Positions 1-64,000 of a DNA stretch of 64,000 bases are shown piece after piece. The DNA is from Macrocystis pyrifera (lineage: Eukaryota; Sar; Phaeophyceae; Laminariales; Laminariaceae), in assembly GCA_031763025.1 (NCBI GenBank), contig JASSKH010000005.1:10496528-10560527 (forward strand), read 5' to 3'. The notes beneath the pieces were generated by a model. The model ran no database searches, was not told the origin of the DNA, and saw only the letters and a program-made list of their open reading frames with translations. Position numbers and translations under genes: made by a program. Positions within the stretch are counted from its first letter, which is position 1. Every line of letters begins with the position of its first letter.

Positions 1-274
1 AGCCTGCCCTCCCCGCAGCTCGTTGTATAATATTTTACCGTGACACTTGCGCTATAGCTTTCGGTACAGGGCCTAGTTTATAGCTTTTGGGGGAAGCCTC
101 GAGCCTTTCTTCCGTGACTGCTACTGTTGCCGTTGGTATTTGCTGTGTTTGGTCGCTGCCGAGCTTCTGGTTGCGGGACCCCCCCCCCCCCCACTCCATT
201 GTTGAGTTGAGGTATTGTCACCTGACCTGGTATATATAACGCTATTTGTTGGCGCTCTCGATATGGTGGCGCAG

Positions 275-1679
275 GTCCGCGGAGAGAAGGCGTTGGAGAT
301 CCTTGAGCGAGGGCTTAAGGTGAAGGAGTACGAGCTTAAGCGCAACAACTTCTCCAACACGGGCAGCTTTGGCTTCGGAATTCAGGAGCACATCGACCTC
401 GGCCTGAAGTATGACCCATCTACCGGTAAGGGCAACTACTTTGTACGAGTAAACAACTATTAATACCAGTTAGAAACAACTACGTTGACCACATTTGAAA
501 CATGACAATAACGAGGACACATGTGGAGGCACTATTAATAGGCGTATATTGGTTGCGAAAATCTGTTTCTGGATTGCGATCGATTGCACTTCATTGCACT
601 TCGGGACGAAACCAAAATTTAGATGTCTCGGGTCATTCTGAGAGACCGCTTCTTTTGAAGTATTGGTACTGTTTGGCTCTGATTCTGGAGCCGCTGCTGT
701 ACTACGTGGAGCATTGGTGAACAATGCGCGCCTGTGGCCTTCCATGCCTGTGTGGATAGACCCACTGCTGTATGATACCATGGCAAAGGTAAATGTCTTG
801 GGCGAAAACATGACGGCAGTTGCACTGAGCTTTTGTTGTTTGTGCTCGATCGTGCAATATCAGGTAGGTTCTTAAACCGAGCAGGTTCAATTCTGAAGGG
901 TTGGTTCGGCTGGGCGTATTGCTATTCGTATACGAAGTACTACGTGCATCGAAAACCGAATATGGAAGTCGCTGACTGTTCACCGGGGCGGGCTCAGAGT
1001 AGGCGAACGTGTCGAAAGACAAAGCGGACTTTAACTGTCTCTTTTCCCAGTCTCGTATATACATGCTTGGGCTATAGGTGAAAACACGACCGACCTCACC
1101 CATTTCTCGGGTTCCGTTTACTGCACGAGCTCGGTCGGAAGCCATCAACCCTGTGCCCGAGCTACTTACCGTTTTAAATATGCGAGAGAAGTACGCAGCA
1201 GAAGAATGAGCGTGTTGGCACCGGGTGCGCTAACGACCCATCTACGTAACCTCGCCCCATCCTATCTTGCCTCACGTTTCCTGTCCAGGCATCTACGGAA
1301 TGGACTTTTACGTCGTACTCAACAGGCCAGGATACCGCGTGGCGAAGCGCAAGGCGAAGTGTGCCAAGATCGGTTACCAGCACAAGGTCACCAAGACTGA
1401 CGCCGTCAAGTGGTTCCAGGTGTGTACATCAGTAGTTACACGCTCAATAGTAGACGGGTTAGTTTGTGTGCCGCCACTGGTTGTGTTGTACCAGGTATAT
1501 TTTTCGAACACTTGGAGAATAGCGTAGGGGTGATCAGGCCACCAATTCCATTAAATTACAGTATTACATAGTAGTGCAATGTTGCATTCTTGATGTGTTT
1601 GGCTGACGCCGTCCCTTCACCCCTTGTCGCATTCTGTGATCGTTTGCAGGCCAAGTTCGAGGGCATCGTGATTGGATAA
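275..1679 (+). CDS. RPL11: 60S ribosomal protein L11 (uL5), 3' part, three exons
   Basis: Exons are 275-425, 1289-1419 and 1650-1679, giving 103 residues and a TAA stop. The translation starts [20 protein letters not shown], continues through [20 protein letters not shown] and [16 protein letters not shown], and ends [14 protein letters not shown]. This is the C-terminal 60% of eukaryotic uL5 (about 170-180 residues), a large-subunit protein of the central protuberance that binds 5S rRNA. The family knows the segment before VRG as KIAVHVT; it is not found in 1-274, so the first exon or exons lie upstream of the window. Borders follow gcag/GTC, ACCG/gtaagg, gtccag/GC, CAG/gtgtgt and ttgcag/GCC, and the phases (0, then 1, then 0) agree. 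The two introns (863 and 230 bp) hold nothing I recognise. Identity is secure; only the 5' limit is open. Confidence 0.95.
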
Positions 1680-3550
1680 GTCTGGTTGGTTCTACAGTAC
1701 GTAGACTTGACAGAACTGTAGCTGTCGACGACTGAGGGACACCTGACAGGAATGGAGGGTCTCCGTTGAAACATTGGAATAAAAAACACGATAAAACACA
1801 AGGAAGGGGCAAGAACCATGGAGTGCTACTATTAATAGGCACCCGGAGGCGCAACTCCGTTGATCTTGGCGATAAGCACCGCAAGTGTTGAGTTTGAAGT
1901 TGGGACATTTTATGCCAGCGACATGCGAACTCGAACGAGCTCTCCCTGTTTCGATGCTTGCCACATGGCGTCGTTCCTCTTATCCCCCCAGTTGTCTACC
2001 GTCATGAACCCGGTTGCAAGTGATCCAGATAAACGGGCGCATTACTTGCTACAATATACCTGGGTAATACCTAGCAGCGTGTACAAAAACACGATACCTC
2101 AATACCTGGCGAGTCATGCTGAGACTTTTTTCCGGAAGATGGATTCAAGTCGGTGTTGTCGCAATTGACCGCCGATTTTGCGCGGATGAAAAAGGCGAGT
2201 TCGAAAACAGCCCCGTGACTGTAACGCTATGCTTACCATTACACTATCCTACTCATGTAGAGGAGGGAGTAAACAGTACACGATACGTAGGGCCGACCCA
2301 CATCTCCTGGAGATAACTAAGCAGTAGACGGGGGAACAGCACGTCAACGCATGTGGTTGACGCTGCGTTACCGTATTGCCATTAGGGCCTACATGTATCT
2401 CGAGAAAGTAGATATACAGCCCACTTACTGGATTCTCACTTACATAAATACCTGGTATATTGGTGTTTCGGTGTGTTAGCTGCGTTTTTTGTCTGAAACC
2501 TACAGGATCCCTGGGGCGGAGGGAGCTGTGGACGTTATCTCCTGTAATTTCTCGGACCGACCTGGACCTGAAAATTGCTGGTCATGCTGTACGTCAATTC
2601 GTTGCCCCGAACACAGATCTCTGAATGAAGTATAATACATGACATATCCATCCAAAATCGAAATGGTCCTTGAAACGCACGTCTTTCGTCTACTTTTGCT
2701 TTCCAAGGATGTCCTGACTGCAAAAGTTATGTTACCATAACCCATTACCTTCCATACGGGTTTGCATTATCTGCCGAAGTGCGTCTGCTACACGGTACCG
2801 GTATCATCAATCTGTGGTACGAGTTGCGTTCGCAACTACGCGAGGGGTTTCAGCTGCTCGCCCGCAACACATGCATGCTCGATTGGTATTGGCGTGGTCA
2901 AGGTTAATGCTCTTTTTCGCGAAGCTACGAACATTTTTTTGTGTTATCGTTCACGTTGAATCGTTATTTCCATCCAGCCACGTCCAGCACCCCCCCCCCC
3001 CATCCGGGGCATGCATGTACTGATTTTGCGTCCGAGACACGTTGTAACAATCTATGAGGTAAGGATGATTCGGGTATAAAAACTCCGCAGATGACGAGCA
3101 GATTGTCACAAACGCAGTGCCTCCGTGTTAAGGGATTAAATAAGGGAATGGAATCAGAGGAGAAAGACAACGGCCGAAACACAAGAATACGCAATTCCAC
3201 GTTGTGGTGTCTCAAACGGATTCAGAAAATTGTTGTTGCCCGCGATGAAATGCATTCGAGCGCTGTTCTCAGTTTGCTTGTCTTTTTTTTGTGAAGTTGG
3301 AGTTGGTGAGTGTCGATAGAGACCAGTCGGGACCCCAGCAGGCGGGGTTTGCTTTATAGACTGAACTGAACGCCTGTTTTTTTTCCTTGGAATACGGAAA
3401 AAAGGCTTGCACGCCTCATAGTTGAATTAAATCCGAACGTTTGCTATATTACGGGACAGAGTGGTACCAGGTATCAGTACTGGTCTCTCAAACCATTCAG
3501 AAAACTTTGTCCGATGAGGGTCACTCAATGGTCACCCACGAACAACATTC

Positions 3551-4131
3551 TTTCGAAACGGCTACGCCCATGCCGCACGCATCAGATCGAAGCCGTCGCG
3601 GAGGCGATCGTCATGGTCGAAACCCTACGTCTTCTGGTGCCCTGTGTGTGGAGTTTTTTAGAGTTGGCTCCCAGCATCCCAATCAGGGTGACCAGTCGAG
3701 CAGCAGCAATCGCTCCCCCACGGCTAGCGGAAAAGCTGCACGTCACGTCTATTTTCAGGTGGAAAAAAACAATTTTGTACTACTGCGCTGCAAGCGGTAA
3801 GCGTCACCGCAATAGCAATGGTTACCTACGGACGATTTTCGAAACGACTACGCCCATGCCGCACGCATCAAGTCGAAGCCCTCGGGTAGGCTCCCTCCCT
3901 CCCTGTCTCCCTCCTAGACCAATCGGGGTGACCGCTCTAGCAGCAGCAATCGCTCCCTGAGGTCAGCGGGAAACTGTTCAAGTCTATTTTTAAGTGGAAA
4001 AGTGGGTAAAATTATTTTTCGTACTGCTGAGCTGCAACGATAAGCGGCACGGCAATAGCAATGCAATGGTTACCTACGGACGATTTATTTCAAAACGGCT
4101 ACCCCATACCGCACGCATCAGGTCGAAGCCC
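3551..4131. repeat. Tandem repeat, two units plus a partial third
   Basis: Three starts of the same sequence are seen at about 3551, 3834 and 4086, each beginning TTCRAAACGRCTACgCCC and followed by CCGCACGCATCA and GTCGAAGCC. Units 1 and 2 also share GGGTGACC, AGCAGCAGCAATCGCTCCC and GGTTACCTACGGACGATTT. Unit lengths differ (283 and 252 bp) and the third is cut off after about 45 bp. The units are diverged, so the duplication is not recent. Confidence 0.85.
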
Positions 4132-4593
4132 TGTTTTTTCCGATCCGACCCCTGATCGTAATCGTATTTGACCCAGTTGGATCGGAAAAGTACCGATGAT
4201 GATTTCCTGCAACTGGGGAGAACCGGGAAACAGCTCCAGATAGGTAGGTCTTGGAGAAAAGTCCAACTCATTCTGAGTCGAAAAACAGCAGTTTCGCATA
4301 TTTTCGGGGCAAAAGGTCGTGCGAACGTGCCGATAGCATCATTTCCAACTGACTGTAAACCCGACTGCATAATAAGAATTGGACTAAGATTGCGTTCGGA
4401 TCGCAATGTCCACGGGTCTTCATTTTTCTTGAAATACCGTGTTTTTTAAAGCTTCATGATACGTGACGTAACAACACCGTTTTCGAAGTTCGTAAATTAT
4501 TTCGACATGAACCATTTCGAATTTTCGTAAATTCTTTGGGTCTTTATTCCGTATATTTTTCAGTACGGTGAGGGTCCCACTTAACCATATTTA

Positions 4594-4667
4594 GGACTGC
4601 AGTCCCGTTTTGGGGACAGAGTACTTGGAATTAGAACGGTTTGTCCCCCAAATAGGGCTGCATTCCT
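4594..4667. repeat. Hairpin MITE-like element, family H1, decayed copy
   Basis: Left arm GGACTGCAGTCCCGTTTTGG and right arm with TTTGTCCCCCAAATAGGGCTG form an imperfect inverted repeat around a short loop. It matches the nearly perfect copy at 12941-13011 and a third copy near 52684-52730. Confidence 0.75.
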
Positions 4668-4826
4668 AGAAGTGCGGGGGCCCACGTAGTAAGTGCGGTG
4701 AAAATCTCTATGCACAAACTCATCCCACTTAATTGCGGCTGCCGCACTCAAGTGGAATAAGCGCGGTGCGGTCGCGGCTGCCGCACTCAGGTGGAACCGG
4801 TCCCGCTTTAGCCGTTACCTTGTACC

Positions 4827-4828
<2 letters not shown>

Positions 4829-4861
<33 letters not shown>
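4829..4861 (+). repeat. G33 homopolymer
   Basis: Thirty-three consecutive G. Such a tract could form intermolecular or sliding G-quadruplexes, or could be a sequencing or assembly artefact, since homopolymers of this length are hard to size. Other C or G runs of 10-20 occur in the window (180, 2990, 5836, 13657, 41585, 46665), so the genome appears to tolerate them, but this is the longest. Confidence 0.9.
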
Positions 4862-4862
<1 letters not shown>

Positions 4863-4984
4863 CTGCCCAACAGACTAACGCTTGGGTATGGTCATCATCG
4901 TCATGATGCGCTCCCTTCTTTGGGACCCAACTACTGTAGCATGGTGCCACCCGGGCAACTTCGCGTGTCTGTATGCACCAGTGC

Positions 4985-5180
4985 AAGTCTTTCGTATTAT
5001 CTTTTCCCCCCGCCCCTTTTTGTCCCTTTTGATCCCTTTTTTTTCCTTTTCTTTTTTTCCCTCTTTCCTTTTTTCCCGTTTGCCCCTCTTTGTGTTTGTC
5101 TGCATCTTCCTTTAGGCTTTTTCCTAACTGCCTTTTCTTTTTTCTTTGCTTCGTCGTCTTCCTTTTTGTTTTTTTTTTGT
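4985..5180 (+). repeat. Polypyrimidine tract
   Basis: About 190 bp made almost only of T and C on the plus strand, just after the G33 tract. Apparent lysine/glutamate-rich reading frames on the minus strand are a product of this bias, and I do not regard them as coding. Confidence 0.8.
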
Positions 5181-5590
5181 CTATTGTTAAGTATGCAGTA
5201 AGCATAGCAGTAGACAATGCAATACCATATGTCATCCTACTGGATTGGACAGGCACGACATACACATTCTATGGAAGAGAAAAAGCAAGAATAGGAAAGA
5301 AAAACACACAAGAGAATACGCAGATTATCGTATATTTTCAGCGCGAGGGGGTGTTACGCAGAGACCAAAAGATATGCGGTGTTGCAACTCCCCAAACAAA
5401 TCCGACCAACTACAACAAGCGGTTGCGAGTACACACACTTGTGGAATAAGCACGCCAACCCCGTTCCTTGGCCGTGCAAGAACAATTTGTATTTAGTTGT
5501 GTACAATAGCCCAACAACATCGAACAAAAAATACCACGCCAACACAAAGAACAGGCAGAAAACAGCACCCTGTCGGCAAGCAACCATTTG

Positions 5591-8500
5591 TCACCGTGGC
5601 GCCGTCATGGCACCTTTCCCACAAAGAAATATCGTAGACCGTCGCTCTTGAGGGCTTGCGTCCAGAACGATTTCGCCCGCTGCTGAACTGACGAGCCGTG
5701 TGCGCCCCTTTACGACGCGAACCCCCAACACCGTAAGGCCGGCTGTAACTGCACTCTGTGTAATATAGCGACGCCGGTGACTCCACCTTCCCGTGAATCT
5801 CAATTCAAAAGGCCGTGCAGTCCCGCCGCCATTCTCCCCCCCCCCCGTCTTCCACTACGTCTAGCGCATCGGCGTTGAACGCAACCAGCCCGCCCGGTCG
5901 TGTCACGGAAGAAATGCCCTGCAACAACTCCTTCAGGTCGCCGAAGTATGGCAACAAATCAGCCGCCACTACGAGGTCAAAACTTCCCGGCGACATGGTC
6001 TTCACGGCAGACACAGCATCTTCATGCCTGATGCTGTCGTAATACCCCGTTCGTGATGCGTGCTTGAGGGCCTTCTCTGACAGGTCAATTCCTTCCATGT
6101 AGTTTGCCAAAGGTTCCAGCTGAATCCCCATAGCCCCGCGCCCGCAGCCGATATCAAGGATATCCAACCACTTCCAAGCTCGATCACCACTGCGCGAGCC
6201 ACTGACAGAGCTACCGGCTTCACCGAGGCCGTCCGAAGGCAACCCAAGAGCGGCCTCGATCATCGATCGCATGTTCGGGGCCACGTGATCAAATATCAAG
6301 CCGTGTACGTCGTAAAACAACCCACGATCGACATCTGTCTTCATCGAATTGGGCAAGGCGGCTGGCCGATCGGGGCTGTCAGAAGTTGCTCCATGCGTCC
6401 TCCGTCTGTCCGCTTCCGTGGCAGCACTTCTTCTGGCCTCCAGGTCGAACAGGTCAGACACGTATGCCACGGGCGCACGCGAGGGTTGGAGAGACTTGCT
6501 GTGTAACGCCGCCGTGAGGTAGTCCATCTCCAGAGCCTTCGCTGGCGACGATCGTGCCTGAGACCCACAAAGCCGGTGTTGGTACAGGAGGGGAGCGAGG
6601 AAAGGTCAAGTTCGAGAAATGACTATTAACACCGATGCACCGATGCAATATACATATACATACCCGTATCCCAGGTAAACGGTTGAACACCATACCCTCT
6701 CGTCTTGGTTAGTAACAGCCACGCCGTTGACGTCAGGCAGTACACAGTAGCGGTAAGTAAGGGTGCTCGAGAACCAAGCAACGCACATGCATTGGCACAA
6801 GGAGCGCGCGACAATGTCGGGCGATGAAAACGGTTTGTCTACAATTCAGTCTCTACCATAACAAGTCGAACACAAAAATCGTGGACGGTCTTTTCCACAT
6901 GTCCCAAGCCCGCCATGCTAACCGCGTGCATTATTTCAAAAGTGCGACTCATTTTCAATCACCTTCCAGTAGATTGCCAGAGCTTGTGAGAAGTTGAAGA
7001 GCTCGTGGTGCGCGAAGCCGAGCTGCACTAACGTTCCCACATCTCTGCCGAACAACGATCAAGAGCAAACGGAAAGCGTGTCAGTCCACGGTGCTTTCAT
7101 CAGGATCATGATCCTATGATATCTGCACGCGTACCTCGCATATATCCCGCACACTATTGGAGATCGCGTGCCGAACATTGGACTAGACATTCGAACTAAA
7201 AAACTGCGGGGGAAACGTCAATAGGCAACCTCCAGTTGCCCTAAACTTTTAAAGCAACGCTGAATTCAAGAATGACGTCCTTCTCAAGCTTCTCGTGAAA
7301 CACGCTGGCTGACAAGAATAGTGGCATGTGCACGATACTTCACTACCCTCTGTCCTGCTCGAAACGAAAACAGAGCTACTATCTAGCGCAACCGATACCG
7401 AACAAACCCATCTCGTACACAACGCGGGAGCAGAAATGGGTACCGCCGTACATTGGGAGATATTCTTGGCTCGTCTTTCAAGAAACTAAACCTTGTCGGA
7501 GTACCGAGCAGGAACATAATGGTCAGGCAAACTATCCGCATTACTTGACCCGACGAACATCCTACGGCTGTGATCCTCACTACGGCACCACGGAGTCAAT
7601 TCTCACGTTGATCGTTGGGCAGTGATCACTTCGTAGCGCTGTATGGCCTCCTCTACCGATCCCATATCTCGGAGGGTGTGTGCCAAAAGCTCGTGGGCTT
7701 CGGTCATATCAGGAGCCAACGCTGCGGCATGGATATAACGATAAAATAACATTCGTGAGTCACGTTGCATATAGGGATCAACGGGATATATATGTATACA
7801 TTGTTGCGTCATCTGTGCTACAGTAGCGTCATAGCCTATGCTGCTCACAGCACTATATATCGATATAAACGATAGGCACCTTGGAAAGAGCCCTTCACAC
7901 TCGCTTACAGAACGCGCTATGAACATAGACCAATTGATTTGTGTGCAATCGGACGTGCGGATTGTTGCTTGCAGTCTGTCGTATGCGCGGTCTCGTCATC
8001 GGGAGACCACCTCTCAAAAATATGGGTGAATGGGCATTAGGGCCCATCTTATCGAGGACTTTTAATTTTTTCAATTTTGATTTTTTTTTGTGATTTAATT
8101 TGCATCTGATTGGCCGAAGAGTGAATCACCAAGCAGGCATTGTCAAGGCAAATTAAAAAATCTATTTGAGTGATGCGTCTTTTGGGACTTTTTTAGTATG
8201 ATTTTGTCAATTTCAATTTCGAATTTTGAGATTTGATCAACCTTGATGTAGCATGTTCATGGTGGGTCAACACCCCCGGTGGAGTCTGGGGCGACCACGA
8301 TCGAGGCGATAAAACGCGAACCTCAACAAGAGGCGACCGGAGCAATAGCCGCGCCCATGCCCACAGACCATAGCACATCGTACCCCGGCGCTGGCGCCTC
8401 AAAAGAGATCATGGCGGCCGCAAACCCAATTTTTCGGCCTGCTCGATCGGCCAACCATCACGAAAACCGAGCAACGAGCAAAAAAACAGACGATACGCTC

Positions 8501-10226
8501 GAGACCTCCATAGCTGCATCACCGTTGCTGGTCCGCACGTGGCGCTTGAGGGCTCCCTCCGCCCACCCAAGACACCCTGAGAGTGATAGCTTCCTATCCT
8601 GCGCCACCAAAAAGAAAAGAGGCTCGCGGCGGCGCGCACGCTACAACGCAAACCTTCGCTCTCGTCTACACTCGTCGCTGTTTGTCGGCTGGGCGTTGTG
8701 TGACGCGGTGCGTTATTTCAGGTTGTTTCGAATTCCTTTTTGTTTGACAACGAATGCGCTGTTTCCCGATAGGATACAAATACGTTTTTTTTTCGAGATC
8801 AAATTAAAATTTATTGAATTAAAAATTTATTTCAAACGAAATTTAGCGTTCCCCGTTAAGATGGGCTCTTACAGCAAAAAATCGTGTCCCTTACCGAGAC
8901 GCGCAGAGCTGCTCATACCGGCATTTTCAAAAGCCCAGCCATCTAACCTGGCTCAGGGATAAATCATAGTAAAAATCGTAAAAAGCATACCAGGTAGTTT
9001 GTGTGACAGCGCGAGCAACAGAACTTTGCGGAATACACACTGCACCGCGAGGGTGGGATTTTTGCGTGAAAACGTTCGAGCCTGGCGCTTACCGGTAGCT
9101 AACTCAAGGTGCCCGACAGCCTCCGAGTGGTTGTGGCTGTCAAGCATGCTCGTTGCCACCTGCAAATCAATGCGTCACCGACAAAATCAGCTGCAACATA
9201 CATTTCTCGGGGCCGCGGGGTTATTGACCTGGCAACTGTAAACGGCAAAACACGTTGGACTCTTTCGGATGCCGCTTGGTTAGCTTAGATCGGACAAGGA
9301 ATCATGTATTATGGTCTATGATGCCTTCTACGAGACTACCTGCTCTAGGATCACGACAGACGGTGCAAAAACGACGGATACCGCCACCATATGAGTACGT
9401 CGATGATACTCGCCTGCACGTGTGCGTTCGCCACCTCGTCGGATTCCTCGACCTTCTGCATTGCAAGAACTTGCAGGTAGGTTTCCACAGCATCCTGAGC
9501 ATGGCCCTCTTCCGTCTGCACCTCGCCAAGACTCACCAAAGCTGACACCTGGTGGTATATTGAAAGGGGTTTCCACAGTAAGCACGAGAAGCTGATGGCA
9601 AAGCTCTATTCATACTATCCATTTTTATATTGATAGTTTTCACCTGCGCGGGACAGGAACGGTACGATACCGCCGTATATTGACTGCATCGTTGCTGCAA
9701 ACTGGTAGGAATTTGTCTCTGTACCTTGTTTGGATCGTCGTCCTCGTAAAGGTCAGCAGCGCGCACGTAGTGCCAAAGGGATTCGCTCCTTCGCTGTGCC
9801 ATTATAAGTGCCTTGGCCAGCATAACGTGTCTCTCCGCCGTTTCTTCTGCATTGACGGCGCGTTCGTAAAGCGAAGCCGCCTGCCGTACCGGCGAATGTA
9901 CGCGAGAGGACGAGAGGGGCACCTGATGTAGCAGACTTCACGACGCGACGTGATGAACGGCGACCTTTGACATAATTATTTTAGAAGTAACATACGTATT
10001 GCGATTGCGGCACGATCGGCAATATCTCCCACAGTACGGGTCGACGTTGCATACTCGCTCGCCTGTACAAAACGGTGCGAACCTAACCTAACTGGGGTGT
10101 AAAACACGGGCGGGGTCTCAGTGTCGGGCAAGGTATATACAATAATTACCATACTCGTACCTTCTCGAATGCCCCGTCTCCTGAGAATTCCATGGCTCGA
10201 GCAACGTAAGTTTCTGGCGTTTGCAT
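5591..10226 (-). CDS. TPR-repeat SAM-dependent methyltransferase, seven exons, homopolymer frameshift
   Basis: Exons on the minus strand: 10161-10226, 9725-9880, 9414-9548, 9093-9159, 7630-7721, 6963-7022 and 5591-6557. All phases agree and give about 513 residues if the G run in the last exon is one base shorter. Exons 1-6 encode TPR-like helices, for example AASLYERAVNAEETAERHVM, VSLGEVQTEEGHAQDAVETY, APDMTEAHELLAHTLRDMG and LGFAHHELFNFSQALAIYWK. The last exon has an RAPVAYVSDLFD linker and a class I methyltransferase fold with motif LDILDIGCGRG, EGIDLS, an FDLVVAADLL motif and VTRPGGLVAFN. This is the architecture of bacterial TPR plus methyltransferase proteins (COG4976 type); the substrate is unknown. 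At 5836-5846 (C11 on plus) the frame shifts. With ten G the protein runs on through FELRFTGRWSHRRRYITQSA and TAGLTVLGVRVVKG, which matches the family's C-terminus; as written it stops at 5805. Intron 3 (9160-9413) has a GC donor. The ATG at 10226 is the simplest start, but ag/GAACTCATG suggests a possible upstream exon. Confidence 0.85.
8040..8868. mobile_element. PIF/Harbinger-like non-autonomous element in a methyltransferase intron
   Basis: The 829-bp segment starts GGGCCCATCTTATCG and ends with TAAGATGGGCTC, so its ends are inverted repeats (GRGCCCATCTTAWCG). It is flanked by a TTA on each side (8037-8039 and 8869-8871). A 3-bp TTA or TAA target duplication and G-rich ends beginning GGGCC or GAGCC are known features of the PIF/Harbinger superfamily. 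The interior is AT-rich near both ends with a GC-rich centre. Open frames at 8279-8962 (+) and 8409-8651 (-) match nothing I know, so I treat it as non-autonomous. It lies inside the intron between exons 9093-9159 and 7630-7721. Confidence 0.65.
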
Positions 10227-11747
10227 GAGTTCCTGAGTGTGGAGATTAAACGGCAATGCCGCCAGCAAACCCACCAAAACCAGGGAGAAGAAGCATTCGC
10301 AGTTGAGCCAGCTTACCAAGTCCCCACTGTCCAAGTCAGCGCTTCCGTTAGGGGCTATCGTCGTTCCACCTGCCCACCAAACACCGATCGCGAAGTCGAT
10401 CCTACGGTTCGATTGACTCTGGAAATAAATGGTGGTATATACATGGTATGATACCTAAAGCCAAGAAAACTGCTGTCATACCGTTCGAAGCTGCAACAGG
10501 TGAAGCCAGGCTCGAGGTTGATCAAGAGGGGGCCATATTTGCTCTTCATCGTCGCCACGAGGGTGAATAACATGACAATATAACCTCGAGAAAATCCTCT
10601 ACCTCTACCTCAGCGTTTCGTTGGCGGCGGGTCTACTCGCCCTCTGAGAGGTGTATCCAGCAGGAAACACAGAAACACAACTATCGGGCCACAAATAACA
10701 ACGAAAACACAATTAATACCATTTGACAGCGACAAGAGAGCGGTGCGTCGTGTGATCCAAACTGTCGTGCCGGTTATCGGTATCGATATCAGTACTTGTA
10801 GTCTATATAGAACTACTTATAGATATCTCACTCTCTGAGCGTGCTCGGTTGGTACATCGCTGGCCTCTCAGAGCTCCCGCTTGGAAATCGTCTCCTTTTA
10901 TTACTTGCCGGACCTTTCCAGCGGATCTTTGTTTTCTCCATTTCTCTTGACACTTTCGGTTCTTTTTACTTTTTTCTTCTTTCGCTTCGTGTGCGTGCGT
11001 GTACTCGGAGCATATATATTATTAATATTAATAGTGCATACCGGCACATGGTACATGGCTCTGATGCTGTAAAACCGTCGACTATCAGTTCGACAATATG
11101 ATAAAAAGGCCACGGGTCGGGGGCAAGCACGACTGCTGCCTGGCCCGTTCATGGCTCGACTATCAGATAGGTCGGCTGAGTTCGCCACCCAAACTCATAA
11201 CTACCAGGCATCAAGTTTTTAACAACCCTCAAGCACAGCCAAGGCATGCCTCACTCGCAGTCCCAATTATAAGGTATCTGCACGCGTGTAGTTCATCGTG
11301 CAAAACTGCTCCAATAGGCGAATGTGGACCAGCAGGGTACGGGTACAGACAGAGGTGCCGTCCGGCGCACGGTATACACACCGGAACCGTACTACAGTAG
11401 TATCGTACAAAGTACGAAGTAATAACGTGGAGAACAGTGTGCACTGATGTTGCACCAGGTACCTCACCTGGTACATGTGTGCATACGAGTACACCAGGTT
11501 ATCATTCATGGGTTTGGGCGCCCTGGGCAACTGAGTACACTACCTTGACTTCGTACTATGTACAAGTCTGGCATCAATGACAGGCAACTTCCCCCGATGA
11601 TAATACCGTAGTTGGGGCTATCCTCTGCATGCGTCGAGCGTGGCAGATGGTCTCACCAAGCATACAGCCGGAGGTGGGCTCATCTGTTTTCCTCTGCGTT
11701 GACGCATCTTCCGGCGGCGCCGTTGAATTTGGATAATACCCGCCCAA

Positions 11748-12071
11748 TTTCGTCTCCCCGAATTAAAAAAATAAATAAATACTTTCAAAAAATAAATATT
11801 TTGTCCTGCCTACTCTCCCGCTCAGATATTGACCTAAAGAAAAATAAAAGGGAGACTTACTATTATAGTCACTCCTGGTCACTCATTCATTCGTGTTTGC
11901 TTTACAGGCGAGTACGCACAACATTTCGTCTCCCCGAATTAAAAAAATAAATAATATACTTTCAAAAAATATATATTTTGTCCTGCCTACCCCCCCGCTC
12001 CGTTGTTGACCTAAAGAAAAACAAAAGGGAGAACTACTATTTAATATTATAGTCACTCCTGGTCACTCATT
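11748..12071 (+). repeat. Tandem duplication, family R3, 176-bp unit
   Basis: Two units start at 11748 and 11924 with TTTCGTCTCCCCGAATTAA. Both go on through an A-rich stretch, TATTTTGTCCTGCCTAC, TTGACCTAAAGAAAAA and ATAGTCACTCCTGGTCACTC. The same opening word (TTCTCCCCGAATCCGGAAAA) recurs three times at 37645-37800, so the unit belongs to a dispersed family. Confidence 0.8.
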
Positions 12072-12073
12072 CA

Positions 12074-12125
12074 TTTACGGTACGAAAAAATAAAAAGAGG
12101 TGATCAAGGCACACCAAACCCAAGA
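12074..12125 (+). repeat. Dispersed repeat R2, single copy
   Basis: TTACGGTACGAAAAAATAAA, then GAGGTGATCAAGGCACACC and AAACCCAAG. It closely matches two tandem copies at 53018-53320. It directly follows the R3 duplication. Confidence 0.75.
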
Positions 12126-12449
12126 AAAACTGACGTTTATAATTGGGAGTTGGCAAAAAATGCAGAACACGCACAGGTACCGCTTGGACGGAAATATAAC
12201 AATCGATTACCCATCCATATTAAAATCAAAATGTTCATTATATTTTAGTCCAAAGTGTCACATGTAACATCAGCGGGCGGACGGGCGCGGGGAGACATTA
12301 TACGTTCATGGGTCATGGGAGACAAGGGCTGTAGGGAGACATCTGGTATCTGGTATCTCTTTTCGCTGTTCGATCTGTCAAGGCGGCTCGTAGGCCTGGT
12401 GATGGCGCTGCTGTGGTGCTGTCCCTGCAATGTACGCCATGTACTGCTT

Positions 12450-12477
12450 GCTGCTGCTGCTGCTGCTGCTGCTGCTG
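12450..12477 (+). repeat. (CTG)n microsatellite
   Basis: About nine to ten uninterrupted CTG units (CAG on the minus strand). No supported gene crosses it, so the alanine and glutamine runs seen in translation are probably not expressed. Confidence 0.9.
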
Positions 12478-12787
12478 TGTGTCTGGTGCCCTGTGCAAGA
12501 GCCAGATATACAGAGTAGTACTCGTACTGATTACCTGTTACTGATAGACGAGGCTGGACGGGCCAACCGACGACAACGCAATCAGTTTCGCGGGATCGTG
12601 AATCGTATACATTTATCATACATACCTTGAAAGTATACATACACAGGAAACGGACAACAAAAAACTCAGGCTGAGGTTTACAGCAAGACGATAAATTCTG
12701 GAGTCGTTGTTATACTGACGTTACTAATGCAGAACGCACCCATTCTCAATTAAGAAATCCAGCTTGGAGCACCTTTCGTGTTTCTTA

Positions 12788-13165
12788 CTACCTGGTACCT
12801 GGTACCAGGTATGAATCATTAACAGGTATTCAGTACCCGGTAATCTGCAGTACTCGTAGCGTGCCTGTGATGTTGCTACGTATGAATAAACATATGCGTA
12901 TACTTCGAAGTATACTGAGCCTGTTAACCCCTGTAGTGCTGCTGCAGTCCCGTTTTGGGGACAAATCAGTCAAATTCTGAGTGGTTTGTCCCCAAAACGG
13001 GACTGCAGTCCTACAAGCCTGTGACATACCGGGTACGTACTCGTACCTGGTACCTGGTATAAGAACGTCGACGCACTCACCAGGGAACCAGGGGTACCCG
13101 AGGGCACTGACATCACAACAGCATCGGTGTACGTAACGGCTCCGTACATACCAGGTACCAGGTAC
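12788..13165. repeat. Cluster of TACCWGGTA palindromes
   Basis: Seven copies of TACCTGGTA or TACCAGGTA lie here, some overlapping head to tail as in TACCTGGTACCTGGTACCAG, on both sides of the H1 hairpin. This is the densest part of a window-wide enrichment. Confidence 0.8.
12941..13011. repeat. Hairpin MITE-like element, family H1, best copy
   Basis: Arms 12942-12965 and 12985-13008 are perfect reverse complements over 24 bp (CTGCAGTCCCGTTTTGGGGA and on to CAAA), with a 19-bp loop. Transcribed, it would form a strong stem. Related copies are at 4594-4667 and near 52684-52730. It is too short to code for anything. The type, MITE or other hairpin element, is inferred from shape and copy number. 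Confidence 0.85.
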
Positions 13166-13222
13166 CGTATTTGGCGTAAGAAACCACCCCCGGGTAGTAA
13201 CTGTTTTGCGTTTTGTTTTTAT

Positions 13223-13331
13223 TATTACCGGGGGTCATATTAAATAGGACCTACGGTACAGACAAAAACTATATATTTCGCTATTTTTTCTAACAATATT
13301 TGGTCCTATTTACTGTGGTCCCTCGTAATAG
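13223..13331. repeat. Hairpin MITE family H2, decayed copy
   Basis: Left TATTACCGGGGGTCATATTA and right GGTCCTATTTACTGTGGTCC then CTCGTAATAG are imperfect inverted repeats. The length is about 109 bp. It is an older relative of the perfect copy at 56826-56936. Confidence 0.75.
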
Positions 13332-14495
13332 TTGCTCGTACGAAAGCAAGCAGTATAAAATAAAGGGCAAATGCCAAAATCAGGTATACCTGATCCGTTT
13401 GAGCCAAATTCAGGTACATGCTGAAACCAAGTAAAAAACCCGCGCCACGAGCGGTGTGATGTCCATGACAATCCGGTAAAAAAGATTGCGCCTAAAGCAT
13501 TAAGCTTGCCACATGGCCTCCAAAATCTGAATTGTTTTGTTTTCTTCAGGGTGTAGGTACCACGGACTCCACTTGGACCTGCAAAGACTCACTATTAATA
13601 TGTTTCGTTTGTTTCGCCACGGCGGGAGCGCCAAGAGTATATCCTCTTGGCGCCCCCCCCCCCCCCGTTGACAGCTTTAAAGCTTCCAGACCGTCCTCGC
13701 GGAACCGCCTGCTCGGCACGAAATTATCTAGCCGTACCAAACCTGAGACCACCTCGACGCGGGGTGGTGCAGACGAAACGCCGAGTGTCCATGGTACCGC
13801 AAAGACTGCTGTGGACATAGAAAACAACAGAGTACATACACACAACTATTACTATTTGATCAATAACTGAAGCACATCGCACACCCCAAAGGAGAAGAAG
13901 TGAAACAAGCGTATGTATACGCATGTATGCATGTATATACGTATTTTTACGTACGACGTACGAGTACAGAGTTTATACGTCAATACAAAAGAATTTCAAC
14001 CGAGGGAGGGCAGACGCATACGCACGGAGAGCAAACACAGCAGTGTACGTATGGCCTCTCTGATTGGTTCAAAGTTGGCCAAAATCAGTTGAAAGCTAGA
14101 CAGTGCAGTAGAAAAAATCAGATGTACCCTTTTGGTCTTTGCGTGCCAAAATCAGTTACGACAGCTTGGCCAATAGCAGGGCTTCTGGTGTGTGTTTCGT
14201 ACATGATTTCAGTATGTAACTGTTTTTGGCACAAAAGTGGCCAGGTATACCTGATTTTGGCAAAAATCCTTATATTAATATTAAATACTGCTGAGGAGTC
14301 ATGGGGGTCGTGATGCGAACACATTTCGATCACCCACGCCTTGAAATTATCCCCAGGTAAACCTCTGTTCAAAGCTACAGCAAGCAAGAAGTACCTCTTC
14401 GTACAGTAGCTCGTTCAGTTGCTATAATATGCGTATTAGCAGGTAATAGCTGAATTGCTACGAATACCTATCCATGCCCATGCCAAAGAGCTAAC

Positions 14496-14628
14496 CTTGA
14501 GAAGAAGAAACCGCACCCTGTCCTGGCGAGCGACCACCGTTTCCCTGGGCTTGTTGGCCCTTTACGACAACCTTTTCGCCCGGAGCAGGACGAGTCCGCT
14601 TCAGCCCTTTTAAGGCACCTCGCGCCAT
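14496..14628 (-). CDS. Possible first coding exon of an unidentified gene
   Basis: An ATG at 14628 opens 44 codons rich in K, R, G, P and Q (MARGALKGLKRTRPAPGEKV, then GQQAQGNGGRSPGQGA) ending at CAAG/gttagc. Composition and codon pattern look coding, and it ends at a plausible donor in phase 1. I could not find a following exon that fits this phase, and I know no homologue. It could equally be a chance frame in GC-richer DNA. Confidence 0.22.
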
Positions 14629-16329
14629 GTGAAGTGTCTCGGTATTAATCGTAGCTCCTCGCGTGTGTCTGCTGTGCTGTGCTGTAGCTGTGGCTCCTTC
14701 TTTCGCTTTTTATTTTGTGTGCTCCCCGGTTTCGTAGAGAAGAAACCTCCGCATTCGGGGTGCAGGGGACAAGCAACATGCCATGCTGACCGTTGGGGTA
14801 AGGTATATGTATCTTAGGCCAAGGATCTTAGGCTTCAGACGCCGCACGCCGGGCATATGCCAAGGTTCAAGCAGCGCAGTTGACTTTTGGCCATCACTGT
14901 ATCGTCATATGCATCCCGTTGTTGGTCATCTCCTCCCTGACCGATACCAGTTATAGGTTTGCTGCGAAATACCTCTCGGTACTCGCCAGCATCATGCTGT
15001 CGAAAATCAACTTAAAGGCCCTTTCGCTGTCGATTGTTCTGTAGTACGGCCTACGTCAATATTTTCAATAGTACTACGGCCTGCTCATACGGCCTACCTG
15101 GTACTTACTACGGTTACGTTCGTTTTTGTACGTACCCTGGTATCCTACCCTGGCATTGTTAGAGCCGTGGGTGATGTACAGTAGTAAGTTCAGCGGTCAG
15201 ATCACAAGCCCGTTTGACTATGAACTTGGTCTTCCCTTCGTGCTATACAAGTATTTATAGTAGTATAATAGTGCGAGTGGTGGTGGAATGTTATTGTATC
15301 CCCTGTTGCGGTTCGTGGTGGCCTATCATGCTCGTCTTTAGACGGAGGAAGAAAATCGTCTCTCCCCTTGGAGTTAGGATTGTACCCGTGGTACGTTTCT
15401 ATGTGTATGATGTGTACAAGCATCGACAGAGACAACCGCTCATTTCCTCGATGACACCGGACTTCGTACCGATACCGCGTTTTCTCTCGCCCGATAGACC
15501 GGGGTTCTTGGAATGGAGAACGAGTGGCAGGTCTCCAGGTTGATCCCGTTGTCTCCAGGTTGATCAACTCAGAGTCGGCTTCAACGCGTTGCACTGCAGT
15601 GGACGAAAGTAGGAAGGAGATGGCAGATAGGGTAGCCAGGTACCGGGCAGACTAAGAAGTAGAACATGCCTATACTACTCGTACCACCAACTGGCGCAGC
15701 TGGTTCGAACATGGTCTTCCTTTGGCTTCATGTTGTTTTTGTTTATTTTTATTTCGTTTTATTTTCTTCATTACGCTGACCCTATGTGATTTTCATTATC
15801 ATATATTTTCTTTCTTTCTCTTCCTTTCTCCGATTGATAAGCCTTATTGAAGGAGTCGTGTGGCGTGGGTGGATGACGAGCCTGCTTTGCTTGTTTCGTA
15901 TTTTCTGACGCCGAGGGGCCGGGCATAGTTGACGAACGCTGGACGATGGTAGCAGACAGGGTAGCAAGGTACCAGGCGGGCCAGCAGGGAGACCCTGGCT
16001 GTGCTACTCGTACCATAAACTGCTGCCGCTACCTGGAGCATGCCTTGTTTGGTTTGCCTGTTATTTTTCCTTGGTTCTTAGTCTTACTCTGTTGACTATT
16101 AATAGTGGTGTTTTCTTCCTTACTTTTTTTCTAGCTCCTTTTCAAGTGTCTGCCAGATCCCCTACGGGGTGGGGTACGATGGTTTGTTGCTACATATACA
16201 CGTACCAGGTATATATTTGTTTATTTTTCGCTTTCGAATTGTCTTTGTTTTTTTCTCTTTGTTTCGTTTAGTTTCTCTAGGTAATGGAATGTGTATGTCG
16301 TGCCTGTCGTACGCAGTATGATGACATAT

Positions 16330-16642
16330 CCATCACTTTTACTTCCCAGCCCACTCGTAGGAGGTTTTACCCTCGACGATCTTCTGGACAAGCCGTGGTC
16401 ACAGGTGTCGTCCCTTCTCCCCCCCGGTACGTGCCTTTATTTTTTTGTCGCGCATAGGGTTCAGCATTCCCACTGCTCGTCGATTTTCATCGAATGTAGC
16501 CAACTCACGCTTTCGCGCTTTCTGCTTATCAATTTTTTATGTAAGAAAAAGTCCCTATGAGCATGCACTCGGTGGGCCTTGAACCCACGAAATTGATCTT
16601 GACAGGCACGCGGACCACCTACCAAGCCACCGGGGACGCCGG
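16330..16642 (-). mobile_element. tRNA-derived SINE, copy 1
   Basis: Read on the minus strand it starts GCCGGCGTCCCCGGTGG, has an A-box-like TGGCTTGGTAGG (16618-16629) and a B box GGTTCAAGGCC (16575-16585), then the body shared with copies 2-4 (GGGTAAAACCTCCTACGAG). The sequence CCTGTCAAG around the putative anticodon loop resembles tRNA-Asp(GTC). The 3' A tail is lost and no target duplication is visible. SINEs are transcribed by RNA polymerase III and moved by LINE proteins. A free-standing tRNA gene is unlikely because the acceptor stem does not close. Confidence 0.85.
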
Positions 16643-16697
16643 CATTGGCATTGCATTGCATACGTGGCAACGTAGTATCTCTGTGGCGTAGCTTTGT

Positions 16698-16805
16698 GAC
16701 CACAGAACTTGTATCTCTCTAGTATTGAAGAATCAGCACGGACACTGGTTGTGCTGGATGTCGACGGGTTGAAAGAACGGTTTAATGTGAAGAAAACAAC
16801 AGCAA
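16698..16805 (+). repeat. Dispersed repeat R1, copy 1
   Basis: GACCACAGAACTTG, TATCTCTCTAG, GCACGGACACTGGTTGTGCT and GATGTCGACGGGTTGAAAGA lead to GTGAAGAAAACAAC. Copies in the opposite orientation are at 39503-39616 and 52742-52839. Nature unknown. Confidence 0.8.
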
Positions 16806-18199
16806 CAACAACTTCGTATTAAATGGTGATTTGGGTTGAACACGTCTGTCGGCTCTTCACCTTGCAGGTTCGGAGGTGTGTGGGCTTGTGAAGCGCCGCA
16901 TCTTCGATCCATTGTTCGATTTCTCCGGGTGGATATATTTTAATCCTGATTCCATACGAAGCATGCAACTAGCATATACATAATATGTATCTGCATGCTA
17001 CATTCATACTAAGTAACTTGACGTCGACGGCGCAAGTTACGTCTACTTCATGATCTCTTGTACGTAAAGGCAACGTGATCTCTCATGGTGCCCCTCATGG
17101 CGTCTTCACAGAGGATCGTCTCGCCCCCGTTGTCAGATACAGTAAGGGCGAGGCAAGAGTGTTCCAAGCATAACCAGATGCTGCCTCTTGCTACGGATAA
17201 AGTTCAAAGCGTTTTTGTTGCGTTGTTCCCTCTGTTGCATTGAGGTCACGACTGCCAGTAAATACGCGACGGGTGTGTAACATACAAACATCAGAAGTGT
17301 TATGTATATTCGGCGCACGCTGTCAAATCGGGACCACTAATGCAACGCTCCGTCCGTGCAGTCTTCCTTTGAACGAAGGAACAGAGAGGATTGCTCTTGC
17401 GTCACCTGGACCACTGTGAAGAAAATGTAGAGAAACACAACGTCTTTCCGTAGCATCATGTGCATATATGCACCTGGTAGCAGTTGTGTAGCATCTAAGC
17501 AGTTTTATCCACTCTTGTCACGGACACCTACAGGAGTGGGGGTAGGCTGTTCCGCGCCATGCACTCTGTTCCCCCGGATACTTGTATATATCTGGTAATG
17601 AGCGCTATTCGTTTCGGTATCCATGTCAGGGCCTTCACAAGGCAATACAAGCTACCTGGTGTGGCGGAGATGCCAGGTTCGCGTACAAGGATGACGGAGA
17701 AATGCATCAAGTGCCGACAACTAAATCACACGAGTATAAGTAGCCTTCAGGGTCGTTGCAAGCAATCCCTCGCTAGCTGCCGCCCGTCGCTTTCACTCCA
17801 AATATACAAAAAAATGCTCGAAAAAATGCAATGAACTAGAACTCAAAAGTATTAAATGATACAGGAATGAGCTGCGCGACGGTGTTGTGCGCAATTCGGC
17901 ATAAAAAAGCTATTCGTCTCGCATAATATCGGCCAGGAGACCGCTACAAAAGAAGCGTGTACCCACCCGCTGTTCCCCTTGGAACGTGACACAAATGGGA
18001 CATACACCAACACGAACACGTTCGCAATCACACAAGACGCGCGACGGGCAAAAACACCCACGCGCGCGCCCCCTGGCTCAAGCATTCGTTGCTCTCGGGC
18101 GTCAAAATCTCCGTAACCTGTGACCGTTCACTCTCATTCAGCCCTTGTGAGGCACATAAGTGTTCCTGCAGCAGTACAGGTGGTCTTCAAATAACTAAT

Positions 18200-21100
18200 T
18201 TAGGCAACTGACTGGTAAGAGATGTCATCCCAAGGGTGGCGGTAGAGAGGCTGCTTCAACCGCTTCTGGTCGAGGTAGTGTCCGATGAAGCCCACTGACC
18301 GCCCCAGCACAAACATACCGTTTAGGCAGCCGTTCGCGATCAGCTCATCCGCCTGCAAAGTTAAATAGTCGCAGTTCAAACGGGCTTGTCATAAAATCAG
18401 CCATGGGCACTTTGAGATCGCAGTCACGATGGCATGACAAGATAAAAATGACAAGACATCCCGAGAAGTTGTCCAGGAAAAAACACTCCGTGCATCTCTT
18501 CAATTCCAACAAAAAGTTGGCGGAAATATTACTCCTGAATCCTGACGCACCTCTTCCTGCGTGAAGGCCCCACATGAGCGGAGGAGGTCGACGAAGCACG
18601 CGGCGATGCATCCGTCAACGTTCAGGATGAGCGTTTCCCTCTTCTTGGTAGTCACCTGTGGTATGACGCGCGTTGTTCTCAGTCGCCTTGGCACATCGCA
18701 TAATACCATATCATATGCGTACACTATAACAGCTCTCGCTCTTATCAATAAATCATAATGCCCACTCTGTAGCACGTGTCGTTGTACCGCTGCCAGAAAG
18801 TCGAGTCGCTCACCGCTGGGGACTTGCTAGTTATTGCGACTGTCACGGCACCAAATATTTTTTTTACAGCAACGGCAAGAGGGCTCCAAGTAGTTTGCCA
18901 CGGCGCAACATCAACACAACATCAACCAAATCGCATGCCATTTCAAAGGTCGACACGAAGCAGAATGGGCATACACGAGTCCCCTATTACATCCTTACAG
19001 ACCGAACTTTGACCCCACCTGTTCCACAGCCATGGCGAAGTCGAGGACCTTGTTGTTCTTGAAGTGCTTCAGGGCATACTCTTTGATTATCGTCACGCGC
19101 ATGTCGGGGTTGCTTAGTGACTTGATACGGTGCCCGATGCCCATGATGAGCTTGTTTTGCTGGCGCATCCGCTTTACGTATTCGGCCGCATTGGCTCCTT
19201 CGTCGGCCCCCTGCATTTCACAAACAAAACACCAGAGCGGCGTCAGAACCAGTGACCCCCATACAACGCGGTAGTTGGTCAGCGCTACGGCTTTGCACAA
19301 CAGAGCTAAATAACAATAACGCATGTGAGCATCGGGCCGAAGCTCACCTGCGTGAACATTTCGGCAGCCTTGTCCAGCGCCCCTCCGAAGCGAGGGCCAA
19401 TTGTCAAGAGACCAGAGCAAAGAGCGGACACCAAGTCCTTTCCGGCTCTTGCCGTCACGATCGTGTTGTGAGCACCAGACACTGCCGGTCCGTGGTCAGC
19501 AGTCACCTTGCAAGACGCATCGACAACGACACACCAGGCCATTCGTCAGATGTAGGCCTACACAATCTAGTTATCTCCACCTGCAGCTGCGTAAGCAGTT
19601 CATCATGGGAAGAAGTCGTTCCGCCACCAAGCAGCACGATATCAAAACATGTTACAGAGTACCATTAACGCGTAATACGAGCGCAATGAACAGTGTTGCC
19701 TGCATAGAAGGCTCAACTACTAGCGGCCCTCCGTTCCGTGGGCGCGGAGGCATAGTTTTCCTGAACTATGAAGCCGGGATGTTCTCTAGCATCGAACGAG
19801 ATAGGTATTGATTGGTGTTCGATTGGTGTCTTACCATGAGGATCATTTCAATGAACTTCGTGGCGTAGTCAGGAAGACGACGGCGGAACCAAAGGAGCGA
19901 AAGCACGCCTCCCAACCCGATGTCGGACGAGAACACCTCGCTGATCGGCATACCTGCGTAGCTGCGGTCGCGCGGAAAATTATACGCGACAAATTTTAGC
20001 GAGTTGCGCGGCGCGAAAAACAAGGAGAACAAATCGCTCCAAGATTACAGATCGCTCGAGAGCAGTTTGCTTTGTTGTGTGATAACTTTTTACGACAGAT
20101 AATTCACGTTTTCACTTTTAACGTCAGTCATCGTACAGCGACAGCAATACTAACATAACAAGCACTGACCTCAGCTCATCGCCACGGTCGTCCGAAATGG
20201 ACGAGATGAAGTTCGCCGGCTTACGTACGAGGCCAAGGCGCTTCGCCCACGTGTAGTCCATCGGCACCTTAGGCACCGGAGGCTCCACAATGGGTTTCAC
20301 CATGCCTTTCTTGAGCAAGCTGTACGGCATTAAGTGGGAGAAACGCTTCGGTCCATAACGTTGTGTGCAGTAGCAACAAAGAGGGACACTTGAGATATAT
20401 ATTGCGTTGGAAATAGGTGAACCACCCGGCTCACGCCATGTGCGAGGATCAATCCCGATCGACAATGTTGACATTCGCTGAATTGCTGAGCGACATCAGC
20501 TGCAGCGTTTATGGTAAAATGTATCACCTGTCGAAGACTTCCTTAATCTTCGAGGGGAATTCGTCGAACGAGATGGGGACCACCGCGCCAGCCGCCGCGA
20601 GGGCAGCGTTCTTGTCCGCCGCGGTCTCGCCCTGACCCCGCGCGCAAGCTCCCGCATGACCGAATTGAACCTGGTGAGCAAACGGGCATACGGTTGTTTC
20701 AGACGTCATGTGTTGATTACATCCGCTGAAGGCTATAATCGCCGCTTTGAGTATCACTAATTATCATGAAATCATGAAGATTCCACCTTCGTCAATCTAG
20801 AGAACATTCACAGAGCGATAAGCGTGAGACAAGAGTAATTCAACTTTGAAGCGACTTCACCTCGAAGGGGAAGATGGATGCGCAAGTACCAATGCACCAG
20901 GCCACCACAGGCTTCGTTATGCGCCCACTCTTGAGTGCGTCACACACGTCGTACTCGTCAGCTCCCCCGACCTCTCCGAGGAGGACCAGCATCTACATCA
21001 ACACAAAACAAACATCAAGGGCAAGGTGCGTGCTTGGTAGTGCAAACAGACATGCAAAAGGCGAAGCCGCAAAGGTCGGAGCTGTCTTCAACCCAAAACA

Positions 21101-24100
21101 AACAAAACCAAACTGGTTCCAGGGTTGAATCAGCACTACTAATAATGTCATGCATATACCGGCGGGTCAGCTCCCTATCCTTCGCTATAAGCATAGGATT
21201 CAAACTGGGCTATCGCACGCAAGTCACAACACGTGATATTTATGGCATACTGATACGATGACAAATTCGCCTCGACCAAAGATCCACGTGGGGCGTTGCG
21301 TCTAACCGTACGATTACTGCTAGTACCGCTCCCACACATGCCCTGAGCTGCAAAGGATTCGTCGGCTTTGTTGGCGGTTCAGCTGCAGAGCTCGTTCCTG
21401 CCGTTTGCAAGCAACGTATGATAGTTTGTACTACTGTAGTCGTCTCTCACCGAAATTGTGGGGTTGTCCTGGTACCGCAAGAGGTGGTCAATGAACCGGG
21501 TGCCAGGGTAGCGGTCGCCACCGATCGCTACACCTTCGTACACGCCATCCGAGTTGCGTGCGATGATGTTGTTCAGCTCGTTCGACATACCGCCGCTCTT
21601 CGACACGTACGCTACCGTTCCAGGTCGGTACAGCTGGGACACAAACATGCAAGATATGGGAATATTTAGCAGCACGCAACCTTAAGATAAGAGATGCCGT
21701 GGTATGAACATTCCATACGAAGAGTCGATTGGAAATACAAGAGCGGCCGACACACACCCGCGTGAGTGCGGCCAACCTGCCAATGTCTTTTGTTTTGGCC
21801 GCCATCATCGCACCTTGGACATGACGATGTTGTCGAGCATACCGCCGGTGTTGCCGATACGCATGCACCCAGGCTTGATCCCGCCCACAGTGGCGGGGCC
21901 GATCAAACCAACCTGCACATGCAACACACTAGGGGATATTAGTTCCACATGAAACATGCGTGGTGCTACAATAGTAGCTGTGCCAACTGCCAATACGAAA
22001 CGGGACCACGCGCGTTGAGCGGAGAGACAAGGCCGACGAAAAAAAACAACGAAACAGGTAAGCTACAACAGGTCCTCATGAAAAGTACAAAAATAGCCTG
22101 GCTTGGCCGAAATTGTAGTGTATAACAAGCACAAATAATTTTCCTTCGCACCTTCTTCTCATCGGCCGCCTTGATGATTTCGCGCGTCTGGCTCTCAGGG
22201 ACTCCCTCGGCGATGATCGCGAGAGTCTTGATCGTGTCCGAGTAGTTGAGGGCGTCCATGGTGGTTTCGTACACAGAACGGAAGGAAGAGAAGTTGACCA
22301 TGACCGACACAGCAGGGTGCCGTTTCACGGCCTCGGCGATGGACGTGTACACCGGGATCAGAGTCTCAGCCTTACAGACGAAAGCGGCACAACGCAAAAG
22401 GAGGTAGGGAGGTAGGGAGCAGAACGTTTGAGACATCACGTTATCACCTATCGTCACCTAGGGCATTACCTTATCCTCAGTATACCCGAGGCGATGTCAG
22501 AAATCCAAAACCACACAAAGCGGGAGGCGAAACTGAGGCAAGACCACATCCATTCCTGTCAACCGAGGGTCAGACATCAACACAAACACTCAATTCGACA
22601 GACGTAACTCTCATCACTGAGAATGAGCAATACACGACGCAATTGGTGTATTTGACAAGGGGGCATAGACAGCTCACCGTTCCCCAGTAGAACTTGATGT
22701 AGTGGTTGCCCGAGAAGGGGAAAACCATGCAAGCCACCGACGGCTTGTCCCGCTTGCACATAAAATCAAAGTCCAGCATTCCCTGTAGCAAGCACCAGAC
22801 AGAGCAGTTGTCAGCATCTCCGCAATATTCAGTTAAACACCAACCTTGGCCTCGTCGGGGTGTCTTCGGTGAGGTAAGATATCGGGCCCTTGTGCTTATG
22901 GAGCAAATCCAAGGCAACACCAGCAACTCGGGTCACGGCGGGCAACACCATTCCACCATTCCATGAGAAGACGTCGCCGGTCGCAGCATGTCCCTTTCCG
23001 TGACAACCCGCACAGGGATAAACAGCCCAAAAACGTACGTCAAAACCGTAGTGCTCGCAAGACAACCGTTCGAATTACCACAAACCTGCACAGCCCGGTT
23101 TTGCAGGCCGTACACAATAGCGGTAGTGTCTGGCCCGAAGTCTTGGACAGTATGCAGCCCAGACGAAGCGCTGCCGCTAGGCGCGGCCCTGCATTTGACA
23201 TCGTGTTGACATGGTGCGTGGGACGAGGTTGCGCAATACAATGAGTATAGAGTGCAGACTAATTTTTATAGAAACTGCCAACTCTGCGGGGACTTGTCAG
23301 CCGGTCAGACGGGAGGTGACGTGGCAACAACAGACCCATATATAAATCAACATGCATCCCACAATTCATGGTAAGACGGTTGCCTCACCCTTCAACGGCA
23401 GCCGCAACTGCTCCATCAGCCGTAGGCTCCACTTGCGCCTCGCTCGCAGCGGCAGGTGAATCCTTCTTCACGGTCTCAGGAGTCTCCTGCGTACCAGGTA
23501 CAACGTAAGGTTGCATGTGGCGGGAATTCTATTATTTTCAACACAAGTGGAACATGGCTCTGCGACCTATCGTTAAAAACTTTATGCAAGAGAGCCCGGG
23601 CGTTTGACACACATGAAAATGCTGCGAACCTCAAGCTTTAACGTACTGGATTCAGCAGATAGGTTCAACAGGATACTGAACTATTTTTATATGAATGCAT
23701 TTGAGAAGGCTCTTTTCGCACTCCACAACGCTGCTGGCGAATTGAATGCCTTACACATGGTACACATGGGAGGCTGACCACTCCGTAACTCGTCAATCTT
23801 GACGCGGTTTTCATTGTGTCCAGCGACTCAACACAGACATTCCGAGTAGGCGACGCGGCGCAAACCAAAAAAAAAGTCAGTTCGTCTTTACGAAGGCATT
23901 CCCATTGAAGTGAGAGTCATCATACCTGTTCGGGAACCTGATCGAACTCAGGCACAGTAGTGCCATTCACAAGTCCAAGAGCCATCGGAACGACAGCAGT
24001 GATGTGGGTCTCTGGGCCGTACACACGGATCGGTACGCCGATAGACTCCCCCGTCTCGCGAATCTTGCGCAGTCCCCTGCTGCACATGCGAAAATATCAC

Positions 24101-27100
24101 ACCCACACACAATGTTCTGCTTCAATAAACCCTGATAAAATGCACATATCAGCAATGCTAGAACGATACATTCAGTCTGACCCTCAATCGGCGTGCGCAA
24201 CTTTTGTTGGGTTGACTACACACTGGCCAAACTGCATGGACATGACATACCGCAATTTATACGAACATAAGAGTCGTACGGACACGAATACACTTTACCG
24301 CGGAGCAACTGCCAAAAATCCGTCGCGTCTGGTAATCAGGCTGTTTTGGTTACGTAGCCGCTCCCTTCGGACAATTCAGAATAGAACGACACGCCACATA
24401 CCAGACTACTGGTATATAAAAAGCAGCTTAGGCACACCTCCTGATAGTTGGGACCGGCTCGTCGGACCCAGATTGAGATGTTGCCGTCGCGGAGTTCTTC
24501 CGCGTACTGCTTAAGCGCCGTGATGATGCCGGTGAAGGTGGCTGCCACGTCGGTGAAGTTGGCAATTCCTCCTCCAATGATCAGAACCTGGTGAATCGTA
24601 CGTATGATACAACACGGCAGTATGACAAAAGAGAATACAGAGAGAAGCGACAAGTAATAGAAGACCTGGCGCTGAAGAATCGCAAGCTACGGGGGAAAGC
24701 ACGCGAATGTCTTACCAGGCTGGTTTAGTAGTGGCATCGAAGGTCGGGACACTTCTTGCATGCCAAGTGTCATTTCCGACTCTAGAGCAATGTCAAGTTG
24801 GGAGCCTGCAACACGCACGGAGCACAATCTCTACTACAGTGTAGAACGTAAAAATATGTACCGAGCGAGACGGCCGGGGTCGCACTTACCTTGCCCTTGT
24901 CGTCCTTTACTCGCGTCATCAGACCAAGAATCGTCTTCGCGTAGTTGTACGTCATCTGCTCAGACGGCGCACCAGAGTACTCTCCATAGTTCGCCAGCTC
25001 CTGGAGGATTAAGATCGACGGCGGATTGATGCTGAGTCTTTCAGTAGATGGGTTGCTTTGAGTTCATGAGTCGAATACGATAGGCAGTGTTGAACAACAG
25101 CAGAAAACACATTTAGGCAAAGTATCGGCGTGTTGTAATGGCATCCCCACCTTGCCGAAGCCGTAGTCGGAGATAGTGTCGGCGTACACGACCGATGCGC
25201 CGCCACCTGCCACCATTGTCCACACCCTCCCGCTGTGGTTCAGGATGGTCAACTTGAGCGATGCGCCGGTGCTGCCGTCAAGCTTCTTGATATACGACTC
25301 CTCAGGGAATTCAGGACGACCTGATCGTCAAGGGAATCGAAGCACTAACCAGCATTATGTTGATCGCCAGGTATTACGAAAGTATGATTAGGTACATCAC
25401 ATTCTTCGCATGATGGGAAGGGAATGTACAGCAACTGAGCAATTAACGAAGTACATACAGCGTGTGGGTGTCCATGCCTACCAACCACTGCTGTCAGTTC
25501 CTGCCTAGCGTTTCAACAGGGGAGGGTCGACCGTTACTTCCTAATTCTCCACGTCTAATTTTCGACATCGTTGTTCATTTTGAACCTCGAATGGTTTGGT
25601 CGCACACGCTCCGCTTGCCGATCAACAGCGTCTTTTCAAAACAACCTATCTCACCAAACGGAGCTGGAAAGTCGATCTCGCCCCACTTGGGGCCACATAA
25701 GAAGGCGGCAGTCTCGTCAATCTTGGCAGCCATGTCGAGAGGAGTGATTCGCTCGCCCACCACCACGATTGGGTTGATTTCCATGTACACGAAGTTAAGG
25801 TCGACGTACAGCTTGAACAGCGCCGACAGAAAATTGGCGAGCATGTCCTGCCTGTTTGCTGGCACCTGCACGAGAGGCAGAGAACAAACAACTGATGGGG
25901 ATGTTGGCAAGCAATCCCCACCCTAACAGGGCAACAGCATTGACAAACCCACTTGGCATACCTCGGGAAATCAGCAGTACAATTGCAAGCTTGCTTGCTT
26001 TGCGCTGGCTTCACGTGTGGAAGCGTTTCCATGTTGTGATACTGCTGTAGGCCCAAAGCGACAGCAGGAGCCGTGAGTGGAGCTATGAGTGGCCTTTGAT
26101 TCCCCCTCATCTCACCGTCATTGTCGAACACAGCAGTAACGGCATTAGCTTGAGATGTTCACTCACTGATCGGCCATTGTTCGCGTCGCTGCCGAGGGTA
26201 CAGCAGCACTTTCAAAGACAGGCAGAACTACTAGCTGTAATGCTACAATACCATATATTGCACTGGCAACTGCGAAGTCCGCGGACACCTTCGTGGAGAT
26301 GTGAATATGCAAGCTTGTTGCGATATTTCAATGAAAGTTTCGTTCAACGGTACGGATGAGATTTCCTCTCAATAATGTCAATCAGAACAACGCACAGCAA
26401 ACGGACAACACCACTGCGGTGTCATCTCTTCGGTGAACCCGGCTATCAAGTCGAGAAGACAATTTACAATACTAAACTGCGGCCGACCTTTTGGAGGAGT
26501 GCCGCCTTGATCGCCTCGGGAGTGGCCTTTCCTCCGATGGACACCTGCACAACGACAAAGCATGACACGCCGCTGGTCAAGTCAAACATCACCCGGTGGA
26601 GGTACCTGGATGAGAAGGTGGTGGTATCGAATCGTGGGCAAACCGCAACCGTTGGCCGTCGGAGCGATTGTTACTCGTATGGCATATACTCGCACTTTGT
26701 ATAAAAGGAAAAAATGCTGTTATGTTCACTGACCCTATTGGGACTTCAGAGGGGAAAACTGTCGACAAAAAGTGAAAGACGAATTACCCTAAGTTGGTGT
26801 CTGAGTTGCAATGGTTACAATGCAAGGAGTCCCACGGCACGGGCGCAACATGATCCTATACCCCTACACCCGTAGCACTAACGCTGGGCATGCACGCTGC
26901 TCGTAGATGGTTCATAGCACCCACGTTTGATTGTTTTGGTCGCTATCCCTTCGAAGGGGTTCCAAAGGGGTTCATATTGATACTACTGTTGAGGTATCGA
27001 TACCATTGTAGCCTTTTGACAGCAGTAGTACAGCAGCACCACAAGACAGGAGAGGGGGCTCTGTCCAGGGGTGGAGCACCGCGCTTGGGTCCCGGGTCCC

Positions 27101-30100
27101 CTGACCCTTCACTCCTCAGCGGGGCAACTATTAAATAGTTATTAATAGTCGAACCACTTGCACGGTTTCGGTGTGTACATTATTTGGATTTCAGTGCCGA
27201 TATGTCCTCGTTATCATCAAGCGTTATACTTACACAAGAAGTAGACCGATGAGATCCTCAATATATGTTAAAAAAAACTAGACCTATGCCAATGGAAATG
27301 CAAAGTTCCCATTAAAAAAGTTTGAATTCGAAAGATACACGTCAGAAATTTTCAGGTACAGGTTGCTATGGGCACGATTCTTAAAACGGAAAATTCTAAA
27401 CTTTGAGAAAACCCCGAAAAAAATAATTCTGGAGCCGTTGTTGGGCCAAGATAGGTTTCAGAAAAACTCACCCGGATGTTTAGCTCGAAGGGGCGAAATT
27501 CCGAGTCCCCGACAGACTTCGATCGACAAAACCAACGACTGCGACATGAATTCTGAACGGAGTGCGCTCGTTGGGGGCTCCGACCCACCCTAGGATCACC
27601 GCGTTCACACAATGGCCGGTGACATGTGGCGGGCGCTGGCCGGGCGTTTGATTTTTTTTAAAAATGGCCGCTGGTGTGCACAAAACAGATGACAACATTT
27701 CTCGATCCGTCTCGAATGGCAAAAAATGGACTTTTTCAGGTTCCGGAGGATACCGTGGGACGCCGCCGGCAAGCTCTCGCCCCCTAGACCATGGATCCAC
27801 TTGGCATATTCGAGGTCGTCATCTATACTCGTTGGCCTTGCCGGACACCAAGCGATTTGGCCGTGGGCTGAGTCTATGTCGAGATCGAACGTCTATCGTC
27901 GCACGAGCTGCTTATCAGGGGAGCGCCTAATTACAACCCATGGGTTGTAAAAGAGAACCAACACCCAAACATACAAGCAGTGGAAACCCCGGGATTTCAC
28001 CCCTAGCTATCCCCGCCCACCCAAAACACAAAAAAATACACGGAACGGCAAGACAAAGCAGGAGAGAAAGACAGAAACAATTCGAAGTACTGCTGTACCT
28101 GGTACCGATCTATGATGCTGATATTGCTGTATATGGTATGGCACAACAGCGATGAATATAAAGGGGATATGATACAAACAAACACATCCATTCCTTCCTA
28201 CTGCTGTCTCTTGTTGCTGTCTGCTTTCACTTTCACTGAGGCGTGCGTAGAGTACTACTTGTTGGTCTTTGTTGTGTAGAGAGTCAAAGCGACAACATGT
28301 GATGCTTGCAGCAGCACAGTAGCAGAGATAGGTGCACACTGGTTCCATCCGCAGCAGCACACGATTGACTTACCATCACCACCATCACCAGTTGCAGAAC
28401 GAGTGTGGTGTGTGGCATGGAGGGAGCTACTGGTGTACGTACATTATATAGGGATGCTGCTCTTTCTGCTGTGTGTTTTTTGGCCCGCAGTGTTTTATCT
28501 ACAAAAAACGAGAAAAACAACAACAGGCAGGACCCTTGCGTGCATGCTGCTGTGTGGGAAGGTCACGACAAGCGATAGAATGCGCGAGCGAGGAACACCA
28601 CGAGCCTATTTACAGTAGTACAGCAGCAGTAGTATTATTTCTGCGTGCGTGTATGTGATCGGCTGGGTGCCTTGCTTGTTTGCTTGTGCAGCTGCTGATG
28701 CATTCTATTTCATCGTCTCGTGTTGTGCCATATTCAGCAATATCAGCATCACAGATAGGTACATCAATACTTCGAGGTTTGTCTCGCTTTCTCTTGCCGT
28801 TCGTGTATTATTGTGTTCGGGGTGGGCGGGGACGGTCAGGAGTGAAAGCCCGGGCTTTCCACTGCTCGGATATTTGGGTGTTGGTTCTCTTTTAATGAGG
28901 CGCGCGAAACGCGAGCCCTTGTTTTTCCTTCCAAGGAAAAAAAAGCCTCTTCATGACGGGTCGCATACGCGAGGGTAGGGTGCCTTCTTTTGAGTTTTTC
29001 TGTTTTGTGTGTATGTGTATGGGTGTGGGTGTGTCATCATGATTCAACATTTTTTTTTCGGCCACGTTTGACCACCGCGCTCAACGCACACGGCGCCAAT
29101 TCCAGTCCCGGTGGGCTCTGTGCACGCACACGTACAGACGAAACCTTCTCGTGCTGGTGCGGTGGTAAGTCGTTCACAGTTGATCGAGCTAGAGTAGGTG
29201 CGGCAATGTGTGCAGGCACATGGCTGGGCCATGGTTGAAAAAAAACAGAACCAACAACCAACCACATCATAACCGTTTTTGTTTTTTGAGTTCTACCAAA
29301 CGAAACCCAACTCTACGAGTACTCGTAGGCAAACTGCTGTGTGCCTGTCCACTGCAACGTTCGGGCCAAGTCCTCGAGACATGCTGCAGGTGGTGTTGTC
29401 AGGCCCACCCTCCTACCGATGAGGTAACGGAGATTATTTTAATAATCTTGCTTTCTCCTAGAATTTTTCAACTACACCCTGTTGAATTATTCGCGGTTTT
29501 TCGCGGGTCATGTCATATCTCACGGGTTGGGTCGGGTCACCTGACCCGACCCGACCCGCGAAAATTTTGGGGTGTGTTGACTTGACCAGACCGGACCCGC
29601 GAGATTTTGAAAGCCTCTTGACCCGACCCGACTCGACCCGCGATATTTGAAAAGTTGTTCACCCGACCCGACCCGTTAGATTTGAGAATCTCCTGACCCG
29701 ACCCGACCCGACCCGCGAGATTTCAAAACCTCCTGACCCGACCCGCCACTTTCGGATTGACCCGTGAGACGGGTTTCATGCGGGTCGGGTCACCTTGACC
29801 CGCAGGTTCGACCTGCGGATCCGGCCCGTGGGTCGACACTTCAAAAACAATTTAATGTTCATTTTTGTGCCTAGCAGCGATATGTGGCCTGGCTTTAGTG
29901 GGTATGGATGGATGCGGGCATGCGTATATAGATTTGGCGGTGTTTTAATGTTTGGATAAAAGATACCAAAGCAGTAGTTTTGAGTATTTGCACGAGAGAA
30001 ACCTTTGGGTAAGAGAGCGGCAAGTGTTTCAAGTGTCGGATCCGCGGGTCGGATGCGCGGGTCCGACCCGATGTTCACAGAAAAGAACTCGCGGGTCACG

Positions 30101-32156
30101 CTGGCCCGACCCGCGAGTGACCCGTTTCTCACGGGTAATGACCTGACCCGACCCGTGAGATTTTCATCACCTCTTGATCCGACCCGACCCGTGAGATTTG
30201 AAAAGTTCTTGACCAGACCCGACCCGACCCGTGAGATTTGAAAAACTTTTGGCCCGACCTGACCCTACCCGCGAGATTTGAAAACCTCTTCACCCGACCC
30301 GACCCGTGAGATTTTGAACACTTCCTTACCCGACCCGACCCGTGACATTTTGATCCAGTGACCCGACCCGTGGGTCGGGTCATGACCCGCGAAAAGCCCT
30401 GGAATTATTTATACCAACTGCATTGGAAAGAACTCGCAAAATGAATGAAAACGACATATTAATAGCAGAAACTATCACTTTATGTTCCAAGCGAGATACA
30501 GCCGTTGGAACTGTCTTGAAAAGTCTAAAAACAAAAGCAAATTCAACATCGTTCCCATTGTGCGGAGGAACACAGAAACGAGCAACGGTCAAGCGTGACA
30601 TGATGCGAGACCATTATGTATATACGAAGCAATTTCGTGACAAGATCCAAAAATAACCGTTACACGGATCAGTTACTATAAATAGTAGCAATACAGGCGT
30701 TTTGCCATCGCCCGCTTCGAAGCAGGCAACGTTGGGCAACTACGTGCAGGAGTCGGTTCCATTCGCTGTGCCTACCCCACCCGGTGAGACCTGCCACATA
30801 CCAGGTAGGTGCTGCTGTGAGTTTGTACTGATGTTGCCTTTACTGGTAAGATACATGACCTCTATCTTATGTAGGACACGGATATTACCACGTTATAGAA
30901 CAAAACGCACAACAGCTCAAGTAAAAGCCAACCATCGAGCTGTGATTCACCTTAAGTCGGTCCGCCTTGGCATCAACGTCGCCAACATCTACTCCACCCT
31001 CGTGGCAGAACAGGAACTCTTCGCCCTCTCGGTTGGAGTTGATACACACGTAGTACTCGTCCGTTTGTTCGTGGGCAACAAAAGGCTCCACGATGAAGGT
31101 GTCCAGGATGCCAGTCACCACTTCGACCTTTCGCGCGAGCGAATCGGAGAGCGATGTCACGATCGATGCCAGCGATTCCATCAGGGAGAGAATCGAGCAG
31201 GTATAGATCAGCTGGTATATGATGCGAGTATTATTATTCAACTGTTCATTACTACTTCATATGCTCCGAACCGTAGTCGTACAAGAATACGGTTGAGGGT
31301 CCTTCTCTGCGAAGCTTTACCGACCAGAAGCAGCAGCTAAAATAAACGCCCCGGTACAGGCACGGGTGTCTGGAAGGTGGTTCACTATTGATAGGCAACC
31401 TGAGGTAACAGCAGCAGGCCCAACAACAAACCACTGCGATGAACAGGTCTCAAAGAGCTATTAATAGAGCAGTAGCGGATCGCAAACGTTATGATGACGC
31501 TCCCGTGTCTCGGTAAGAGTTGTGGAATACGTAATACCGTGCCTACTTGTACCTGTACAGGTACCGCTTTTAGAAGCAGCACGGACCCGAGGTTCTACGA
31601 GTATGGGAGCTGCTACTGCTGCTGCGGGCTCGTACTACTTGCTGGGTAGGAAAAATGCATGAGTAATGCATAGGATGCACGGCAGATGCACCACACACCT
31701 GCTGGCTCGTGCCCATACGCTCTGCGACCCACGCCTTGACCTCAGGCCAAGTCTTGTTGACCGCAAGGAGGCCCGCCTTTCCACGGCGTTTGATCAGCTG
31801 GTCGGGCTTGACCACAAGTGGGGTTGTGGAAAGCCAGGGGTTTTCTTGCTCGATTTTGGCGAATCCGGCTTCAGCGCCCCCCTGGAGCATGTCGGCTTTG
31901 ACCTGCCGGACAGACAGAACATACGCGGGTGGTGCTGTTTGGAAAGAAATCGAGACCGACATGCACGCAATGTGCTCCGCGATAATGTCTAGCCCGACCA
32001 CAGAACAAAGATACGTGCTGTAGTATCGCGCAAAAGTTTCGATAGCAGTCAACACACCTGCACGCAGCGGTTCTCGACGTCGTAGTCGCCGTACTCGGAG
32101 ATCCATTTGGACACAAGGCGCTTTCCATGGTACTCCCTGATAGCTTTGGCCGACAT
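18200..32156 (-). CDS. ACLY: ATP-citrate synthase (ATP-citrate lyase), single-chain fused form, 23 exons
   Basis: Exons (minus): 32058-32156, 31699-31902, 30951-31127, 26488-26544, 25655-25865, 25151-25320, 24890-25000, 24436-24587, 23926-24076, 23389-23486, 23086-23188, 22678-22782, 22152-22370, 21814-21912, 21451-21633, 20861-20992, 20528-20670, 20170-20319, 19835-19961, 19348-19506, 19019-19210, 18551-18655 and 18200-18352. The sum is 3300 nt, 1099 residues, against 1101 in human. The enzyme makes cytosolic acetyl-CoA and oxaloacetate from citrate, CoA and ATP. The N-terminus [14 protein letters not shown] begins the ATP-grasp domain ([36 protein letters not shown]). The CoA-binding part has [15 protein letters not shown] and [12 protein letters not shown]. 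The phospho-histidine lies at residue 762 in FGHAGACA. The citrate-synthase-like end has [24 protein letters not shown] and ILNVDG. Exon 10 is an acidic Ala/Glu linker replacing the regulated linker of animals. All phases fit; only the exon 8/9 junction uses a weak donor (GAGGT/gtgcct) and adds one Val. Plants and ascomycete fungi have two separate subunits instead. Confidence 0.97.
27280..27920 (+). mobile_element. Inverted-repeat element T1, copy A, one end missing
   Basis: It starts AGACCTATGCCAATGG and shares most of its length with copy B (43134-43972) in opposite orientation, including GGGCTGAGTCTATGTCGAG, CATCTATACTCGTTGGCC and CGTCGCACGAGCTG. The second terminal repeat, present in copy B, is absent here. 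No transposase frame was recognised; probably a non-autonomous DNA transposon. Confidence 0.7.
29492..30401. mobile_element. hAT-type non-autonomous element with 8-bp target duplication
   Basis: It ends in TTTTCGCGGGTCATG-type inverted repeats (right end, read inward: CAGGGCTTTTCGCGGGTCAT; left: CGCGGTTTTTCGCGGGTCAT). It is flanked on both sides by GAATTATT (29484-29491 and 30402-30409). Eight-bp duplications and CAGGG-type ends are known hAT features. Both subterminal regions are packed with ACCCGACCCG words in opposite sense on each side, as in other hAT MITEs where such motifs bind transposase. The length is 910 bp and there is no transposase frame. It lies in intron 3 of ATP-citrate lyase. 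Confidence 0.88.
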
Positions 32157-32909
32157 GACGTCCGTGCAGTAGGGGCAAGGCGGCGAGGGTGAGAAATGAC
32201 CAGGTGGGGACAACTGCAAGAATTGTGCGGTGAGAATCACGTTTTTCGTGACGTGATTTCCGAGAGAAGGATAATCATGAAAAACGCCTCAGAATGTCGT
32301 ATTGTGCTCCCGACCGGAGATTTCCAATTTTTCATTTTCGTTTTTTCTTTTTCAGATTTCTGTTTTCCTGTTTCAGCGACACATGTACAACCACAGACAG
32401 CAGCGAGCAGCGCGTCTGTGCAAGGCCGAAGTTTTGGGCAAACCTGTCACAGGTGTACTCGAGATATGAATACCAGAAGGTTCAGTACCTGTTCGCTTTG
32501 TAGGTGCAGCTCTGTACGTACGCTGCACCGAGTAGGAAATTCTGAAAAACGAAAGGTCACATCTACACCAAACAGCAGTAGTACCATCGACGAGTAGATA
32601 CAGCCGGCGTCCCCGGTGGCTTGGTAGGTGGTCCGCGTGCCTATCAAGATCAATTTCGTGGGTTCAAGTCTCACCGAGTGCATGCTCGTAGGGGACTTTT
32701 TCTTGCATAAAAAATTGATTAGCGGAAAGCGCGAGAGCGTGAGTTAGCTACATTCGATGAAAATCGACGAGCAGTGGGAATGCTGAACCCTATGCGCGAC
32801 AAAAAATAAAGGCACGTACCGGGGGGGAGAAGGGACGACACCTGTGACCACGGCTTGTCCAGAAGATCGCTGAGGGTAAAACCTCCTACGAGGAAAGTAA
32901 AGGTGATGA

Positions 32910-32940
<31 letters not shown>

Positions 32941-33042
32941 TACGATTCGTACACACTCAGCACTCCCTCCGCTGGCACAAGAAACGCCGCATTCACCCTT
33001 GCTGTTCATTCGTTATTAGTCTCTTCCGCAACAAGACCGAAA
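32157..33042. promoter_or_regulatory. Divergent intergenic region between ATP-citrate lyase and SNF5
   Basis: The 886 bp separate two start codons facing away from each other, so both promoters must lie here or in 5' exons not seen. The centre is occupied by a full SINE (32603-32939) whose A tail ends about 100 bp before the SNF5 ATG. No TATA box or known element could be assigned with confidence. Confidence 0.55.
32603..32939 (+). mobile_element. tRNA-derived SINE, copy 2, full length with A tail
   Basis: It starts GCCGGCGTCCCC and has an A-box-like TGGCTTGGTAGG (32617-32628) and a B-box-like GGTTCAAGTCT (32661-32671). The body GGGACGACACCTGTGACCAC and AGGGTAAAACCTCCTACGAG is followed by a pure A tract at about 32910-32938. 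AGATAC before the start recurs right after the A tract as AGATACGA, a probable short target duplication. The long uninterrupted A tail argues for a fairly young insertion. Confidence 0.9.
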
Positions 33043-34226
33043 ATGTCTTCAGCTCCCACACAGGCGCTGTGGGGTATTCGACGAGAGGTCTTGGTACCCA
33101 TATCCCTCGATATTGACATCGATGGAGTCCGCGTCGTGGATACGCTCGCGTGGGATTGTCATCAGAGCGAGGTGAGATAGAGCACATCTGCACATCTCCA
33201 CTCCGCTGCCTGGATAGTGGGTCCCTGGGCTGTCAACAGCTAAATAAAGCTGAAAGCTGCCATCTATGGTCGTATGCAAAAACCACAGCAGTCTCAACCA
33301 GGTACCAGGTACCCTCATGGTATATTCATTGTACCGCACATATCTGTAGGTGGCATGAGAGCATTAATTAAACACCCAGCTTGCGAAGTGTTTTGTACGC
33401 AAGGCCGTAAGTTTAGACTGGCACTCGTACGGACAACTACTGTTGTAGCAAGTAGACAAGGATAGACGGTCTGCTCGTACTGCGTCTGGACGTAATCTAG
33501 ACGGTGCGGGTGGTCGACCCCGCACGGTTTATTAAGAGAACGCGAGAGACCGGAAAGCGCAACAGAAGGCCGCGAAGGAAAAGCTACAACAGCAGTAGTA
33601 GAAGGGGTACCGCTACCGCCACATATGACAGATAGTATATACCACACCACTTGTCATAATATTTTGGCTTTCGGAATTTTACCACCCGGCGTGGTATATT
33701 CCCCTGTTTTTTTTTTTGTTTTTTTTTTTGTTTTTTTTTACACCCTGGACAATTACTATTTCAATAGTCTATTGTGTCTACAATTGATTAAGGATGATGT
33801 GTGTTAATTGGATTTGTCGTGACAAATTTGTTTTTGGTGAGACCAACTATTATGGGAAAATTTTGAGACGTTATTTCTGGATTTTTTAGCGATCTCCGAC
33901 GCTCAGAAATAAGAACCATCTATTACGAATGGGTCAGAAAAACATCGATATTTTTGGCCTCAGTTCCTGGAGGGGGCAGAAATCAGCAAATCCTCTCAGA
34001 ACTGAGCCCAGTTCTGAGCGGTGTCGCGTACCTCTAGGAACTGAGAAATTTGGATTTTGGGTGCTCTGCCTACTGCTGCCCACCTGTCCACCACAGCAGT
34101 AGTACATACACCTTCCACTCACACCAACGGCTAGCTGTACGTACGGCCTACGGTGCTCGTGTGGGAGATGGCCTCTCCATCACCTAGAAGCGATAGCAGC
34201 GGCAGCGTCAGCAGCAGTTACTAGCT

Positions 34227-34262
<36 letters not shown>

Positions 34263-37200
34263 GGAGCAGCAGCAGCGATGCCGATTCGACATGGCCGGCG
34301 ATGATCCTCTAGTACTATGAAACAACGCTCACGGCAGCCGCTGCAATCGCGGACCTCGATGACGACGAGGAGGACGACTTGCCCGCTATGAAACGTTCGC
34401 GACGAGCGAAGCCGCGCCGAGACAACCGACAAACAACTTGGATGAAAATGTCGCGGGCCACAGCCATGTAAAAAAACAACAGCTCTCGGACGCCTCGTCA
34501 CGAAACCAACCAATCAATACTACCTCGTACCTGGTACTGTATTTAAAACCAGTTTTGACGATCAGAAGCCATAATAGATGGTTCTCATTTTTCATCCACA
34601 TATTTTTGGAGCCTCAGAACTAGAAAAATAATCTCCAGAAATAACGTCTCAAAAAATTCCCATAGTAGTTGGTCTGACTGTCTATTAATTGAAATTGTCA
34701 ATACAATTGATTTCGGCGATTGCCCATTAATTGAAATTGGCCAGGCAATTGTTTTCGGCGATTGCCTATGAATTGGAATTGTCCAGGCAATTGATTTCGA
34801 ATACCATCTACTAGTTGGAATTGTGTGAGGCCGTTTCCTATGCGGTTCGATTTTTGAGCTTCAGATTTTGACCCGATGGCATTTTCAGATATGAGCTTGA
34901 CAAATCGAAAGGGCCTTCCTATGCGGAAAAATCAGATTTATTTTGCGTGTAGAGATTTGAGCAAACGCCGAGACCAACTGCTGTTGTTGTGATTTTGCGC
35001 CGCGAAGAGACGCGCTGGGTGCGCTGCCCTGCGCGTAGGACCCAAGCGTCCGAGCCCACGCTGACTGACTGCCTCTAGTCTGGTGGCGAAGAGATGTGGC
35101 GAGTGCGCTAGAGTCAACCTGTCTTGGTATTTTGTGTTGGATTTTGTGACTTGACTTGCTGCTGCTGCTGTACAGCTGCAGTGTAGTCTACGAGTACGTA
35201 CGTATCCACGGAGAGGCGCGTGCCGAGTGCTCTTCTCTTGGTCTCTAGGCCCGAGCCCGCGCCAGCCGACTCTAGTCTGGCCACGGAGGGACGCGCCGTT
35301 CGCGCGTCGGGCGCGAAGCAACGTCGCTATACGGCTGTATCACCATCCAACTCATCGATCGTTCCGCTGTTGTTTGCTGTCGTGGATAATATCTTGAATT
35401 TAGAGAGCATGCCATTTTTCGATTTGAAAATCTGATGACCCAGGTCGTCGGATTTTGGGCCAAAATCCGCCAAAATCCGACGGCTTGGGTCATCGGATTC
35501 TCAAATCGAAAATTTTCGGGTCGGATTTTGCATAATCGGACTGCATAAGTAGGGTCATTCGATATTGAGATCGAAAAATACAAATCTGAAGCTCGAAATC
35601 GAACCGCATAGGAAACGGCCTGAGCAATAGGTTTCGAGTGTTGTCTGTGAATTGGAATTGTCCAAACAATTGGCTGTGGAGACTGCCAATTAATTGGAAT
35701 TATTCAGCAAATTGATTTCGGGTGCTATCCAATAATTGGAATGGTCCAGACAATTGCTTTCGGGTGTTGTCCACTAACTGAAATTGTTCAGACAATTGAT
35801 TTCGGGAGCTGTCTATTAATTGGATTTGTCTGAACATTTGATTTCGGCTGCTGCTTATTAACTGAAATTGTCCGCACAATTGATTTCGGGTGTTGTCATT
35901 TAAATGGAATTGTCCAAACGGATCTGTCCTCACAATTCATTTCAGATGCCGCACAAGAAATCAATTGCTCGATAAATGTCATGGCCGTGTACCTACAGTT
36001 AGTAGTTATTGTATTATAATAGACACTCCCCATTGAATTGATACTACTCGTAATATGGCACAATAAAGGACCTTGCAAATGATTGCGTATTGAGGGAAGT
36101 TCCCGATCCTGTTGTAGAGGCAATAATACTAGCATGGTGGTACTGTTGTGTACTGACGAAATCAAATGTAGTTCTACAAGTAGCTGCCAGCTTTCAAATA
36201 ACAGAGCCCTCTTAAACTCGATAGTCATGACAATTCCAATTAGTAGATCGCTTCCGAATCCCATTGTCCGGACAATTACAATTAATAGACGGTGTCTTAA
36301 AGCAGTTGCCCCGACAAGTCCAATTCATGTAAATCACCCGATTTCAATCGTTCAAGCAATTCCAATTAATAGACAGCCTGTGAAATCATTTGCCCGCACA
36401 AGTTCAATTGATAGGCAGTCTCCGAGCTCATTTGTCTGGACAATTCCAATTATTGAAAAACACCAAACATCAATTGTTCAGACAATTCCAATTAATGGAC
36501 AGTCTCTGGAATCAATTGTCAGGGCAACTTCAATTGATAGAGAGTCTCCAAAAGTATTTGTCTGGACAATTCCAATTGTTAAACAGTGCCCGATATCAAT
36601 TGTCCGAATAAATCCAATTGTTAGACAGTATCCAAGATCAATTGTCTAAACGATTTCAATTGCTATTAATAGACAGTCTATGACATCACTTGCCCGGACA
36701 ATTCCAATTAATAGACAACTTCGTGACTCTGCTGTAGGGGCAATAGTCTATTGATAGGTCTATTGTCCAAGGCATAAGCAGAAAAGGCGGGACACCTCAA
36801 CGTTAGTTTTGTATTTTATCTCCGCAGGTAGGAAGTTTTGATACCGCTTAGCCCATGTGCTCAGATGTAAATCATTAAAAAAAGTTTTCACGAAACAAAG
36901 TAATCCGTATGCACTGCTGTTGTTTTGAAATGTACGGGCAGTTAATTTAGGAGACTGCCCACCAATGATGGCATTGTCTGAAGTAGTTTTGGAGATTTCG
37001 TAGTAGTCGAAATTGTCGGGATAGTTGATTTTGTATACTGTCTATCGATTGGAATTGCCCGGACAATTGATTTAGAATGCAGTCTGCTAATTGAAATTGT
37101 CCGGACAATTGATTTTGGAGACTGTATAAATTGGAATTGTCGGGCCAATTGATCTGGGAGACTGTCTATTAATTGGAGTTGTCGGGACAAATACTTTTGG

Positions 37201-40200
37201 CGTCAGTCTACGAATTGAAATTGTCCGGACAACTATTTCGGGGGGCCGACTATCAATTGGAATTGTCGAGACAATTGATTCAGGAGACAGTCTGTCAATT
37301 GGAATTGGCCGGACAATTTATTTAGGAGAAGGTCCATTAATTGGAATTGTCCGGACCATTGATTATGGAGACTACCTATAAAGTGGAATTGTGTGGACAA
37401 TAGGGTCAGGTAGGGGTCACTTAATAGAAATTGTCTGGATAATAGAGCTCGACGCCTTTTAACTATCTGGAATTAGGGACCACAATAGACAGTCAATTGC
37501 AATAGGAAGCTATTAATAGACTATTGGACTAGTCTATTGTCCAGGGTATAACTATGCTTCTGTACTATTAATATATGGTACGAAGAGGTGTCGTATTTTC
37601 ATTAGAAAAAAATCAAAAATCACCACACCCCAGGACAATTCCTATTTGTTCTCCCCGAATCCGGAAAATAAATAACCTTCCACTTTTTTATTTCCTTGTG
37701 TCTCCACCTGGCAGGAGCGCTTTGTTCTCCCCGAATCCGGAAAATAAATAACCTTCCTTTGTTCTCCCCGGATCCGGAAAATAAATAACCTTCCACTTTT
37801 TGGACAAACGAAACAACGAGCGACTGAATACATATTAATTGTTACACCGCGCTCTCTCTCAGCTCTCTGCCACAACTGCATAGCCGCGGCAGCAGCGCCG
37901 AAACCAACAACAGCATCAACAGCATAAGCGGCACCAGCAGCACCAGCACCGGCAGTAGGCGTATCGACTCTGGGGAGTGCATAGACCAAGCTCTATTCTG
38001 CTGAGGGATACTCGTTGAACAAGAAAAATAAAAACGGAGTGCGAGTGGGAGGCCGGAAAATCTGGACACAAAGCAAAAGCGCGATCGGCCATGGCTGGGC
38101 AGGGGCGAGCTTTTCAACAGCCTATTGGTTCTACAATTACACAATCGCGCGTTCGGTTTATCACAATACTTGTAAAATTCGGTAAAAATGGAATATAGAG
38201 ACGAGACGTGATACGCAGCTTGCAAAGTTAAGTATCAACTATTTTTAATCAGTCGAACTCACAGCTGACGTATTTCAACATTTCAAAAGTTATAAAAAAA
38301 AAAACTATTAAATCAGTCGAACTCACAGCTGACGTATTTCAACATTTATAAAAATGTGTTAATTACTTTATTCTTTGTTGTTTTATCGTTTTATCTGTCG
38401 AATTGGGTTGTTGTTATTCTTTTTCTCTGAGACGTGGGAGGGAGTTTTCCATTGTTCGGCATGCAACCGATGTCACTGACGGTTTTTCCATGTTCATACC
38501 GACACCCTGTTACTCCGTGTAACAGCCTCTATTACTCCATGCAATAGTCCTCTCTATTACTCCATGTAATAGTCCTCTCTATTACTCCATGTAATAGTCC
38601 TATTACTCCCTCCCTTGGGCCCCCTCGACTGGGGCCTACTGTGAGGTCTCGGACGACCGAGTACCCCAAATGGTCTTCGACCATTCCAACTCCTGACAGT
38701 ATTCAGATTAACAGAATGTTGTTACTTCGTAGCAACTCCTTTCCTCCACCTTCGAAAGAAAAGGGGTGGGTGGGCGGGAGAAACTACGGAAATTCTGGTA
38801 GATTGACCTTCAATTTTTCAGGAAGGTTTTGCTCTTTATCACGTAGTTCACTGGTCAGCTGAGGTCGCGCGCTTCCCGTTTGAGATTGCTGTGCTTGTCG
38901 AACTGTGTGAGAATGATTTCGTGTGCGAGCTCTCTTCTTGTTCACCAGGTATCTAAATATTGGACTCATGTCAATTACATCGTAGTTTTCGACGTCCGCT
39001 TAAACTGCTCAAGCTTAGTTTCGTTTCGGCTAGTCCCTGACCTCCTCAGGGATACACATAAGTATGCGTTGGTTTTCGCTCATCAATCATAGAATATTTC
39101 AACCTCTAAATTCGCAATTCGCCCGTTCACAACAAAACACGGATTGTTTCTCGATCTGTTCCAGAGTCTCCTCACAAGCCTTCCCTTTATCTCATACCCT
39201 GTGCGCGACAAAAAAATAAAGGCACGTACCGGGGGGGAGAAGGGACGACACCTGTGACCACGGCTTGTCCAGAAGGTCGCTGAGGGTAAAACCTCCTACG
39301 AATTAGGCTGGAAGGTGAAGAAAGTGATGTTAAAAAAAAACTGGTATCAAGACCAGAAGAGACCAAGAACATTACAAGAACATGTACGCGTACGATAGTA
39401 AGATTCACCAACAAGACCTGTGCTGCAACATTTACAAGGAGTATTTAAAATTTCAAAAATTCCAGTGTCTTGGTGTGCATCTCACATGTTGTTGTTGTTA
39501 TTGCTGTTTTCTTCACATTAAACCGTTCTTTCAACCCGTCGACATCCAGCACAACCAGTGTCCGTGCCAATTCTTCAATCCTAGCTATTAATAGAGAGAC
39601 ACAAGTTCTGTGGTGAACTGGTGTAAACCAACTTTCGATTGTCTTGTGTACCCCGGCCCTCACGTGTCGGTCTGCTGTTTCAGTGCGCGAAATGGCACTG
39701 GCTGAAATCAATTGGAAATCGAGCCTGCTGTAAGTATTATCGTAGACCGTGGTAGCATCCAGGGGAGTGAGTCACCGACCAGTAGTCAATTGCGAGGGAA
39801 AATTTAGATAATGGAAAACGCGCGAACGGTTCACGCAACTTGCGAAGTTGAGTATCGACCGATCGGTTGAACTCACAGCTGACGTGCTTTTTGATATTAA
39901 TACTAATTGGAATTGCCTACTCGTAGGCAATTGCTTTGGGCCAATGTCGATTAGTTGGAATTGCCCGGGCGATTGCTTTGGGGCAATGTCTACTAATTGC
40001 AATTGCCTGGGCAATTGCTTTGAGCCAATGTCGATTAATTGGAATTGCCTGGGCAATTGCTTTTGGGGCAATGCCAATTAATTGGAAGTGCCTGGGCAAC
40101 TGCTTTGGGGCGATGCCAATTAATTGGAATTGCCCGGACAATTGCTTTTGGGCGAAGTCGATTATTTGGAATTGCCCGGGCAATTGCTATGGGACGAAGT

Positions 40201-43200
40201 GGATTAATTGGAATTGCCCGGGCAATTGCTTTGGGAGGAAGTCGATTAATTGGAATTGCCGGGCAATTGCTCTGGGAGAAAGTCGATTAATTGGAATTGC
40301 CCGGGCCATTGCGTTGGGGCGAAGTCGATTAATTGGAATTGACAGGGCATTTGCGTTGGGGCAATGCCCATTAATTGGAATTGACAGGGCAATTGCTTTG
40401 GGGCAAAGTTCATTAGTTGGAAATTTCTACACAAGTTGCTTTTGGGCAAAGTCTATTACAGATGGAATTGTCTACACAATTGATTTCGCCCAAAGTCTAT
40501 TTAATGGCATTGTTGAAAGCGTGTGATGTCAGTTAAGTGGAATTTTCCGTGCATACGAATTCGGCCCAAGCCAATTCATGGGAATTGACGCCGACCACAG
40601 TAGTAGTGACCAAAGTAGCTGTACAGAGAGACAGACCAACATACAGTTTTTTAGGTGAATCAAAACCAGAAGCACTAGTGGTTGTATTGTATGTCTGAGT
40701 CCATTCGTTACCCACTTTGCTCCCTTCCACGCCTTTTGCCCTTGCTAGACTCTAAGTGTCTCGTTAGCTTAATGTATCACTTCCTCCGCCTGTTCTCGTC
40801 GAACCTTATCAAACAAATAAATGTTTCAGTGAGAACAAGTACATATACCGTATATGACGTAAGCTATTACCCTTCTCTTGGATTCACCACACCATAACGA
40901 AACGCCGCGACTGCATTAGCCTACAGACACCGCGTCTGCAATCCAGAGCCTACGCGACTCCCACTAATGCGCTTCCGTCCGTAGCCCTTGGCTCCCACCA
41001 ACACTCCACTAAAGGCACGTGGCCTTCGCATGCCACTAATCGTGTCATGATTTTGACTCCGAAGCATTCCGGGTCTATACAGAGCCCGACTTCACCGCTA
41101 TCGCAGCGACTGCGTTAGTCTACCTACACCGCGTTTGCAACTCCAGAACCTACGCATCACGCGCAAATAAATGCGCTCACGGCTGTAGCTCTCGGCTCTC
41201 ACCCCCCCGCCCCGCAGAAAGAAGTCATGTGGCCATCGCACCCAACGCACCTGTGACTGCCACTAATCGGTTTTACTACGAAGCATTTCGGGTCTACACA
41301 GACCCTGACACCACCACCGCTAACGCCGCGACTTGACGCTCATCTTCTCGTCCAGGTAGAAAAAGCGCACACACATCTGCCAACGAGGTAAATATATTCT
41401 ATATGTAATTGATGAGGGGGGGGGTATACTGCTGAAATAGATTGATGTCTTGCATTAATAGTATTAATACAAGTATGTAGCACAAAATAAGTACCGGTAT
41501 CGATTATCATGCTGTGCCATCTGACAATGCAAACATGAACTTCAACGTTGATCACGTATGTATAAGCGTTCCCAAAAGAAGAAACTACATATGCTTGGGC
41601 GGGGGGGGGGGGGGGGTGGATGAAAATATTCAGTTACTTCAGTTAGTGTAAATCAATTTATTGGTTTCCTTTACAAGACGATTTTCAAATCGACCTGGCC
41701 TGGCTGCTGGACCAGTCCAAGACAAAAACTCTGGCCCGGCCCATCTATTTTGTCAATTTGGTGGACCGTGGCCCGGCCCGGCCCTTGATTTTTGAAGACA
41801 TAGGCCGTTCCCCCGCCCGGTCCATCAAATTTCGAAATGTCGGGCGGCCCGGCCTGTCCCGTCAACATTTTCGGGACAATTGGCCCATGGCAGCAAGCCC
41901 TGGAATATTGTGGACTCCTACGGGTGTTAAGCGGTAAGTTGGTATATTTTTCGGCTTGGAGGAAAAAACAACAACGAGTACAGCCTGAGACCCAAGTAAA
42001 AAAATCCCGCAATGAGAACTGCGATTGAACAGAAACCACTTGCCTAGAGAGTACAGTATTTAGGTGTTGCGACGACTGACCGCCCACCCCCCCCGTCTTG
42101 TTACTTTTACGAGTCAGGTTATTCTTGTTTCGTTCTTTTCTGCCCCTAATCCTATCCCCGGATTTCAGAAACTGCGTTCCCGGTTGGAGTGAGGGCTATT
42201 TTGCACCGAACTAAGCCCTTACTCCAACCGGGAACGCTATTTATTCCTGAAATACGGGGATGGGTCCTAATTGTCCCTGTACGTCCGTAGTCGTTAACAG
42301 TTAGCGATTACTCATGGCGTCAGGGATTAGTCGAACATATTAATGGGCCCTTGGCATCGTAAACTGGCGCTTGCGGTTGTACAAGAATGTGTCGTTGCCT
42401 GCGGGTCTTAGCTTCGATGGTGGCCCTCACTAGGCCGCCGAAGGAGCCCTCTTCCATATATTAGCATATTTCAAATATAAGTCGTCTGTCGTCTGCTCCT
42501 GTAAGTGCGACGGACGAAAAAGAGATGGCAAGCCAAACAGACAATACATAGGAATTATTATTATTTCTTTCCCCCCCCGACAATGTGTCGTACACACTTC
42601 AGTACGATATAAATCGATTATGTCTCTAGTTCCACTAAAGTCTCTCACATTACTTGAGACAACAAGTAGCCCTCTTTCCGTTCCTGGAGTCTCCACCTTC
42701 ACCCCTACAACTTCCTCCCTAGGCAGACGCTCGTTTTACCCTACTCCTCGTCAATGTTAAACCCTAACGTCATTGAAAGCACTATTCCGTTGTTCAACTC
42801 TCACCTATGCAATTCTCTCCAGACACCTTGCTTGTCCAAAGATCGACGTTGGCGTGGGCGGTCGGGATCGTTGCGGCGCGGATCGTCTTCAGCATTGAAG
42901 CCAAGAAGTCTTGACAGGTAGAAATCTCCGTCAAAACCTTCCTCACCTGCGAACAGTTTATAAGGATACTGAGGTTAAATATTTTCAGTAGGGTTGGTAA
43001 CCAATTAAATAATCCTGATTAATCACGTTTTTAAACCGTGATTAGTTTAAGCATAATCATGATTATATTTCCGTGATTATTTAATTATCCCAAAAATAAT
43101 AATGATTAATCAATCAACTTAAATTTGGTGATTAGACCTATGCCAATGGTAACGCGAAGTTCAAAAGTTTTCTTTCAAAAATATTGCTTTAAAAAAACAG

Positions 43201-46200
43201 CCGAAAATATCCTCGTACCGCCGCTGTGGGAAAAAAAGGAAAAAATGTTTGATTTTTCCTTTTTTTTTTTTTTTTTAACAGCTGCAGGCGGCGCAATTTG
43301 TATTCTCTCGTTGCAAATTGTCAATTGTCAACACGCTGATAAAAATCAGCTCGTGCGACGATAGATGCTCGATCTCGATATAGACTCAGCCCACGGCCAA
43401 CCCGCTTGGTGTCGGGCAAGGCCAACGAGTATAGATGACGGCATCGAAGATAGAAAGTGGACAAATGCTCTAGGGGGCGAGAGCTTGCCGGCGGCGTCCT
43501 GCGGTATCCTCCCAAACCTGAAAAAAAACCTGTTTTTGCCATTCGAGGCGGATCGAGAAATTGTGTCTTCTGTTTAGTACACACCAGCGGCTAATTATTT
43601 TTTTATCGTACGCCTGGCCAGCGCCCGCCACACGTCACTGGCCACTGTGTGAAGACGGTGACCCAAGGGTGGGTCGGAGCCCCTAACGAGCGCACTCTGT
43701 TCAGAATTCATGACGCAATCGTTGGGTTTGTCGATCGATGTCTGTCGAGGACTCGGAATCTCGCCGCTTCGAACCAAAGATCGGCCTGAGTTTTTCTGAA
43801 GCCTATCTTGGCCCAACATCGGCCCCAGATTTGCTTTTTTCGGGCTTTTCCAACAGTTGAGAACTTTTTTTTTCTAAACGTGCCCATAGGAAGCGTGTTC
43901 TAAAAAATTTGGCGGGTATCTTTGGAATTCAAACTTTTTATTGATACTTCGCGTTCCCATTGGCATAGGTCTTATTGATGATTATTTTTCGTAGAAAGAC
44001 GTATTTTGCTTCGTTAACATACTCTGGACAATAGGCTATTGGATATGCCTATTGGTCTATCAATAGGTTGGGGTATTGCATGTAGATACCTATTGCCCCC
44101 TGCAATGGGAAGGTGAAAGTCTCGATCGATAGCTATCTATTTGATCAATATGTTCAGAGCAACATATAAATATACAATAGGCTATTGTTCTTAGGATAAC
44201 TATATGGATTTGTCTGTCGATATCTATTTATTTGACCAATAGGTTCTGAGCAATAGTTATAATAGGCTATTGTTCTTAGGATAGGTATGTGGAATTGTCC
44301 GTTGATACCTGTTGATTTCCCGATATCTTCAAGGAAGTACCGATCGATACATATTTATTTGATCAATATGTTCAGAAAAGTTTGTGCTATAGCCTATTGT
44401 TCTTAGGATAGGTGTAAGGTTTTGTCGATCGATACCTACTTTTCTTTGACCACTATGTTGAGATAAATGGTACCTAGGCTATCGTTTTTATTGCATAGGA
44501 TAGAGATGGATGCGACATTATCGATCCGTACCTAACCATGTGGTCCATGGGTTCACATGAAAAGATACAACTGGCTTGATATCTACCTGGTACTTATTTG
44601 ACCTACAGATTCAGTGAAAAATGTATAGGTGCAACAGGTAATGTTTTTAGGATAGGGATGCAAAAAACTGTTGGTCGATACCTATTTATTTCATCAATAT
44701 ACTGGTAGGTATCTATCAATACCCTTGCAAACCTACTTGAAGAATTACAATAAGCAATATGTATGGATGGACACCCTTGCAGACCTGTTTCATTGAGCAA
44801 TAGGTATTGGTCGACATTAGTACAAGCCTGCTGAATTGACCAATATGCATCGGTCGGTATCACTGCAAATCTATCGTTTTATAAACACTTATGGATACAT
44901 GGCGATGCAAAGGTATTATTGGTACCATAGCCTATTGAGGATTGCTTTCAAACTATATTGGTGTCCAACATTACTATCGATAGACACCTTCACCATCCTA
45001 TCGGACGCACAATAGGCTATCGTGGCCACTGCCCCTGCCCTATTGCTGTTTTCAATACCTATTGCTGTAACGATATACCACCAATTCATTGTGGCTCGCA
45101 ATAGGTATCGATGCCCATCATCTCCGACCTGTTGTTGGTCCGATAGACTATTAAATAGGGTACTATCCAGGGTGTAGGAAGAAACTACAGGGCACACAAA
45201 CATGTCGGTCTAGAACACTACAGGCTCGAGCCTCATACCACCTTTGTTGAGAAGACCATCCACCTCAGGTACAACAACGACAGACAGCGCCGGATATAGG
45301 GATGCTGCGCCAACCTGAAGGGGCACGCCGCGTGGATCAATAAGCTCTATAGTATGCGAACTGGACGTGTCTTAGCCACGAACCTATCGAAGATACCACG
45401 CCACAATGCCCGGCACCTTGGACAATATCGCCTATTGAACATGCCTATTGGTCTGTCGATAAGTTGGGGTATTGCATATCGATACTTATTGCCCATTGCA
45501 GCGGGAGGGTGAAATTGTCTATCGATACCTACAAGGTATTTATTCGGCCGAGAGGTTAAGAGTAATAAATACAATACAAGTAGGCTTTTTTTTCTTAGGA
45601 TAGGTATGTTTAATTGTCTATCGATACCCATTATTTTGCCAGTATGTTCAGAGACGGAGCGATCGATACCTATTTATTTGATCCATGTGTTAAGAGGATT
45701 TTGTGCAATACCCTATTGTTCTTAAGATACGTGTGTGGTTTTGTCGACCGATACCTATTTCTTTGACCAACGTGTTGAGATGGATAGGTACAATAGGCTA
45801 TTGGCCGAACAGTAGATCAGTGAAGATATCCATCGATGCCTATTGCCGGCCACAATAGGCTTCAAAAAGCGTCAATCGATACCTATCGCAATCAACAATA
45901 GCCCTCCTATTGCAATAGGAACATATCGGTTGCGTATTGACCTGAAACCTATTGTCCAGGGTGTGTTCGTATAGCGCGGAGGCACTGCTGCAAGCCTCCG
46001 CCGGCATGACAGGAACAATGGAGGCCGCCTTGCTCGTTGTCATGGACAGCATAGATGGGAAACAGTGGTACATCATCCACAAGCAGCTACAAGAAACGTC
46101 GCTGCAGCTGTGTGTAGCTGCGCGAAGGTTCGCGCGAGAAGTTGGTCGTGCTCTACAACACCCCCCACCTACTGCCGATGGTGGCTGTTGCCGAAGCTCA

Positions 46201-49200
46201 CCCCGAATTTAACGGCCCGGCTCATGAGACGCGGGTGCCACGGATTCGAGTGCGGAGCGTTGAGTGGGACATCTAGTCAACCGCGGTTTTAACTTGCTAT
46301 ATGGCTCCGTTGGCGACGTTGGGGACATGTTGTTCGGCAACAGAATCGACGACAGAGTGCAGGACGTGGCGTAACCTGATTCGGTGGTGTGTCAGGAGTT
46401 CAGTGTGGCCTTCGAACAGGAGATTGACGGTGTTCAGTGGCCAGCTTTTCTGCGGGTACTCATCTTTGGCGGTCATTTCAACCATGGGTACGCTGGGGGT
46501 AGGAACGTGGCCGAGCACTCTGAGCTGGATAATAGTGTCGGACGATTTTGAGCACTCGACCTTGGGAATCACTTCTTCTTTGTTCTTCGGGGTCAGCTTT
46601 CGAGGTGTTAATGCCTTGTATGGTTTGAGCAGTTTGGAATTGCTGCTGCTTTTCGAGGGGTCGGGGGGGGGGGGGGGGCGGAATCACCATATATAATCTA
46701 CCAGGCTACCAGGTAGTAGGTATGCATTGAATATGTGTTGATGGTTAGAGATGTCTAGTGGGTCGCAAGTTGTAAGGCGCTTCGTACGGCGTTTTTTTTT
46801 TTTTTCCCGCCCCATTTTGTATTTTTCGGGGGGGGGGAGTGTGGTGTGGGTCATGGAATTGGGTTCAAGGCGCCCATGTCATGTGTTGAAAAGAGACTTT
46901 TTTTTTCCGCCCCATTTTTGTGTCTTTTGGAGGGGGGGAATAGTGTAGAAATGGGAGTAGCGTAGAAATGGATTTTGGTTTGGGCGCCATCGATTCGAAT
47001 GGTTTCATGCGACTTGGGCCGAGATTAGCTCACTGACTACAGACATAACGGCCCCAGCGGATATAACAGAGTTAGTGTGTGGAAAAGTGTGTAGAACACA
47101 CCCTTTCAGTCATAATGGTATGAGAAAGCTACGCAGCCTGGGCCAGTACACCGGTAATGGGTGCACATACCGTGGAGATGGGGTTTGGCGGATGGCGGAC
47201 GCGCAGATTCTAGAAGCAGTGCGTAACGTTTTATTCCCAGGTGCCAAAAAAAACAGAGAGGTACTCTATTAATAGTTCCTACAACCAATGACAGGTGGCT
47301 CTCGGCGACGCTGCTGCGGCCCGCTTCTTTGCCCTTGCCGGCGTTCCTCATGACTCCAACTGACGAAGCCCGATTGCAGAAGGCACGACTGCCATGGCTT
47401 AGCTGCTCCAGTACTGGGTGTGCTGGTGTGCCCTTGGGTCGGGTGTCGTGGTGCCGTAGCGGCCTAAAATATTATCCCGGCATGATAACGGCTTCCAATT
47501 CTCTGTAAATATTCAAATAATCATGATTAATCAATTAACTTTTATTTCCTGATTTATCACGACCAGATGATTATAGTCAAGTAATCATGATTAATCAAAA
47601 GCCAAAAACACCCGAAATAATCAATATTCAAATCAAGGCCGTATTGCAGTTGATTACCAACCCTAATTTTCAGGTACATGGTACCATGGTATACGATATC
47701 AGGCCCGCATGTATGCCAGTACACGGTTACATATAAGGTATGCTTCTATACGTACACAATATTAGTATGATGTATGTGCACAGGACAAAAATATCGGTTT
47801 GTAAATGACATAATAAACTACAAGCGGGGCTTCGCGGCGGCGGGCTCCCTTGAAACGGATCATGTTGCATATATACCAGGTATATAGGAATAACGTATTC
47901 ATAGATAACATAAGAAAGTTTGGTACACACCTGAACTATCCCGGGTACCGGTATATATCCTACCGAAAATACCCTCGATACCTTTGTATCGTCTCTAAAA
48001 AACAAGTATAAGCCTAGTAGCAATATTAAGGTTGCCTCCTAGTATTATCGTCACCTGTCGAATAGTAAACAAAGGTACCGCGGATTAGAAACCTGTCCGC
48101 ACGATGGTTGAGAAAAACGTCTGGACATTCGCGCGAGTATACAATGGTAGCGAAAGCCCCCCTCAGTACACCGGAGCAGGAACCTATTGAACAAACAACA
48201 ATCAGTTTTGATAAGGCTAAAAATATATTGCCCTTGCATTTCCTGTTGGTCAAACTAAAAAACCTAAACCTTTCGTCTGCACAATTTCTGTAAGTAAGTA
48301 AAACACAACAGAAACCTACCAGGTACTATGTATCACCCGAACAGTTCATATTCGAGGCATCCACCAGACAGAGTATCTGGTGTAAAAAAAACAAGTCTAT
48401 TGTGGAGGAACCTATTGAATGTTAATTGATGTATTATAATACATACCCTGGTATATTGGTTTGGTTGGGTAAAGTGGAAACCTATTATTAATAGTAAGTC
48501 TATTGTGGAGCTGGAACCTCTTGAATGGACAGTATCACTTCATGGATCAAACCAAATATACCAAATATGTACATTGCTTGCAATTGGTATGAGTAGGGCA
48601 AAGCGTAAACCTATTATTGTCTGCACAATTCCTATTAGAAGAACAGACCACTAATCTGTTGCCCGAACAATTTTTATTGGTAGATCACGGCAGAAACCTA
48701 CTGCCTGCATAATTCCTATTGGAATAACAGACCAATAATATATTGCCCGAACAGTTTCTATTGGTAGATCACGGCAGAAACCTACTGCCTGCACAATTCC
48801 TTTTGGAATAACAGACCAATAATCTATTGCCCGAACAATTTCTATTGGGAGATCAAGGCAGAAATCTATTGTCTGCACAATTCCTATTAGAATAACAGAC
48901 CAACAGTGTATTGCTCGAACAATTTCTATTGTTAGATCAGGGCAAAAACCTATTGCCTGCACAATTACTATTAGAAGAACAGACCAATACTCTAGTGCCC
49001 GGAACTTTTTATTTATTCGACGCATTACGAAATCAATTGCTCGACCAATTCCATTTAATAGATACCCGAAATAACTATTGTGAAAACTATTGTGGGCAGG
49101 TCCCCGATTATGTTGTAGAATTAATAGAGCATTGGAGTATGCTGTGCAAACAAGTTGCCACAGACAATTCCAATTAATTCGCAGTCTTGTGAATAATTCG

Positions 49201-52200
49201 TCCGGACAAGTCCAATTAATACGATAGGAACCCTCCGAATAATGTTGATTTTGCAATTCTAATTTCACTAATAGGTTAGGAATCCATTGTTCAGGCAATT
49301 CCAATTGATAGACTTTTCGTTCGGTCTATTGTAGGACCAACAGTCCGTTGCGATGTCTTTTGCCCAAGGCATAAACAACAGTCTTGTATACCTTTCATAG
49401 CAGTACAGCCGTGTGCACTCATGCATTGTAACAACAACTTTTTATTAACTAATCAACGCTAAGTCTATAGTTCGAAATATTTCAATTATTAGACATCCTA
49501 CAGAACAATTTGTCGGCGCAATTCCAATTAATAGACAACCTCATGAATCAATTGGTCTGGCAATTCCTGTTGTCAAACAGCCTGTGGAATCAATCCGTGT
49601 GGCAGTTCCTATTGACATAAACAGCCTGCGGAATCGATGAACCTGGCAATTCCTATTAATGTAGCAGCCTTCGGAATTATTTATCGGGGTAATTCCAATT
49701 ATTCGTGTTTTTCCAAGGCTTTTCACGTGTGGAACACAACCGCGGTGCGTTTTTTTTTTTTTTTCAATATCACAGCGGTTCCGTGCGGTTTATAGTGTTC
49801 GGGAATACAGCTCGGTGCGGTTTGTATGTTTTGAAGAATCGTACAGCGCGGCTCGTTGCGGTTTGCAACCAAGCGAACGTTGCGGTGCGGTTCAGTTAAA
49901 ACCGATCAAACCCGCACCGCACCGTACCTGCGCCATACAAATTTACTTGCTTTTAAAGACCTCCTGGCTTTTTCACTGTTTTTGATTTTTGGAAAGTCGA
50001 ACGGTGCGATTTGTTACATTTTGCTCACCGCCTTGGGGTGAAGACCTCGCGTGTAGACCGCGGGGTTGAGCACAGATAGCAGGCGCCGCACCATGGGATG
50101 CTCTGGGAACGCGAAGGGAATCATCGCGATGATGTGGATGGTCTTCACCAACTCCCACCTTGGTAAACTGATCCGGGTCGTCTTGGTACAAGGTGCTTGC
50201 CAACGAGGTTTGTACCTTGACCTCTGCACGATCCTTCCTGCGATTTAGTGACGGGAGTTTTACGGAACAAAGACAAAGCGCAGGGCAGGGCGGGGCGTGG
50301 CGGTTGATTTGTTAGCGCGTGTGATTCAGGCGCGAGTCCGCACATACCAGGTATCACGTACCACATCGTGCTATATTCATGACAACACCCTGGGTACTAT
50401 ACTAGGGCGTCGTCGCCGACAAGGGGGGCTACATCAAACAGGAACGGGTCTGCATGGCAAGCGAAACATGTCGACAGTCCAAGAAGCGACTGACGATCAC
50501 GTCTGCGTAAACCTCGAACGCGACACAGCATACTATCCACCACGTTCCACGTCTGAGCACACCTCCGCAGTTGTTGTACCCACGTTATCTGCAAGGCCTT
50601 CGCTGTGGAGGTCTTTAGCTTGTGCGCTTGGCTCAAATGCCGTGTCGCGTTCGACGTCTGCGCCGATGTTATCGCCAGTCGCTTCCTGGCCTGTCGACAA
50701 GTCTCGTTTACCATACAGACCCACTCCTGTTTGATGTGGCCCCCCTTGTCGGCGACGACGCCCTTCGTCGCCATATCCACGCCCCAGTTGAAAACGATCG
50801 ACCTCTGGAGGCCCGATGGGCAGTGCTCGGCTGGAGGAGCAGGTGTCGACCCGCTTCCCTCGCTTTGAGGACCAGTGGTAGTACTCATGTTATGTGTTGT
50901 GATTGTGGTGGTTGTGGTTGTGGGAGACTGGGGGACGCGCTGCTGCGGCAATGCCTTCTACTGTGGTCGGTTGAAATACATACGTTCTTCTTGGTAACGC
51001 TTGTCTCTTTGTGTCGCAGATCGTGTTATACCATATTATATCCACGATAACACCGCGCCGTGTGTCGTGTGGTTGGTAAATATCGTACTACTGTATATCC
51101 ACTGAAAACACCGCGCCGTGTGTCGTGTCGTTGGTCGCAGGGTTCGTCGCAGGAAGCGAAATGTGAAATATTTACAATACATATTATACATCTAAAGCAG
51201 AAGACCCACAATGGTGGACATGGCTCTAGAACGAATCTACTTCTTAGTTTGTCCCGCCCGCAACTAGAACTGTGTCGTCTGAATATAGTGTCAACTACCG
51301 ATGTTAACTATTGATTTCAGAGGTCATCTGTTACTTGGAATTATCCGGACGATAGGTTTGGGATGTTGTCTATCAATTGGAATAGCCCCGACAATAGATT
51401 TGGGATGATGTCTATTAAATAGAATTGTCCCGGCAATAGATTTGATGTGCTGTCTATTAAATGGTATTGTCCCGACAATAGATTTGGGGTGCTGTCTATC
51501 CATTGGAATTGTCCTGACAAAGAGATCTGGGATGCTGTCTATCAATTGGAATTGTCTCGACAATAGATTTGGGGTGCTGTCTATTAAATGGATTGTCCCG
51601 ACAATAGATTTGGGGTGCTGTCTATTAAATGGAATTGTCTCGACAAAAGATTTTGCATGCTGTCTATCAGTTGGAATTGTCCCGACTACAGATTTGGGAT
51701 GCTGTCTATTAATTGGAATTGGATGGGCAATTGACGTGGCCAACACACTGCAAAGCGCTATTCCCTGTACAATAGGATGGGATAGTAAATTCCAACAGAC
51801 TATTGTTTCAACAACATAGTCTCGTGGGTAACTATTAACAGAAATTGATTCGATCATTGATTCAGGTGGGTGTACATTAATAAAAGTTGCCTGGACAATA
51901 GAGCCAGGTGGGTGTCTGTTAATGGAATTTTTCCGGACAACAGAACGCGAGGCATTTAAAATTTTTGTAATTAGATATCACAATAGGCGGTCTATTGCAA
52001 TGGGAACCTATTAATAGACAATCAGAGTGTTGTCTATTGTCCAGGGTGTGATTTTTGTGTACACCGTCACCCCGTTTGGGATTATAGAATATTGACCACC
52101 CCGGGTGGTATACTGTAGCAGTGTGATAAATAGGGGGGGGTGAAAGCATTGGTGCACGACGGCCAAAAAAAGACGCGATCGAGCCTGGCACCGCAGCAGC

Positions 52201-55200
52201 AGTCGTCTGAGCCGCCGACATGTTTTGCCCGTTGCGATGAACCACGCTTGCACTGCCGGTACGGCTCTGTACCTCCTCTACGTCCATACTGCCGAGCTCC
52301 GTACGGTAAGCTTTGGTACCGGTGCTCTTGCACACCTGGTGTGCTGCTGCTGCTATGCTGCACCGGTACCGATATTCGTTTTGTTGATCGCGGCATGCTT
52401 TCACCCGCGCTGATAACTTGGGGGTGTAATAATGATTACCTGGTAAGAGGCATTACCTGAGGGGGTGTGGTATACACCGTCACCCGTGTGGTAACTCGGC
52501 TGGTCGGATTTTAGAATAATGACCAACGGGATGGTATACTATGGGGGTGTGGTATACACTAATGTGACATATACGGTACTACTACGGCTGTACCACAGTA
52601 TACCGATACATGATACAGCAGTAGTATATTCGAAACGCCCATTCCACGTAACAGTCATGTTACTACTTAACCCCTTCAGTACTGGAGTCCCGGATACACC
52701 ACTTTGAGTGGTTTATCCCCAAAACGGGACCCCTATATGTGTTGTCTTCACATCAAATCGTCATTTCTACCCAGCTTGATCAGTACACCAAGTGTCCGTC
52801 CTGATTCCTTGTCCTAGAGAGATACTACTTCTGTGGTCACAGACTGCGAGACAGAGGAAGACCAAGAACAAGAAAAAAAACGCTAATTCATGGATCAAGC
52901 AAGTGAAATGCCAGCGTACCGGGTACGAGAACACAACAATAAGAACAAAAAGACAATTCCGTAGGTTTACCTAGGGTTATCCAAGAGCAAAATTAATTTC
53001 CTGTCCTAACGGACAAAATGACAAAAAACGGTACACCAGCGCTTTTTTTTTGCCAGTTTACTGTACAAAAACTCAAACCAGGCAATCAGGGTACACCAAA
53101 CCCAAGTTAGATGACATTCTCTGTCGAGGTATACCGTTTTATGCGAAACATTCATATCCGTCCGTCTCACTTGCGAAAATGCCAAAAAAAACGGCACACC
53201 ATCGTATTTTTTCCAGTTTACGGTACGAAAAAGTAAAACGAGGTGATCAGGGCACACCAAACTCAAGTTATATGACGTTTTCTGTCAAGATATACCGTTT
53301 TCTAGCAAAAAAGCAATGTCCCGGTACAGCTTATATTTTCGAACTAAAACCGCGTTCGTTAATAGAAACGCCTTCTTGTACTCGTGTTCATACGAACATA
53401 CCAGGTACGAGTCAAGAAGACATTTTATTCCGTTTCGTGCGCGTGCGTGTACTCAGAACACGGTACCGCAAGCGAGCCCGGCGCAGCCGCGGGTGTAAGC
53501 GGGTGCTAGCAGGTAGAGGGGGTGTTGCAAGGAGCGCGGTCGCCGTTTGCATGGCTAGGCGTCGCGTGTGCCTCGAGACACGTAGGAAGCACGAATGGGC
53601 TCTGTCTGGCCTCCTTGTGAGGCTCCGCTTGTACCATATACGAGATATAAGGATCGTTTTGATATGCGAAATAATATTCAAGCGGTGCTTATTTTTGCGA
53701 CCGAACTAAACTTCAAAGAGACTTCAATGCAGTTTGAGCACCAACTTCGTCGACGTGGCGAAGAAGGGCCACAGTGAGCACCGGGCTTCACGCGAGGCGG
53801 GCGACGGGGCTCGCTGTGGCAGAGAGGGAGGAAAACTTTATCCGGATCGAATCGGTGGTGAGGTGGTCGCGAGGCGGGGGGCGGCGTACAGGGCTAAGAG
53901 GGAAGCTCTGCTGTTCGTTTTTTTTTCTTTTTGACCGGTGGCACGTGTTCCAATCAGGCAGAAAATTATTACATGAGAGGAGACAGGGATTTTTTCCCTC
54001 TCCTTGCTTTTTCGCATCGTACATGTTCATACGAATAGCCCGTAAGCATCGTGAACTTTCGGAATGTTCTACGTGCACAAGTACCTGTATTACAGTATGT
54101 GTGTAAATTTTATACGTGCAGAGCTGTCTCTTGTGTCGAGACGATATCCGACGATGTGCGGGATGAAGGAAAAGTTTCGTCGTCCATCGCCGATAAAAAT
54201 CCCCGGCAGGACAGAGGGAGAGCGTCTCTCCGAATGTTCTACGTGCACAAGTACTTGTATTACAGTATGTGTGTAAGTTTTATACGTGCAGTGCTGTATT
54301 GTGTCGAGACGATATCTGACAATGTGCGGCACGAAGCAAGAGTTTCGTCGTCCATCGCTCATAAAAATGCCCAGCAGGACAGAGGAAGAAACTGAAGGGA
54401 AAAAATTATTTCCAATTAGTTCGAAGAAAAAAACAAGGTCGACCGCGACAAGAGTTAGCGTCCCACGACAACAACAATCGGCAAGAAGAACGTGAAATAC
54501 GTACAACCCGCGGTGCCTCCTATTTGTAGCGCATACGAACAAAATGACAAAATACGTGCTTCCTATTAATACTTACTTTTCTTGATACTTGCATTTGGCA
54601 GGACGATAACGGCCCACGTCAACAACGGCCTACAACTCCATACCTACAACCTACGGTACCCATTATTTCTAGTGCCAAAACCAAATTTTATAGTACCAAG
54701 ACTAGAAGAAAAAGCGGAAATTCTATGGTACGAATACGTGCTTCCTACGTACTTTTCTTGATACTTACACTATAGCAGTATCATAACAATAGGACGATAT
54801 ACAGCAATTTAGTGCCCACATTGAGGTCAGCGTCCCATGACAACAACATCCGACGACAACAGCCTACAACAACAAAGGACGACAGACAACCTACCCTTCT
54901 AACACCCTACACAGCTGGTCGAAACAAGACAGCAGTGATAATGACTTCTCCGTACCTACAACCTACGGTACCCACTATTTATAGCGCCAAAATCAAATTC
55001 TATAGTACCAAAACCAAAAGAAATAAAACAGAAACTCGATGGTACGAATACGTACTTCCTGCGTACTTTTCTCGATACTTACATTAGGACGATAACGGCC
55101 CACGTCATAAACAGCCTACAACTACAAATAATGACAAACAACCTATCCTTCTAACATACTACACAGGTCAAAACCATACAGGGTGCCTCCTATTTGTAGT

Positions 55201-58200
55201 GCATACGGACAATGACAAACAGGATAACGCCCCACGACAACAACGTCCGACAACAAAGGACTACAAACAACCTACCCTTCTAACACCCTTCACAGCTGGT
55301 CGAAACAAGACTGCAGTGATACTGACTTCTCGATACCTACAACCTACGGTACCCACTATTTATTTATGTGCCAAAACCAAATTTTATAGTACCAAAACCT
55401 CAAGAAAAAGCGGAAATTCTACGGTACGAATACGTGCTTCCTACGTACTTTTCTTGATGCTTATGTTAGGACGATAACGGCCCACGTCAACAACGGTGCT
55501 GCTGCTTAGCGGCCGGGGTCTCGATCGGATCCTCTCTGTGGTCCCATCTACTCGACGTGCTGGCGCTTAGCGGACGGGGTCTCGATCGGACCCTCTCTAT
55601 GGTCCCATCTACTCGACATGCTGGCACTTAGCGGACGGGGTCTCGATCGGACCCTCTCTGTGGTCCACATATTTGTTTTTGCCCTTCGGTTTCCCCTTGC
55701 GGGTCTGGGCCGGACTTGTTTTTTGCGGCGTGCGGGAGCTCTGGGCCGTTTCCGCCCCCTGCGGCGACTGCGGGCGCTGCGGCGACTGCGTCTTCTGCAT
55801 GGCTTCCAGCATATGCATGTCTAACTTCGAAAGTCTATGACCTTGCCTGTTCCCCAGGCACAAACGACAGTATACCGTAGTGCTAGCTACCATGAGCGCG
55901 CGAGCCAAGAACGCTCGGAGATAATCGAGGCAACTAGACAAGGACCGATCATGCCTCTGCCTTACCGAAGTCCTGGTCACTACGACGTGGGGAGCGCAGC
56001 TGTGCCCTGCCGACTCGAGTCCGACGTACCGCCGCCTTGAGTGAACTCCCCGAAAACGCTGAAACTGCGATTCCGTATGGGGAACATGGACCCGCCAGAA
56101 AACCGAAAGAGGCATACCTGTAGCCAGGAGGAGGGGGAAGATGCACAGATGTGCCCTCGTGGCAAAGCATTGGAAAGCAGAACGCACATAGTGGGAGAAC
56201 GTGAACGTACAAGGAGGAACGGGATGTGTTGGAAGAGGAGTCACGCGTGTGTTCTTCACATGCATGTTGAAACGTTTTGATTTTTTGTGTGATATTGCTT
56301 CTCGATTAGGACTGCCTGCCTTGTACTTTCCCTCTTTTTGCTATTAATAGAGCGCATTTGGCAGAAATGTTGCACGGCGCGTCCAGCCGTTCGAGTTCTG
56401 CGCAGCTACATTTATATTATCTGTTTGGTCGACAGAGTTTTGTTTACGGGGTGCATGTACGTAATGATCATCGGCGAAAAGTCTACTTGTATGCCTTTTG
56501 TCATCTTTGATTTGACTGCAGCGTTTTATTTAGTATGGGTGTGTTCGCGACACGTCGAGGTCATCGCAATCTGCGCGATGCGACTGTGATATTATGTTTT
56601 TGGTTTTTTGCTTCGAAATAGCGGCAACAGCAGCATCTTCAAACAAGTAATATTCTACGTAGCAAGTATCTACGTCGCGAGAGAATTTACATACCTCCGT
56701 CCAACCTTGTATTATATGGTAACACCTAGGGAACAGCAGGGCAACGCTTGCCCTGCTCTACAATACAACTAAATAATCCTGAAATGAAACAGAATACAAA
56801 TGACGCAAGGAGATCAGAAAGATTGCTATTACGGGGGTCCATAGTTAATAGGACCAAATTTTGTTAGTAAAAAAAGGTAAATATATAGGTTTTTATGTAT
56901 GCCATAGGTCCTATTAACTATGGACCCCCGTAATAGTAGGAAAGCATACAAAGTCAAGGACAGATAGCTGCTGCACGGACGAAGCAGCACGAAGGAGAGG
57001 AATTTACCGGCTTATGGACAGCGGGGAGGGGAAGGGAAACAAAGGGAGATACAAGGCAAAAAGCGAGGAGGAAGAGAGAAAGGGCGAAAAGAGAAAGTCA
57101 TACTCCATGCGGTGATAGTAAAACATGAGTGCCCGTCTCTGCTAGAACACCGATTCGGGAGCCTGGCCACACCCTTCAGTTGGAAGTCGGGAGAAGATGA
57201 ATTGCCGATTTGCCGTCTCCTTCCTACTCTCGTCAATACCGGTGTCAAATGTCAGTACTGCCGCTGTCGCGCCCCCCCCCCCCATTGAACAACTCAACGA
57301 AAACAAACAAAAACTGCTAGAATTCAAGGGCTAGTCGGACCGATACCTAGCCAACCGATCTATAATTCATTTCATTTCTGCATTCGGCGACAGCTGTATC
57401 AGTACGGCTGCCCCGTCCCCCCGCCCCCCACCCCTTGTCGCCGCTCTAGGCGTCCTCAGCTGCGTGGCGCAGCCGGCCTCTCTGCGCCTCGCCCCTGTGC
57501 CACTTCGCCATGAAACAGTCTGCCGCTTCGACGATCCCCTGGTACCACTTCCCGCTCTTCTTAGCCGCCCTCGGTCTTAACACCGTTTCTACTCCGAACA
57601 GCAAAGGGGATTTTTCCGTGGACCCCCCGGTGGCTTGAAAAATCCGAAAGTCGTCTGCTAGACATTGGGTCCAGTTCTTTTCCGGTCGGCCTGGTCCTGG
57701 GTTCTCCCCACCAGCCATCTTTCCAAACATCACCCGACGGGTTAGCCCCTCTGCGGGGCTAAAAGGGTTGAAGGCATTAGCATTCATGCTCGTATTTTTT
57801 TTCTCGTGTGTGGAACATTGTCAGAATGTGTCATCATTCACGCATTATCTGAATTTAAGGATTTTAAGCAATAATGAACTCGTCGATGAAGAACCATATA
57901 TACTTGATAAATTGTTTGATACAAGTACGTCGTACAGTACCGGGGGGAGAAGGGACGACACCTGTGACCACGGCTTGTCCAGAAGATCGTCGAGGGTAAA
58001 ACCTCCTACGAGTGGGCTGGAAAGTAAAAGTGATGAAGAAAAAAAAAAGAAAAAAAAAAAAACAGTAGTCATTAGTCTTTTCGTGGTCTATAACTCGATC
58101 CGAGGCAAGAGTCGACCTATAAATTGGCACAAAGGAAAGGGAAGCAAATACAGCAGCGTAGGCCCGCCAGCAAAAAAGTGCCCAATAAAAACATATTGCT

Positions 58201-61200
58201 CACTTTTTCGAGAACGCTAAGAAAATTGGGTTAAGAATAACGGCTCAGTGGTGAACTCTACACTAATTCCTACCTGGTATATAATAGCCTATGCTCAAGG
58301 TTGTTTGAAGATGCCGCCCCTATAAGAATCTCAGGCTTGCCCAGATTAGGTGTGTCTTGTCGACGGGCCCATACTGTATACCGAGGCTGCAGACTACAAG
58401 GCAAAAGCCAGGCTGACATGGAACGACAGCACCGCTGCATACTCAAGACCGAAAAGTTCGCGGCTGCAGCTTGGCAGCGCAGGGACCCCCCGCTCGGGAA
58501 GAGCTTCAAGTGATAAACACACTCCCCAGATATGCGCGTTGATGAGTACCGATATCGAAATAGAGACGTCATAGATACCTGGTAGGGAGAAATAGAGGAG
58601 AGAGGGTGACGTCGAAAGGAAAAAGTACTGCTCGCTTGGAGCAAAGCTGCAACGTATACACGTACGCGTAGGCAAAGGGTAGAAAGACGTGCGCACGCTG
58701 CTTAAAAAACGAGAGCTGGGAGTGCCGACTACTGAAAAGGCTGAAGCACTCTACCAGCAGCTGTTGTACGCGGAGCGAAACTATGACGAAGTGGACCACT
58801 TCCTCTGCCCGACAGCGACGCTCTACGGGGGGGAAATTGCTGTACTTCGTATGGTCAGATGACTGTCTGTGCTGTAGCTGCCGGATTGTCGAGGAAAGCG
58901 TCCGCTCCTGGTTTGTATATTGCAGCAGGCCGTGGCGTAGCACGTGTTTGGTGATTATCAAAACATACATGCTCTCTTCTTGACTTCTTCTGCTCTTGAT
59001 TCAGTCATCAGCAGTACTGCACGCGATACTGATCGTACACAGGGATGGTAGTTACCTTGACCTGAACCGACTACTTGCCCGTACTACCCGGTTTCGGCTT
59101 TTCCATTTACTTCCCGGTACCACGTCAAAAACGGAGATATATCGTATCATTCCCGGGATGATGAAGGCGTGACGATTCCTAGAGAGCCCCAAGAGGCGGA
59201 TCCCCCTTTAGCCATGCGTTAATGTCCATATTGTACAAAGCTCCCGTGTGCTGCTGTGTGCTGTGAGCGCTTACATTTGTTTATTTTGCGGAATTATGTC
59301 TGAGTTTCCGTTGAACATATAGGATATTTTTTTATGGGGGAGAGGGGACTTCATAATTTACCTCAGATTTTAGAATTACTAACCTCCCACTTCAGCTACC
59401 GGTAAATACCTGTCACCCGGGGAAGAGATGGTCTCATCCCCGGATCAGAAACTCTTCCATACAGATACAAATTTTACCAATCGGGGACGAAAATGTTGAC
59501 CCCCTGGGTCGATACCTCCCCGTACGGTGCTGAAACCCCAACCCCACTGAATGCAGATTGGCTGCTCGTGGAGCAAGCGCCACTCGGGGAGGATACGGTC
59601 CTATCCCTGGATCAGAAACCAGTCTATCCATCCGCAACTCCAACGCGTCGAGCACGAAAACGGTGGTCCCCCCCCCGTTGTCGATACCGCCCCGCACGGC
59701 GTGGAAGCCCCAACTCCAAGAACACCATGGTTGGCTGGGGTTCGTGAAGGCGGCGGTCCCCACCCATTGGTTGGAGGCCAGAGGGTTCAACAAGTTCATT
59801 ACCCATAGTATAGTAGACTTATTATTAATGGTTCAGTACATAGTTGTATTCAACATGGATCCACATCTGCGGCCTTCGCTTGGCACAGCCTAATGACATT
59901 ATATTCCGCGTGCAGTTGTGGGTACAACAGTAGGCGCAGTAATTTCGTACATTTACAGCAGTAGGTAAATACGTACGTTCAGCAGCAGGCTTAGCAGCAA
60001 GCAGTAGATGCACGAGGTACGTATATCATTCTCATTACTATCAGCTGATGCACGTACGTAAGGAGCATCGGCCGCACTACAATTGGTAACGCAAGGCTGG
60101 CGCCACCGACGGAGCAGTGACCGTACCGCTATTAATAGTAGCATACAATACCTGGTATGTTATTTCCTTTTAGAATTTGAAGTGTAGCATCCTACGTAGA
60201 GCTACTGGTATAGAGCTGTACGCAGCTATTATACTACGGTAGACTCAGAATAGAACGTTGTCCACTGCACTACGTAAGCAAATCGAGCTCGGGATCTAGT
60301 GCAGCAGTGCCTACTCTGTACCTGGTAGGTTTTTCTGTCATACCAGGTACCTGGTACGTTGGGGGCTTCGCCGTCGGCTTGGACGGCCGCCGGTCGCCGG
60401 CTCGAATGCTGCCCTAAATATTACCAGCGTTTTGGCGAAGGAGTTGAGTTTGGGGTGATCTACACACTGCCCGCAGTACATATGTACGATCTTCGGTCGC
60501 CTATTCGACATACATAGGACTGGTGCACAGCTGCTGTTTGTAACTCCACTTACTTGGCGATGCACGCGAACAACACCACCACCAACTCCAATAACATCTA
60601 GCACCGTATATATATATATATATGATCCCTGCTTGAAAAACGCGTCCGTTTTTTTTTGTCGCGACCCCCCCAAAATATAATTTACTTTGCTCCCTCGACC
60701 CTCTATTGATCCTGTTGCACAAGAAAGGATGTTGGCCTTGCACCGTGCAGGACACACACGCAGCTACCCAGAAGGCTCCAGGGCGTCATGTACCCTTCCT
60801 CAACATACCCGTTGGGATAGGCTGCCGTAGTATTAACAGTCTATCCGGAGCACTCATCGTATTTGTTGGTTAAAGTCTATGAGCTATGACACTACTACTG
60901 TAGTACTATGGTAGAGGATCATAGCCTGTATAGGTACAAGTCTCTTGGCGCCCCCTAAACATGTTTTTTTCATGACAACGAAACCCCTGGGTGGCATGTG
61001 TTTGCCGGAGGTGCGAATTATATCTTACATCTCGAGCTCCTGGCCACCTGCGCAGGCCCCCACGCCAGTGGGGCGGCGACGCTCCCAGGGGACCAGTGGT
61101 CGGAGAGCACACACCCCAAGGACTTACGCCAAAACACATATCATGTGGGGAGCCACGCAACTCGCTATGATAGATCACGGACAGGGCGAGATTTTGCGTC

Positions 61201-63357
61201 GAGCCCGACGTCGAGTCCGCGCACGGGCGCGTGCGGGAGGAACGGGCGAATCCGCGGCGCCGACCGGTGAACCCGAGGCGGGGACGCGCCCGGACGAAGA
61301 AATCGCGCGGGAAGGTCATCGGTGGCGGGAGAGATCCACAAAAAAAAAGTTAGCTGCCCCTGGGCACATCATTACAATTACTTACCATACGATCATGTTC
61401 GTGGAAGTTCGTCGTGAAATTAGTGTATACCGTGACTTCTACAAGTAGCCTACAGCACTATGGTACAGTTTGTGGAATTCGTTGTGAAATAAGTCAGATA
61501 ACAGGGTTACACGAAGCTTAGCGTGTGAGCCCCCGCCGTGCCTCACGCCGTTTTGGCATTGCAGGCATTCTATTGATAATACATATTCCCATCAACAGGA
61601 CAGTTGAATTCGCTTAAACACCAATCATTACGTACCAGATTATTTTGATTCAAATATTTCGTTGCTCTCACATGACGGTTTCATCGCCGAATATATGGGG
61701 ACATGGGAAAATTACTGCAATCTGTAATTTAACGTAAGCTATACATGGTACCAGGTATAGAAGCAGCAGCTCCGAGTGCGGCCGGGAGATATAGTATAAT
61801 AGCTGTGCTGCACAGCATATCTCTTCCATTCGGGCCCAGGAGTGCGATGGAGGCGGGCTGAATGGATACAATGTTTTCTTGGATTTGTAAACCATGCTCC
61901 GTGGCATGGCCTGTGCGGGTTCGGTGCCGACTCATACTGGGGCTATCGTACGGACGTTTGCCGAATGTCGTACACTTGAGAAACGTGCGATCTTAATTGA
62001 ACGGGCGTGTTGGTTTGGCTGAATGCCTGCGGTACAAATGTACCGGCATGTTCGCCGTGTTGCGGGATTTTTTTGAGTTGTCAAATTACGTACACAACGT
62101 CATGGTAAGTAGTGCTCCGTGGCACTTCTTGCTTTGTCCGAGAAACATGTGGCTCGACCCGTGCTATGTATACATTTCACCCTCCACTACTATATCAAGT
62201 TCGGTGATTAATTTTGAGTCTTTTTGAGGTGTTGAACCCATTGTGAGAATCACTGCTTCAGATCCATCGCTATATCAGTCATGTCCAAAAGTAATATTGG
62301 TATCAACTAAAACATTGCGTGACTTACGTGTATGAAGAGCATGCCGACGTCTACTCTGTGTCGTGCTTTTGTTTTGACGCCGGCTGCGCACCCGAGCAGT
62401 TGTCCCCTGAGGAATTTTCAAGGCGCATGGCTGAAGAACTTGGCCTGTCACGGAGTTTTGTTCGGCCCATAGCTCAGTCCATAAGTCGACAATTGATCGA
62501 TTATCGACGCAGACTACCTGGATGGGTATCGGAGGGGATGGTCGCGGCGGCAGCGGAGAACCTCCAAGTGATAGACATCGATGTTCGCTTCAGATCGGTG
62601 GTTTACCGAGATCGCCTTGAATGGGACGTCAACTGCCTTCACAACAGCCCGGAGAGCTTCGCCCGCTACACGGTGACAGACCTTGCTTTACCGCAGGCAA
62701 GTATCGCCCGGTGGCCGTGCTACTGTGATATATGTACACGCTGAAAAACTCTGACACTATTTGAGTGCGCTTTAACCGGCAGGATCGTCAACGCGTGCAT
62801 GGGAATCGGGTTTTGGAGGAGTAGGGAAGTATTGCCTCCAGTTGTTTGATCCACACATTATTAGATAACGCTGTCGTGTAGTATGTAGGCAGAAAACGAG
62901 CTGATATGCATGTTAAAGCACCAAGCTTGGGAAGAAAATCGCACCCAAGTTGTGCACGTTGTGCCGGCTGTACTGGACTGCCAGCTGTTGAGCTGACTGC
63001 CCCCCGCCTCACCCGTATTACCCTAAGTTCGTAAGGTGGCATGCCGGTGTGGACCCCCTTCCCGACGTGAGCGCCATGCTGAAAGTGTTGCGACGCTTTT
63101 TGTACACCCGCACCCGCTCGTGTTTGTTTTGTGCCCCTTCGTAGGAGATGGAAACAGCCATCGCGTTGACGATACAACAGCAACTTTGCAAGCATCGCGT
63201 GGAAATGACGCCGTCGACTTCGGGAAACAAGGCAAGCACACACAACCCGCCCGACACAACCAATACAGCGGAGGACATCGCAGGCCCTCGTCTTTCTTCT
63301 CTCCATCCCGTCGACCAGTATGAGTTCAACTCACAAAATTGGAAGGACCACAGGTGA
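33043..63357 (+). CDS. SNF5/SMARCB1-type SWI/SNF chromatin-remodelling subunit, three exons with a 29-kb intron
   Basis: Exon 1 is 33043-33171 (43 codons), exon 2 62397-62696 (100 codons) and exon 3 63145-63357, ending TGA, for about 213 residues. Exon 1 gives REVLVPISLDIDIDGVRVVD and TLAWDCHQSE, the beta part of SNF5 repeat 1. Exon 2 gives LSPEEFSRRMAEELGLS and VRPIAQSISRQL, the helical part, then repeat 2 starts with LQVIDIDVRFRSVVYRDRLE and WDVN. Exon 3 gives EMETAIALTIQQQLCKHRVE, ending repeat 2. SNF5 proteins are core subunits of SWI/SNF complexes and act in the nucleus; plant BSH, also short, has about 240 residues. Exons join in phase 0. Intron 1 is GT-AG; intron 2 has a GC donor (CCGCAG/gcaagt) with acceptor gtag/GAG. 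The acceptor of exon 2 may be 62397 or 62400. At 63353 an alternative donor (CAG/gtgact) exists, so the C-terminus could continue in further exons. The upstream ATG choice is the first in frame after the SINE. Confidence 0.82.
33840..34675. mobile_element. Inverted-repeat element Y nested in X1a
   Basis: Left end AGACCAACTATTATGGGAA and right end its reverse complement with few changes; the similarity extends about 40 bp (TTTTGAGACGTTATTTCTGG). The length is 836 bp. The interior has a CAG repeat and no recognised protein. No clear target duplication. The start AGACC with ATGGGAA resembles the ends of element T1, so the two may share a superfamily. Confidence 0.75.
34227..34260 (+). repeat. 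(CAG)n microsatellite inside element Y
   Basis: About eleven CAG units (AGCAGCAGCAGCAGC and on), followed after a GAGGAG break by three more. It lies in the interior of element Y. Confidence 0.9.
34828..35621. mobile_element. Inverted-repeat element Z nested in X1a
   Basis: The ends AGGCCGTTTCCTATGCGGTT and CGATTTYGAGCTTCAGATTT are repeated in inverse at 35590-35621, giving terminal repeats of at least 40 bp with two mismatches. The length is 794 bp. The array units of X1a resume on the far side, which shows insertion into the array. No obvious target duplication and no protein recognised. Confidence 0.78.
36935..37548. mobile_element. Right end of a second palindromic-unit element, X1b
   Basis: Units GGAATTGTCCGGACAATTGA with TTTRGGAGACTGTC run in one direction to a terminal CTATTGTCCAGGGTA, followed by TA. 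The last 150 bp match the end of the element at 51313-52048: CACAATAG, a CAATTGCAATAGG-type word and CTATTAATAGAC before the terminus. No left end could be placed. Confidence 0.6.
37645..37800 (+). repeat. R3-related tandem repeat, three units
   Basis: Three copies of TTCTCCCCGAATCCGGAAAA followed by TAAATAACCTTCC, the third with GGATCCGG. This relates to R3 at 11748-12071. Confidence 0.8.
38236..38347 (+). repeat. Short tandem duplication
   Basis: AATCAGTCGAACTCACAGCT and GACGTATTTCAACATTT occur twice, about 70 bp apart. A third, diverged copy (GTTGAACTCACAGCTGACGT) is at about 39868, just before array A3, together with shared upstream sequence (CTTGCRAAGTTRAGTATC). Confidence 0.8.
38508..38610 (+). 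repeat. 25-bp minisatellite
   Basis: CTCTATTACTCCATGTAATA followed by GTCCT, repeated three times with one change and flanked by partial units. Each unit contains the near-palindrome TATTACTCCATGTAATA. Confidence 0.85.
39196..39340 (+). mobile_element. SINE, copy 3, 5'-truncated
   Basis: It begins within the body (CCCTGTGCGCGACAAAA) and keeps GGGACGACACCTGTGACCAC, AGGGTAAAACCTCCTACGA and a short A tail. It lacks the tRNA-like head. Truncation at the 5' end is typical of LINE-driven copying. Confidence 0.87.
39503..39616 (-). repeat. Dispersed repeat R1, copy 2
   Basis: On the minus strand: CCACAGAACTTGTGTCTCTC, then GCACGGACACTGGTTGTGCT, GATGTCGACGGGTTGAAAGA and ACGGTTTAATGTGAAGAAAA. It is nearly identical to 16698-16805 except that a CTATTAATAG-containing stretch lies after TCTCT. 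Confidence 0.8.
39895..40545 (+). repeat. Palindromic-unit array A3, GCCCGGGC type
   Basis: About eleven head-to-tail units of 56-60 bp: TCGATTAATTGGAATTG, CCCGGGCAATTGCTTTGGG and CGAAG. The core AATTGCCCGGGCAATT is a perfect palindrome in several units. Architecture equals the X1 arrays, but the core is GCCCGGGC instead of GTCCGGAC and units are more alike, as if recently homogenised. Confidence 0.88.
40897..41335 (+). repeat. Tandem duplication of about 210 bp
   Basis: Two units share GCGACTGCRTTAGYCTAC, ACACCGCGTYTGCAA and AAGCATTYCGGGTCTA, with the start of a third (AACGCCGCGACTTG). They are diverged, and the second carries a C/G-rich insert. Confidence 0.8.
41690..41892. mobile_element. 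GC-rich end of a probable hAT-type element
   Basis: Repeated GGCCCGGCCCG words lead to a right end which, read inward, is CAGGGCTTGCTGCCATGGGC. This resembles the CAGGGCTTTT end of the element at 29492-30401. The left end and target duplication were not found, so it is a fragment or strongly decayed. Confidence 0.45.
42150..42266. repeat. Long hairpin element
   Basis: Left arm ATCCCCGGATTTCAG, GCGTTCCCGGTTGGAGTGAG and GGCT pairs with right arm AGCCCTTACTCCAACCGGGA, ACGC, CTGAAATACGGGGAT around a loop of about 16 bp. No second copy seen in this window. It could be a MITE or a source of a hairpin RNA. Confidence 0.8.
43134..43972 (-). mobile_element. Inverted-repeat element T1, copy B, both ends present
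   Basis: Both ends read AGACCTATGCCAATGG, then AACGCGAAG when followed inward. The length is 839 bp. The interior matches copy A (27280-27920) over most of its length in inverted orientation. It contains a poly-T tract at about 43260. It lies just inside the left end of hAT-1, so it either inserted there or was carried along. Confidence 0.75.
44022..45174. mobile_element. Palindromic-unit element X2a, CAATAGGCTATTG type
   Basis: It starts CTCTGGACAATAGGCTATTG and ends, read inward, CACCCTGGATAGTACCCTAT, with TA on both sides (44020-44021 and 45175-45176). The interior has irregular units with CAATAGGCTATTGT, TTAGGATAGGTATG and GTCGATCGATACCTA. The ends match X1a, but the core palindrome is CAATAGGCTATTG. 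No protein frame recognised. Confidence 0.65.
45414..45963. mobile_element. Palindromic-unit element X2b, shorter relative of X2a
   Basis: It starts CACCTTGGACAATATCGCC and shares ATGCCTATTGGTCTRTC and TTGGGGTATTGCATRTMGA with the left part of X2a in the same orientation; it ends CTATTGTCCAGGGTG. The TA flanks are not intact here. Confidence 0.6.
45952..46572. other. Unrecognised open frames in the interior of hAT-1
   Basis: A plus-strand frame (45952-46212) encodes a helix-rich stretch, EALLQASAGMTGTMEAALLV, then DSIDGKQWYIIHKQLQETSL. A minus-strand frame (46297-46572) encodes LGHVPTPSVPMVEMTAKDEY. Both read like protein, yet I know no family for either. They could be captured host exons or pieces of an older element. 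Confidence 0.25.
48575..49371 (-). repeat. Palindromic-unit array A4
   Basis: Units ATCTATTGCCCGAACAATTT and CTATTGGWAGATCAMGGCA alternate with GTCTGCACAATTCCTATT and AGAATAACAGACC. The unit is about 115 bp, from two half-units. The right side changes to GACAATTCCAATTAATWGAC-type units like the right arm of X1a and ends TGCCCAAGGCA before TA, as X1a does. A further fragment of the same kind lies at 49440-49700. Confidence 0.75.
49735..51000 (-). pseudogene. hAT transposon remnant with BED-finger transposase pieces
   Basis: On the minus strand a frame starting at 50951 has a BED zinc finger at about residues 66-113: WVCMVNETC and TSNATRHLSQAH give the C-x5-C and H-x4-H pattern. A second frame (50014-50160) reads WELVKTIHIIAMIPFAFPEH then PMVRRLLSVLNPAVYTRG, like the conserved stretch hAT transposases have after the finger; it stops at 50014. 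The dimerisation end is missing. The stretch 49745-49930 is filled with GTGCGGTTT words, typical of hAT subterminal repeats. No terminal inverted repeat pair or 8-bp duplication was found, so the copy is broken. Confidence 0.65.
50415..50756. repeat. Inverted duplication of the BED-finger segment
   Basis: The plus-strand stretch from about 50415 to 50530 matches the minus-strand stretch 50756-50640. Both read GACAAGGGGGGCYACATCAA, ACAGGARYGGGTCTG and AAGCGACTGRCGATMAC. About 110 bp between the arms would be the loop of a transcript hairpin. Confidence 0.8.
51313..52048 (+). mobile_element. Palindromic-unit element A5
   Basis: About seven units GGAATTGTCCCGACAATAGA, TTTGGGRTGCTGTCTAT at 57-60 bp spacing are followed by a tail that matches the end of X1b and a terminus CTATTGTCCAGGGTG. 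The left end is unclear. Units here carry GTCCCGAC in place of GTCCGGAC, so the core is one base off a perfect palindrome. Confidence 0.7.
52684..52839 (-). repeat. H1 hairpin relic joined to repeat R1, copy 3
   Basis: 52684-52730 keeps GGAGTCCCG and GGTTTATCCCCAAAACGGGA, a collapsed H1 hairpin. 52742-52839 on the minus strand is a diverged R1 (GACCACAGAAGTAGTATCTC, GGACGGACACTTGG, TTTGATGTGAAGACAAC). Confidence 0.65.
53018..53320 (+). repeat. R2 tandem duplication
   Basis: Two units of about 150 bp share CCAGTTTACKGTACRAAAA, GGCACACCAAACYCAAGTTA, ATGACRTTYTCTGTC and TATACCGTTTT. Both begin in the motif AAAATGMCAAAAAACGG. The third family member is at 12074-12125. Confidence 0.8.
54060..54395 (+). 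repeat. 171-bp tandem duplication
   Basis: Two units starting GAATGTTCTACGTGCACAAG with only scattered changes (TATTACAGTATGTGTGTAA, GTGTCGAGACGATATC, AGTTTCGTCGTCCATCGC). High identity implies a recent event. No coding function recognised. Confidence 0.88.
54545..55490 (+). repeat. Irregular tandem repeat, three to four units
   Basis: Each unit has CGTCAACAACGGCCTACAAC or a variant, CCTACAACCTACGGTACCCA, a CCAAAACCAAATTTTATAGT stretch, TACGAATACGTGCTTCCTA and ACTTTTCTTGATACTTACA. Starts lie about 170-380 bp apart, because some units carry an extra ACAACCTACCCTTCTAACAC block. Confidence 0.8.
55498..55675 (+). repeat. 61-bp tandem repeat
   Basis: Three units of GCTGGCGCTTAGCGGACGGG, GTCTCGATCGGACCCTCTCT and ATGGTCCCATCTACTCGACA with few changes. 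On the minus strand the third unit is the end of the open frame below, including its stop, so the frame's 3' end has been duplicated downstream. Confidence 0.88.
55609..55830 (-). CDS. Unidentified C-terminal exon or frame
   Basis: The translation KLDMHMLEAMQKTQSPQRPQ, then AETAQSSRTPQKTSPAQT and RKGKPKGKNKYVDHREGP, ends ETPSAKCQHVE and a TAG stop. The open frame continues upstream to 56265, but that part looks less like protein. A Q/P/S-rich stretch followed by a basic patch suggests a flexible, perhaps nucleic-acid-binding tail. It lies antisense in SNF5 intron 1. I know no homologue. Confidence 0.25.
   Translation of the reverse strand, partial: SKLDMHMLEAMQKTQSPQRPQSPQGAETAQSSRTPQKTSPAQTRKGKPKGKNKYVDHREGPIETPSAKCQHVE
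56826..56936. mobile_element. Hairpin MITE family H2, perfect copy
   Basis: The element is 111 bp. Positions 56826-56855 (CTATTACGGGGGTCCATAGT, then TAATAGGACC) are the exact reverse complement of 56907-56936. The interior is AT-rich. A decayed relative is at 13223-13331. Perfect 30-bp ends imply recent activity or selection. There is no clear target duplication; a TA-type target is possible but not shown. Confidence 0.88.
57446..57787 (-). pseudogene. C-terminal fragment of a LINE (non-LTR) retrotransposon protein
   Basis: The frame has RRVMFGKMAGGENPGPGRPE, NWTQCLADDFRIF and KKSGKWYQGIVEAADCFMAK then WHRGE. This resembles the tail after the reverse transcriptase in algal LINE proteins (FG-x-M-x-GG, W-x3-L-x-DD, W-x9-A-x-x-F-M-x-x-W). 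The reverse transcriptase domain is absent, as expected of a 5'-truncated copy. Family recognition is from memory of similar proteins. Confidence 0.5.
57936..58062 (+). mobile_element. SINE, copy 4, 5'-truncated
   Basis: It starts at GTACCGGGGGGAG and keeps GGGACGACACCTGTGACCAC, CGAGGGTAAAACCTCCTACG and an A-rich tail. ACAGTA occurs just before the start and just after the tail, a possible short target duplication. It is nearer in sequence to copy 1 (AAGATCGTCGAGGG, GAGTGGGCTGG) than to copies 2 and 3. Confidence 0.87.
59410..59800 (+). repeat. Degenerate internal duplication
   Basis: Two related stretches: GTCGATACCTCCCCGTACGG, TGAAACCCCAACCCC, and later GTCGATACCGCCCCGCACGG, GGAAGCCCCAACTCC, each followed by ATGSWKATTGGCTG-like sequence. 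Also GATCAGAAACTCTTCCAT against GATCAGAAACCAGTCTATCC. The nature is unknown. Confidence 0.5.
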
Positions 63358-64000
63358 CTTGCGGAATTCGCCTCGACCTTGTTGTGATCGAAAGAGAAGC
63401 CCATCAATCCCCACCTCCCCTTCATGGTTACACGAGAGTTTGTGTGGTAAGCGAAGTGGACACGGATCGTATTAGTTTAGAGAAACACGAACCCTGTTTC
63501 CGGTTTGGCTCACCGCATGACTTACTACATGGCCAATGGGTGACGGTCTATGGTGATACAGTAGTTTCAATAGTTTAAGGCACTAGTAGCTGCAAAGCTA
63601 CCTGCCCCGTTGTTCGCAAGGCATGAGATTCCCTGACGAACAGTCACGACTAGCAGATACTGCTCTAAGCCATAATCGCGTGAAACATTCTTGATGCTGG
63701 CCAGCATTCTCCGGGACGAGACCTTTCTACCCCCCCCCCATATACTGACGCTCGAGTTAGAACTTTTGTGCGAGGTGGAGAACCTAAACTCCGCAAAAGA
63801 GGAATGATCGTATCGCGTAGTGTGGTAGTGTGTGCCAGGTATATGGTAAGGCACCCACGAGGCAGTAACGTAGTAAACCCATTGCCGTTTCTGGAAGAGG
63901 CCACACCCAAAAACAAACACTTCATTCGAAGCTGTCATCCATATGCAAGCCTGCCTCGCAAGCGGTTCTTAGAAGGATGCAGCTCGCCCTTCATGCGACT

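Follow-up and report, generated by a model that had tools for sequence, protein, structure and literature searches.

The arrays of short palindromic units that recur in this window (the whole stretch of 64,000 nucleotides that was analysed) raise the question of whether they belong to mobile elements, are satellites that spread by other means, or serve as binding sites for some other protein. The original prediction, which listed at least six stretches with tandem units of about 60 bp, holds as far as the head-to-tail units are concerned, which occur far above chance; its period does not, as Tandem Repeats Finder and self-matching both give 42 bp and a period of about 60 bp is thereby rejected. 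The listed repeats were confirmed as well, while their coordinates needed splitting or correcting (Table 1), and with the period corrected and the coordinates split the underlying observation is sound.

On the arrays, Tandem Repeats Finder returned periods of 42 bp or multiples thereof, with a single one of 44. Self-matching at a lag of 42 amounted to 0.46-0.78 in all eight unit arrays tested, in each case above the array's own maximum in 100 shuffles (0.32-0.45); in the left and right arrays of A and in D some multiple of 42 scores even higher. A 42-position unit profile, trained on the window itself and used with a score cut-off of at least 8, detects 85 units, versus a mean of 0.6 in 10 first-order Markov sequences. 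Neighbouring units are spaced by exactly 42 bp in 59 of 68 cases, the remaining nine spacings being 40, 41 (twice), 43 (three times), 44, 45 and 48 bp. Leaving out eight weak, shifted or isolated matches (36914, 39776, 40240, 40407, 48214, 48259, 49142 and 51577) and adding one joined unit gives a set of 78 units, the consensus of which is TGTCTATTAATTGGAATTGTCCGGACAATTGATTTNGGNNNN. The strongest dyad of the unit lies between positions 22 and 23 and reaches 0.67 over 8 pairs (the best of 300 column permutations being 0.57), and one half of it reads GGACAAT, the same letters that sit within the word with which the elements end.

Table 1. Coordinates of the elements, arrays and parts of element A within the window
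Feature	Position	Strand	Description
Element A	33741..36774	+	two type I ends, 12 + units, centre, 12 - units; TA on both sides
A, left type I end (57 bp)	33741..33797	+	36/57 identical to right end
A, nested insert 1	33840..34675	.	AGACCAACTA... inverted ends; unrelated; gap of 881 between units
A, nested insert 2	34829..35620	.	GGCCGTTTCC... inverted ends; unrelated; TGA on both sides
A, unit-free centre	35936..36207	+	272 bp
A, right arm	36208..36717	-	12 units
A, right type I end (57 bp)	36718..36774	-	from end models and end alignment
Element B	36914..37548	+	+ units, type II end right, TA outside; left end not found
Array C	39895..40568	+	homogenised + units; no adjoining end found
Element F1	44020..45174	+	both ends; weak lags 43 and 85
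Element F2	45414..45963	+	both ends, right one type II; weak lags 43 and 85
Element D	48603..49371	-	- units, 84-bp higher-order repeat, type I end right, TA outside
Array D2	49454..49708	-	six - units; no end found
Element E	51325..52048	+	+ units, type II end right, TG (CA inward) outside; left end not found

Nine element ends are closed by the terminal word YRCCYTGGACAATAG. In the window the word ACCCTGGACAATAG has three exact matches and nine with at most two mismatches, where five Markov sequences lead one to expect 0 and 0.4, respectively; two of these nine (51762 and 51888) fall in unit sequence and the other seven are ends. The right ends of F1 (three mismatches) and D (four) were counted on the likeness of the wider end, and a candidate left end of D at 48445 (4 mismatches in 14 positions) was not counted, 45 matches to the terminal word being expected by chance at four mismatches. 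The right end of D is identical to that of A at 37 of 57 positions. Two independent cross-matches concern F1: its right end is matched by a model that used no ends other than the left ones of F1 and F2 (22.0 bits, E 7e-6), and its left end by the type II model (22.2 bits, E 6.5e-6). Scores of 41-47 bits for type I and of 81-82 bits for type II were obtained with ends that had gone into the models themselves. Type I comprises both ends of A and that of D, type II those of B and E and the right end of F2, and a third class the left ends of F1 and F2. A further type I-like match at 51763-51819 (E 0.0013) is in phase with the E units at 51745 and 51787 and was interpreted as a pair of diverged E units, although their profile scores (-11 and -21) are low and of a size that ordinary sequence also gives.

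The visible ends had been predicted to share a terminal word and to abut TA. The word is indeed shared by nine ends, but TA lies beside only five of them (binomial P 6e-5, with boundaries set by eye, so that TA could be part of the end itself), the others being flanked by CA (three) or GG (one). TA on both sides is found in A only, the flanks of F1 (CA and TA) and F2 (GG and TG) being unmatched between sides. Apart from the TA of A, no target duplication was seen, and by eye none of the three two-ended elements, which are old copies, has a 7-bp flank shared by both sides. Taken together, the homology of nine ends and the surplus of TA beside them make it likely that these sequences form a TA-associated family of DNA elements.

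The stretch at 33741-36774 is one element (A), with two unrelated inserts nested in its left arm. These differ from each other, both being about 0.8 kb long with inverted ends; the TGA-flanked insert 2 would fit a Harbinger-type MITE. When the flanks of insert 2 are joined, one full 42-bp unit is restored, which is the only way in which one of the 12 units of the + arm becomes visible, and A is therefore older than insert 2; it predates the inserts that it carries. The identity between the inverted 57-bp ends of A exceeds a shuffled maximum of 26 positions, and its arms match in inverted order (72.5% over 240 bp). Even so, the arms are not mirror copies of each other: unit identity is 0.64 between the arms versus 0.66 and 0.64 within them, and a unit resembles its counterpart in the other arm (0.62) no better than it resembles the remaining units (0.64), i.e. 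position along the arm makes no difference. Parts of the centre of A resemble 49017-49119 of D (16/16 and 26/32 bases), a stretch that has - units on both sides.

Both ends are seen in three elements (A, F1 and F2), one end in B, D and E, and none in C and D2. Arms of the foldback class are present in A, with 12 + 12 facing units, whereas B and E hold a one-way array. Since the units of B and E, read inward from the visible end, point the other way from those of A, a plan with inverted arms is not common to the elements. The predicted foldback class of TA-targeting DNA transposon is partly supported, as a TA-associated family with foldback structure in A only. The left limit of D is uncertain, there being two weak units at 48214 and 48259. 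The array predicted at 39895-40545 does share the units, with a mean identity of 0.75 in C, but has no recognisable end adjoining it. What may be a left end that C has lost is a candidate type I relic at 38110-38138 (E 1.6e-4), which does not have the terminal word; in between, just left of C, lie 1.6 kb bounded by diverged direct repeats (38213-38271 and 39833-39885, 76% identical). The supposed variants at 44022-45963, finally, are two two-ended elements (44020-45963) from a sister family in which lags of 43 and 85 are weakly kept, the top self-match of F2 (0.35) barely exceeding its shuffled maximum (0.34).

The window also holds repeats of other kinds. A dispersed inverted pair of about 640 bp with 83% identity (27280-27913 and 43344-43972) is possibly another transposable element, and a repeat family at 16331-16643, 32603-32935, 39196-39340 and 57937-58062 is 87-98% identical in pairs over 100-314 bp. 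Two arrays of ACCCGACCCG-rich units have a period of about 35-41 bp (29539-29745 and 30139-30353), an inverted repeat has 128-nt arms that are 86% complementary and 105 nt apart (50404-50531 and 50637-50764), and tandem repeats occur at 54062-54389 (168 bp, 1.9 copies) and 55496-55666 (61 bp, 2.8 copies).

The units themselves carry a record of how the arrays grew. In a tree of the 78 units, based on 42 columns and with 6 of 75 inner branches well supported, the array labels need 29 changes, compared to 52.8 in shuffles (none of 200 as low). Clustering is evident for the units of C, D and E (for each, 0 of 500 shuffles as low), as well as for those of the left arm of A (1/500) and D2 (3/500), and is not clear for the right arm of A (64/500) and B (38/500). 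C, D and E thus hold array-specific expansions of the unit, and the tree fits local tandem duplication inside some copies. Links between arrays exist as well, as B_37373 groups with E_51829 and E_51871 (support 96/84), which are two end-proximal units of E, and B_37415 groups weakly with E_51913 and C_40527 (91/68).

Following these results, it seems that the arrays are best explained, at a probability of roughly 0.55, as old, non-autonomous cut-and-paste DNA transposons, the units of which would be repeated protein-binding sites with copies of the terminal word. A transposase not seen in the window would cut the ends that begin with YRCCYTGGACAATAG beside a TA target. Each of the 42-bp units that fill the interior contains the inner part of the terminal word twice, in inverted orientation (ATTGTCC.GGACAAT), and the units probably offer a dimeric protein, with the transposase as the likeliest candidate, a series of binding sites. 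Being four helical turns apart, such sites would place many binding positions on one face of the helix in each element. Tandem duplication within single copies would alter the number of units and yield array-specific variants, with the units adjoining the ends tending to be retained; where an element has type I ends on both sides and arrays that face each other, a foldback (A) would result. As to mechanism, the reading with the best support is that an element would have multiplied a protein-binding site also used by its ends, a kind of binding for which the direct evidence is that from Galileo (PMC3688188).

The alternative that survives best, although an unlikely one, is that these are minisatellites or satellites whose arrays expand through slippage and unequal exchange and spread in some way other than transposition, the terminal word being a mere conserved edge motif. 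C and D2, without ends, look like this, the expansions in C, D and E are array-specific, B and E each show one end only, and there is no target duplication beyond TA. It does not account well for the nine homologous ends, for three elements bounded on both sides, for the inverted 57-bp ends of A and the TA excess, or for the sister elements F1 and F2, which have common ends but hardly the unit. The end-less C and D2 fit the satellite alternative in the original prediction; A, B, D, E, F1 and F2 have at least one end.

Improbable, in our view, is that the arrays are binding sites for a host or viral protein (in an origin, enhancer or segregation function) and were brought into the region secondarily, after the model of the baculovirus homologous regions or the herpesvirus origin family of repeats. 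The dispersed arrays of short dyad units at regular spacing speak for such a role, but the ends and the nested position fit transposons, and the open reading frames of the window match cellular genes rather than a viral set. The Pfam matches among the 143 open reading frames scanned (shorter ones lay outside the scan) include ATP-citrate synthase, SNF5 and a methyltransferase, from which the window is taken to be eukaryotic; no transposase domain was matched among them, neither a DDE/D transposase nor a P-type transposase with a THAP domain. The terminal pattern has 5 matches in IMG/VR, plausibly by chance, and no relatives of the arrays came to light in the collections searched (IMG/VR and GTDB among them): the unit patterns had no match in three scans, and a single GTDB match in Bacillus (130 bases read as coding, without an array) was taken as chance.

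Still less probable is a foldback mechanism based on strand structure, in which the units extrude as cruciforms and the arms pair. The inverted arms of A speak for it, as for the prediction that whole arms could fold on each other, yet there is no unit-by-unit mirror likeness and the arms are inverted in A only. The accompanying claim that every unit could form a cruciform is not supported: when six 42-mers were folded as DNA, their z-scores lay between -0.3 and -1.6, and none of 11 pairs in the unit dyad showed compensatory change (P 0.05-0.92), so that this mechanism is disfavoured. Least probable of all are Helitron-type elements, in which central tandem arrays are common and which would explain arrays inside non-coding elements and several copies with one recognisable end, but whose ends begin with TC and end with CTRR, as those found here do not, and A moreover has inverted ends.

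Selection may maintain the spacing of the units in the putative transposons. With 10.5 bp per turn, 42 bp corresponds to four helical turns, and gaps are indeed scarce in the arrays. Hand-picked pairs gave 989 substitutions to 27 gaps versus 372 to 46, and when the test was repeated with ten array combinations, each represented by its best pair, and with 24 control pairs that do not overlap, the arrays had 975 substitutions to 34 gaps versus 521 to 66 in other repeats (P 1e-9; no pair of at least 100 bp involved D, D2 was not included, and the pairs are not independent). The shortage persists against controls below 85% identity (381:43, P 1e-6) and against eight controls at 75-85% (P 2e-7), whereas the three controls below 72% (128:9), which are closest in identity, give P 0.09; the F elements (101:12) are like the controls. 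As proof of spacing selection the gap shortage is therefore not upheld, i.e. some controls suggest selection on the 42-bp spacing and the closest ones do not.

A tentative extension of the transposon explanation, which we regard as possible rather than likely, is that a TA-targeting family turned its terminal word into helically phased dimeric sites, 42 bp apart, whose number could increase freely. A copy richer in sites would have an advantage in the competition for transposase supplied in trans, and the arms of foldbacks would have arisen as a side effect of multiplying sites rather than through strand structure.

Comparison with known systems gives partial likenesses. Tc1/mariner-type MITEs have a TA flank, short inverted ends and no coding capacity, features that are seen here too, with TA at five of nine ends and on both sides only in A, but no link to such a transposase was found and, to our knowledge, unit arrays of this kind are not usual in them. 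The target duplication of Galileo is 7 bp, whereas here it is at most TA. In both Galileo and Tetris of Drosophila the terminal repeats contain tandem units (PMC3688188, PMC4079207). Galileo belongs to the P-element superfamily and is like the present family in having long terminal repeats with internal tandem repeats; the binding sites of its THAP domain lie near the end and in two of four direct repeats, the other two being without the binding site (PMC3688188). Unlike the present family, with its 42-bp dyad units and no transposase seen, it carries the gene for a P-type transposase, and its direct repeats are long. Tetris and DAIBAM of the Drosophila virilis group are described as apparently non-autonomous, with inverted arms, a variable number of tandem repeats of ~220 bp, target duplications of 8-10 bp and inverted repeats of up to 1,735 bp, and satellite-like arrays of their own tandem unit also exist (PMC4079207). 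The present elements, with 42-bp units, a TA flank and mostly one-way arrays, are different, and membership of Tetris was rejected on the period (42 versus ~220 bp) and on flanks without an 8-10 bp target duplication. No description of the family was recognised among the titles and abstract openings of the papers listed, which, with Repbase and Dfam outside that search, does not imply its absence from print.

The general plan is thus already known from the foldback elements of flies, and the present version may show why the repeats are carried. For the internal tandem repeats of foldback-type elements, which have no settled explanation, the work on Galileo suggests a role as additional sites for the transposase. 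In the present family the core of the repeat can be seen to have letters in common with the terminal word and returns after a whole number of helical turns, and two-ended, one-ended and end-less versions lie together in a single window. If copies elsewhere bear out that the elements move, the family would offer a test of whether the number of sites determines the success of transposition, and of how a transposon comes to seed satellite DNA.
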